From positions 11,104,299 through 11,168,298 of the forward strand of contig NC_049980.1 of NCBI RefSeq assembly GCF_000003815.2: a stretch of 64,000 nt of DNA, read 5' to 3'. The notes below the pieces were generated by a model. The model was given only the letters and a program-made list of their open reading frames with translations, searched no databases and was not told the DNA's origin. The stretch is from Branchiostoma floridae. Its lineage: Eukaryota > Chordata > Leptocardii > Amphioxiformes > Branchiostomatidae. Positions 1-64,000 of the stretch are shown here, in pieces; within the stretch, counting starts at the first letter, position 1; each line of letters begins with the position of its first letter. Both the position numbers and the translations under genes were made by a program.

Positions 1-488
1 CTTATATGAAATGTTTGTTTTTTCTGATGGCATGACAGTTCTATTGCACTCAGTTCCTTGTGGCCTCACATTGAGTGTGGTAGAAGAGCATTATACAATG
101 TATTAAAAAAGACTCATGGAGCCAATGCTTAAGAGACTACTAGTAGTGTATTCTGAATGGTGATTGTTTGTTTGAACCTTAATTTATTAATGGTGATTGT
201 CTGATATCTAACTGCATGTTTGCCTCACAGATTATGTATCATTTCTGATGGATGACAGTTTCTGTACTGTCTGATCAGGTTCAAATTACTTAAGTGCTAG
301 AAATACCCACACTTGCACATGCAACCACCACATTTAGCTTGGTGCAACTTAATTTCAAACCCAGGCAGTGCAGTGCGCAACCTGAAAGTTTGCAGTTGTA
401 ACGTTGCTTTTTCCCCAGCTACTGTACATAAGTCAGTCTCCAGTAATTTACCACTCTCATGTGTTGTTATGTTTGCCCCCCTCCCCAG
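1..488. other. Presumed intron or upstream sequence, no exon recognised
   Basis: AT-rich sequence without a convincing coding segment. It ends in a pyrimidine-rich tract and an AG acceptor at 487-488, which fits an intron upstream of the exon at 489-547. The short open frames here have no recognisable protein features. Confidence 0.4.
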
Positions 489-3367
489 TCCCCATGGACC
501 TGGATGTGAAACTGAAGGCTGTGCTGATGGGAGCCATGATCCTGGTGGTAAGTCTGACAACTAGAACAGTTATTGTAATATGGACACCATTGTTATCATG
601 ATAATAACTATTGATGTTTTAGTTTTTAACCAGGTAAAATATTATCTCCGTCATTATAAATGTAATATGGATGATTTTATATTTTCTTTTTATTGTGTTA
701 ATGTTATAATGAATGTAGAAATGAAGATGTAATATTTTGATGTGATGGAGCACTAACATTTCTCTCTTTTTTTAAGGACTTCATGTTCTATGAGCAGCCG
801 AAGTAAGATGATTTCCACTGTCTCACAAGTGTCTTCCAGGACAACTGTGTGGTACCAGGTCCTTGGTGGTACTCTGTACTCTGGTACAGAAATTGAGAGT
901 AGTGTTTTCTTCATGTATAATTTTGGAGGAATCTTGCCTAATTTGAGAGGAAATGGTTTTGAGAAATTGAGGGTAGTGTTTTCTAAAATGAATATTTTTG
1001 TGCCAGTGTAGAATGATAGCAAGAAGACAGGAACCAATTTAATGTATTGCTAAGTCACTGTGTTTAAACAATTATGGCTCTATTTCATCAGGACTTACAA
1101 CAGTGTTAGACTGTGTCTCTTTTAAAGTATGTGACTACATTGTATACAGCCACACAGGTACTTAATAATCAAACTTGATGTACATAATATTATCATACAA
1201 AATGACTAGTCATTATGATTGAATTAAACAAATTTGTTAGTCAGAATACTCAAATTGACTACTGTAGCTTGAAGGTTCTAAAATCTGAAATTCTGAAAGT
1301 AAGATATATATGAATGGGTAACAACCTTTACTATCTATGAATCTATATCTAAGAAGAACTGTACCTTTAGCAGTGGTGCTTTATAATTCCACAAGTGATT
1401 CTTCTACGTCTTGTACGTTTTTAACCTTCAATAAAAATGTGGAATTAAGTGGTTATAGAGATGTGCCTTCTGATACATGTACTACATTATATGCAAGCCA
1501 ATTTGCATGTAATTGTGTCTTACAGGTTTTCATGTACAAAGTAGTGTTACATGTTACATGTGCAAATTTAATTTATGTTTTCTGCTGAACTGAATTTGCG
1601 TGTACATCTAATATGCAGTGTGCCATATAGCAGTGCCAATTTTGACGTGTGTCAAAACAGTAATCTATCTTTTAATGCATGTCCATCTTTCATTGATAAA
1701 CTGAATTTTATTGATCTCAGTTACGTGAGTGTACATGTCAGTCATTTGTAGTGACAAAGATGGATGACGACATTACACACATGTGCTACAATTAATGTAA
1801 CTGCAGCCATTTCCACCCAAAACAGAATCAACAAGCCTTCACCCATGAGTTGAGGCATTCTGTAATTCCTGCTACTCCAATTTGAAAAGATATGAGTCTC
1901 ATTTATGATCTTGTATGCCAGTTTTCCTTAGTATTGAGAATCTTGTGATGCCAAATACTAGTTTACTATTTGGTGCAGCTACAATGTATATTTACTTGTC
2001 AACAAGAAAATTTAAATTGTCACCACCCTCTGATTAGATGGATTGAGTCCTTAGGTAAAGCTTTAAATGACAGAGCTGTGTGTGGCCTGATGACATCATT
2101 CTTTGAAATGGCTCTGATTCAGACTTTGAAAGGGATTGTATTCGACATTTCGGATGGTGACATAGAGTGAGCAGCTCTGTGTATGAGGGAGCGCAAGGCA
2201 TCATCTCCACGTGAGAGACCCCAAAATACAACCAGAGGGGAAGTTGTCTTGTGCTACTAGCTAATAATGAAAAAGAATCATGCTTCCCTTCAGTCAAGGA
2301 GAACAAATTCTAAAGAAGCAACTTTCAGTGGCCTTGTTGTCATGAGGTATCTATGCAAACCAGGGCCTACAACTTATGACACACTGGCAGCACACATTAT
2401 GGCTACACCTGTAGTAATGACCAACTGCCATATTCAGTGACAACAACCAGTAAACACAGAATCAAATGTGGGATGACAGAGTTGGTGTATTCCAAGTTGT
2501 ATACAGGCTGTTGTACATAGTTGTATGTGATCATGTGCTGTTCACTATTGCAGTAATACAAACAACCATCTGTTTCAAGCAAAGCTTGAACATTTACATT
2601 TGTATATCTGAACGTCAAGCAGATGTTGGGAGGTAAGATGAACTTGTCTCATTATCCTCTAACAATCCTCCTATATCAGTGTCACAAGCTTCTCTCCCAA
2701 CATCTGCTTGGAAAATGACCACCTGTAGTTTAAACAGCAACTCATCAAAGCAAGGACATTTAGTTTTGATCACATATAACACCTAACATGGTACTCTTTT
2801 CATCCTTTCATTTTACAGAAGAAAAACTTACTTTATCCTTACATCTAAAGTGAGGCAGGTATTTTTTCTACATGGAACCCCTGCCTCCGAGACTCAGCTT
2901 ATCCGGTTGATATAAAAACTGCATACTTGATATTTAGAGTGGAAGACTGCAGTGATCATGATACAATTGTCATACATGTACTGGTACTGTACAGGTAACT
3001 ATTATCGTTATAGACCAATTCCAATCATTGGTCTTGTTACCCTTTACAGCATTACATCTCCTCTAATGGATTGTCATTTACAGAGGAAGGTTACGGCAAC
3101 AAAGTCGTGTTATATATGTATGTATTACTTTTGCAATACTGTATGTACTTCTTCAAAGATGTATGTAGATGTAGAATGAAGTTGTATATGAATGTACTCA
3201 TTGATGACAGCTGAAGTCTCATCCCACAATTCTTTAGGGTTTTAGCGGCTCAGCCCTTCATCTTTGATGACTGGAAGCACACCTGGTCACCGGGTGTGTC
3301 CAGTCGTCCCGACAACAGTATGGCTGCTCCTGCATCATTGCAGAATACTGAGGAGGTAAAAGTGTAG
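489..3367 (+). CDS. 3' end of an unidentified, probably membrane protein gene
   Basis: Three exons are proposed: 489-547 (donor gtaagt), 777-802 (donor gtaaga) and 3238-3367 (acceptor tctttag, stop TAG at 3365). Reading phases agree across both introns (0, then 2). The peptide begins MDLDVKLKAVLMGAMILVDF, a hydrophobic segment with a flanking basic residue. It continues through a polar stretch FYEQPK into a Trp-containing tail (FDDWKHTW) and ends EEVKV. A Met lies five bases into the first exon, so the gene may start here or further left, outside the window. If the intron after 802 is retained, a stop follows at once (codon 804-806), giving a shorter product. The final exon also has a weak donor at its end, so the gene could continue. 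I do not recognise the family. The hydrophobic stretch suggests a transmembrane segment. Confidence 0.4.
2616..2710. repeat. Short inverted-repeat (MITE-like) element
   Basis: The 17-base arms CAAGCAGATGTTGGGAG (2616-2632) and its exact reverse complement (2694-2710) flank 61 bases. It lies in the intron between the second and third exons of the left-end gene. Perfect arms and small size fit a non-autonomous DNA element. No coding content. Confidence 0.6.
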
Positions 3368-3536
3368 CCCCCAGTCAGTCTATTACAACTGAATACATTT
3401 GTATCTCTTGCCGGTTTTTGTGAAGCCAAATTATCAACTGATGTAATTGTTCTCGATCATATCTGGACGTCTTTCCAGCAAAGTGATTGTTTTACTTGAA
3501 AACTGTAAACGTTAACTGAAATCCCTGTGAACTCAC

Positions 3537-3640
3537 CTGGCGGTGCGCCGTCAGTGATGCTCGTCAGGGATGGTGGTCTCCCTGTCGCACGCCTGGCTCG
3601 GTGGACATCCATGTAGTTGAAAGCAGTCATCTCTATCCCT
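3537..3640 (-). CDS. Possible orphan exon (weak)
   Basis: On the minus strand a pyrimidine-rich acceptor (ttctgaccag) at 3641 and a canonical donor (gtgagt) at 3531-3536 bound an open segment. An internal ATG lies at 3628-3630. The peptide reads MTAFNYMDVHRARRATGRPP followed by Ser/Thr/Pro-rich residues. No partner exon was found on this strand on either side, and it lies just after the end of a plus-strand gene. It may be a chance exon-like segment or the first exon of a gene running off the left edge. Confidence 0.2.
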
Positions 3641-6540
3641 CTGGTCAGAAAAAAAAACACAGATTTGTATTAATTATATCAACATTCAAACAGTGAGAAC
3701 TATGTGATCGCCGGTGAGAGTTTTCAGGCATTGTCTGGTTTCGGTTCATGAGAAGTTTCGGTGTGACGTCACTGATTCTACTTACATGTACAGTGCAGAA
3801 CGAAATGGGTGTACCTAGTAACATGCATTGGCATAATACCGGCATTAAGACTTACACCGGCCGATCAAAAATAATGGAATTTAGAGAGATCTACACATGC
3901 AACAATAGTTATTTCTGAGGTGTGCACACTTCAGACATCTAGGTGTCCAATACATCATTTACAAAGCATCGATAACAATGCATTCGAAGACAACAAGGCC
4001 AAAAGTTTTCAGTATCTTTTTCGGGGTAGGCAGCTCGTCGTGGGACGAACACACTGTCACATTCATTGCCAGATTTGTAGATCATAATACACATGCTCAT
4101 GGCACAAGACGAACATGATTCGACAACAATCTTGAATTTCTGTTGGTGACCTACAACTCATGTAAAAGTGTGAAGAACCGGTTGCATAATAGCCCGGATC
4201 TACGACTGAATGGGCAAATGATTGAACGTACGCAGCCATTTTCCCGCCATTTTTATATCTACGCTAACAGTGAAGTGTTACGTCATAGCGGTTGTGACGG
4301 ACACAAGTTAAATGAAAATTCTTGACAGTATACGTCCGTTTTCTCATGACATTTTGTATGCTCATGCAGGTTTATGTTTTATGCATTTACTAACAGAAAA
4401 GGAAGGAACATCAGAGGATGTATAAAGGTACATAGCAACAGTTAATTGTGCCGTGTTTCTTCCGCCGGTATTTTGTACCCCCTCCCAACAACGCGCCCGT
4501 TCGCCGTGTAATTCCGCGGCGTGTTACAATTACAATATTACGCTTTTAGCACTGGACAAGAGTGGCAGAAAAGTTACACAGAAGAAGTGGCAAGGGTAAC
4601 CTATAACAGCAACATGTAACTGGAGAAAATGATGCGTTGACAATTTGTCAAATCAGTATGGCTAGAGAAATCGTCGTAAACGTATCGGTATTGGTATGAT
4701 AATAGATGTTACCTACTGACGGCAGTAGTAATGTTACACTGGTAAGGTAGAGATCTATCATAAACATATATCATAGTGTTTTGCCTCATCACGTACAATG
4801 TATGCAACGATACACGACATTGATACACACGTGCACATTGTTATATTACGCCATATCGTGGCATTGTCTAGGTACCTAATCTCCAAGCAGATCCTACGGT
4901 GCCATAAGGTATTATCAAAGCTGGCCAAGGAGGGTAGCCGGCCAAGGGAGTCAAACGGGAAGTTTGATACTATACATTACGCACCGTGGATCTGGTTCGA
5001 GATTACAGGTACCGAGGTTAAAGCGTTTTCCACAAATTTACAACAGTTTTCATAGTTTTTGTTTAATATCACATGCAGCGTTGGGAGAGCCCCCGTCCCT
5101 CCCTGTTTCAGTAAAATGGGAAACACGAGCGGAGTGAAGGAAAACAGCTTACCTTTCTCCTATTCTGTCAGTGTCAGTGCATTAGTAGCACAGAAACCCC
5201 CCAGCCGATAAAGCGCAGTGAGCTCTTTTCAGCTCTTATATACCTTCCATATGCATGACGGGATTCCCCGTTGTTTGTTGGAATGCCACAGTTCAGCCAA
5301 TCACAGCTCAGAATATGCTTACACCGCAAGCGTTGATTGGTTGGTAATGACTTAACTCTAGGTTTCGGCTCAAGTTTCGCTGATGTTATGTTTTCGTTCG
5401 AAACAAGTTTCATCATTACCTGCCTCGGGGTTCCATAGGTCAGGTGGAAAGTCCAAACCATGATAACAACGTTCACGCTGCGTACATACGTTCAGAACGT
5501 GAGACCTGTGAACAGTCCGATCAAGGAGGTTAAAAAAATAGAAACCTCCTTGGTCCGATACAGAATAAGTTTCTATGTGGCAGCATCGGGTTTCCCTACG
5601 TCGACGTCATGGAAAGTCCCAGTCATAACTGCCGTGCTGGCAAAACGGCACCAAGAATCTTAAAATGTACATGCACAATACACTGTAAAATCCCGGCCGC
5701 GAAAATTGCAGTCTCTAACGTTACAAGCCTTTGTGATTCAGTTTAACCCCACACAAATGTCGTCTTTCAGTTCTGCACACCTGAAGCTACTAGCAGGCGT
5801 TCGTTCTGGGTGCCATATACGTGCTGTCTAGTGGACTCTCTTTTGATGAATCGTAATTTTTTTATAATACCATTTGACCATGATATCAAGGTTCAGCAAA
5901 TATTGAACACCCCTGTTTGGCCCTCGCTCAGTAATCGACTACATAGTTTCTCATGGCAGCTTCTCTACCCAGGGGCCTGGCAAAACGCCATCCAGACATA
6001 TGCAAATTGTGCCACACTTCTGGAAAATCCCGAACTTGAATTAAAATTTAAAGTCTCTGCCTGAGTTCGTTGGTCCGTCCGTAACTGAAATGATTTGAAA
6101 AAAAAATAGGTAGTGTTTGACCAACCATTAGTATTACCCGGCAATGCTAATCATGTGGCAAATATTACCCGGTAACATTTCATATTCTAAGGAAATATGG
6201 ACGAGTACATTTATTCAACATTTTGGTAGCTTGTGTCCACACAAGTTAAACCCTCTGTCAACCCTTCCAACCCTAACGCCTATCGGGATCATTTGCTTGT
6301 CGGTATGACAATTCTGGCAATGTCAACGTTTGTCATGGTCCTTTGGTTTTTGGTAACATTTAACGTGCAAGTGAAATTTAAAAGTAGCCCAACATTTCAA
6401 AAAGTACAACTCGACTGAATTGATATGATACATGAAACAATCAATAATAGCGAGTACAAAGTTTAGCTAAGCCCTTGTATTCTATCCAGCATGATTGTCT
6501 CTGACGATAATTATGCTCTCCCAGAGTGGAGGAATAAAAG
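3641..6540. other. Intergenic stretch, no gene seen
   Basis: About 2.9 kb with no coding exon that I can support on either strand. It contains a small imperfect hairpin at about 5519-5555 (GATCAAGGAGGTT and its near-complement) and one copy of TAACGTTAC at 5716. The open frames of 60-100 codons lack splice context and domain-like composition. Confidence 0.5.
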
Positions 6541-6546
6541 GAAAGG

Positions 6547-6620
6547 AAATGAATGAATGAATGAATGAATGAATGAATGAATGAATGAATGAATGAATGA
6601 ATGAATGAACGAATGAATGG
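6547..6620. repeat. (GAAT)n microsatellite
   Basis: About 17 near-perfect copies of the tetranucleotide GAAT, with one GAAC variant near the right end. Simple sequence repeat in intergenic DNA. Its reverse-strand translation gives an artefactual Ser-Phe-Ile-His run. Confidence 0.95.
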
Positions 6621-7308
6621 CCTTAATTGTACATTCATGTCTCGACAGGTTAGGTACGGGTCACTGGTAACAGACATATGTAGAGACAACAAGATACAAT
6701 TTAACTATTTGAAGGTGCTAAGCTAATAGGATGGTCGACATCTTCTCGCTTCTTTGTACAGGTGTAAATATAGTAACAGATAATGTTTGATATACATGCT
6801 GAATATATCAATCCAACATAATTATATGTTGCTGAATAGACTAACATCTATGTCAATAAATGACCATAATCATAGTGCTGAGTATTAGTCAGCCAATGTC
6901 GATATCAATATACATGTTCGCTTTATACAATAAGCAGACAGACTGTATACATGGTGAATAACATTGGAAACAAACTGTGGAATACAAATGAAAATGTAAA
7001 TAAGTTTGGATTTAACCCTGCGTATATGGATGCAAAAATAGTCTCTAAAGACCATTCTGTCATATATCACTTACATTGATGTTGTTCACTTTACATCTCC
7101 TTCCTATTCAAGTATAACTGAACTAGAACTATAATTATATGATATGATAAAAAGTACATCATGTTAAATAGTAAGATACAATAACTGAAAATATGTAACA
7201 ATCTATATCATGTAGCTTAATGCGGCCAAGACATACTACGTTGATTCTACCATCCGTTCCTTGCATTGATTACAAGCACAGGGTAAGTAATGCTGTTTAG
7301 GTCCATTT
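6621..7308. other. Probable 3' flank / UTR of the chimeric channel gene
   Basis: AT-rich sequence immediately downstream (minus strand) of the stop codon of the chimeric channel gene. No exon is recognised. It may hold the 3' UTR, but I could not assign a polyadenylation signal with confidence. Confidence 0.35.
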
Positions 7309-10300
7309 TCAATTCAAACCTGTAGACCATATGAACAGGTAATATGACCAGAAACAGATGTTGAAGAATGAAAAGGCAGCCAAGAACACTATACGGGTCA
7401 CATAATCAATCTGTTGGCTCAAGTACGTGTGTACATCCGGGTCATTTATGTCAGAGTCAGTGTCAATGACGTCAGAAGTTGCATCTGTGACGTCAGTCAC
7501 CATGCTACCGTCTGCCATGCTACTGGTATCCTCCGATGATTTGCCGGTGGTGTTCAGGGTGTCGTATCCAGAGGTTTGGCTATCTACCTCGTCATGCAGG
7601 TCGAGATTTTCAGAAGCGATTTGAGGGGGATGACTCTCGCGGATGTTGTTCATAACTGGGATTGGACACCTGGGCACATCCACTTCCGGCTCAGGGTGGA
7701 TTTCCGCAACCACTACTGACAGTTCACCTGGTCCATTATCCATTTTGTAGTCTCGCATGTGGGGCGTATTTCTACCTTCAGAGAAGGAAGTCTCCTGGGT
7801 TGGTGGGACGTAAGCAATCCTCCATCCTTGGCCGTCCGCTTGCTCCCACCATATCCCGAGAGGGCTGGAATATTTCGCACGAGGGATGCAGACTTTCAGC
7901 TTTCGTGGTTTGTTCTCTACCGGGCGCTGAATAGACAGAATTAGAAAATGTCATAATCAAAAATAATATAATATTGTTTATGAGCGATGATGATAGCAAG
8001 GGTTGTGAGTTTTTCTTAAAGATGGAAGTGATCTCCATTAAAGGTACAGAATAAAGTCAAACATGTACAATTTGCCACCGCTTCATAATGACCACCTGGT
8101 CAATGTGGCTACCTTTGGTGGTCTCTTAGATGATTTTTCCCACAAGCATTACAGAGTTATGTCTATTGGGAACACCTGTCCACATAGACCAGATTCTATC
8201 GGACCTCTGAGTGGTCTTCTTGTGTAGTCTTGACTGTAGTCATCCGGAAATATTTTGGGAATCCAACGTAAGATAATTCTTTAACACCTCCCATCCCCCG
8301 GATTGTGCAAAAATAAAACTACTTACCTCTAAGTTCTCTTCCCGTCTGCTGTAAATGTAGTAAACTACGACAGTCTCAGCCAGGGCCAGGACGATGAAGA
8401 CGAGACAAACGATCAGCCAAATGTCTATCGCTCTTGCAATAGATACCTGCGGGGTAGAAACAAACCAAAATACGGACCGTCAGTGTCGTGATGATGATGA
8501 TTTTTGTGATACTGGTTTTTATATAGTACAATTTAGGTACGATATCATCGATTGTGGTGCTAATAGTGAAGGATACAAAAGAGTTATGTTACTTCTTACT
8601 TCATTGTTGACCTGTATCTTCCTGCATTTGAGAAACAAAACAGTTGAACACATAAAGCTTCGCTAACTCTAAATCAACGTCACCCAAAAGTGGCTTGCAA
8701 AGTTGGGAAGTTGGGGCAAGTGCATCTATCGAAACATTACATGTACTTTCGTATTACCCACCCAGAGTATTCTGTGCTTCAGGACGCCCTTAGAGATCAT
8801 CACCAGGAGTGGGATGATCCCGAGAGTGATGCGGCCGGAGATGGCTTTCTGGTGCAGCGGCAGCCATGTCTGCATGAGAGACGCCACCACGAGGATGAAA
8901 GACGGGATGAAAGTAGTGGAGATGTAGATCCACAGGCGCCTGGTCATACCGAGCTTGACTGATACCGTGGTGTAACTGTTGGTGTCTGAAAACAAATCAA
9001 TCACACACGGTGTCAACACAATTCACATGATTAAAATCATATTGAAACAGTATGAAGCAAAGTTGTGGTGTAATAAGTTTTAACACAAAATATGGACTTT
9101 TGATTGTCCATCTTCACTCTCCGCCTGGGAATGAGTAATCCACAACTTCTGTGACGTCATGTTTTTAAGGTTAAACATGTAACGCATTGAGCAGTGGATC
9201 ATAATCATAAGTTGCTGAAGTTTATGGTACACCTCTGCCCCTGTTAAGCCTAATCATCCACTAACATATCCGATATTGGTACTAGTAAATCAATTTTTCA
9301 TACATGGACACCATAACACTGTTTTATCTGCATAACCGTAACTCACGTTCCGTGACAAAGACTATAGTCGATAGTTGGATAGTCGAAAATTAAAACTTTT
9401 TCTGTTAGAAATTACACTTCAGAATTATTTGTACCGACAAAGATGAGCTTGCAAGCGAATCTTGATAACAGTGTCATGGTGATGATGGTCAAAATATGTA
9501 CACCTAATAAACAGAAGCGTCTCCCTGAATATCTTGCCGTTGTACTTGAGTGGAAGGCAAGTTCAACACGAACGGTTCAAAGCTTTCAAACCTTTGTGGA
9601 GGTTGTTAGCGCTGCGAGCCACCCTGCGCGCCTCCTCTGATACCCTGCGTGCTTCCTCGGGACAGTCCGCCTTCTCCATCGCACACTCCCCCACAGTCGT
9701 GCGGCAGTCCTTAGAGCTGGTGAAGGGGCACGTCTCAGCATTGTACTCACACGATTGCCTGAAGTAACTGCAGTCTGGAAATTGTAATTCGATAGTATAA
9801 GGAATTCGCTTTTTTGTGTGTATTTCTTTCTTTATCAATGTTTATTTGTTCCCTTAATTTGCTTTCTTGTGTGTCTGTAGTTATTTGAGTACAGTACTAG
9901 TGTTGCTTGTTTCCACATCCTAGGGGCGTTAGGAACACTGACCGGAAGTTAGGTCAAGGGTCCCAGAAAAGTTTATCTTATTTTCCGTCTTCAATCTCTT
10001 GGTACATGTATGTCTGTTGTCTTATGAGAGCCTGAGTGGGAAAATGCATTAAGCAGTTTAGCACTGAGAAATTTGCAGCAATGACTGAGGAAAGAATTTC
10101 ACAAAAAGAGATGTTTTATCTTCAATTTTGCGTTGGCTCTCTGTCTGAATAAAAGGTATATGCTACATTTGCACTTTTAAACTGTCACGATAATGTCGTT
10201 GTGATGGTGGTATCATTTACAAACCTGAGACGTTGGTGAGAAATGACTGTAAGGTCCCAGACAGCTGTACCCTGCTCAGCATGAACTGAGACACCACTTC

Positions 10301-12329
10301 GGCACTGTCAGTCTTTATCTGGTCCCGGGATGTGTCGCTGAAGGACATCAGTCGGAACCTGACTCCGTTATCTGCACGTATGGTAGGAAAACAAGCATTA
10401 TTCATCTATTGTCTGGTAATTTCAATTACTCAAGTGAATGTTAGATTTTTAAAACATCATAACATTATAAACAGGTGGTTCCTAATCTATATCTAATCTA
10501 CGGACGTGTCCTGATCATTTAGTTCATTAGATTCTAGCTAATTCTGACAACAAATTCAAACCAACAAAACAATAGTCTTTCTACAGTGCTGGCACCCCTT
10601 CCTCGCGAAGGTACCAATGAGAAATGCATCAGATTTTTGTTCAATCATTGCATTCAGGTCGCTCAACGGCCTGTGTGGGACGTGTGTAGAAAACTACTTA
10701 CATCCATGAAGCGGCATGATGCAGCCCTGACTGTCAAATGGAAAGTGTTCAAACTTCACTCCCGAACAAGATACCTGTAGGTCACGGCTGCAAAGATAAA
10801 TCAAACACTTATAAAAGAGTACAAGGTATGAACAACGATGTGTAGAATTCATGGTTCTAATGAAAACCTTGCACCAGACTAGCTGGTTGCCTTCGTTTCC
10901 GGAGGCTTTGTGTTTGGTATACATGACTGTTATGTTCTTGTGTGTCCGCAGTCATTTAAACACACAGTCAGTGTTAGGAAGTGAGTGAGAATATTATCTA
11001 AAAATCTGACTTGGCACTTTGGAGAGTGACAGGAGGTGTCAGACATGACAGGTCACGGGGTCAATGGAAGAGACTATTAATTTACAGGATGGCATAGTTT
11101 TTGGTCTGTCTTCTCGTCTGTGTTTTCATGGTTATGTATTTTAGATATGCTGGTGACCTTCATTTAGGATAAGTTTCGTACTCACATCATTCTAAAGACA
11201 GTCAGCCCACTCTTGTGCAGCCACAGGGATATCCCCGTGTCCGATGTACTCCCCCTGTCCACGACAGATGTCCTTCTGATGTTCCTCCCGAAGCTCAGTG
11301 GCGGTGTCCAGAGTAGGTCCGGGGGAACGGGAACCCAGGAGGTGGTCAAGCCCTTTAGTCGAGGATCTATCCAGGCCAGTACGTACTCTAGAGTCGTAGA
11401 TATATTCTGTAGAAAAACAGACACACGTATACTGAAAAAAACGGCCATATCTGTAATTGTTTTCTCGTTTACTGTGGGTCCAACACTCATTACTCACAAG
11501 CCTAAAACATGCTTTCGAACTGAGTCAGACATACTGACAGGTTATACAGTTCAATGTACAGTTGTAAGGGAGAAGTTAAAAAGGTATGCCATTGTTTGTA
11601 AATGAGAATTGTTGAAACAGAAATGATGTAATAGAAATGATGTAAAACAGTCAAATGTGGAGTACCAAATAAGAATAGCATTTGTATCGTAACATGACGT
11701 CACATATATACTTACCACATGTTCATCATCAAGCCAGCCGAGACGACGGACGTACACAGTCGAAGAGACCTCCGACCATCTGTCCGTGTTGCTTTCTAAA
11801 ACGACATTGCAGTTGTTGTTTTTTACTTGCTGATCCATGCACATTCATGACGTACTTTATACGTTATAGGTGACCATAACACATTAATTTGGACATTTAC
11901 GCCTTTCAAGATTACTAAGTCAATGTCCACCACTGATGTTCGGACTACGCACGACGACATTACCTAAAATCGAGGAGGTTAAAGAGATACTCCTTGTTGT
12001 AATCTACCTTCTATTACACACTTTTCTTTTGGCAGAGACTTATACGTGGTAATGAATTCTACAAATTTTACTATTACTGGACAGGTGTTGAAAATAAAGC
12101 TGTGGCGGTCCGACTAACAATGGTTGAAGTAGGCCAATATGGCTATAAAGCATTCTAGTAAAAGATAGCTTAGATAAATGTCAAAGTGCAAAGATTGTCT
12201 CCTACCCCCACTTGTTGGTCTCTGACTCTTGTCATATCTTGGCGGTAGCGGCTCGCCTGTCTTCCAGAGCTGCCATTCTGTCCAGCTGGCGTTACCCCCA
12301 CTCTCAGGCTCGTCCGGGTTATACTCGCC
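7309..12329 (-). CDS. Cys-loop ligand-gated ion channel portion (exons 17-25 of the chimeric gene)
   Basis: Extracellular beta-strands: RWSEVSSTVYVRRLGW, LAWIDPRLKG (the W-x-D-x-R-L signature), WTPPLSFGRN, then the Cys-loop CSGVKFEHFPFDSQGC. Exon 22 (9592-9774) is a 61-residue cysteine-rich insert between beta-9 and beta-10. Exon 23 carries beta-10, M1 (IYISTTFIPSF) and M2 (SGRITLGIIPLLVMIS, with conserved 9' Leu). Exon 24 is M3 (ARAIDIWLIVCLVFIVLALA). Exon 25 has a long Ser/Asp-rich cytoplasmic loop and M4 (YVTRIVFLAAFSFFNICFW). The family forms pentameric channels in the plasma membrane. The M1 proline and the M2 arrangement resemble the GABA/glycine branch more than the nicotinic one. No Glu precedes M2, so an anion channel is the more likely guess, but the usual PAR motif is missing. 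Confidence 0.9.
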
Positions 12330-15300
12330 CTTTGGTAATGGAATACGCAGCGTCAAGGAAACTATCTTTTTACTTTTTGTCACGGTGAAATTAAAGAGTA
12401 GATATACCCAGTTGCCATTTTTTGGCGAAGACTTATTTATAGTAGTGTTAGGCTTGGTTAGATGCCCAATTTTTGGAGGTTGTTTCCAAAAGCACCTGAA
12501 AACCAAACCTGCAAAAGTTAAAGTACTGGAACTGAGACAATCTCAAATTGTGATGGACAACATATTTTGCACTTTACAGCGTATGTCGTCAGACGAAAGT
12601 TAATCCATTGATAGTTACTTTAAGTAAATACATTTGTATTATCATTTATGAAAATGTTCAATCACACCACCAAATGGTCTTCAATTATAACACTTACAGC
12701 TAGGTATTTATCCCATATGCCGTCTCCTGCAGCTAAAGCATTCCCAGGATCGTCTGAAGTAGCTGCTACTGATGCGAGTGTGGACGGGGGCTCTTCAGTC
12801 GTAGTTGGGATGCAAGGTGTATCTGTAACAATATTTTCATTTCATTTTAGATTTATGATGATGGCGATGATGATGATGATGTTGATTGTGCCCTTTGTGC
12901 ATATTAGACTGTTGGAAGGCAGACTGTTACTGAGGAAGACTATTTCTGTTGGTGAGAGCAGACGGACATCAACCCGAATATAATGATGACGGATGTGATC
13001 AACAGTAATGGACTTAAAAACGCGCTTGGGCACGCTTGGGGGAAGACGTTACTCTTCTAACGTTACAAGGAGAAGACTGTAACTGAAAAGTGAGGGAAAC
13101 AGTCTAGGAAACCTTTCTCTTTCTCTTTAATGCATTGTAAGGGGATGGTTGAATATTTTCGAAACCAACTCTGTCAACTCATCTGCCTTCTCCACATGTT
13201 TGGTTTATTTCTCAAACACAAAGCGCGCGTAAGTAATATATCAACTTCATTATGTCTTTCGGTTTGACGTATGAATTCTTTGTGCCTGATAAAAACTTCC
13301 TATACTCACTGTCAAAGTTGACTGGCCTCATCATCATTGTAGATCTCTTGAGTGAATAACCAGACCCCTTCCAGGTGTGCCAGACAACCCCTTGAGACGG
13401 GTCACAGTAAGGGTTACAGTCCGTCAGGTACTTCCCGTTTAGGAACGCGTAGCCGCAACCTGAGGAGAATGAAGTACACATTTATGTTACTCCATGTCAT
13501 CATCTATGTCAACACCATCTATAGCAATCACCTTTAATGCGAAAGAAGGAGGAGGAGTAGCCTCTGTTGCAGTCTCCAAATGGGGCGAAAATTCTTTCCA
13601 CCGTAAACTCCCTTCCTCGGCAAACTCCTGTTCCCGGCATAAGAGAACCTAGCTGAGCAACGTTAAAAATCGTGAACCAAATAAGTCAATAAAAAAACAG
13701 CCCCGTTCGAAGATTGCAACGTAGGCTAGAGGAGGAAGAGCAACAAGAGTGGCAGGGGAAAAAGAGGAGGATGAAGATGACATCCTCTACAAGATATGTC
13801 TTACCTGGTGGATACCACCATCCGCCTTCACTGTACGTTGACGCACAGTTGAAGTCTTCATTGTCGTCATTCTTCACGTCGAAGGTTGAGAATTGTTGGC
13901 CGTTGGCGTTGTACCGTCCGTCTGGTGCCAAACTGTCTCCTGCGTCACCCGCAAAATCTCCTATCTGAAGATGTTGATTGGCAAAAATGTAAAAGAAAAT
14001 TGAAATGGCTTTCTTGTTTTCGTCATTAATCATCTTTCTATCCACTTAATTCAATGCTGCTTAGTAAATCACGTCTTCGGTATCAGTTACCTCCGCAAAA
14101 CAGAGACAGAAGTATTGTTTCCGGCCTGTGCGTTTGTCTGTCTGTCTGTCTTGGAGCGTGTCTGCAGATGTTTCTGCAGTTATGTAAATAGTATAGAGTG
14201 GCAGATCTAGAGTACAAGGTAGTAATGGTGTCAAAAGATGTCAGCAAAATTGGAAGTCTTATTTCGCTTGTTATTTTGGTAGACCATTTACAAATTCTAT
14301 TAGAATTTTAGGTTTCTGGGGAAGGGGAGGCATTGATCGTGTTTTGGCAACTGAGTGAAATAGACAAGAACATCCGTATTGTACCTCCAACGCATAGAAC
14401 GAAGTAATGTCTCCAACGTTGAACGTCCGGTAGGTCGCCTCAGCCACGTTTCCGTCCCAATCCTCGAGCTCAATGATCAACTCGTAGTCCGACGTTGACG
14501 TCAGGCGATGTGCTTTCTCCAAACCCATCCACACCTCTCCGCTTGGGTCACCAAATCCTGCCTGGTAGTCACTCCAAGGCCTCCCAAAGTCCACCGACCC
14601 GTCCTGTCGTCGTTGTAAGATGGTGGAACCACAGTTCAAAGTTGTCATGCGACAGTAGACTTCGAACGGAGGATATCCCACGGAATAGACGCCATCTTGT
14701 CGTTCCCCGGACGCGAACAGGTCGGCGCAATCCATAGGCCCACTCGGTGGGAGGCAGTCGTCGGCTGGAAGTGGATTGGTCGTTGAGGGGAACGAAAGAG
14801 TAAGTCATAAGAGAAGTGATATCTGATGTGTTTTCCAGTAGCAATGTTCATCCGTAATTGCTGTGATATTTACACATATAAGGTATACATTCCCCTGCGC
14901 TCGGCCGCGGCCTATACAATATATAAAAGCACCTTGGGAAAGCTCTGCTAAACCGGGCTGAGATTATTTCCACTTGAGGTGGCCGCTGACCATCAACGAT
15001 CCTCTATGGGTAACGTTATCTCCTATGTTTTTCTTTACATAAAGTTGAATTTGTGATTGACATACAGTTGGTTAGAGGCCACACCCACAAAAGTGGAAAC
15101 CTCAGCCCGATAGAGCCTCCGGAGCTCCCAAGATACATTGTATAGGCCCCGCGAGAGGCTCTGTGAGAGAGAATGAAGTATGAAGTATGCAGTGCCAACC
15201 TTGGGGTCTGATGACCATGAGAGTCCTCCGCAGAGAATAGCCCGCGCCCCTCCACGTCTGCCACACCACGCCCTGCGACGGGTCACAGTGGGGATTGCAG

Positions 15301-18300
15301 TCACGCAGGTACTTCCCGTTCAGGTAGGCATATCCACATCCTGCAGTAACAAACGTCATCAAGTTCAGAGCTCCATAATTACAATCAGTGATCACAAAAT
15401 CGCCGTATCTAATGGTGAGTGGTAGATCTGTATATCATTTTTCACACTATGGTTACGACGTAATAAAACCCGAAGGTCACTTCAAGGTTACGGGTTACAT
15501 GAAATTGGTCCGGGACAGCATCTCTTCGTTTTTCTAAGTACAAAAAATCATGATTGAGACAAGATAGGCTCACTGAGAGTGCTAACTGATCAGTAGGAAA
15601 AGCCATGGTTAACCAGGTATCTCACTGAAGCTGTGGCACGTTGGCGGCGTTGCGCCGTCCTAGCAAGGACCTGGTTTATGTACAACTATGAATAAGAACT
15701 GAACTGAACTGATGAATAAGAAGACAACAAAACACACAAAGCTAAAAAAGATTCATTTTCGTCGATGAAATTCGCTGAGGGCTCTGTGAAATTCACTCGA
15801 ACGCCACCAACATGCCGCAGCTTCAGTGAGACAAACGCTTTTCAAAGACTGCTCAGGAAAGTCCCTACTCCATTTTGAAGTTTTTTTTTTTCATTTACCT
15901 CATCACAAGAAAAATAACCTTAACATCTTGAAGAATCCTTGGATAAGACAATAAAAAGAAATCTCACCTGGGGGATACCACCATCCGCCCCCGCTGTACG
16001 CCTCCGCACAGTTGAAGACGCCGTTGTCGTCGTTTTTGCGGTCTGTAGTAGTGAACATCTTTCCACTGGAGTCATAGCGTCCCACCGGGCCCATGCTATC
16101 TCCAGCGTTACCGGCGTATGCGTCAATCTGTGGGCAAAAAGACAAGAACATTGCTTAAGAGTTGATATAATGCGAGAAAGTTTGAGGAAAACATCTAAAC
16201 CTAAATATTAGCTATATGTTCAGGCCCCTTTCCACTACACGATCGCTGAGCGACCAAATTTGGATTTTGGTTAACCTGATGCAAGATTTAAAAGTATGAC
16301 AAAACACTCAAAACATAAAAGAAACCGTTCTTTATGTAAGAAATTCGTTGAGCGATCTGTCATCAAAGTGGTCGCAGCCTCCAGAGGAAAGAGGTGTTAG
16401 AAACTGGACATTTCATGTAGGACAAAGATGTCGAAATTTTAAGCTGACACTGAAATCAAAATCATAGCAAAAGCGACCGGAATGCTCAGAGAATGTGTAT
16501 GAAAATGTACCGTCAACTCGTAGTTGGTGTCCTCTGTTCCAACAGAGAACACGGAGTAGCTGGCGTGAGCCGTCACACCGTCCCAGTCTTCCAGAAGGAT
16601 GTGGAGCATGTGATTCCTTCTGGAGGAGATGACACTGATGTTCTTCAGCCCCAGCCACATCTCTCCATCTAAGTCCCCGAAGCCGTTCTCGTAGTCACTC
16701 CACTCCCTCTCGAAGTCCAAAGAGCCGGATGTGCGGCGTTGAATGACGGTCCCACCGCATCCAAACGGGTCCATATCGCACCAGACGTTAAACGGCGGGT
16801 CGTCCACCGTGTAGATGCCGTCATCTCGGGACCCCTTCGCGAACCAGTCTGCGCAGTCCCTGGGGGGTGGTGGATCCGGGGGACAAGCTATCGGGAAAAG
16901 TTTTCAACAGCACCATTCAATTATACAAGTACATGATGTGTACAATGTTTTTTAAATTCAAAAGTAGTCCCCTAAACGTAAATAGGCTGGTCAAACCTCA
17001 GTGAACAATCCGCTCGGGGGAAGTGGTAATTTTTAAAACAATGAAACCTGGAACAATATAATATGGGGATGGAACAAGACAACAAAGGCTTGCCCTACCT
17101 ATCTTATTACAACACATCATGCAACTTATAATTGTGTCATCTCAACGTTCATGGTGTTCATAGAGACATAAATGGCTATTCGGGACCGAGACATGTAAAA
17201 ATAAACAGTATGTGATTAGTTCGTCTTTAGTCTTGATCATCTAATTTGTCTCGTATCTCAGTCAAAGTAGCCAGACTTACGTTTCAATTGACCTCCATGG
17301 AAGCCGTAAGTCTCTTGGTCAGAGGAGCCGCTGACGACAATATCTGCAGAACGTGATAATGGACCTCAATGATACACAAACCACAGGAAAGGCGGCAATG
17401 ATCGGTAAAAAAAAAGCATCTAATTATTACTCTTGTTTATCTTAATTCTGACAAGTAAATTGTGACATTATTCATTATCCATTTGAGTATGATAAAGGTA
17501 TAGAATAAAAATCAGCCGATATCGATTAACTAGCCTACATCAATAAATCAATTAATGAACAGACAGCCTTAAAGGCAATCTTATATGTATCCTTAATTTA
17601 CGCCAAAAATAGTTACTCAAGCAACTGGATATGGATTTGAAACGGTCAGACGTTTCGGATAGAATATCCAGTTGCTTGAGTAACTATTTTTGGCGTATCT
17701 TATTACCTGGATGTCTAACCTACATCGACGTATCCTTAATTTACAATATAGGAAATTATAAAAACTTTTACAGCGAGCCTAAACAGTTTAAAATAAACAG
17801 TGAGCTTACAGTGAGCCTTTTAAAAATGAGTTAGTGTGCTATTGCTTCAAACAAAGGTCTTGTCTAAAGAAATACGCAGCGACAAGTACACAGTGCACGA
17901 GGATGATATTGGATGTTCTGTGACAGAGTTTTGTTTCGTAACACAATGGATAGAAATGCACAGTAGTGAGACGCTGACCATACACAGCTGTTGGATCAGT
18001 GTGAATGAGTGTATGGCTGTCTTCAGTAATGTCAGTACAGCCGGTTGAGTAGCCGCTCTGCAGAATCGGCGTCCAAACGATGGAAGGGTCCAAAGGGGAA
18101 TCATCCAACTCAAACCCAGATGTTACCTGAGAAATATATGGTATTAGAAGTTAAATTGTTTTATCTTTGTGTTGCTTTTTTCTCTGCAAAGACTGGAATT
18201 GGACAGTCGTTAATCTGGCGTAGTCAATATTTGGTGTTGGAATTTACAGTCACGTTTCAGAATTATCTCCACCAAAACATTTAATCGTAAAATTTCCATC

Positions 18301-21300
18301 TTTTTTGTTTACTTTCATGCTTTTTGTTGTTGTTTCAGTTATGATTAATTAACATTGGATCCTTGATTGTATGACCCACAACAATGCCTGATTCTATTGA
18401 CAATAAATGTAGTTGTAAAAAAATCAAAAACATGAGCTATGAAAAATCAAAAACATGGGAAATGGTTTATGGGCTTTTGGATCCCAATCTGCATGTATGG
18501 CATGATTTCACGATGCATATTACTAAGTACAATTTAACTATTGATGAGTCAGATTCTAAGGATTGACGTTGCACAAATTCACAGAAATAAAGATCTTAGC
18601 TAAGTTTTGCAGTCTATAGTATGAAAATCTGCTCACCTGTGACACGATGCAGAGCTTGCGGACATGTGTGCCGGGTCCCTGCAGGTCTACTGTTGTGAAG
18701 GTGTACGTGTTGTGGTAATTCTCCACAGCGGGAACAGTGGTCATGTACGGATCAGAATCACTCGCACTGAGATAAACATAGCAGGATTGTAGTTTGACTA
18801 TTACATTCTGATTGGGGAAACTCCTAGTATGTTTATGAGTGAACATGTGCCAATAATTGCAAAGAAAGAGGAATAAAAAATGCATTGAATAACGTCGGTG
18901 AAGGATAGACATCCAGGTAATAAGATACGCCGAACAGCAATCACGTAAGCAACTGGATATGGTTTTGGAAACGGTCTGACATTTCAGGTAGAATTTACTA
19001 CCTTTCGTCATTGTCTCCAGTTGCTTCAGTAATTGCTATTTGACACTAAAAATGCACATTTAAAGAAAGAAAAGAACTTTCGTCCCAACACTATCACACA
19101 TTGTTGCATCGCCATACCCTTAGTGTCATTGTCTTCCATAATTTACTACCATATTCCATTGACTATCAAATAATTGTAAAGGTACATGTTCAAATGTTTT
19201 ACTTGAGAACGCATTCGATACAAGTTATGAATGACTAACGGTCATCACCTTATCTGTACCACCATGACCGGAGCGTTGGATTTTATCTTCCTGAACTCGT
19301 TCGCGGGGACGTCGACGTCGAAATACTCCCCTGGTTGTAGAGTCGTCGTTTCACCTCGGACGGTAACCTAGAAAAGTAGACACATCTACATTCCATGAAA
19401 GTTCGAGGTCATCTAGCAAAATGTACCCACCATATTGCCCTTGCTCGGACACATCGACTGAACTGTCGTAGAATCGCGCAATTGCCGACAAAACATCGGG
19501 TGCATTACTGCAGAAAATGTCATTTAGAGCTCGCAGGCTCTTCGGTCGGTTGATTTTCTTTCTGTGTGACAATAATAGTGAGTACGCTTCAAATGAATGT
19601 TACAACTCCCTTCACGGAGCTGTTATTACCTAGCTATAGCAACCTTGGCAGTAGACGTTACCAAGTGTTCTTAAAGCTACTCCAAGGTACAGGTAAAACA
19701 CATAATCACTTATTTGTGTTCTACGCGACTTAGTATGGCAATACATACCTCGGTGTCGTCATTGGCAGCAATGACCCGGAAAAGGCCGGCAGAGCCCCGA
19801 CCTTGAACCAGGTCCGGTACGGCCAGGTACTCCGTCCCCCATCCGTCCAGAGGCAGGACCTGGTCACTTCTCAGGCTACCACTGACCACTGCCACCGGCG
19901 CGCTCGAGGAGATGTGGGATCCTAAGGAGAATGTATATCATCAATCAATACATGTAGCTAACTTCCCAGTGTACGCGCGAAGACCATATCTATGTAGCAG
20001 AGAATCCTTTGACTGGGGTGGGAATGTTGACAAAACTACTATCTTTATAATGAGAATTATTTTTGCAGATAACCAAAGCAAGAACAAAACCATCTGAACT
20101 GAAAGAGATTTGACTTTTGAATCGCTAAGTAAGGGTCCGGTCAAATATGTCATGCGATCTTTTATCGATAGCAAACTGAGGAAATTTGGGGGATAGTCCT
20201 AAAAATGCGGCTGTCTTGTTACGGAAATGCTGCCTGCGTGAAAGTACTGGCATTTTTATACTACTGATGTGGCAGGGTATTTGCTTGTCCACATGCGACC
20301 TGAAAACAGAATATCTAACGAGACACACCGGTTAAGTCCCCCGCTGACTGGACCTGTAGCCCCTCATATTCCCCCAGTTCGACGTCAAAAGCTGTCCCGG
20401 CGGGGTAGGCCGCTCCGTCAAACGTGACGTCATGAGTGGGTGTGATCGTGACCGTGGTGTCGGGGTAGGCGCTGATCACTCCAAATTCTGTCATTCGTGT
20501 GAGGAACAGTATTTAGCAAAAGGAAACCCGACTGAAAGGGAACTGTAGTTAGTTCTTGATGTACACAGCGATTGAGTCAGACAAAGAAGACGGAAACTCC
20601 CAATTGTTCATTTGGTGAACAATTAATCCCTTTATAATGTGCTTTACCAATTAACTCCCGTGAAATATCGTACTAATGCAATTAGTACTGTTTACACACT
20701 TTATTTACTACAAATAAGCCTCAATATTTGCCCTTCTTGATTCGGCTACGATTTGGCGTGAAGAGCAATGGAACGCTTGCCGGGGCATCAAAAAGAAGTA
20801 CTCTAATATAGTTTTCACTGTAACGTTACTTGGACATTTGGTTCATCTAACAAAAACAAATCGGTCTCACAGTAATTCGGGTCATTCTGACTAGAACATT
20901 GGCATAGCTAACACCCTGACTGTCAACTTTTATCATACATGCTCATCTTTTTTGTAGGATATAGTGCAGTTGGTTCTATCAAAGATACCAACGTTACAGG
21001 TGCATGTAGAAGTGATCGATTTAAATCATGCTCTTTCAAGCATTACCTGAGAGTTGCCCAGAGGCGCTGTACCCGGGAATGAAATATTCGCTCCCAAGAA
21101 ATGAAATCGGCAAAACCCTATAGGCTCCTGTGATGAGCCCTTCACCGGAAACAGCCAAAAGGTTGATGTCCTGGTCGGAAGTGACGTACACAGCTTTGTT
21201 GTCTGATTGGCTGCCGCTCATCTCCACCGAGCTCCGGGGCAACGTGACTGTCACCTTCTGTGTTGGTAAAGTTATATGCCCTTTCCTGTTACATTTTGTA

Positions 21301-22819
21301 TCGGACTTTGGAGCATTACGAAATGACATCGATATCGCTGTTTATAGGATTGTGCCGTTATTTCTGTCATGGAAATATTGTCATGTTATTCAACGAATTA
21401 CGAGGCGTCACTTTTACATAGACAAAAACGTTGTGTAAAGTTTAGGATGTTTTCTTTTCTCTTGAATAACATTTTCACACTGTGCGCCATGTTCAAATGA
21501 TAAAATCAAAGGTTTCACAAATCCAGTTTTTGTCATTCAGTGATCGCCGTCTATTAGGAAGGGGTTCTGACTTGTATGTGTATTCAAGTATATCATATCA
21601 TATCATATCATATCATATATCATTAATAGGCTATGCTTATTGCTGCGGTACAATGTGAACCTGGTTAGAATTGCCCTCATAGAGGCGACAGACGGTCACC
21701 GAAACGTCGGTGATAATAAAGCTGTGGTTGTGTGAAAATAGTATCTTTACAGTTTACTCAGTAATGGGCCAACCTGATGAAACTATTCACGAACGTAACG
21801 GTTTTTACCTCGTCTGCTGACACGTCTACTGTTGTGGTGTATCCATCCGCCGGGGCCTCTATGGTCACCGAGGTGTCAGACGTACTCGTGATGTACAGCT
21901 GCGGCTGGTTATTAGCGTTTTCAAAGCTCTCCAGAAATGACAAGACGAACTCTTTGCCTTTCGTGTATAGGCATCCTTGAAGGAATAAACAGACAACCTA
22001 TAAGTTTTCTACACGATTTCGTACACGACAAAATGTGTAAGAAGAAAAGTAATTTCAGCTTTGAAAGAAAATGAGATGAATGTCGTTGTTGTGGCGTGTA
22101 GGTAAAAGAACATAGTACTGTTAATTCCACGCGAATAAATATACGGATAATCCGGCCTGCCGTCCATTTGTTGGCTTATTTTTCACCACAAATGCCTTTT
22201 GAGATGAATAAATATGCTTCATATCAATATTGCACGTAAAGCTATATTGGGGTAACGGGCTAGGTTGCATCAAATGTTCTCCGAAAACGGATTCAAGGAT
22301 GGCAAATTTCCGTTATTAAAAAGTTATCGACCGATCTGAAATCCCATGTCCCAATCCTACTTCTGTCTAGTTTGTTTTGATTATAGCGTGGTCACATTCG
22401 TCGTAGGCCGTCGTGCGATTTTGATATCAAGGCAAGTTGTGACAGAAACAATATAAGATTAAGACCGCCATTGCTGTATAACGTCATGTAAAATGACGGC
22501 TGAAACTTGAAGTGGACCTTTACAACTGTTTCAAGAATGCATACAGTATGCTATCGTACAACGATCGTGCGACGAGTGTGACCGGGTTCTAAGTACTTAA
22601 CGTTACGGAGATGCTGGCTGCTTAAACTGTATATATCTCTCTCTCTCCCCCATACAACCTACTAATCCCCTCCCTATACGTCCCCTGTACACAATTGTAG
22701 CGTGTTCACGATGAATGGTATTCACACCTACCTTCGCATGTAGGGAATCCATAGCCGAGGAAGCTCCCCAAAACTGCCAGCATGATCCATTGCCTCGGCA
22801 GAAAGCCTACTTTAGTCAT
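7309..22819 (-). CDS. Chimeric IgGFc-binding / double fibrinogen domain / Cys-loop ion channel gene (25 exons, 1517 aa model)
   Basis: Exons in transcript order: 22732-22819, 21809-21975, 21047-21257, 20329-20487, 19749-19921, 19249-19367, 18637-18766, 17979-18126, 17281-17343, 16511-16887, 15968-16127, 15200-15340, 14385-14764, 13805-13964, 13310-13459, 12698-12822, 12206-12329, 11716-11795, 11186-11406, 10702-10787, 10225-10371, 9592-9774, 8762-8985, 8327-8446, 7309-7926. All introns are GT-AG, phases match at each junction, and the sum is 4554 nt with one terminal stop. Order of parts: signal peptide (1-25), IgGFc-binding domain (about 30-419), FReD1 (420-645), FReD2 (646-875), Thr/Pro linker (876-917), channel (918-1517) with four membrane segments. 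The predicted protein is a plasma-membrane ligand-gated channel subunit with a very large extracellular adhesive module. Donors gtcagc (exon 8), gttggc (exon 12) and gtgtgt (exon 4) are weak. The alternative is two adjacent genes, with the lectin part ending by read-through after exon 15 (stop at 13212-13214). Confidence 0.7.
9592..9774 (-). CDS. Cysteine-rich insert exon of the chimeric channel (exon 22)
   Basis: A 183-nt exon, phase 1 at both ends, so it could be skipped without changing frame. It encodes DCSYFRQSC, EYNAETC, SSKDC, VGEC and EKADC, giving six cysteines in about 40 residues. A helical, charged segment PEEARRVSEEARRVARSANN follows. It sits exactly where loop C of a Cys-loop receptor would be. 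The paralogue has a homologous exon (25907-26053) with eight cysteines. Confidence 0.85.
12698..12822 (-). CDS. Linker exon joining fibrinogen domains to the channel (exon 16)
   Basis: A 125-nt exon with acceptor ttacag and donor gtaagt, phase 1 in and 0 out. It encodes TPCIPTTTEEPPSTLASVAA, a Thr/Pro/Ser-rich stalk likely to be O-glycosylated, and ends DGIWDKYLA. The end lines up with the end of exon 1 of the neighbouring channel paralogue (QDWASFKA), and the following introns fall at the same place and phase. So this exon replaces a signal-peptide exon with an in-frame splice acceptor. It contains no start codon, which argues that the channel part depends on upstream exons. Confidence 0.75.
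13310..14764 (-). CDS. Second fibrinogen-related domain (FReD2), exons 13-15 of the chimeric gene
   Basis: Exons 14385-14764, 13805-13964 and 13310-13459 repeat the three-exon layout of FReD1. The middle exon is exactly 160 nt in both, so the domain was duplicated as an exon set. Motifs: DCADLFASGERQDGVYSV, FEVYCRM, STILQRRQDGSVDFGRPW, WSDYQAGFGD, EVWMGL, KNDDNEDFNCAS, GGWWYPPG, GCGYAFLNGKY, HTWKGSGYSL, MMMRP. The last exon ends at a good donor (gtgagt, 13304-13309) in phase 1, which joins in frame to the linker exon at 12822. If that donor is skipped, translation runs 33 codons further to a stop at 13212-13214, giving a possible secreted lectin isoform. Confidence 0.92.
15200..16887 (-). CDS. 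First fibrinogen-related domain (FReD1), exons 10-12 of the chimeric gene
   Basis: Three exons (16511-16887, 15968-16127, 15200-15340). The N-terminal part starts after a Pro-rich spacer with DCADWFAKGSRDDGIYTV, then FNVWCDM, GGTVIQRR, the SLDFEREWSDYENGFGDL signature and EMWLGL. These are hallmarks of fibrinogen C-terminal domains. The middle exon has DRKNDDN, FNCAEAYSGGGWWYPPG, and the last GCGYAYLNGKY, WQTWRGAGYSL and MVIRPQ. Length and cysteines fit the family. The calcium loop, usually D-x-D-N-D-like, reads DRKNDD, with Lys at the third position. FReDs typically bind carbohydrate or acetylated groups, or act in adhesion. The ligand here is unknown. Confidence 0.92.
15450..15860. repeat. 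Dispersed repeat with inverted core
   Basis: CACTGAAGCTGTGGCACGTTGG (about 15626, two parts) pairs with CCAACATGCCGCAGCTTCAGTG (about 15806). Outer sequence resembles 24925-25090 (GGTTACATGAA...CTCTTC) and 46135-46260 (GACAACAAAA..ACACAAA, GAAATTC). It lies in the intron between exons 11 and 12 of the chimeric gene and appears to be a multi-copy family within this window. Confidence 0.5.
17281..22819 (-). CDS. Signal peptide and IgGFc-binding (FCGBP-type N-terminal) domain, exons 1-9 of the chimeric gene
   Basis: The start ATG is at 22817-22819. The first residues MTKVGFLPRQWIMLAVLGSF form a basic start, a hydrophobic core and a small-residue end, a clear secretion signal. Exons 2-9 read like the IgGFc-binding domain of FCGBP-related proteins: GKEFVLSFLESF at the start, repeated YIT/VTI beta-strand motifs, GSEYF and GTEYL motifs, AANDDTEV, PGEYFDV, SNAPVMVV, then SGYSTG and HTLIHTDPT. 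The last motif normally precedes a YG...YGFPAG-like end, matched here after splicing by ETYGFHGG in exon 9. In known proteins this domain occurs in secreted mucus and adhesion proteins. Its exact ligand cannot be read from the sequence. Exon 8 uses a weak gtcagc donor, chosen because it restores phase and domain continuity. Confidence 0.8.
17587..17744. repeat. Foldback element with perfect 33-bp arms, flanked by direct repeats
   Basis: Arms at 17599-17631 and 17665-17697 are exact reverse complements, beginning TACGCCAAAAATAG. The loop holds a further GAAACG/CGTTTC pair. The direct repeat GTATCCTTAATTTAC occurs at 17587-17601 and 17730-17744, which may be a target-site duplication. A related copy lies at about 18890-19025. 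Located in the intron between exons 8 and 9 of the chimeric gene. Confidence 0.7.
18890..19025. repeat. Second, diverged copy of the 17.6-kb foldback family
   Basis: It contains AAGCAACTGGATATGG and a diverged complementary arm ending CTCCAGTTGCTTCAGTAA. The outer sequence GACATCCAGGTAATAAGATA is the reverse complement of the tail of the copy at 17.7 kb. It lies in the intron between exons 6 and 7 of the chimeric gene. Confidence 0.6.
21595..21622. repeat. (ATATC)n microsatellite
   Basis: Five to six tandem copies of a pentanucleotide (atcat) in the intron between exons 2 and 3 of the chimeric gene. Confidence 0.85.
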
Positions 22820-23843
22820 TGTTAATCCTACGCTCAGAGCTAAAACTGCATTACATTGAAAATATTCTTCGTATCCGGTGTGTCACACAGCAAATAAGGA
22901 CACATTGTGGATATTTGCTGGTACGGTAACAACGATCATGGGTGTGGCTGATACCGAAGAAACCAGGCGGAAAGGGCTCTTGTGTGAAAATTACTTCGCT
23001 TACGTTTATTATTAATCTCACTGTTGGTGGTCACATTGTTGTGAATATTGCACATTCTGTAATATTTGACGTAATGCACCAAGGTCTATAGGCGCAAGCC
23101 CATTACATTACTCATTAGTTTAAGAGACAAAGAACATCAACAAGGACAGGCACTGACGTACGTACATACATGTAGGCGAGCACTTAGCTAAATTATATGT
23201 TTCATACAATACACCATTATTTCCAGCATGCCTGATGCTTTTTCTTATTTCATTGTGTAGATGTCACATTGCGTGTAATCGCGAAGAAGAACCAGTCAAG
23301 TCAAAACATCACAAGGGCACGCGTGGTAAACTGTACTGTATAGTTTATTAATATTTTTCTGTATATCACCGAGTACATGTAATTTGTGGCTACGAAAAAA
23401 ATAAAACAGTGCGCCTCTTTGTGTGTATATTAGTTATCTCCTTAATGTAAAGATTCTTATCTCTATTTGTCATCACATGAAGATGGAAGTTATCATGTCA
23501 ATATGACATGTCAATGTCATTTGTCTATAACGTTACATGGCATTTTGTTAAATACACCCTACAACATTTTAAAATATTATTATATTCTCTTTCATTTAAT
23601 ATGATATATCTGTATGATGTGATATGTTACATATACTAAACACAACATAAGTAAATATGATAAAGTATGATACAGGAATCACATGTAAGCATCTCCCGAT
23701 CCCAAGTAGTTGGCTCATTTGGAAAGTACATGGATTGTTTTACAGCCTTAGAACATCAAACTATGTCAGTCTTGGAGTACACTTCCAGTCGCCTATTATC
23801 ATCCTTTAACCACTGCTCCAAGGAGCGTTATCATCAAAAGGCA
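22820..23843. other. Short intergenic region between the two tandem channel genes
   Basis: About 1 kb between the stop codon of the upstream paralogue and the start codon of the chimeric gene, both on the minus strand. It must hold the 5' UTR and promoter of the chimeric gene and the 3' UTR of the paralogue. AT-rich. One TAACGTTAC lies at 23528. No exon seen. Confidence 0.5.
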
Positions 23844-26800
23844 TTAGAATAGCAGATAGAAGAGCCAAAACCAAAGGTTGAACACCAAGAAGGCACAGGG
23901 GAATGCGATTCTTGAGGCTCGATCTATCTTCCTTGTCATCTCCTCGGATCGTGGCAGTCTGTCCTTCTCATAGAGCTCCCCGGTGTTTGCTCTGGACCCG
24001 TAGTTCAGCTGAACCTTCCACTGATTACTCGGCAGCTGCTCCCATGATGCAAGGCTTGGCTGCCTGAACTTGGCTCGCGGAATGTTGACCAGTGGTTTGA
24101 CTTTGCTCTTTGTTGTCTTCTCCTGGAGGAAAGAAAACCATGCCATCATATTCTACTCTTTGTACCTGCATCGTAAGAGTATGAATGGTAACGCATACAT
24201 GCAGTATTAAGGTTCATTTATGTACAATCAAGCAACACGATTTTTCGATAAAAATGATCGTTAACACCATATAGTCCCCAAGTATAGGAAACAAGATTTT
24301 TTTTCAAACCTTTCAATGCACCATGGTTCTAACCAATGCAAATAAATAAGATGCGGAAAGAAGATATCGCAAAACGTCCCCGTATCTAATGCTAGTTCAT
24401 CTTTATCCGCGAGTAGCCTATATCCACTTTATTAAAAAAAACAGGGTATTCAAGGACATCAAGTCGGCGGATGGTGGGTTCAAATTTTAATATTCAACAA
24501 CAAAACTGCAATTTAAAAACAACCGTCTGTCGAATTGATGTCCCTAAATACCGTTTTTAACTACAACGGATATAGGTTATCCCGCGGATAAAGGTAAACT
24601 AGGGACAATTTCCATTCATGAGAAGTAAACCTGCATGCAACAAGGGTGACGTAAGCGTGAGTCTTTTTTTCATACCTCGTAAGCAGACATGTCCACCCCC
24701 ACAGCTCCAGATGAAGATGGTATGTACGGGTTGTACATGGTCATCCATTGCTTGTTGGGCAGACGATACCACCAGGAGCTCAGGGGACGGTTCAGATGTG
24801 GCCGAGGAATGTGGAAAGATGGCGTGCGCTCCAACGACGCCTTCTTTTCCTGACAATAATTGTGTAAGCCAATTTAAATCATTGTGTCTATCACAATATG
24901 TTTACTTTATTTCACTGGACCCGGAGGTAACTTAAAAGTGTTACAACGTTACTGGTTACATGAATAGGACTGTAGCAGTATCTCTTCTTCCTAGGATAGA
25001 AACATCATGAGACCAGCTCAATTGCTCACTAAGCATGAAGACTAACCCAATACACGTAAGAGAAACAGGGGTTTCAAAGGCTCCTCAGAATTTTCCCCTA
25101 CCTATTTAGACCGGGATGGTTTTGATCAAAGAAAGGACCCCTACTATTTTGATAAGTGTTGTATGTTCTTTAACGTGTTGCTGAGGTGTGGCTCTCATCA
25201 AAATACATTTAACGTTCTATCCTAGGGACGTCCCTAATCATATGTCTCAATTTGTAGAAATCAATTAGAGGACGGAAGATGTGATAGAATGAATGTACCT
25301 TTCTCTTAAGCCTGTCGTAGACAAAGTGCAGAACCACTGTCTGCAGAAGGGCCAGTGTGACGAACAGAATACACGCCATAATCCAGATGTCGATTGCACG
25401 AGCCTCTGACACCTGAAAAGACAGGAAATGCAAGACATGAAACCATGAATCATTACTGTTCATGCACTAATTAATGTCTAAACCCTAATGCCAGCTTGCT
25501 TTAGATAAATAATATCATTAAACTGGTAGCTTTAGTTACCCTCAGAATGAGATGTCTCATGTTGTGTCCGGATATCATCACCAGAACGGCAAAGATGCCC
25601 AACACGAATCGGCCCGCAATGGCTGATGGGACGAGCGGCAGCCATGTTTGTAAGAATGATGAGATGACTACCACAGTGCACGGGATGAACGTTGTGAAGA
25701 AGTAGGACAGAAGGCGGCGTTTCAGATGGATGCGCACTTCCAGTGTTGTGTAATCATTCGAATCTGGAGGAAACATATTGCCTCAGTTTTGCACTTTGGA
25801 TTCATGTTATGTCTTTATGTCCTCATTAAAGTGAGATCAACCATTTGTGTTATTAATCAAGTAGGGACTAGCGACGGCTCTGACTTTGATAGAGAACGAA
25901 ACCAACCGTTTTGATCGTCGCAGCTGTTAACTCTGTGTGAACATCGTCCCACGCTGCTTTTACACTGCTGGCAAACTTGGTCATCGCGACAGGAGGCAAC
26001 ATTTAGACAATGTTCAACGTCATGGTCACACTTCTGGCTGAAGTACTCACAGCCTGCAAGAAAAAGGGCGCAATAAGATAACATTGTGAATTCCATGTAT
26101 CTACCATGTATAAACATATAAAGAAACTGAGATTTGATCACCAGTATGCAACATAGAAAACCATATTCTTCCTCTGTGCCGGACAGTGAAACACAGTCAG
26201 CACAAAGGTCAGTCAGCACTAGGGACAGGAAAAACACGGCTTGGGCCAGAGACAGGGAAATATAGTCAGGGCCAGGGACAAGTTAACAAAGCACCAGGAA
26301 AAGGGGGACACAGTCAGAAACAGAAAAACACAGTCAGCACCAGGGACAAGGAAACACATTCAGCACCAGGGACAGAGAAACACAGTCAGCACCAAGGACA
26401 AGGAAACACAATCAGCACCAAGGACAGGGAAACACTATCAGAACCAAGGACAGGGAAAGAACAGTCAGCACCAGGGACAGAGAAACAAAGTCAGCACCAA
26501 GGAAACACAATCAGCACCAAGGACAGGGAAACACTATCAGAACCAGGGACAGGGAAACACAGTCAGCACCAAGGACAGGGAAACACTATCAGAACCAGGG
26601 ACATGGAAACACAGTCAGCACCAAGGACAGGGAAGCACAGTCTTCACCAGGGACAGGGAAACACGATCAGCACCAGGGACAGGGAATCACATTCAGCACC
26701 AGGGACAGGGAAACACATTCAGCACCGGGGACAAGGAAACACTGTCAGCACAAGGGACATAGAAACACACTCAGCACCAGTGACATGGAAACACACTCAG

Positions 26801-29800
26801 CACCAGGGACAGGGAAACACATTCAGCACCAAGGACAGGGAAGCACAGTCAGCACCAGGGACAGGGAAACACAGTCAGCGCCAGGGACAGGGAAAAACAA
26901 TTCAGAACCAAGGACAGGGGAATGAACTGGGTGGATATAGAAATCCGCCATATCTCATCCATGCATCTATCCCCCTACCCCTCTAGGAGACATACTTGGC
27001 CTTTCATTCAGGAAAGAGCTCCTCTCTAGCCTGATTTCCACCGCTTTTAGCATGTACTGTGACCTCACAGCGGTAGCGTCTGTAGTGATGGGAGCCTGAA
27101 GACTTGTATTAGATGTGAGTACGTTGAACATGACACCATTATCTATTGATTAAACAGAAAAAAACACGGTTTACCGGAAAGACAATGACAACGTGCAACC
27201 TCAAGGGTATCGTGGAATCTGGCCAACGATATTTCTGTGCGCATATACTGTCAGCCACTGTTAGGTTTAGGAAGCTCTGGATAGCGGCACTCACGCCAAT
27301 TGAAACGCGCGAAATTAATGCTGATAAAAATTCTGTATGTAAGGACTCCTGCAATTACAAGAAGAAAAGACAACGAATGCTGTAGGAATCTGTACTTACA
27401 TCCGTGCAGTTTCACACTACACACTTGCGAGTCGAAGGGATACCGCCACAGTTGAACACTGCATGTAAGTTTCAAAGTGCGCCTGCAACAACATAAATTG
27501 GAAAAAAAAGATCACATATACTATACGGAGAAGAAACTAACGTAACTTATGAGTAGGGATGAAACGACAAAGAATGTAACGCCTCCATTGTGAAGGCCAT
27601 CGAAGATTACAGCCCGATATCAGGTTTTCTTTTGCAACACTGAACCAGCTTTATATGATGTAAGAATAGAGGACATGATTGTTACGTTATACTGTAAAGC
27701 ATTATCCCGCTGCGGTGGAGCCACATGGAAATCCCGCTGTCCGACTTGCTTCCCTGGTCCACGACAGAAGTCCGCCGAACGTTCCTGCCGAAAGATATCG
27801 GCGGAGTCCAGGCCAGGTCGGCGGGGATGGGGAACCACGAGGCCGCCAGGCCGCCAAGCCTCGGGTCCACCCAGGCGAGGTTGTACTGTATCGTCGTGCT
27901 GAGGTTCTGGGGGAGGGGGGCGTCATAAAAAAATAACACAAAAGTTTAAAGCAACTTTGACATTTCTGTTTCTCACCATATAGTTGATTTAAAACGGTGT
28001 TATAACAAAGAAAAAAAATAACCGCCTCTGTCCTTGTACAGATTCTGGCCCCTTATCGCTAAGTCTGCGTCTACATAGGGTGTAGACACCTGAGAGTGGG
28101 TTCAGTGGGTTAAAATTGTGTGCTTACGTTAGTATCTGCTTATTCCCGAGTTGTTGACAAAACCTTATCGCTTAGTTCATCTCCAACAGCTGTTCTGGAA
28201 CGTAGTTACCTTCCTGGCACATTGAGAACCGGCTTTACCCGTCAATCAAATGCCTACTTTTCCCGGGTAGGAGGTAGCACAGTTGTTGTCAATTTCCGAC
28301 AAGGACAACATCTGCTTGACGGTATCAAATTACTACAAGGCTTAAGGCACTATCATAAGGAAGACCTGAACCACTATACCGGACGGCGTAGGGGTGAAAA
28401 CTGAAATTATTACATCCAAAATAAAAACAGCTACGGCAAAAATAAAATAACGTGCATCATTTCCCAACCGAGTACAAACGACATGCCAATCCACATGCGA
28501 TTGCGGCATACGGAACATAGAGATATAGGTGCGAACACTCAACGCACAAAGTGATTACAATACTCTGTTACTGGAGGTTACCCTCCCAGAGTAACAATTC
28601 AACTTGGTATTAAACATCTTATAAATGTATCAAATATGTGAATGATAAAGTAAGGGGTCTTTTATTTGTCTTCAAAAACTAGGAAAAGCCAAATACAGAG
28701 GTACGCTTATGTACCAGACAATATTTGCCTAATGCAGAACTAACAGACTCAACAGCAATCATACTTTGTACAAGATATTGTCAAACGACTGTGGGCTATC
28801 ATGCTGTCATCAAAGAACATTGTGTACATGTAATGTAACTTATGTCGTCTGTTCAACGATATCTTACCGAGTGTTCCTCTGACAGCCATCCTATATTCCG
28901 GATGTGTACGCTTGAGGAAACATCTGTCCATCGTTCTAAACAAAAATGTACAAGAATCATCTGTCTGAGAATAGAATACTCATGAAATATTTACAACCAT
29001 TTACCACATGTCGGCCTCGACAACGAAAACCTGCCATTATCTGATTGCTTGGAATGAGACAGGAAGGTCTGTCAATTACTCAGCGTTTCAGCTTGACAGT
29101 AGACATACGAAAGGCGTATAGTGTCTCAGAAAGCTGTAACGACAGGATGATGCTTTATATGTTTACATCTTCAAATCTTGTTTTAGCACTGGCGTAGTCA
29201 TATACATCGTAAGATCGTCGTACGAATACCAAATAAGGCCAATAATAGGATTTTCAAGCGTATTTCAACTGTCTTGTAATAAAAAAAGGCAGAATTCGAT
29301 CCCTAATGGCGGTTGGATTTGTGAGAACCTGCTTGAACGTCCTACAACATCAGAATGGTACGACTAGTGTGACCGCGCCCGCTCTACCTTGCTCGTTAGG
29401 TCTCTGGGATTGTTGGTACCCAGACGGCAGAGGACTGCCTGTTCTCCAGACCTGCCAACTCTCCCAGTTTGCGTCTCCTACTAAAGCGTCGCTCCCGTCC
29501 AGTCCTGGGTGCAGCGAGCCCTGCATACACAAACGTAACGTTACATGATATATCAATGGCATTATAATCAGATATCATGTTCTTGGATATACCAACGATA
29601 AAGTGTATAAAGTAATGACAGTGTTGTATGTGTGGTCACAGGTTTCTTTTTAAGCACCTTCAGCACCATTCATGAAGTTTGATGAAAAAGATTGTAGAAC
29701 TGGAAAAGACATGGTAAGTCCAGCCCCTTTCAAGACTCAATGCAGCAGTTAGGCAATGTTTGTACCAGTTCATAATATGTCTTTATAATGACTGTTTTAA

Positions 29801-30602
29801 CTGGGGGCTTACTATGAGCTAGGTAGTAAACATTATGTTTGTAATGTCGTATTGGAACACCAACGGATATCCTACTACATGTATATGCTAAACTAGGTGG
29901 GGCTTTTCGTCTTCCTCTGCTTTTGAAAAAAAGCCAAATCTCTTGTTAACAATAATGCCCTTGTCTAATGTTACTATCACATGAATACACATTTGCCATA
30001 AACGTTCCGTCACGAACTAGACAAATAAAACTTTATGATAACTAGAACCTTTCCAAAATCGCAAGATGAAAATGGAACAATACATCTTGGGTAAACATTC
30101 TACCTTTTGTATTGGTAATGTGCCTTTTCTAGTATCAGTTATCGATATGTTAAGGTGCTATGACCCTATTTTTGTTTACTTACTTATTTTACTTTACTTA
30201 TACTCTTCATCCCATGTGGGACATAAGGCTGTGATAAGTTTCCTCCACTGGGGTCTGTTCTGTCCTAGGGGCTGAGCAGCATCCCAGGGGATCCCAATGG
30301 CCGCTAAGTCTTTAGCCACAGTACGTCTCCATGTAGTTTTTGTTTACTTGTGCTAAACAACTAACAAATTATTCTTTGTGGTGTTTGTCAACCTACGTTG
30401 AATGAACAGGTTTTACGGTAACGAGATTGTAAATCATAGCTAGTTCAAGACCATCATACAGGATTAAAAGATCATGGGACAAGGTACTTACAGCCTTAAA
30501 GGAAGCCCAGTCCTGCGTAGTTCTACCCAAACTGTCCAGCTGACTTTCAGTAACGGCTAAAATAGACATCACGTACATGATGTGCACACAGAACATTTCC
30601 AT
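23844..30602 (-). CDS. Cys-loop ligand-gated ion channel paralogue (11 exons, 566 aa)
   Basis: Exons: 30492-30602, 29388-29520, 28868-28935, 27686-27906, 27400-27482, 26996-27142, 25907-26053, 25540-25763, 25299-25412, 24676-24849, 23844-24122. Together they give 1701 nt including the stop. The first exon has a secretion signal (MEMFCVHIMYVMSILAVTES). Motifs: VHIRNIGWLSEE, LAWVDPRLGG, WTPPISFGRN, a canonical 13-residue Cys-loop (CSVQLWRYPFDSQVC), an eight-cysteine insert exon, M1 (SYFFTTFIPCTVVVISSF), M2 (AGRFVLGIFAVLVMIS), M3 (ARAIDIWIMACILF) and M4 (FPCAFLVFNLWFWLFYLLF) ending at the stop. Exon sizes 221, 147 and 224 match the chimeric gene exactly, showing tandem duplication. Its cytoplasmic loop has an additional 174-nt exon. 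It lacks the IgGFc-binding and fibrinogen parts. Confidence 0.92.
24393..24602. repeat. Inverted-repeat element with CTTTATCCGCG termini, copy 1
   Basis: The left end TAGTTCATCTTTATCCGCG is near-complementary to the right end CCGCGGATAAAGGTAAACTA. Inner parts (AAGGACATCAAGTCG / CGAATTGATGTCC) also pair, so the whole element can fold back. A related copy lies at 37401-37613. It is in the last intron of the channel paralogue. Confidence 0.65.
25907..26053 (-). CDS. Cysteine-rich insert exon of the paralogous channel (exon 7)
   Basis: A 147-nt exon, phase 1 at both ends. It encodes GCEYFSQKC, DVEHC, NVASC, DDQVCQQC, SSVGRC and RVNSC, eight cysteines in about 45 residues. It has the same position and flanking phases as the insert exon of the chimeric gene. 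The conserved start (C-x-Y-F-x-Q-x-C) and the VG-x-C motif show common origin. The charged helical tail of the other copy is absent. Confidence 0.85.
26200..26925. repeat. 26-bp minisatellite
   Basis: About 27 imperfect copies of a unit close to AGCACCAGGGACAGGGAAAC plus ACAGTC, in the intron between exons 6 and 7 of the channel paralogue. Because 26 is not a multiple of three and the unit has no stop in any plus frame, it creates long open frames of Gln/Gly/Ser/Thr-rich repeats (up to 266 codons). I regard these as artefacts: wrong strand relative to the gene, no start context, no domain. Confidence 0.9.
30194..30334 (-). mobile_element. LINE reverse-transcriptase ORF, C-terminal fragment
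   Basis: The minus strand reads TWRRTVAKDLAAIGIPWDAA, then QNRPQWRKLITALCPTWDEE and a stop. W-R-R-T-V-x-K-D-L followed by W-R-x-L-x-x-A-L-C-P is the typical end of ORF2-type proteins of RTE-like or related non-LTR retrotransposons. Only the tail remains, as expected from 5' truncation. It lies in intron 1 of the channel paralogue. Family assignment within non-LTR elements is from memory of the motif and is tentative. Confidence 0.75.
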
Positions 30603-32112
30603 CGTTCAATAAGAGAGTATTTCTAGAACGTATGCAGAACACACTGTCACCAACGCGGGTTTTCTACACCGTAGTTGTTTGGGAGGGGCACCAATACACA
30701 AACATAGGGAACTCATCGAAATTACATGGTCCAGTGACTCGATTGACCGACAACAATTGTTGAATCATGATATGGTGACACAGCTGACACGAATGAACCA
30801 CACCAACATGAGATACTTGTTGTTGGGAAAGTGTGGTGATAATTATTGATTAATACGTTTCGGTCAATGGTAGAACCATTTTGAGTTGAAGAGAATGACT
30901 TAACCAAATATGCTGGCCGGGAACATGAATTTGTGTTTTGGAGGAAACGCAGGTGACTGAAAGAAAGTTGGGGTGTGGTGTTAGCCATGAATAAATCATG
31001 AACACATGAAGTCAACAATGAAGACTTTGTAGGGCAATGATATGTATCATGTACAATTGTCGTGCAATAAAGTTCTTCTGTGAAGCTGTGCCCAGACAGC
31101 ACATACTCATTTGTCTTATTGCTGTTCACTCAGCTGTCTAATGAACATGCCAATAGCCATAGGTTTAACATAAATTTATCTTTCTTCGTTATGTTTGATT
31201 GTCTAAGATTCTTGTCCCATAGCCATAGCTTGTCAAAGTAGCATAGAAATACTCATGTAACGTTAATTTTTCCCTTTATTAACTACCATAGATTCCACTT
31301 GATATAGTCCACTAGTATTGTAGTAACTAGAATTGTTGTGTATGTAATATGATGTAAATGTGTAGTACTAGAGTGTAACTTTCGTTATCTATACATTGCC
31401 ATACATTGTTACTATGCAATCGTTACGCAATAAATCATTCATTCATTCTTATACTAAAAGTGACGCAAGGCGACATTTGCTGGAACTGCAAATAATGTAC
31501 CAGCATTTCATCGGCACCCGTGTGGTCAGCGTAAAGTTTTGCACGTCAGCGCACCCCTATATTCGACATGAATATTGGTGCACTGTAAAAAGAAGCATCT
31601 CAGTTATATGAAATGCGCTATATGAAATTTTAATAGATCACAAAGATCACGGTGTAAGCTTACCAGTTTAAACCACAGATTTGTCAAAATCCCACTATGA
31701 TTCTTGTTTATTTCCCACTTAGCATATCCGTTTCCAAATCAACAAGATCTAGCCTTCGTGTATCATGGTATACATAATAACAATGTATAAACACTGCCCT
31801 TTAATGTATTGTTTGCACAACACATTTAACGTGACGTCGTCATATCGATCTTCGCAGTCATCAAAGTATGCAGCAAAACCATAAGACCATTAATTCGTCG
31901 CCTTATCGGCGTTCTCATCGGCACGATTAAGTGTTGTACACGACTGGAACATAATCGGCCCATTACGGAAGTGGAGCTGCAGAAATACCACACACATGGG
32001 AGAGGTGTCACGTACACATTATAGATGAGCTCGACGTACTAAATCCTGGGCACCCTGTTGTCTTGGCATATTACATTCTTGGTCAACAACAAAGCAGTTT
32101 GTCAACAGCTCA
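30603..32112. promoter_or_regulatory. Head-to-head intergenic region (candidate shared promoter)
   Basis: About 1.5 kb between the start codon of the channel paralogue (minus) and that of the double CASPR-type fibrinogen receptor (plus). No coding exon recognised. The divergent layout means both promoters should lie here, but I cannot point to a convincing TATA box or initiator. Shared regulation is inference. Confidence 0.35.
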
Positions 32113-35100
32113 ATGTCAACGCGGCGGATTTTCCTTGCTGTAGTCTGCATCTTGCAGATATTCACCTTGGACCTAGGCCAAGCCAATGGAGGTACGTTCT
32201 ACTTAAGCCCCTGTCAAATATTCAGGACTTAGCCAACAAAGGCTGGCGGTAGGTTGGGAACAGTCTGGGCAGTTTTAGACTACGCTTATCTTTGATTTCA
32301 CATTTTGCAACCAGTATGTGACTTACTCCCAATCAAGCCTAATATTTGGGACCTAATTCCAACCACTCCCGACCATCCTGACGTCTGGCCATAAACTACA
32401 GAACCTCTCTTGACTGATTCTTACATACTTGCCAACTTTCTCAGAAAATGAAATGGGTATGATCAGAGATTTATAAAACAGGGGTTCATTTCGCTTTTAA
32501 TCAAAATGATACATACATAGTACAATTTTTATGGTGTAAATATCGTCTATAGACTAAATTGGGATCAAAGTTAGCTTCAATACGGATTCTTTGTTTATGG
32601 ATTGTGGTATTTGCGTGCATGTTGTGTGAAGGTCGGGAAGTATTACACATGTTCTGGTTGGGAATGAGTCAGGCGGAATCCTTCAAGGGTTTAGGTGAGT
32701 CATGGGTAGGTTAGGGATTCTACCTCCATTTTTCCATAGAGGTAATGAAAGCGTCGATACAAGATATTCTCACATGGTATTTCATTATGAAGTTGCACAG
32801 TGATTCTCAATCGCATGCAAGATTAAATGCATAAAATTTTCCAATACTATAAAACAACGATGTAATTATTGCCCACTAACGTTACACATATCCTTTTTAG
32901 TGTGTAGTGTCTATCGTCATAACATCATCAACATATGATTCTCTATCAGCTACCCGAACACTACAAGGCTGTGACCACCTGAAACGTGCCGGAGAAGTAG
33001 AGAGTGGATATTACATAATCGACCCTGATGGTAATAGTGGTTTGGACCCCTTCCCGGTGTACTGCGACATGAGCAGCGATCAACAAACGGGTGAGGAGCA
33101 CCTTTCTATTCTTAAAGAATATGGTGATTTTGCATGGTAGTGATGTTTGTGTTCAGTGATTTAACGCACAAAATGTATCATCTACCTGCCAAAGATTTGA
33201 TAGGAGTTTTAACGTTACACTTTGTACAAATTCAAAGCGATCATTGGCTAGCATCAGTGACCGGAGGATTGATTGCAGCAGGTTTCAGTTACACTAGGTT
33301 TTCTTCAAACTCACATTGTTATACTGTTTGATTGCCGGTTTCAAGACCTTCTAAAGCAACAGTTTCTTTCCCGGACTTCCAAACTATGCAACTCTCGATG
33401 ACAACTGTTTCCATACTGTCTACAACTTTTCAGCCTTCAAAACAAATGTCCACTGTTTTCTCCTTGTACAATCATTAGTTCATTGTCTCAAAGTGTTCAA
33501 TGCTATGAACAATCTCGCTAAAAAACTTTAATTCACCGCAGGGATAACTGTGGTACACCACGACAAGGAGGAGAGAGAGTCAGTAGACGGCAGGAGGGGG
33601 CCTGGCCCCAGGGTCATCAACATCACGTACTCAGCCTCCATGGAGCAGATCCAAGCTTTGGTCAGCCTGTCGTCTGACTGTGAACAGTACTTATCTGTGA
33701 GTACCCGAGAAATGCACTATCACTAAGTATCGACAAACAAAATCATAAGACAAACGGTGGATGGAAGCGTATTCACACTGAATGACTTTTAATATGTGAT
33801 GTTGAAACCTAGCTATCGCATGCATTCAAATAACGTGTAAACAGCGTTTTACAGCACACTACTGCCCTAGAATTTGACTGAATTTCTGTTCCTAAGGCTA
33901 TTTAAAGTTTGCACTTTGAAGGCCTACAAAAATCTGTGAAAGTCTACTAAGGTCAATTTTGATCTGATCCATAATTTTCCCTCACGATACAGGGCACAAT
34001 CCACACAGTATTGTAAAGCCAGCAGAGAAGATACACGTAACGTTACCTGCTGTAATACGCGTAGGCCATTTTGTTTATTCATACACAAGCATAAAGCACA
34101 ACAAACCAGCGAGGTCGTTTGCCATTCATGTTAGATTAGTATGTATTATCATATTGCAAAATTGAAATTACCAAACAAAAGTCTATCGTACGTGCCATAT
34201 AATCCACATTCAAACTTCCTCTGTGCAAATCAACATCGTTTTAGTCAGATAACTGACGTCAGACACTATTTAGTGTAAACCGAAGGTCTAGTGGGTCACG
34301 TAGGTGTGCGGTTTATTGGAAGCTCCTGTCGATCGCAGCCGCTGATTCTGTTGTGCCCTCTGCTCTCACACGCGATCCGCAACACTGGATACATCTGTTA
34401 CCGTCAACAAGTGATTCCATGATAAATGCGTAATGGAAAGAGAGTTTGGTTTAATTCTGCACTCCTTCCATACCCATTCATCAATCTAAAAACTTCACGT
34501 TTCGCATTAAGCTTAATAGCTAGATATCGCCTAGACAGTTGTACTTAGGTCACAATTCAAAACCGGGGCCGGACCAGGCTGTTTACCGAAACGAAAGATA
34601 AAATTATGCAGAAATATGCACAAATTGTGCTCATGACTAGTTATTTTCACGATTTGTGTTATATGTTGTCTTTTATATCATACTTTTCATTCCCTCATAC
34701 TGCCCGGAAATGTGACATAAGCATAACAAGGATTATCTTATTCGTTTCGAAAATTGGCCTTTCTTGCTTGTAGTCATTTTGGCCCTTCCAACACTAATGT
34801 AATGTATAAGACTGCAAGGAAATCATACCCTGCAACAACCGCAACGGCTAGAACCTCAGTTTCTCCATGTTGTGGATTGTAATCTGTTACATCAGTGTTT
34901 TCGTGAGTTGCGGTGATACTTATGCAACACTATCAGCATGTAAACCACGTACATCCGTTTGCTTTTAACGTGCCGTGCCTTCTCACTTTTCATCCATGTC
35001 ATGACAAAAATATTGTTTTCGACATTCTCCATTATTAAGTATGATAGAGCATTTTTGTGATAGGCTTGATCAAAGAACTCAGATAGCATTGCAGCATTGC

Positions 35101-38100
35101 CCCAAAAATAGCAAAAATCACAAAAGGCGAATTTTAGCGTGATATATTGGTGTTTAAACAGAGGTTTGTCAGCTCCATGAATCATTGCCTCCGGTTGATG
35201 ACTGATAACTCAACCCATAACAACACACTTGTGGTTCCCTGAAAGGGTCCTGCCCACAGAATCACAACACGCGAGAACCAAAATAAAACTACAATTAGGC
35301 AGGACAGTTGTGGACGTTGTAACATTGTAAAGATTGTTGTAGAACGAATTATGGAACGACTGTGACAATATGTACTAGTATAGTAGACCATGATGTCAGG
35401 ACATACAATTGTACAGAAATTTTTAAACTTTGATTCTTCCCATGCAGATAAAGAAACGTTTTGGTCAGAAAAGTGAAGGACATAGAATTATGTAACAGTA
35501 AGGATGTGTACCATGTACTTATAATCATATCAATTGTTCAATCTATGATTTTCCAGTACGACTGTTTCGAGTCGCCTGTGTTCTCACGCCCGTACCGTCA
35601 TGCGCAGTACCGACAGCACGTGACCTGGTATTCCCAACAAAACACAAGGATGATCAACTGGGCAGGCGCAGAGGGACAGGATGGCAAGTGCGCATGCGGG
35701 GTGACAGGTCACTTTCATAGCTTTAATTCCTAAATGACACCTTTCTGGGTTTCAATTTCAATTTCAAACAGACGAAATAACTTCTGACGATAACTATTTG
35801 TTATCAGTCCACATGCCTTTGATAAGAATTGTCCTGTCTTGAATTTTGATATAAATTTTTAGTAGTATGTGATCAGATATAGATAAAATAGATTTACTGT
35901 ATTTTGTGATTTCATCAGTTTCTTCAGCACCACTGAAGACAGAACAGTATCAGGTGTATATGAAAACATTACCGAACAGTTTTATCTGCTAGCGTGAGTT
36001 ATTGCAAACGTATAATATTTACACATATCATCTAATTTGTAGACTTATGGATGTATTAATGTTGAACATCGTAAGACTTCGTGCACATGGGAGGGTTGTT
36101 TTTGTTATACCTTTTAGCATGTGACGATATCTGTCTATCTGTGCTGTCTATCTGTGTTACTTATCATACACACCATACGTTTCCTCTCCATAGGCACCTG
36201 TGACAAAGGACACAAACGGTGTAACTGCGACAACGATGACGACCAGTGGCGGCAAGATGGCGGCCACATCCGGGATAAGGAGCACCTGCCGGTGACTCGA
36301 CTCGTCTTCGGGGCCAGTCGTGACGTACTGATGCACACCGAGCAGGGATTCTACAACATCGGAGCTCTCAGGTGCAGGGGGCAAGGTTTGTAAACAACAC
36401 GTATAGGGGCAGTGAAAGGATTCTGTATACTTGTCATTAGGCCATGTTGATTTGATTATATGGATGACATCCACCGGGAACTCCAAAATTGATGCGAGCG
36501 AGCGAATAAAAAAAAAGTTTGGCAAAAAAAAAGTTGCCTTCAGTATGAAATCAAAGTGGCCAGGAAGGTTGAACTTAGGACTAAACACACATAGTATGGT
36601 ATACCAACAGTTAGGTGTAGGGACCAGTACATCATACGGGTGCAAAACATTTTTTTCTTCTTGGACCAATCCGAAAAAAACAGACCTGAAAAAAACAACA
36701 GAGGAACAGGTTTCGCCAATTACAAAATGGACACACTATGTCGGCAGCCATTTGGGGTCTAACCGGGGGGCCAAGAAGACAACAAGAGCGAAGTCAAGTA
36801 GAGTTTATAGTCAATTGCACCAAGTTTCTACAATCAAAGGTACAGAGACAGTTAGCCTTTATCACATGGAGATGGGATTTTAAAATGCAGTGGGAGTCCA
36901 ATAATCCACCAAACAGATTCCTTGGTAGCAAAATTGACCAATTACCATTGTTTTGAGTATTGCCAGTTCTCAAGTTTCCACAGACAATCAGGTCCAGGTT
37001 CATGTCCGGACCTGGAAATGATCCTCTGGACCTGAATTTTCTGTACTGGTACCTCCCCCAACCAACAATAGATTTTTTTTCTTTCTGTCCTTTCACATCT
37101 TATTCTTTGACTTTAGATTCATTTTGGCATTCTATTGCAATAGTTATCTGTTTTCTGATCCTTTTTTTTATAATCTACGGAATATTTGTGCTCATTTTAC
37201 AGCTGCTTTGCACAATTTATTGTGTGGTCGAAAACTTTTTTTTTGTTGGAAATGGCCGAAAATTGGTGCGAGCGCGGATGTCATCCATATAATCAAATCA
37301 ACGTGGCCTTACTAACCATCATTCCTTTGAAAAGAATGATTGTCACTAATGTCACGTATACATTAATGTATTGTTCATGTATAATGTAATGTACGCAAGT
37401 TAACGTTCGCCTTTATCCGCGGCTCAACCTATATTCGTTGTTTGTAAAAACTGGGTATTTAGGGATATCAAATTGACGGACGGTGATTTCAAACTGCAAA
37501 ATTTTCACGATGTTTCAATTTGAAATCGCCGTACGTCAACTTGATATCCCTAAATACATCGTATCTAGATAAAACTGATATGAATAACCCCGCGAATGAA
37601 CTAGCGTTTTATGCATATGTCAAGAAAAGAAGAGCACTACATCTTAGATAGATTAGACTTCACCAATGTTGTACTCCTGGGAAAGGTACTTAACACCTAT
37701 GTCCTCACTCAAGGTGTCATAGGGATCATAAGGTAAAAATGAATACCTGACTTCGGTAAGGGACGTCTCAGATAGAAGGCAAAGATGGATTCAGGTTCTG
37801 TGCGTTGAAGTGGGGCATTTTTGACATTGTTGTACAAGTAGAATGTGTCGTCCAGCAGTGATCAGTAGTCACACGGTCGCAAAATGAGATAATCGAATGT
37901 TACTAATGAACACTCCAAGACCGGCCACACTCCTTTGTCGGCTTTTGGTACTACCTTATGCTAGCAAGGCACCTGCGTGGAGATTAATGATTAGATACTG
38001 ACCGAGGTTTTTCTTATACTCCAGCTGTTGACAGGTGGTACCCTCCCTCCTGTGCTGAGGTGAAGTCCCGTGGTGGGCATGCGCAGGACAGCAGCGGCAG

Positions 38101-41100
38101 TTACATCATAGACCCTGACGGACCGGGGACAGGCGTGGAACCATTTACCGTCTCCTGTGACTTTAACCAAACAGGTCAGACACATGACAAGTCATCCGTC
38201 TTTTCCATAACTTACTTTTTCAATGTGCATCTTTCATACGTATCCAAACAATAATTCTATTGTAGTATGGTCCCAAACTTGTTTCAACTAGTCTAACGTT
38301 GTATGTCCTGATCACATTCCAATTATTTCCCTTCACATGGCTTGTCCTTAGGCTGTGACGTTACAAAATGTTTGTCAATGAATAGTTTCCCGTCTAAGTA
38401 CTTGGACAACTGTGACCATAAAAGAATAGACAGGGATAAAAAGGAGGAACGAATTTAAACACCACCCTATACACCGAAATGTGTGGGAAGGATTCTCTAG
38501 TCACTTCTTATCCTCTGTCTGCATTGACAGTGACAACCACCGTCCACCACAACAGAGAGGAGATGGCCCACGTGGACGGACATGAACACCCCTTGTCCTA
38601 CCGGGTAGACGTGTCGTACGCCGCCAGCATGCGCCAAATACAAGCGCTGATGGCGATTTCTGACAGTTGCGAACAAAATGTAGAGGTATGGTCAAGTCTC
38701 TCATTAGTCGTAAGAAAATTAACAGTCTGAGAACAAAATTTGCACCTAGCTAATTATTGGATATGACCATAAAAGAACGAGAAAGATGGAATTTATTCGA
38801 TTGATGTACAAACCCAAAGAAAATACTTGTGTGCCTCTAAATGGCGATGTACTGACATCTATACATTGGGTAAAATTAAGGATAGTAGTTACATTCCAAT
38901 CTCAAGGCTCGAGAAAAATGATAGCTGTACTTGATGTACTGTTTTCCCGTCAACATACATATATAATTCAGGTTTCCAAATAATGGCGCCTGCAACTAGC
39001 CTGAGTACCATCCGCATAGTAGTTGACCTCAACGTTTAGTGTATATTATATATGGGGGCCCCAAAGGCCTTTTCCGTAGAGCGTAATCGGCGGTTTTAAT
39101 TCTACGTACTCCGTAGCGGGACCGCTCGAATTCAACGTAGAGCGTAATCGGTGCATTTTGCGTCGAGCGATATTGGCCCCTTTAATTTAACGTATTACGT
39201 AGAAGCTAACCGGATTTTACCGTAAAACGTAATTCATGTTAATTTTTCGTCAAGCGTAATCAAAGTTTCATTAAACTTAACTAGTCTACCGGCAAATTTT
39301 ACCCGCGAAAATGCTGGAAACTGCGTTTCAAAGGGTCCAGATTTCAAAATTTCGCCGGACATTCCTTGCTATGGCTCAACACTACGGCACTGGACATGGT
39401 GAAAATATGTTGCGGGAGCGTCGTCCCCCAACTAGTAGAAATCTTTTTACCGACCTTAGCTTAGTTAACAAGCAAAATGTGCCCCTTAAATGCAGGAAAT
39501 GGCATTTCAGAGGGTCGAGATTTCAATTTTTCTCCGGGCGCCGGGCGGCCCTTGCCAAGGCTTGCGACGGCTTGGGCCTAGCCTCCGGCGCTCACGACTC
39601 TCCGGCGCTCGTCGCCCTCAAAGACGTTTCTCTGACAGAAATGTCATTACATTGAGCATATGGCCTGCCAGCAAAATTTGTCCCTCAAAACGCAGGAACT
39701 TATGGTGTTTCAGAGGGTAAAAATTTCCAAATTTTCCCGTACCTACCTTGCGACAGTTCGACTGTTCGTGCTTTCGGCACTCGAAATCTGAAAATGATGT
39801 TTGGGGGCGTTGCCCAGCTTAAAGCTAAAACCATGTGAATTTCTAATTGGATGCTATTTAACTTAGCTTAGTCTGTGAGCAAAATTTGCCCTTCAAAATG
39901 CTTAAAATGGCGTTTCAGAGGGTCAAGATTTCACAATATTCCCGGGGGAGCATGCCCCCGGACGCCCTAGGATTGTCGCGCCTCCGCTTTCGGTGCTACA
40001 AGTGCTGAAAATTACGTCACATAAGAAATTTGCTGTCGCCGCCTTTGGCCAGCAAGACGTCTTTAGAAGTTAAGTTTTAATCTTATTGATGGAATTATCA
40101 GTTTTGTTTAGATCTCATCTTCACATGTTCTGCCGTCGGCGGAGTTCAGCCAAAAGACAATAAATATTTGCATAATGCATTATGAAATTTCGTAATTTAG
40201 CGTAGAGCGTAATGAAGCGTCCATAATTTAGCGTATTACGTAGCCGGCCCTCCCGAATTTAGCGTAGAGCGTTGTCGGTACCCCCCCTTTGGGGCCCTCA
40301 TATATAGTCGCTTCTCTGCTATTCACAGCGCTACACCAGCTACACCTGTCCCCGCGCGCCACAGACAGGTGGTCGATTAACTCAATTTTGGAGGGTAACC
40401 AATCAGAGGAGTTATGCAAATGACAACGTATGCAATGAGGGCAGGGGTAAAACAAGGGGAGATATTATCACAAAAGGCGCACAGTTTGACTTTGGGGAGG
40501 AAGCAAGAGGGGGTTGGGAGCAACAGGCGAAAAGTCGAGTAAAATTAAGGATAGTAGGAAGGGAATAAGGATGTTGAGATATGAAGAGGAGGATAGTATT
40601 TGTACCCTAAACCCACCATCTTTTTGCGTTTCGTCGCCCTCTGGCGACGAAACGCAATGTATTGGGTTTTACCTTCAGTGGTTGCTTCGATGCATGCTTG
40701 GTGCTTGGTTTGGTTCAACACGACCGCACGCAACTGCTACAACTGTATGTTCGGAAATACCATTGCATTGTGGTTTCGGACTTCAATATCCTGGAAAATG
40801 GCCATATAACATCTATTCCACAAGATTGCACAAGAAAAAAAATGATTTTATCAAGAAAGCGACCGAAAATCGACATAAATAATACTATGTAGTGAGGTTA
40901 AAGCATAATGTACACTCGCCATTACACACGTGACAACTTAGCTCAATCGGTAAAGTCATACGCCTTCAGATCCGAAAGTCCCTGGTTCGAAACCGAGAGT
41001 GGATTTTTCTTTTTAAATATTGAAGATATATAAATATTCTATTTATTTATTGATATTATATTTTTATATATCATTTTTTATTCATTCTAGTATTCATTTC

Positions 41101-44100
41101 ATATATGCAAGGCCTTTGTCTTATGAACAGGACTTCATAGATTCCAAACCCGGCATTCGAATTTTTCTGTTCATGGTAATGGAAATACTATTCCACAAGA
41201 TTGCACAAGAATGAATGGAAATACCGTGCAGCGGCTCCTATGCGCGGTAAGATGATTCTCGCAAAACACTCGCCACTAAACTACTATTCATGATGTAAAC
41301 AGAGGCTCTTGATGTTGTTTGCATGAAACTCCATCAAAAACAGCGATCCTTTCTTACAGAAGCAAATGCTCCATTGTTCAGTATCGACTACACTCATATA
41401 CAATACACGTAACAACTTAGTTCAATCGGTAAAGTCATACGCCTTCGGATTCGAAAGTCCCTGGTTCGAAACCGAGAGTGGATGTTTTCTTTTTAAATAT
41501 TGAAGATAATATATAAATATTCTATTTATTTATTGATATTATATTTTCATATATCATTTTTTTAAATTTTAGTATTCATTTCATGTATGCAAGGCCTTTG
41601 TCTTATGAACAGGACTTCATAGATTCCAAACCCGGCATTCGAATTTTTCTGTTCATGGTAATGGAAAATACCGTACAGCGGCTCCTATGCGCGGTAAGAT
41701 GATTCTCGCAAAACACTCGCCACTAAACTACTATTCATGATGTAAACAGAGGCTCTTGATGTTGTTTGCATGAAACTCCGTCAAAAACAGCGATCCTTTC
41801 TTACAGTAGCAAATGCTCCATTGTTCAGTATCGACTTCATTCAGAAGTTTTCAGACAACACGGATGTGGAAAGTCACACCGCTCGACACAAAAGTATGGA
41901 AATTTTCATGAATATTAGCAAAATTATCCAGGAAAACAAGGAAGGAATGTTGTAAATGCGGAAACCAGTATAATAGAGATGAGGTAGCTGTTCATTGGTT
42001 TGGATATTTGTTTGACATTTGGTAGTCAATTTAGATAGAATCTTGTCACAGTACTAGTGCTGATGGTGCTTTTTCAAGTGTACATAAGTACCTGAGTATA
42101 TTGATAGATTTTATAATGAACTTATTGTACATTTAAAATAAAGTTGTAAGCCAAGACCAGCTATTAAAAAGTACTCCTTTCCAAAATAACAATTTTTCTT
42201 ATAGACGCAACAGCCCTTAAGTGACTTTTTCTAACAGATTTTACTTCAAGAAAAAGACAGTTCACACTCATAAACGTAGACGAAACGCCAGCTTTTTTTA
42301 AAAGCACTTGTTTGAAAATTTGTAAAAGTGTTCACCTCGCTCTCTGGTCAGGGATGGGGACTATTCCGCATTCCTTATCACCCCATCACCTTGCTGGGGC
42401 GCCTGGGATGGCACCACCAAAAGATTTGAATATACAGGTTTCCAGACGGGTAGCAGAAGCGAACAAAAGAACAAGCCAGATCAGACTAGCCTGGAACTAA
42501 CTCCCTCTATAAATTCTTCTAATTTTGCAGTATCACTGTTACGGCTCGGCCATATTCTATTCAGAGAAAGAGTCAAAACCCGACAAGCAGCATGCCGCCT
42601 GGTACTCTAGAGAGGGAACGGGGATGTCTTACTGGCCAGGGGCAAGGGGCCACGCGGGAAAGTGTGCGTGCGGTGTAACAGGTAAAGCGTGATTGTGACT
42701 AAAGGTGTGTTCACAGTGCGTATATATTCAACTCCGTATGAGGTCCGTATGGAAGACTTAGCCTCTACCAGGCTCCACAGGTCAATGGAAATAATACACA
42801 TATTGGCAGATTTAGTTGCCGAGGGGTATGGTTTGCGACCCCGACCCAGCTAACTCGTTTGGCATGTTATCTGTCTATATTTGTCATTTTTCACTTTTCC
42901 CAGTGCCCTGTGGATCCTGGTATAGGCTAAGATTTCCATACGGACTTCATACGGACTTGAATAAATACGCACGTGTGAATACACAGTATGCAGACGGTAA
43001 AGAATGTATCTTAATCTTTTACCTGGTACAACACAAAAACTGACTTTCATGCGTCACAACAAAATTTACTACATGGATTCGTGTATAAAACCACAGGCAC
43101 GTGTGACAATGGAAACCCACGTTGCAACTGTGATAACAACGACGACACCTGGCGGAAAGATGCAGGAACTGTAACGGACAAGAGCCTACTACCGGTGACA
43201 GGACTGGCGTTCGGTGACACATCAATCAAAGTCTGCTTCGACGAAAACGAAAACATAGTATCCCTTCTGGACGAACAAGGATTCTATGTGTTGAGTCCCC
43301 TCCGATGCAGGTCTAGTGATGCAGGTTTGTTTTCCATTGTTTTTTTGTTTTTGTTATTGCTTTTTAATTCATGAAGCACATAATTGATACCAAACGTTGG
43401 ATAGATTTGTGGAAAACATCAGCCGGAATCATTTTCTCGACACCATATGACTATAATTGAAGTTGATATCCTGCCGTTCCCTTCAGGAACACCGCAGACA
43501 ACAGCCCAACCTTTGGTTCCAACTAGTTCGACTTCCAAAAAGCCAAACTTTACTGAGACTAAACATACAGCTCTTCTAACGAAAACGGAAAGTTCGAATT
43601 CAGATTCTCTCCTGAGAAGTACCCCAAGAAACAGAGAAGAAACAGCAATAGAGGGAGACCAAAATGTAGATAGGAAGACACTAAGTCAAGATGAAGACAG
43701 TAGGATTCAAGATGGGGATATGGAAGAACCGTCTGATGACAAGAAAAAGGACAACCAACCACATGGTGACCAAACTCCAGGTTGGCAATTGCTTACAGTG
43801 AACTAGATGTTTATCAGTGTCAACATACAACATTCTTCCAAACTTGTATATTTTTGCCTCCTGTGCCCTGGTATTACAACAAAATAACCTGCATTTTGGC
43901 AAAGGGGTGCGTGGAATATTCATTCAAGGGACGCAGATATAAATTTTAGCATACAGCACTTCAAAATGATGTATTTTGGATTTTTTGACAAATATTTTTA
44001 CCTTCCCGCAGCGTTCCAGTAATGTGACCCAGAGGACGTTGACCAAACCAGTGGGATGGTGTGCAGGTGTGCGCGATCGCTAATCGAATTATTAGGGCAG

Positions 44101-46618
44101 CCAATAGCCGCGCGACATTTACTACAAGCCTGTTTGTTCAACTTAGGTTCAGCCAATGAGGAAGCGTCATTCTAATTGAGGTCTAGTTACCCCTTGCTCT
44201 AATTAATATTCATGAAACGCGAAGCGAACATATCCAGTCAACGAAGGTGCTCTTGAAATATGCTGTATTTGCTCATGACATGAGCAAAAATCTATCTATT
44301 TAAAGACATCAATTCCTCGCCTAAACTTTGTGCTACTTAAATCAATGTTTTTACAACTATTTCGCAGAAGACATTCCAAATCCTAAAGAGAAGCCACCGA
44401 AAGATAGTCTCGACGAAGATGAAGGGGAGGAAAGACCAGTTGAAGTCCTCCAGAAAGAAGACATCGACCAACCACCAAATATAGACACTGGCACCAAAGA
44501 CGAGAATAACCAGTTGATCACAGATCACTCTTCAGTAAATGTTCCAAATCCAGGTAGGTACGAGTATGTACAGTATGTTAGCAATCCATTTGTAGCAATC
44601 CCTTGTATACGTACAAAATGCTCCTTTGCCAGTGTATAAAATGTCATGAAGTTGTTCTACATGTGACTAACACTCTTTCCATTTTACCTATTAGTCCTAC
44701 AGGATGAAATGGTGGATAGCATCAGTAGAACGGCTCACGGCAGAAACGGCGCCGCAGAACACGGTACCGAGACTCGACAACCTTTTTTGAATAAAGAGGA
44801 TTTACTAGACCAAGAAACATTTGGTAAGTGTAAATTGATTTCATCTTCATTTCATATCTGAATGCACTGACATAGTCTGTAGTAGCTCATTATAAGAAGT
44901 GAAATACAACAACATGTAGGTGGTTCTTAGACGTAGCGAGCAGTCTGCATGGTTCATAGCATATACAGTGTTGCATCATTTTGTTCTTTGGTGTGTGCTG
45001 GCAGTGAATTATAAGCTAAACCAATCATATCTAATATGCTATATCTGTACCATGTTTTAGATCAATGGTCTGGAGAGCAGCTTGAAAGAGAGGACGATGA
45101 GGGGATACACAATGTACCCGATGAGACAGAAAATCCTCATGAAGAGCCTCTACTGCATGAAGGTACAGACATCAAAACCCAACCTGCTTACTCTACGGCA
45201 GAACCCCCGGATGTTGTAGGCGCCGAAAACACAGACAGACAACCGTTTCAGGACAATCCCAACCAACCTGTAGATATGCCACAGGGTTATGACGACGCAG
45301 TTATCGGGTACAGGGATGGAGAACAGATGAACAGTGAACCCGCCCATCCCTTGGAAGAGCAACCGGGCCTGACTCATGAGAACACCGACAACAACAAGGA
45401 TATAGATCGGCCCCTAGAAAATCTGCAGAACCCAGCTGCCTGTAAGTGTCACTCTCCTTCAAAATAAATTTAGATAAATCATCATGATACAATGTTACTA
45501 GAGAACCAACAGGAAGCCCACTAAAGATATCTGATGAGTCATTTTTGTAAATGACGACCATTTATTTGTGAACGGCACTTTGCGCGACTTCGCTCAATGG
45601 GTACCTGAAGTTTGTGTATTTTTTTTGGGGGGGGGGGGGGGGGGGTGTGAAGGAACTGGAATGAGCTGAGAGGGTTGGGCTCCAACTTCCAATACGGTGT
45701 CCTAGATACGTTGACTAACACCCCACTGTCCCTGTGGCCTCAAAAAGGCTATGGTACTGCATGCCTTCACAGTGGCGGTGCTTGTATGTATTATAAAGAT
45801 ATATCATGCGACTTTTCGGGCTATCTTTCAGTGGGTCAAGATAATTCACAAAGACGTGGGGACCGTACAGATGGACCGGGGGGAGTACATGTTCACGAAC
45901 GGCCCCAGTGGGTGCAAGGTGGGGACTCGACAGATGATGGTGAGTCAGTCATCTTGATATCAAATCTGTTCATCTTTCACACACGAATAATTCTTGGTTG
46001 GTATATGTTTTGTGTTTCTTCCTTCTTAATGCGCCTGTGATTACTTGTTTACACACAAACCATCTCTTTTTCCATTAGACAGCTGCCGCTTTATTTTCTA
46101 ATTTTCTGATTCAATATAATGAACGATGCAAAAGTAAAGTAAAAGACAACAAAATACACAAACGCAGAGAAAAATCGTTATTCTTCTATGAAATTCTTTG
46201 AGCATTTTTTGGAATATTTGGTGGCTCAGCGGTCGTAGCCTCTGGTGGAAAGGGAGAGTTGAGTTGTGCAGCTAAGAACCTAGTGCATGTAAATATAGGC
46301 ACTACTTTGTTTTATAGATGAGCCAAGTGGCTTCCCAGAGGAGCTTACACTCGAGGTTGGAATTCCTGTGGTGCTGACCGCGCTCGCAGTAGCCTTTGTT
46401 ATTGCCTTTAGGTAAGTACAAAGTTTATTCGAGTATTCGAGTATAAAATATTAGCCTGACTCATACTTCTGTTGACAAGTGATAACACACAATTAATTTC
46501 TTTCAGAATGCCATGCAAAAGACTACACATGAAGACAAGGAAAAGGAGTAGATCTGACGGCTTCACTGATGTGGGCAGTCCACGTCTTTTAAAGAGTTTC
46601 TCCATTCAACAGTCATGA
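32113..46618 (+). CDS. Single-pass membrane protein with two CASPR-type fibrinogen-like domains (16 exons, 901 aa)
   Basis: Exons: 32113-32191, 32950-33090, 33542-33696, 35557-35707, 36194-36385, 38025-38174, 38531-38685, 42531-42681, 43097-43324, 43487-43780, 44368-44553, 44695-44823, 45061-45441, 45832-45939, 46318-46411, 46507-46618. Sum 2706 nt with a terminal stop. Signal peptide MSTRRIFLAVVCILQIFTLD. Two repeats of a four-exon domain follow. Each has Y-I-I-D-P-D-G, a VYCD/VSCD motif, VHHxxEE...VDG, SASMxQIQAL...CEQ, W...KCACGVTG, CNCDN(D/N)D-x-W-R-x-D and LPVT, ending in LRCR. This is the fibrinogen-like module of neurexin-IV/CNTNAP proteins. Then come an acidic Pro/Glu/Asp-rich stalk, one membrane helix (IPVVLTALAVAFVIAF) and a 38-residue basic tail. 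LamG, EGF and discoidin domains of CNTNAPs are absent. Probable role: cell-surface adhesion or recognition. Confidence 0.85.
32950..36385 (+). CDS. First CASPR-type fibrinogen-like domain (exons 2-5)
   Basis: Starts ATRTLQGCDHLKRAGEVESG, then YYIIDPDGNSGLDPFPVYCD. Exon 3 (155 nt) has VVHHDKEERESVDG and SASMEQIQALVSLSSDCEQ. Exon 4 (151 nt) has YDCFESPVF, WYSQQNTRMINWAGAEGQDG and KCACGVTG. Exon 5 has GTCDKGHKRCNCDNDDDQWR, DKEHLPVTRLVFG, GFYNIGALRCRGQ. These are the successive blocks of the CNTNAP fibrinogen-like module, including the paired CNCD and LPVT motifs. Confidence 0.88.
36439..37309. mobile_element. Non-autonomous DNA transposon with about 33-bp terminal inverted repeats
   Basis: The left end AGGCCATGTTGATTTGATTA, continuing TATGGATGACATCC, is matched by the reverse complement at the right end with one change (AGGCCACGTTG...). 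Just inside, GCGAGCG motifs also mirror. TA flanks the element on both sides, consistent with a mariner-like target. No transposase is seen. The internal open frames are short. It lies in the intron between exons 5 and 6 of the fibrinogen-like receptor gene. Confidence 0.75.
37401..37613. repeat. Inverted-repeat element with CTTTATCCGCG termini, copy 2
   Basis: Related to the element at 24393-24602: left end TTCGCCTTTATCCGCGG, inner pair TATTTAGGGATATCAAATTG and its complement, right end CCGCGAATGAACTAGCG. Arms are about 90 bases each. Same intron as the element at 36439-37309. Confidence 0.65.
38025..43324 (+). CDS. Second CASPR-type fibrinogen-like domain (exons 6-9)
   Basis: Same four-exon plan. 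Exons two and three of each repeat are the same length as in the first domain (155 and 151 nt). Blocks: SCAEVKSRGGHAQDSSGSY, IIDPDGPGTGVEPFTVSCDF; VTTTVHHNREEMAHVDGHEH, YAASMRQIQALMAISDSCEQ; YHCYGSAIFYSEKESKPDKQ, MSYWPGARGHAGKCACGVT; GTCDNGNPRCNCDNNDDTWR, DKSLLPVTGLAFGD, GFYVLSPLRCR. It carries a 12-residue insertion before the final strand compared with domain one. The intron between its second and third exons is about 3.8 kb and has been colonised by repeats. Confidence 0.88.
39047..40306. mobile_element. 1.26-kb DNA-transposon-like element with GGGGGCCCCAAAGG termini
   Basis: Ends TATATGGGGGCCCCAAAGG (39047 on) and CCTTTGGGGCCCTCATATA (to about 40306) are inverted repeats with a TATATA-like flank. 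Subterminal regions on both sides carry repeated CGTAGAGCGTAAT and CGTATTACGTAG motifs. The interior has four tandem copies of a 180-210-bp unit sharing GCGTTTCAGAGGGTC-like cores (about 39328, 39506, 39706, 39911). No transposase frame. Located in the intron between exons 7 and 8 of the fibrinogen-like receptor gene. Confidence 0.7.
40624..40657. repeat. Perfect 15-bp stem, 4-base loop hairpin
   Basis: TTGCGTTTCGTCGCC (40624-40638), loop CTCT, then GGCGACGAAACGCAA (40643-40657). It is within the intron between exons 7 and 8 of the fibrinogen-like receptor gene. It may be a miniature foldback element or a structured RNA segment of the intron. Confidence 0.8.
40921..41850 (+). repeat. tRNA-derived (SINE-like) repeat, two tandem copies
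   Basis: Two direct copies with a period near 479 bp start at about 40931 and 41411. Each begins with a tRNA-like head: box A-like TTAGCTCAATCGGTAAAG and box B-like GGTTCGAAACC about 40 bases later, followed by AT-rich unique sequence and a shared tail (TGATGTTGTTTGCATGAAAC). The cloverleaf is degenerate (weak D and T stems), so I call it tRNA-derived rather than a functional tRNA gene. It lies in the intron between exons 7 and 8 of the fibrinogen-like receptor gene. Confidence 0.6.
43487..46618 (+). CDS. Acidic stalk, membrane helix and basic tail (exons 10-16)
   Basis: Exons 10-14 all begin and end in phase 1. They encode Thr/Ser/Pro-rich, then strongly acidic sequence, for example DGDMEEPSDDKKKDNQPHGD, DSLDEDEGEERPVE, REDDEGIHNVPDETENPHEE, with no cysteine until near the end. 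This fits an extended, disordered or glycosylated stalk. Exon 15 holds the only membrane helix (VGIPVVLTALAVAFVIAF). Exon 16 is the cytoplasmic tail, rich in Lys/Arg (CKRLHMKTRKRSRS) with a Ser-Pro site (VGSPRLLKSFS) that could be phosphorylated. The symmetric phase-1 exons allow length variation by exon skipping. Confidence 0.8.
45621..45646. repeat. Poly-T/poly-G tract
   Basis: A T-run is followed directly by about 18 G residues, in the intron between exons 13 and 14 of the fibrinogen-like receptor gene. A G-run of this length can form a quadruplex, or may reflect assembly slippage. Confidence 0.85.
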
Positions 46619-48344
46619 AAATGTTAGATAGAAATGCAATCCCCAGAGCAATGGCAGCATTAGCACAGAATGGCATGCGGGTTCCACGTTATGTGCTTAA
46701 CGATGGACTTTCCTCTCCCCAGAAAAAAGTAAGCGAAAGAGAACAAATAGATTCATCTTTTTTTAACTTGGGTAAGTGGAATATGAAACTTCTGCGGGGG
46801 AATATGTAAAACTTCTGGGAGTGGAATATGAACCTGTCTGTTGTACATTTAATTTGGTACATTTGGAACCCATCAACCATCAATGTACACGTATACTCAT
46901 GTATAGGTCATGTATTTCTTAAGCACCCTAGTTGTGTAATTTATTATGAATATGGAATTTGTGAAATTTATCATTTCTTTGAAGACGATGACATTATTTA
47001 TGACTATGTTAAATACGACAGAAATATGACGTTAATTAGCGTATTAGTGACATTACTAAATTATGAATGTATAACGACAAGCTATGATAAGATAGAACTT
47101 TGTGATATGCCAATACCTTAGCCAGAACTGCATACTACGTACGCAATGCTCTGATACAATTGTAACATCATTTAACACAAGGTTTTAAGAAATAATATCA
47201 AATACATAATTAGCATTTAATTCAGTATTCACAATGAATATCATTACTTTGCCTTCTTCAGTTTACATTTGTCACAGGAGTCTTATAACACTACGAATCT
47301 ACTGAAATCACTTTACTTATTGGAATTCATTCAATTTACAATAAAAAGCATTAAAAACAAATCAAACACCCATAGCTATGTGCGACATCCTTGGTCTATT
47401 TGGGAAAAACTAAAAGGTGTATATATACATACTTTGTTCACACTATTCTCTTAAAACGTGAATAGCATGAAGCAATACATTGTGTGACAAATATGGGACA
47501 CCAAGAGAACTATGGACAGCCATCTGATTAAAACCCTCCAGCTATTTTTCGTTATGGCGTTCTGCCCCCCCCCCCTAGGAGACCCTCCAAAATCAAACTA
47601 TTGATGACTGAAAATTACTGAAATTGCGATGGCTATTCTGATAGTTCTAATTAAGGTATGAAATAAAGTTTTATATTCCCATATCTATTGTGTTCTTAGG
47701 TTTTACTGACAAAAATTTGAAGATGAAGTATTGAAATTAAAAGGGTGTTACAGGGGGTTACCAGAACCAATGAAAACACAATTTTTGACTCTCTACATTT
47801 CTGTGATCTTTAAGGGGCTTGTTCTCCGACACCCAGCAATTTAAATGAATGGTTTTACCTTTACTAGATAAAGGAATGTGTACTAATTGAAAATCAAACA
47901 TTGTCTAATTGGGCCATGCATACCATGAGCCGTGAGCGGGGGGTCTTTATGGGGATTTTCCAGGTTTTGACGATGTCAAAACAGGTAATAACTGCTCACT
48001 ACGGGGTAACGAACAAATTTTTGGTGTCATTGTGTAGAAACACTGCTTAGTTGTCAAAAACGCTCCAGCTAATTGCAAGTGTTTAATGGGGCTCTGTATG
48101 GGGGATATAAGGCTACTTGAAAATGAATTCTGCTGGTTTTACCCACTTCTGTTGCTCTGTAAGTGCTCAATATGGGTTAAGTTATGTCATTTATTGGTTT
48201 CTCTGTCTAGGAACAATTCTTAATTGTCAAGAAAGATAGTTACTGCTTTTCAATCTGGGCTCTGTATGGGGGATATAAGGATATGTGAAATAAAATTAAG
48301 CTCCTTGCTCAGTGCCTAGTTATGGGCTCAAATGTTGGGCTGCG
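46619..48344. other. Convergent 3' flanks
   Basis: About 1.7 kb between the stop codons of the plus-strand receptor gene and the minus-strand transporter gene. It should contain both 3' UTRs. A plausible plus-strand AATAAA occurs near 47662. At 48050-48275 a unit containing GGGCTCTGTATGGGGGATAT is present twice about 170 bases apart. A C-run occurs at about 47567. No exon seen. Confidence 0.45.
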
Positions 48345-51300
48345 TTACTTGTCATTGTTCGGTTGTGTGACATTCAAGTCTAACAGTTTCATTAATTCAA
48401 CGTGTCTGTCTTTCCTCCGACGGACTAGCGCCTGCCATATAGCGACAGAAAATGTTCCTATGAAAATACATGTCAGACCAAAGCCATCAAAGATAGTCGG
48501 TACAAAGCCGAGCAGTGCCCACTGCAGTCCATAGGCAGAGAACGCATTGGACTGTAGCAGTGCAGTTACAGCATTGATCTCCACAAGCTTCAGGCCAGCG
48601 TACCTCAGCACGATTCCTGTACCACGACTTGCACAGTTTGCAAACAAGACTGCGGCAGCAGTCGGCTCCAGGTACCATGTTTCACTCGTAAAAATCGTTG
48701 TTAGCCCTGACACAACTGTGGCTATGCCGTAAGTGTATGTCAAAATCATCGTTTTCGAGGTGGATTCCATAAGCATTTTGACGTTAATGTTCAGCATGGC
48801 GTGCAACAATGCTGCACCGATGGCTAGCACAATTCCTAGAACAACGCCGTCGTTGTTGACCGTTGACGGGCTCTTGTTGATGGTGGCGCTATAACCCAGT
48901 AGTGAAACACCTGCTATACACCATAGACTGCCAAACATGGTCATACGTGTGGGCATCTGAAATCACAAAATATATGCTGAAAAGTTAAATGATAGATAAA
49001 GTACTGAATGTATGACACTTTTGTACTGAGGCTTGCATAAGAATATTAGAGGATTTCAAGAAGAAAAAAGACCCGTTTAATTTCTCAAACGCGGTTTTGC
49101 CCATCCTAATTGTATCGTCTTTTTCTATACAGACCTCTTTACATTTGTGTATAGTAGAAATACATTTTGTAATGTCCTAATGAAGCACAGAAACTGTGCC
49201 ATTCGTTCTTAGTCTCTGACATTTACCTCATTGTATGCAATCGACTTAAGACTGAACTTTTTTCAACAGGAAATGTACGTTTTGGCACAGAGGATGTTGA
49301 ATATCAATTGACTGTTTTATATGACTGGTTTATGTAGTACCCTAAGTCTATTGGCGACTTACCTCTTGAATGAAAATGCAGGAAAGAATCACGACGAAGA
49401 CGATCAAGCCAGGGCTGAGCACCATTTCTGCGTTGGCAGGAGGGGCGTACCGGTAAGCAGATATCTGGCAAAGGATTGCAAAGAAACGACCCACTCCATT
49501 CAAAATCAAGCGGATGACTTTTCCATGGTTATTGGGGAGCCGGAGGTTTGTCCTATGGCAGATGGCGACACACAGAACAGCGGAAACAAGCAGCAGATCG
49601 TTGAAGAAGTTGAGCTGATATGCTGTGTATCCCCGGTCTTGTACGTACCTTGACGTTGCAGGAACCAACCCTGCGAAAAGCCCGGATCCCAAGCAGGCTA
49701 CCACACCCCAATGATTCTGAGGCAAAAACATAGATCATTGTGAGATACTATATAGTCCATATGGCTTCTTGTTTAAGTACAACTTATGAAACTATGCAAT
49801 TGAAACAGTTGTATTTTATGTAAAGCCACATCGAGTTAATCTATACATCACATCAGGCTGCTCATTTTTATTTTCCCGATTTCTACAAAAACGAGAATTT
49901 TTGCCCTCTCCGTAGATTTTTAGTTAACATGACGAGAAAGTACCCAAATGTACTCTCCAAGCAGAGGTTAGTGGGGAAAATCGATTTTCACAACCAACCT
50001 CTGCTTGGAGAGTACCCAAATGGGCAAAATGATGTGTTGTAGCATGTTGCATCTACTTTTCGTCGGCTCCAGGAATCGTCAAAAAACCTTGAGAAAACTA
50101 GATATCCAGGATTCGTACTTCCGGTGCCGTCAATCATGGTGATTGACAGGACAGAAAACATTATTATGCACGCCCATGTTTCCATATATGGGTCGACCTC
50201 GTGAGACCTCGACAGACTCAAGTTGCGAGAGATTAAGGTAGCAGAACACAGTTTTCGGCCTATGGGGATTTCTATAGTTAAGGGCCTCAAGGTGACTGGC
50301 TTCGACTGAAACTGCAGCCGGCTCACGCTAGAAAGGCAGTTGCGTAATGGGGCGCATTTATACACAAAATAGAAAACTTTCACAATCCAAACCATGCAGT
50401 CTCAGAGTCGACACCTTCCGTGACCACGTAGCACAGGTTATATCTGGCTGCCCCTCAAATAAAGCTTTTTACCGCTCCTTCAACAAGTTTATCCGTACTA
50501 GTTTATGTACCCGCGTCATACAACCCGGGGTTCGCCCATTAATACTGTGTTCTGCTACCTTAAAACCCGGAAGTGATCGCTGCCCTCCCCATGATAGGAC
50601 GCCATCTGAATGATTTTAACAGGTTAATAGAATGTGACGCTGCACGAAAAACAACTTCAAACACGCCACACATATATAGTCATGCGACTGTTATTGTCTA
50701 TCGTTGTGGAAAACGGTTGCCTTTCAAGACATGCGTTCAGAGTATTGCGGGACACCCGCGGTGCATGATACCATTGCGGTGCGTACGTGACCCACAGTGA
50801 CCTCTTGCTCGCAAATTAAAAATGGCGGGAGAATTCCTTATTTTCGTCAGGCGTTCAGGTCGTTTTCTGGATATCCAGGAATCGTCCTCCTGTTCAGGCA
50901 GTTTTCTGCATATTTGGCCAAGGTATAACCAAGGTATGGCAAAGGTATAACCAAGGTATGGCCAAGGTCTGAACCAAGGTATGGCCAAGGTAAGACCAAG
51001 GTATGACCTAGGAATGACCAAGGTATGACCAAGGTATAGCCAAGGTATGACCAAGGTATGGCCAAGGTATGACCAAGGTATGACCAAAGTATGGCCAAGG
51101 TATGACCAAGATATGGCCAAGGTATGACCAAGCTATGGCCAAGGTATGGCCAAGGTATGACCAAGGTATGGCCAAGGTATGACCAAGGTATGGCCAATGT
51201 ACCGCCAATGTATGGCCAAGGTATGGCCAAGGTATGGCCAAGGTATGACCAAGGTATGACCAAGGTATGACCAAGGTATGACAAAGGTATGGCCAAGGTA

Positions 51301-54300
51301 TGACCAAGGTATGGCCAAGGTATGACCAACATATGGCCAATGTATGGCCAATGTATGGCCAATGCATGGCCAATGTATGGCCAATGTATGACCAAGGTAT
51401 GACCAAGGTATGGTCAAGGTATGACCAAGGTATGACCAAGGTATGGCCAAGGTATGGCCAAGCTATGGCCAAGGTATAACCAAGGTATGACCAAGGAATG
51501 AGCAACGTATGGCGAGATTTTGCCAAGGTATGGCCAAGGTATGGCCAAGGTATGAGCCAAGGTATGACCAAGGTATGACCAAGGTATGACCAAGGTATGG
51601 CCAAGGTATGGCCAAGGTATGACCAAGGTATGGCCTAGGTATGACCAAGGTATGACCAAGGTATGGCTAAGGTATGACCAAGGTATGGCGAAGGTATGAC
51701 CAAGGTATNNNNNNNNNNNNNNNNNNNNNNNNNNNNNNNNNNNNNNNNNNNNNNNNNNNNNNNNNNNNNNNNNNNNNNNNNNNNNNNNNNNNNNNNNNNN
51801 NNNNNNNNNNNNNNNNNNNNNNNNNNNNNNNNNNNNNNNNNNNNNNNNNNNNNNNNNNNNNNNNNNNNNNNNNNNNNNNNNNNNNNNNNNNNNNNNNNNN
51901 NNNNNNNNNNNNNNNNNNNNNNNNNNNNNNNNNNNNNNNCCAAGATTTGGCCAAGGTATGACCCAAGCTATGGCCAAGGTATGACCAAGGTATGACCAAG
52001 GTATGAACCAAGGTATGGCCAAGGTTTGACCAAGGTATGGCCAAGGTATGACCAAGGTATGACCAAGGTATGGCCAAGGTATGACCAAGGTAAATGGCCA
52101 TGGTATGACCAAGGTATGGCCAAGGTATGGACCAAGGTATGACCTAGGCATGACCAAGGTATGACCCAAGGTATGGCCAAGGTATGACCAAGGTATGACC
52201 AAGGTATGACCAAGGTATGGCCAAGGTATGGCCAAGGTATAACCAAGGTATTGGCCAAGGTATGACCAAGGTATGACCAAGGTATGACCAAGGTATGACC
52301 AAGGTATGACCAAAGGTATGGCCAAGGTATGGTATGAAGCAAGGTATGCCCAAGGTATGCCCAGATTTTGCCAAGGTATGGCCAAGCTATGGCCAAGGTA
52401 TAACCAAGGTATGACCAAGGTATAACCAAGGTATGGCCAGATTTTGCCAAGGTATGGCCAATGTATAAACAAGGTATGACCAAGGTATGACCAAGGTATG
52501 ACCAAGGTATGGCCAAGGTATGGCCAAGGTATGACCAAGGTATGGCCTAGGTATGACCAAGGTATGACCAAGGTATGGCCAAGGTATGACCAAGGTATGG
52601 CGAAGGTATGACCAAGGTATGACCAAGGTATGGCCAAGGTATGACCAAGGTATGACCAAGGAAGGACCAAGATATAACCAAGGTATGGCCAAGGTATGAC
52701 CAAGGTATGGCCAATGTACCGCCAATGTATGGCCAAGGTATGGCCAAGGTATGGCCAAGGTATGACCAAGGTATGACAAAGGTATGACCAAGGTATGACA
52801 AAGGTATGGCCAAGGTATGACCAAGGTATGGCCAAGGTATGACCAACATATGGCCAATGTATGGCCAATGTATGGCCAATGCATGGCCAATGTATGGCCA
52901 ATGTATGACCAAGGTATGACCAAGGTATGGTCAAGGCATGACCAAGGTATGGCCAGATTTTGCCAAGGTATGGCCAAGCTATGGCCAAGGTATAACCAAG
53001 GTATGACCAAGGAATGAGCAACGTATGGCGAGATTTTGCCAAGGTATGGCCAAGGTACTCGACACTGTTAGAGCACCTTCCCCCAACGTATGACAAAGGT
53101 ATGGCCAAGGTTTGGCCAAGTCATGACCAAGGTATGACCAAGGTATGACCAAGGTATGACCAAGGTATGACCAAGGTAAGGCCAAGGTATGACCAAGGTA
53201 TGGCCAAGGTATGACCAACGTATGACCAAGGTATGGCCAAGGTATGGCCAAGGTATGGCCAAGGTATGACCAAGGTATGGACAAGGTATGGACAAGGTAT
53301 GACCTAGGCATGGCCAAGGTATGACCAATGTATGACCAAGGTATGACGAAGGTATGACCAAGGTATGGCCAAGGTATGGTCAAGCTTTGGCCAAGGTATA
53401 ACGAAGGTATGGCAAAGGTATGACCAAGGTATGACCAAGGTATGACCAAGGTATGACCAAGGTATGACCAAGGTATGACCAAGGTATGACCAAAACATGG
53501 CCAAGGTATGACCAAGGTATGACCAAGGTATGATCGAGGTATGGCCAAGGTATGACCAAGGTATGACCAAGGAATGACCAAGGAATAGCCATGTATGACC
53601 AAGGTATGACCAAGGTATGGCCAAGGTATGACAAGGATATGACCATGGTATGACCAAGGTATGACCAAGGTATGGCCAAGGTATGACCAAGGTATAACAA
53701 GGTATGGCCAAGGTATGGCCAAGGTATGACCAAGGTATGACCAAGGTAAGGCCAAGGGATGACCAATGTATGACCAAGGTGTGACCAAAGTATGGCCATG
53801 GTGTGACCAAGGTATGGCCAAGGTATGACCAACGTATGACCAAGGTATGGCCAAGGTATGACCAAGGTATGGCCAAGGTATGACCAAGGTATGACCAAGG
53901 TATGGCCAATGTATGGCCAAGGCATGACCAAGGTATGACCCATGTATGTCCAAGGTATGGCCAAGGTATGGTCAAGGTATGACCAAGGTTATGACCTAGC
54001 TTTTGCCCAAGGTATTGGCCAAGCTATGGCCAAGGTATAACCAAGGTCATGAACAAGGAATGAGCCAAGGTATGGCCGAGGTTTGGCCAAGGTATGGCCA
54101 AGGTATGGCCAAGGTATGACCAAGGTATGACCAAGGTATGACCAAAGGTATGACCAAGGTATGACCAAGGTATGGCCAAGGTATGACCAAGGTATGACCA
54201 AGGTATGACCAAGGTATGGCCAAGGTATGACCAAGGTATGGCCAAGGTATGACCAAGGTATGACCAAGGTATGGCCAAGGTCATGACCAAGGTATGGCCA

Positions 54301-57300
54301 AGGTATGACCAAGGTATGACCAAGGTATGGCTAAGGTATGACCAAGGTATGGCGAAGGTATGGCGAAGGTATGACCAAGGTATGGCCAACGGTATGACCA
54401 AAGGTATGACCATGGAATGTCCAAGGTATGACCAAGGTATGGCCAAGGTATGACCAAGGTATGGCCAAGGTATGACCAAGGTATGACCAAGGTATGGCCA
54501 AGGTATGACCAAGGTATGGCCAAGGTATGACCAAGGTATGGCCAAGGTATGGCCAAGGTATGGCCAAGGTATGACCAAGGTATGACCAAGGTAAAGCCAA
54601 GGTATGACCAATGTATGACCAAGGTGTGACCAAGGTATGGCCATGGTGTGACCAAGGTATGGCCAAGGTATGACCAACGTATGGCCAAGGTATGGCCAAG
54701 GTATGACCAAGTATGACCAAGGTATGACCAAGGTATGAACAAGGTATGATTAAGGTATGACCAAGGTATGACCAAGGTGTTGCCAAGGTTTGACCAAGGT
54801 ATGGCCAAGGTATAACAAGGTATGGCCAAGGTATGGCCAAGGTATGACCAAGGTATGGTCAAGGCATAACAAGGTATGGCCAAGGTATGACCAAGGTATG
54901 GCAAAGGTATCACAAGTTATGGCCAAGGTGTGGCCAAGGTATGACCAAGGTATGGCTAAGGTATGACCAAGGTATGGTCAAGGTATGACCAAGGTATGAC
55001 CAAGGTATTACCAGGGCATGGCCAAGGTATGGCCAAGGTATGGCCAAGGTATGACCAAGGTATGACGAAGGTATGGCTATTAAAGGTATGGCTATGAGTG
55101 TGGCTAACGTTACACATCTTAGTTCTTCCGCGACCGGTATGGCCAAGGTATGACCAAGGTATAACAAGGTATGGCCAAGGTATGGCCAAGGTAAGACCAA
55201 GGTATGGCCAAGATATGACCAACGTATGGCCAAGGTATGAGCAAGGTATGACCAAGGTATGACCGAGGTATGGCCAAGGTATGACCAAGGTATGATTAAG
55301 GTATGACAAAGGTATGGCCAAGGTATGACCAACGTATGGCCAAGGTATGACCAACGTATGGCCAAGGTATGACCAAGGTATGGCCAAGGTATGGTCAAGG
55401 TATGACCTAGGTATGGCAAAGGTATGCCCAAGGTATGACCAAGGTATGACCAAGGTATGACCAAGTCATGACCAAGGTATGGCCAAGGTATGGCCAAGAT
55501 TTGGCCAAGGTATGACCAAGGTATGACCAAGGTATGACCAAGGTATGGCCAAAGTATGACCAAGGTATGACCAAGGTATGACCAGGTATGACCCAGGTAT
55601 GACCAAGGTATGACCCAGGTATGACCAAGGCATGACCAAGGTATGGCCAACGTATGGCCAAGGTATGGCCAAGGTATGATCAAGGTATGGCCAAGATATG
55701 ACCAAGGTATGACCAAGGCATGGCCAAGGTATAACCAAGGTATGACCAAGGTATGACCAAGGTATGGCCAAGGTATGACCAAAGTATGGCCAAGGTATGA
55801 CCAAGGTATGACCAAGGTATGACCAAGGTATGACCAAGGTATGACCAAGGTATGGCCAAGGTATGACCAAGGTATGGCCAAGGTATGACCAAGGTATGAC
55901 CAAGGTATGACCAAGGTATGACCAATGTATGGCCAAGGTATGGCCAAGGTATGGCCAGTGTATGACCAATGTATGACCAAGGTATGGCCAAGGAATGACC
56001 AACGTATGGCCTAGGTATAGCCAAGGTATGGCCAAGGTATCACCAAGGAATGGCCAAGGTATGGCAAAGGTATGGCAAAGGTATGACCAAGGTATGGCCA
56101 AGATATGACCAAGGTACCACCAAGGTATGGCCAAGGTATGGCCAAGGTATGGCCAAGGTATGACCAAGGTATGGCCAAGGTATGACCAAGGTATGACCAA
56201 GGTATGGCCAAGGTATAACCAAGGTATGACCAAGGTATGGCCAAGGTATGGCCAAGGTATGACCAAAGTATGGCCAAGGTATGACCAAGGTATGACAAAG
56301 GTATGACCAAGGTATGACCAAGGTATGACCAAGGTATGGCCAAGGTTTGACCAAGGTATGGCCAAGGTATGACCAAGGTATGACCAAGGTATGATTAAGG
56401 TGTAACCAATGTACGGCCAAGGTATGGCCAAGGTATGGCCAATGTATTACCAATGTATGACCAAAGTATGGCCAAGGTATGACCAACGTATGGCCTAGGT
56501 ATAGCCAAGGTATGGCCAAGGTATCACCAAGGAATGGCCAAGGTATGGCCAAGGCATGACAAACGTATGACCAAGGTATGGCCAAGGTATGACCAAGGTA
56601 TGACCAACGTATGACCAAGGTATGACCAAGGTATGACCAACGTATGGCCAAGCGATAGCCAAGGTATGGCCAAGGTATGGCAAAGGTATGACCAAGGTAT
56701 GGACAAGGTATGGACAAGGTATGACCTAGGTATGGCCAAGGTATGACCAATGTATGACCAAGGTATGACGAAGGTATGACCAAGGTATGGCTAAGGTATG
56801 GTCAAGCTTTGGCCAAGGTATAACGAAGGTATGGCAAAGGTATGACCAAGGTATGACCGGCGTATGACCAAGGTATGACCAAGGTATGACCAAGGTATGA
56901 GAAGGTATGACCAAAACATGGCCAAGGTATGACCAAGGTATGACCAAGGTATGATCGAGGTATGGCCAAGGTATGACCAAGGTATGACCAAGGAATGACC
57001 AAGGTAATGCCCATGGTATGACCAAGGTATGACCAAGGTATGGCCAAGGTATGACCAAGGATATGACCAAGGTATGACCAAAGTATGAGCAAGGTATGGC
57101 CAAGGTATGACCAAGTCATCAAGGTATGATCAACCGTATGTCTAAGGTATGGTAAAGGTATCACAAGTTATGGCCAAGGTGTGGCCAAGCTATGACCTAG
57201 GTATGGCTAAGGTATGACCAAGGTATGACCAAGGTATGACCAATGTATGACCAAGGTATGACCAAGGTTTGACGAAGGTATGGCCAAGGTATGACCAAGG

Positions 57301-60300
57301 TATGACCAAGGTATGACCAAGGTATGGCCAACTTATGATCAAGGTATGGCCAAGGTTTGGCCAAGGTATGACCAAGGTATGACCAAGGTATGGCCAAGGT
57401 ATGACCAAGGTATGACCAAGGTATGACCAAGGTATGACCAAGGTATAGCTATTATAGGTATGGCTATGAGTATGGCTAACGTTACACACCCCAGTTCTTC
57501 CGCGACCGGTATGGCCAAGGTATGGCCAAGGTATGGCCAAGGTATGACCAAGGTATGATCAAGGTATGACCAAGGTATGACTAAGATATGACCAAGGTAT
57601 GACCAAGGTGTGACCAAGGTATGGCCAAGGTATGGCCAAGGTATGACCAAGGTATGACCAAGGTATGGCTATGACTTTGGCTAACGGTGCACACCACATG
57701 TGCCTATCTACCTTCCCAGAATTCATCATTACACATCCAACAATACACACCCCAGATGGCTTACTGTGGCCCACAATCATATGGATTTCATATGTTACCT
57801 TTGAAAATATAGCATCTATTAACCCTCAAACCACCGTATGGGGTCAAAACTGACCCCAGGCGTATATCAATGTGTGCCATTATGACATTTCTGGTCGAAA
57901 ACAAATTTCCTTCAAGGAGTTTGTTTGTATATATGTTTTATAACTTCTCAAACGTTTTTACCGAGATTGGCTCATTGTTGATTAAGTTATCCTAGAAAGT
58001 TTATGCATGGTCCAGTGGGGTCAAAACTGACCCCAGCATTTTTTTAAACAAACTTTTGCGACCCATACCTAAACTACTTATCGTAGGACCATGAAATTTT
58101 CAGAGAATGATGTATATGTAAGCCAAAACGTTTGAAACAACTTTTGTGCCATTATCATGTTATATGACGACATTATGGCGTCATCTTGGTAATCTCGGAC
58201 GCCATCTTGGATTTTGACTGATGACGTCATCAAATTAGCATAAATAATGAATATTGAGTCATGAAATTTACGTTGAATTTCATAAGATGTGATAAACAAC
58301 TGTTATTTGCTAAGAAAACCTTAAAATTTAAATGTTTAATAAAAAATTAGAAAATTTCGTAATAAATATGTCTGTCAGAATTCCGTTGCCATGGCAACAT
58401 GAAAAATGATAAACATACTTTGTTCACTGAAAATGTTTGCTATCAACATTTTCTAAAAAGCTACTAAGTTTGGTGGCCCTAGCATAAGCCATTCAGGCGC
58501 TATACGGCATTGAAGTTGGTACATGCATCAAAAACCTCCTTCCCGGTCTGAATAGCGTTGGTGCAAAATGTGGTCCTCGTGATCTTTTGCATAAATTATG
58601 ATAAGGAGCCAGAAGTATTCTCACCTAATCATGTCAGACTGTCCCACATAGATTGATGAAACTATACATATATACAAATCACAAAAAGAGTCACACAAAA
58701 AACTGTATTTGTAAAAACGTTTTGGGGTCAGTTTTGACCCCATACGGTAATCTACGTCACAAAAAAGCTACGGTGGTTTGAGGGTTAAAATATTATCAGT
58801 AGATTTTTATTTTCTTTAATCATCAACAGACTCAATGGTCCACGAGATTGTCTGATTTTTGTTACATTTGTACACCACTTGATAAATTGTGTGATAAACA
58901 TTGATGCAATATTCATGTTAAAAATTGTGCCCAAACTTCACCAAACAGCAGTGTTTTTCTTAAAACACTATTGATTGATGATGTTATACTACTTGCGCAT
59001 CAGAAAAACACAAATGCACCAAAAAGCACTCATGGGAAAGTAAAGAAAATGATATTTGATATATTCTTTTTGTCAAAATATCATTTTCTTTACTTTTCCA
59101 TGGGTGCTTTTTGGTGCATTTGTGTTTTTCTGATTCACAAGTAGTATAACATCATCAATCAATGGTGATTTCAGAAAAACACTGCTGCTTGGTGAAGTTT
59201 TGGCACAATTTTTGACCTGAATATTGCATCAATGTTTATCACACAAATTATAAAGTTGTAGGAAAGTAACAAAAATCAAAACGTTCTCATGGACTAATTG
59301 AGTATGTTGACAATTCAAGAAGTTAAATTTTTACTGATAATTTTTTACTAGATGCTGTATTTTCAAAGGTAACATAAGAAATCCATATGATTGTGGGCCA
59401 CAGTAAGCCATTTGGGGCGTGTATTGTTGGATGTGTATTGATGCATTCTGGGAAGGTAGATAGACACTACTTGCGCGACCGGTATGACCAAGGTATGACC
59501 AAGGTATGACCAAGGTATGACCAAGGTATGACCAAGGTATGACCAGATATGACCAAGGTATGACCAAGGTATGGCCAAGGTATGACCAAGGTTTAGCCAA
59601 GGTATGGCCAAGGTATGGCCAAGGTATGACCAAGGTATAGCCAAGGTATGGCCAAGGTATGACCAAGGTATGACCAAGGTATGACCACAGTATGACCAAT
59701 GTATGGCCAAGGTATGACCAAGCTATGTCCAAGGTATGACCAAGGTATGACCAAGGTATGGCCAAGGTATGGCCAAGGTATGACCAAGGTATGACCAACG
59801 TATGGCCAAGGTATGACTAAGGTATACTGGATATCCAGGATGCGGCCAGGGGCTGCTTAAACCGTATCCTGGATATCCAGGAAGCGTCCTCCTGTTCAGG
59901 CCGTTTTCTGGATATCCAGGATGTGGACCGGGAAAAGGGACGCCATCTGGATGCTATTAACACGTAACTAGAATCTGTCGCTATACGGTAAACAACAGTG
60001 ACTTTATCCCATCTTGACTGCCATTTGTTAATTAATTACGCAAAAAGTATCTCCGGCCTGATACGTAAGTAACATCTAAACATTGAAGTAGCATTATCAA
60101 CATTCGTTAAGTTCTGTAACACCAGGAGCTGACAGAATAAATTCTACATAAACCTCTTGCGTGGAGGTACAAAGATGGCGGCCTTCTGACCACGAAAACA
60201 ACATGCAACATAGTCCCCGCCCTCGAAAACACGAAGCTCCACCCCCACGTACACGTTCTGCATAAACACCGTCGTCTATCCAGGAAACGTCCTGTTTGCG

Positions 60301-61478
60301 ACGATTTCTGGATATTCAGGAATCGTCCTTCTGCTCAGGACGTTTTCTGGATATCCAGGATTCGTCCTAGTACGAAAATTAGATACTGACGAAAGTTGGA
60401 TACAACATAGCCTAATGATTGTACTTGTAGATGTGACACTAGCGAGGTAGCCATGACTGTAGGAGTGAAACTATAGTTGATACGTAATTGTAATGGTGGC
60501 GCCAATATGCAATCCATAAGTGAAACTGCCAACTTGTTCAGTGGTATACCACTCCAGTGTTGTACCATATTTCGTCACTCCAATTCTTCTGACAACATTT
60601 ATAATGCCTCTTTTCAAAATTAAAGCATCTTTTTTTGTTTTACCCATCTTGTTGGGTTTTTTTTTGCATTATTTCTTTCATATTTTTGCGGGCTTGCAGA
60701 GAACGTCATCCATACAACTAACTGTACACTATCAAGCTAATTAAACANNNNNNNNNNNNNNNNNNNNNNNNNNNNNNNNNNNNNNNNNNNNNNNNNNNNN
60801 NNNNNNNNNNNNNNNNNNNNNNNNNNNNNNNNNNNNNNNNNNNNNNNNNNNNNNNNNNNNAGACAGGCTCAACAGTTACACAGACCAAAGTACACATCTC
60901 GAACAGGCCAACGAACGTTTGCTTCTAGAGCGGTTTCTATCTACAATTCCCTTAAACCAACAACAACTTCACAAACCACTCTAATTTCATTCAAGCGAGC
61001 TTTAAAATCTGACCTCTGACCCCTCTGATCAACGACCTCGAATCTGGTTTGAAAATTAGCTTTATTTCGTTTATTTATGTACTGTTATGTTCTATTCATA
61101 TGATTATTGTTGTAATGAGTTTTGTCATTAATGATTTTGAGTTGTTATTATTTGGGCTAGTCGCATTTAAGTTACTATCCATATTTTGATTTAGTCACGT
61201 TTTATGTTATACGATTATTGTTATCTTTATGTTTATGTCCATTATGTTCATTTGGGCTCCCTTGGAAATCAGTTTTATCAAAACTGTAGGGACTACCCTG
61301 AAAGATTAATAAATAAATAAAGTATTACCTTGAACCAGAGGCGGAGGTCGATGGCCTTGTCTGCATCTTTAGAAGTTTTATCTTGAAAAAGTCCATCCAA
61401 CTCCTTGTCGTCTTTGCTGTCACCACCCGTTTTCATCGCTGGTCTTTCTGCAGTTCTCACACCACTACTAATGTGCAA
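48345..61478 (-). CDS. SLC35G-like / EamA drug-metabolite transporter (3 exons, about 357 aa)
   Basis: Exons: 61329-61436 (start MKTGGDSKDDKELDG; an in-frame upstream ATG at 61476-61478 would add 14 residues), 49363-49716 and 48345-48956. All are phase 0 with donors gtaata and gtaagt. Exon 1 is a hydrophilic cytosolic N-terminus ending DLRLWFK. Exon 2 carries NHWGVVACLGSGLFAGLVPA, a charged loop, RFFAILCQISAYRYAPPANA and EMVLSPGLIVFVVIL, the first EamA repeat. Exon 3 carries MFGSLWCIAGVSLLGY, VVLGIVLAIGAALLHAMLNI, the TMILTYTYGIATVVSGLTTI helix, RGTGIVLRYAGLKLVEINAV and a last helix GLTCIFIGTFSVAIW, the second repeat. Length fits SLC35G1-like proteins (nucleotide-sugar-transporter superfamily, substrate uncertain). 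The join of exon 1 to exon 2 crosses about 11.6 kb of satellite-rich intron and rests on phase and position only. Confidence 0.75.
49941..50022. repeat. Small foldback element with 20-bp perfect arms
   Basis: Arms GTACTCTCCAAGCAGAGGTT (49950-49969) and its exact complement (49996-50015). TACCCAAATG flanks the element as a direct repeat (49941-49950 and 50013-50022, each overlapping the end of an arm), suggesting target duplication. It is in intron 1 of the transporter gene. Confidence 0.7.
50599..50912. repeat. Left flank of the satellite array, repeated on the right
   Basis: Contains ACGCCATCTGAATGATTTTA (about 50600) and TTTTCTGGATATCCAGGAAT, CGTCCTCCTGTTCAGGC (about 50865-50900). Both blocks recur in the same orientation to the right of the array (59826-60000 and 60280-60370). 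So the array is bracketed by related DNA. Confidence 0.6.
51709..51939. other. Assembly gap (231 N)
   Basis: A run of N inside the 11-bp array, evidently where the assembler could not resolve the repeat. True array length is therefore unknown. Confidence 0.99.
55070..55140. repeat. Spacer variant within the 11-bp array
   Basis: A non-unit segment GGCTATGAGTGTGGCTAACG, then TTACACATCTTAGTTC and TTCCGCGACCGG, interrupts the array. It recurs at 57448-57510 with few changes. Its end CGCGACCGGTATG recurs at 59474, where the array restarts after the foldback element. Confidence 0.8.
57700..59466. mobile_element. Long foldback element (two about 396-bp arms) split by a piggyBac-like MITE
   Basis: The left arm is 57700-57822 plus 58785-59056. 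The right arm is 59070-59466 and is its reverse complement over essentially its whole length with scattered mismatches. Examples: TGCCTATCTACCTTCCCAGA on the left against its complement at about 59445-59465; CACAAATGCACCAAAAAGCA against TGCTTTTTGGTGCATTTGTG. Centre near 59063. The whole element interrupts the 11-bp array, which resumes at 59482. No transposase. Confidence 0.85.
57823..58784. mobile_element. piggyBac-like MITE, 962 bp, TTAA target
   Basis: Begins CCCTCAAACCACCGTA and ends TACGGTGGTTTGAGGG, perfect 16-bp terminal inverted repeats, with TTAA directly outside at both ends (57819-57822 and 58785-58788). CCCT termini with a TTAA duplication are the signature of the piggyBac superfamily. 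The palindromic motif GGGGTCAAAACTGACCCC occurs just inside the left end (57840), again at about 58018, and in complement near the right end (about 58723). No transposase frame, so non-autonomous. It is inserted into the left arm of the foldback element. Confidence 0.88.
59482..59823. repeat. 11-bp tandem array, distal block
   Basis: About 31 more units of CCAAGGTATGR to the right of the foldback element, same unit and orientation as the main block. The array was evidently continuous before the foldback element was inserted. Confidence 0.93.
59824..60747. repeat. Right flank of the array with repeated CTGGATATCCAGGA units
   Basis: The palindromic core CTGGATATCCAGGA occurs at about 59825, 59867 and 59905 and again around 60279-60362, often followed by CGTCCTCCTGTTCAGGC. 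GACGCCATCTGGATGCTATT at 59940 matches the left flank at 50599. No exon of the transporter gene was found here. Ends at an assembly gap. Confidence 0.65.
60748..60860. other. Assembly gap (113 N)
   Basis: A run of N directly before the LINE fragment. The missing bases may be more of that retroelement. Confidence 0.99.
60861..61318 (+). mobile_element. LINE (CR1/L2-like) ORF2 C-terminus and 3' tail
   Basis: The plus strand begins in frame with RQAQQLHRPKYTSRTGQRTF, then ASRAVSIYNSLKPTTTSQTT, LISFKRALKSDL and a stop. R-T-x-G-x-R-x-F ... A-x-x-x-Y/W-N-S-L ... F-K-x-x-L-K is the usual end of LINE-type ORF2 proteins. About 280 bases of 3' UTR follow, with a hairpin-like GGAAATCAGTTTTATCAAAACTG-type end (split motif) and terminal AATAAATAAATAAA. 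It is just downstream (minus-strand sense) of transporter exon 1, opposite strand. Confidence 0.8.
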
Positions 61479-64000
61479 CGTGCCAGGGTGTTCACGTGAC
61501 CTTCATGTGACTATGATGCAAAAGGGAACGTTAACAAGTGACCGTAGGTAACATAGTCTGTGACGTAGGTCTGGTATATGTTGGTTGTTTTGTCTTCTGT
61601 GGTGTGTGACGTTTTGGTTATATCATATTATGATTGCATTACATTGTGTTAAATCTATGAAGTTTGTTAAGTCTACCTTCATATGTCCTCTTGTGTGAAG
61701 TTCAAGATATGCAGGGTTTGGCCAATCAAAAGGAGCGAAACATATGCCAGAGCAGGGGGAATAAGTACAGACTGCAAGGAGGGAATAGCTCCTTCTGTTA
61801 ACATTGATAATGAGTTTGGTGGTTCTAAAAAGTGAAAGACTGCAATGTTTTGAATATTTTCTGTGGAAATTTTGCTTTCAAACTGCAATCTGTAAACAAA
61901 TGTATGTACCAAGGAACAAATGTGAACTTTCAGAAATTCGACAAAGGAATTCACGCGTCTAGTACTAAGGGATCTCGCGTCATACTTATTTACAAGTTTG
62001 GTAGGCTATATGATAATAACGTTAATGACCCGCCTGTTCCTCGGTGTACATGGTGTCATAACGACTGGTCCTTTGCTATAACCACCTCATAAAACCACAT
62101 CGTTCGCTTCGCTCACTCGGTGATTTTATTCGGTGGTTATAGCAAAGGACCAGGCGTTATGACACCATATACACCTCGGGGCGGGTCATTAACCCTTAAT
62201 TGGTAGATGGGTAGGAGTGGCAAAAAGGAAGGTCAAGTTCTATAATGGGTCTCCTAGCGGCGAGTTGCAGTTCTGTTGGAGGTCAAATTTTCTGCAAATG
62301 CCAGGTTCATGATGTTTAAGTGGTCTATTAGTATCGGCACAAGGAGTAAGTGGTGTAGTTTTGGGCCCCCTATCGGCTTGTTTGGAACTGCAGGGGCCAA
62401 TTTTGTTACAGGCTTTGAAACCGAATAACTCAGGAAAGGGTCGATGGGTCGTGAAGATATTTGGTATGTAGATACCTTGAGCGATAATCCATATATTGAA
62501 ATGTTAATTATGTTAATCAGGTGCTTATTTGCATAATTAATGAACAAAGGTTACAAATCCCCTCATTTCAAGATAAGGCCAGACATTGAGGACAGTAGCT
62601 CATCATTTGTAGGTTATGAAAACAAACAGCCTTAGAAATGTAGGTTAAGTAAACACTCAATGCTCAACAAACATGTCAATCAGGTTGAGAAAATCTCCTT
62701 GCATTGCTGTGTTGGGCTGTTTTTGGCGACGCCTCAAGGCGAGCCAAATGGCATATTATTGGCGACGCCTCAAGGAATTTTAATGGCAGGAATTTGGGTC
62801 ATGCAAGCTCTCTCAGGCATTTGTCCTAGATAACTGGACAGTCAGCCACAGGGGTGTCCAAATGGAGCACTTGATAAGTTTTACATAGGTAGACTTTGCA
62901 CAATTCATCACATTTCCTTGAGTTTTATAGAAAAACACACATTTTCTTCTAACTCAGAAAAACAAACATAGTGTTGTACCGGTCAAAAAATAAGGCACAG
63001 TCACATTACAGAAAGACCACTGCAGAAAGTTGGTAACAAGAAAAAGAGGTAGACATCACTCAAGAGCTCGTTAGTCCAGACTAGCTGACGGTTTGTAACC
63101 AAAGAAGATTGCTATCTCTGTGGTAACACTCCTCAAAGAATTTCTTATGTGTACCTGTTTTCTAAAACAGTGTGTGGTTGTTACAATGTTTTAGATGCTG
63201 TTCCGGCACAAGTATAACATTTAATGTCCTTATTTTTAGGAAGGGGTCACAACTACGTCAAGTTTGTACTTGTATATAGACTGCTCTATACCCTTCATAC
63301 CCTTCAATTACCAAGACAAGATAGATGTTGTCTCGGAAACCGCAGGAAACATCTCTACATGACAGGAGTATCCTGTTGAGAGTGAAAAAAAAAAAGAATT
63401 TCGTTATCAGGAACATCCAGTCAATTATTTTTCAGGTTCCCTTTGTCTTATGTTCACCTCCTGTAAAACACAATCGTCGCCATTGCAATAATGCTTTTAT
63501 TGCCAATCTTGTTGTTCTTTTCTGTCCATTTCCTTTTATCTCTTTTTTCTCTTCCCTTTTTCACCTTTGCCAAGGTGGTTATGTTTTCAGTTGTGCCATG
63601 GTGCAGTGGCTATGGTGTGGGTCTGTATGTATATCATCAGCATATCTTGAGAAGGTGTGGACTTGTTGTGCATATAATCTTATTCGCCTATTTTAGTGAT
63701 TTTAAGAGAGTGTGTACTGAATTGTAATGTATCACACAATTCAGCCTAAAGGCTGCAACGTTGTACAAATAAATCATTCTGATTCCGATTCACTTACATA
63801 GAAGTCCGGTTCTGAACAGGATATATCAACAAATCCTTCTTTACCTGCATGTATGCAGGTATGGTTTTGATGCTGGTGGGAACTTTTCGGTAGCCGGGGA
63901 TGTAGGGCGCTGTATCTCGTGAACGGATGGTGCGAGCACGACGATTTTTGGTACGTGGGTTGGGGGGTGGTAGCCCTAACACTCAGGTTTTGATTTTGGG
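61479..64000. other. Right end: repeats, no gene supported
   Basis: About 2.5 kb upstream of the transporter start codon; it should contain that gene's promoter. A hydrophobic minus-strand frame at 61679-61954 lacks splice support and I do not call it. GGCGACGCCTCAAGG occurs at 62727 and 62762. The stretch 63720-63790 (AATAAATCATTCTGATTCC) resembles a retroelement 3' end. The last 150 bases look like dispersed repeat sequence. Confidence 0.4.
62021..62193. repeat. Foldback element
   Basis: Left arm GTTAATGACCCGCC... through GGTCCTTTGCTATAACCACC pairs with the right arm GGTGGTTATAGCAAAGGACC... through GGCGGGTCATTAAC. Arms are about 75 bases with a few mismatches and a loop of about 25 bases (TCGTTCGCTTCGCTCACTCG). 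Termini contain TTAA. Confidence 0.8.

Follow-up and report, generated by a model that had tools for sequence, protein, structure and literature searches.

Cys-loop receptors are usually studied as compact neurotransmitter receptors. Their N terminus lies at the top of the extracellular domain, the Pro-loop core (F/Y)P(F/M)D is a motif of the pentameric ligand-gated ion channel (pLGIC) superfamily, and an Arg at 0' with no Glu at -1' in M2 is an anion-channel motif. Fibrinogen-related domains (FReDs), C-type lectin, SUEL and FCGBP-type modules are recognition or adhesion domains, and FCGBP itself typically carries VWD/C8/TIL repeats. An N-terminal domain is present in one prokaryotic pLGIC, DeCLIC. 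As regards other domains joined to this channel fold, the relevant parts of the survey by Jaiteh and others (2016; PMC4795631) discard the terminal regions and describe associations with other domains as known at the genome level only. Banyai and Patthy (2016; PMC4967905) name the Branchiostoma belcheri sequence 269420_PRF0, with Neur_chan_memb, as a novel architecture common to its B. floridae ortholog; it appears in one sentence, in a section that gives no architecture, family or function for it, and the authors caution there about prediction artefacts. Our searches of the open-licence literature, some of them narrow, found no description of module-bearing Cys-loop receptors.

Here we describe a lancelet locus at which a single gene probably encodes a Cys-loop-type receptor subunit with an N-terminal IgGFc-binding domain and two fibrinogen-related domains, as judged from its gene model and domain content. 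It lies in a 64-kb stretch of contig C2 (the window) of a genome of 513 Mb in 431 contigs.

Gene structure and domain content

The fused gene was rebuilt from the sequence as 25 exons with 24 GT-AG introns and consistent phases, with its start at 22819 and its stop at 7309 on the minus strand, giving a reading frame of 1517 codons plus a stop. This model is identical to the one proposed in an earlier sequence-only reading of the window, which had also pointed to a channel-only paralogue; that gene is present as well, with a first exon of its own. We refer to the channel part of the fused gene as channel B and to the paralogue as channel A. The features, in the order in which they are transcribed, are as follows.

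30602-23844 (-): channel A, the tandem paralogue, with 11 exons, 566 amino acids and its own signal-peptide-like exon at 30602-30492 (gene model)
22819-22732 (-): exon 1, start codon and hydrophobic, signal-peptide-like N terminus (MTKVGFLPRQWIMLAVLGSFLGYGFPTCE), donor in phase 1 (gene model, hydrophobicity scan)
21975-17281 (-): exons 2-9, IgGFc_binding (FCGBP N-terminal) module, phase 1 at both ends (gene model, Pfam)
16887-15200 (-): exons 10-12, fibrinogen C domain 1 (FReD1), class 1-1 (gene model, Pfam, PDB comparison)
14764-13310 (-): exons 13-15, fibrinogen C domain 2 (FReD2), class 1-1, donor ACA/GTGAGT at 13310 (gene model, Pfam)
13309-13204 (-): read-through of exon 15 to an in-frame stop at 13212, then AATAAA at 13209-13204; tail of -17.2 bits (coding score)
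12822-12698 (-): exon 16, linker from phase 1 to phase 0, either 125 nt (12822-12698) or a 29-nt micro-exon (12726-12698) (splice and coding scores)
12329-10225 (-): exons 17-21, Cys-loop receptor ligand-binding domain (LBD), 14 residues between the Cys-loop cysteines (gene model, Pfam)
9774-9592 (-): exon 22, Cys-rich loop C insertion with six cysteines in channel B (sequence comparison)
8985-8327 (-): exons 23-24, M1, M2 and M3; M2 begins SGRITLG and lacks a Glu at -1' (gene model, Pfam)
7926-7309 (-): exon 25, M3-M4 loop, M4 and stop (gene model, Pfam)

The domain search that had been suggested as a check on the joined protein returned four Pfam families only, all above their curated cutoffs and in this order: IgGFc_binding (residues 130-398, 1.3e-50), two stretches of Fibrinogen_C (7.5e-118 together), Neur_chan_LBD (residues 948-1122, 8.6e-11) and Neur_chan_memb (residues 1222-1505, 1.7e-12, covering profile positions 1-233 of 233). 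The IgGFc_binding, FReD1 and FReD2 modules are each in phase 1 at both ends, which is a mark of exon shuffling. Exons 1 and 15 also both end in phase 1, so that skipping exons 2-15 would join the signal peptide to the channel in frame.

The junction between ectodomain and channel

The donor at the end of FReD2 (13310) and the linker acceptor are both in phase 1, and the junction is in frame, as had been claimed. No methionine is present among the first 182 residues of the channel part. Hydrophobicity and splice-scored scans of the 487-base gap between the two (13309-12823) gave no credible signal-peptide first exon for the channel; an independent first exon of this kind at 12822-13212, together with transcripts that end after exon 15, is what the sequence-only reading had named as speaking against the fusion, and the search for such an exon there came back empty. 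The best channel-only first exon within 13309-12330 scores -2.1 bits. The same method gives the first exon of channel A +8.1 bits, a control that is partly circular because the channel A exons belonged to the codon training set. A DNA search for a second haplotype copy of the junction returned only the locus itself and the FReD1 exon.

An alternative is that two adjacent genes are present, one for a secreted FCGBP-FReD-FReD protein with its stop at 13212 and another for the channel, with such pairs co-duplicated throughout the family. The AATAAA at 13209-13204 starts only 2 nt past the in-frame read-through stop; for a point picked at random, the probability that this hexamer begins within 12 nt of it is 0.0065. 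The 600 nt that follow the channel stop at 7309 contain no AATAAA and no ATTAAA. ATG-to-donor frames with a hydrophobic stretch and the right phase can also be found in the upstream introns and exons (for example 16363-16276 and 14033-13949), and a scan of 23840-12823 gave hydrophobic phase-1 first-exon candidates starting at 19011, 18912, 18885, 18299, 16363 and 14033. These candidates would serve a separate channel gene but look like chance occurrences, and a precedent of a lancelet lectin/fn2 fusion refuted by ESTs is given in the relevant part of Banyai and Patthy (2016; PMC4967905). Against two genes, the gap next to the channel part supplies it with neither a start codon nor a signal-peptide exon, and the sequence read through past FReD2, at -17.2 bits, scores as non-coding. 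We regard this arrangement as unlikely.

The same polyadenylation signal may instead belong to a secreted isoform made by intronic polyadenylation, or it may be the end of a separate gene. A reading compatible with the fusion is that both forms are made, with intronic polyadenylation yielding a secreted FCGBP-FReD-FReD protein and splicing from the same donor yielding the membrane channel. The donor at 13310 is a fair one (6.7 bits) and the stop and AATAAA lie just inside the intron, as this would call for, but AATAAA is common (34 occurrences on the minus strand of the window) and the tail, again, does not score as coding. Production of both forms is conceivable, although we lean against it.

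The linker exon itself had been described as having an acceptor and no start codon. It indeed lacks a start codon, but the acceptor at 12822 is weak (0.8 bits) and the 125-nt exon is only weakly coding (2.2 bits). When 36 single exons bridging exon 15 to exon 17 were compared, the best was the 29-nt micro-exon at 12726-12698, encoding DGIWDKYLA, which scores 13.3 bits versus 8.9 bits for the 125-nt exon at 12822-12698. The threonine/proline linker of channel B may therefore be partly intron. The donor at 12698 and the frame are common to both versions, so the fusion holds with either; the exact total of 1517 codons is uncertain to the extent that the length of the linker is.

The channel and its tandem paralogue

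Along the minus strand the order is channel A, the ectodomain modules and then channel B. Channel A has no recognition modules (30602-23844) and is 66% identical to channel B over the LBD exon. The (F/Y)P(F/M)D Pro-loop core is present in the Cys-loops of both, C-SGVKFEHFPFDSQG-C in B and C-SVQLWRYPFDSQV-C in A, with 14 residues between the cysteines in B and 13 in A. Channel B has the Neur_chan_LBD and Neur_chan_memb domains as well as this core, and as it misses the strict 13-residue Cys-loop we place it in the pLGIC superfamily as a one-residue variant. The closest PDB sequences to its transmembrane region are glycine receptors. M2 has an Arg at 0' and no Glu at -1', which suggests that the channel is of the anion type.

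Loop C is replaced by a Cys-rich insertion of 75 residues, compared with about 10 in the glycine receptor, between two aligned blocks. The insertion was located in channel B (9592-9774), in channel A (25907-26053) and at L040/L028, L024 and L045; it has eight cysteines in channel A and the three other loci read and six in channel B, and the insertion peptides matched no Pfam family above cutoff. The classical neurotransmitter site has probably been remodelled, and with loop C replaced in this way a standard neurotransmitter is unlikely to be what gates the channel.

Some of these differences could be taken to mean that channel B is a decaying pseudogene that has lost its first exon, the modules being part of another gene: channel B has no first exon of its own in the gap, its Cys-loop is one residue longer and its loop C insertion two cysteines poorer than those of channel A, and the channel stop is not followed by a polyadenylation signal within 600 nt. 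Its exons nevertheless retain open frames, GT-AG sites and phases through to M4, and the domain profiles are matched over most of their length. We consider decay very improbable.

Several other features of the window were recorded. A 26-bp minisatellite of 23 copies lies within a channel A intron (26326-26919). An 11-bp tandem repeat (unit CCAAGGTATGA) occupies 50915-59825, with its main array of about 519 copies at 51940-57667, and creates long spurious open frames on the minus strand. The open frames at 48348-49734 (-) resemble, by eye, a multi-span membrane transporter.

Related loci in the genome

Channel B as query had 60 exon matches in the genome. With one LBD exon of another member as query there were 28, of which 20, channels A and B among them, reached E ≤ 1e-7. 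From these matches we put the size of the channel family at about 20 to 28 loci. A tree of 18 LBD exons and one glycine receptor piece left 11 of 16 inner branches unresolved, the sequences being too short.

The upstream DNA was read at 15 other loci (14 of the 18 other strong matches and one of the eight weaker ones) in stretches of 8 to 10 kb each, or 20 kb for C17; C2:10.795, C17:17.567, C4:11.023, C275 and seven weaker matches fall outside this set. Every one of the 15 has one or more Pfam modules above cutoff upstream of the channel, on the channel's strand and within about 10-20 kb. The modules found by Pfam, all on the channel strand, are listed here.

C17: fibrinogen, C-type lectin, F5/8C, Sushi
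C9: C-type lectin, Sushi, TSP1
C2:14.28 Mb (L044): C-type lectin
C4 cluster of six loci, L042: PAN, Methyltransf_FA, TSP1
C4 cluster, L045: SUEL lectin, Sushi, TSP1
C4 cluster, L040: EGF, TSP1
C4 cluster, L046: PAN, EGF, TSP1
C4 cluster, L051: three Sushi, TSP1
C4 cluster, L053: TSP1, about 6 kb before the LBD exon
C4:6.05: C-type lectin, Sushi, EGF, TSP1
C5: EGF
C2:10.82: EGF
C19: PAN, EGF
C2:10.77: two C-type lectins, EGF
C14: seven TSP1

The EGF loci have 7 to 14 repeats each by motif count, Pfam having been run on one to a few of them. By-eye module guesses that gave no Pfam match (L039:5645-5905, L042:6136-6390, L047:1306-1614, L048:4953-5258, L050:9617-9862 and L054:2971-3333) and module pieces below the Pfam cutoff (L041:2150-2380, L041:509-868, L039:7411-7785, L040:4266-4622, L042:4068-4319 and L045:5467-5694) are left uncounted. 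On the channel side, L039:3504-4400, L044:3606-4001 and L054:7066-7731 gave no Pfam match, and the channel at L054 consequently rests on weak protein matches.

The architecture had been thought unique, and part of that claim stands: among the loci read, the combination of FCGBP and FReD modules is seen only at the channel B locus, and none of the 66 FCGBP matches in the genome, this locus aside, lies within 100 kb of a channel match. Recognition modules ahead of the channel, on the other hand, are shared with all 15 other loci read, channel A being the exception in the family, and the fused gene seems to belong to a larger set of Cys-loop channels that bear ectodomains.

In 15 stretches from 14 loci we counted 71 module motifs on the channel strand versus four antisense, all four EGF-like; EGF motifs make up 45 of the 71 and come from four stretches, and L044 has none on either strand. 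Two controls were counted in the same way. In eight canonical receptor loci, with about 3.3 kb covered per locus, the only motif was an EGF-like one at L004; it is on the strand of the receptor and by eye looks like chance. In 23 kb of the window outside the fused gene there were no module motifs.

Among these other loci, the join between module and channel was modelled at L044 only. There the last C-type lectin exon has a phase-1 donor. The exon that follows is entered through a phase-1 acceptor and continues from a linker rich in proline and threonine into the first channel segment; no signal peptide was seen in this exon. With linker and channel start in one phase-matched exon, L044 argues against pairs of separate genes, whereas the signal-peptide-like first exons that loose scans place between module and channel at eight of 14 loci would favour them. 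By their best splice sites the Sushi and TSP1 modules of L043, the EGF and TSP1 modules of L046, the last EGF of L047 and a Sushi of L039 are class 1-1; the L043 lectin and the L051 TSP1 have splice sites that are harder to assign. At L043 and L046 the second channel exon has a phase-0 acceptor, like its counterpart in B, and with class 1-1 modules ahead of it a linker exon from phase 1 to phase 0 is expected. An exon of this kind, 20-32 nt long and scoring 13.0-15.7 bits, is the top linker in six of the eight loci scored (B, L043, L046, L051, L040 and L047), compared with a best antisense score of 9.6 in the same six intervals; the pattern is not clear at L049 (best of 4.0 sense and 10.3 antisense) or at L053. 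At L039 a threonine-rich stretch and the channel second-exon motif share one open frame, in which internal splice sites are possible.

Two further observations concern the C4 cluster. At L045 (342-1524 and 3933-9485; C4:10.985-10.995 Mb) channel exons are followed by SUEL lectin, Sushi, EGF-like and TSP1 exons and then by the next channel, a tandem order that is the same as in the window. Beside the channel gene at L040, 7866-9088 (-) looks by eye like the C-terminal part of an organic-anion-type transporter.

Proposed origin and function

We suggest that the fused gene arose by exon shuffling, with class 1-1 modules inserted via phase-1 introns ahead of the first channel exon, and that it belongs to a lancelet family whose subunits differ in their modules (C-type lectin, SUEL, fibrinogen, Sushi, TSP1, EGF, PAN and F5/8C). 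Given where the N terminus lies in known Cys-loop receptors, an assembled pentamer would hold its five ectodomains over the pore. Together these could act multivalently, as a sensor of glycans, mucus or microbial surfaces or as an anchor to them, and binding by the ectodomains might either concentrate or gate the anion-type channel. The likeliest role, in our judgement, is that of a multivalent sensor or anchor at a surface that meets mucus, food particles or microbes.

How far binding is coupled to the pore is a separate matter. The modules may be a passive tether to matrix or mucus, with a small ligand gating the channel at a remodelled orthosteric site, which would also be compatible with the fusion. 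The LBD is retained and FCGBP and FReD modules are established as adhesive, but the long Cys-rich insertion in loop C means that the usual small-ligand site is changed; we hold passive tethering to be plausible, if somewhat short of probable. That module binding gates the pore directly seems to us rather doubtful. The broadest reading of the family is that lancelets possess at least 20 ionotropic pattern-recognition receptors, each gene with a different module set as part of a repertoire of surface sensors, whose shuffled, lectin-like ectodomains bind glycans, mucus or microbes and directly gate the pore; this is speculative and would, on balance, be a surprise.

A chordate channel family with large and variable adhesive ectodomains would tie fast ion signalling to the recognition of surfaces, mucus or microbes and would show how far the channel fold tolerates N-terminal additions. 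It would also be a clean example of a receptor family built by exon shuffling and a source of natural parts for engineered sensors.

Comparison with known systems

The B. belcheri sequence 269420_PRF0 may be a member of the lancelet channel family. DeCLIC is bacterial and lacks the exon-shuffled set of lectin and adhesion modules, and it is on these grounds, rather than by a comparison of folds, that it is set apart from channel B. In FCGBP the IgGFc_binding domain is near the N terminus, as it is in the fused protein, but the latter has no VWD-type repeats in its Pfam list and ends in an ion channel. Fibrinogen_C is shared with the FReD proteins (ficolins, FIBCD1 and angiopoietins), and the best PDB matches of these domains in the fused protein are ANGPTL4 and FIBCD1; the fused protein differs in having two such domains in tandem ahead of a channel. 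With the glycine and GABA-A type Cys-loop receptors, channel B has the LBD and M1-M4 in common. It differs from them in the large N-terminal recognition ectodomain, in a Cys-loop of 14 rather than 13 residues, in the Cys-rich insertion in loop C and in an M1-M2 loop that is two residues longer.
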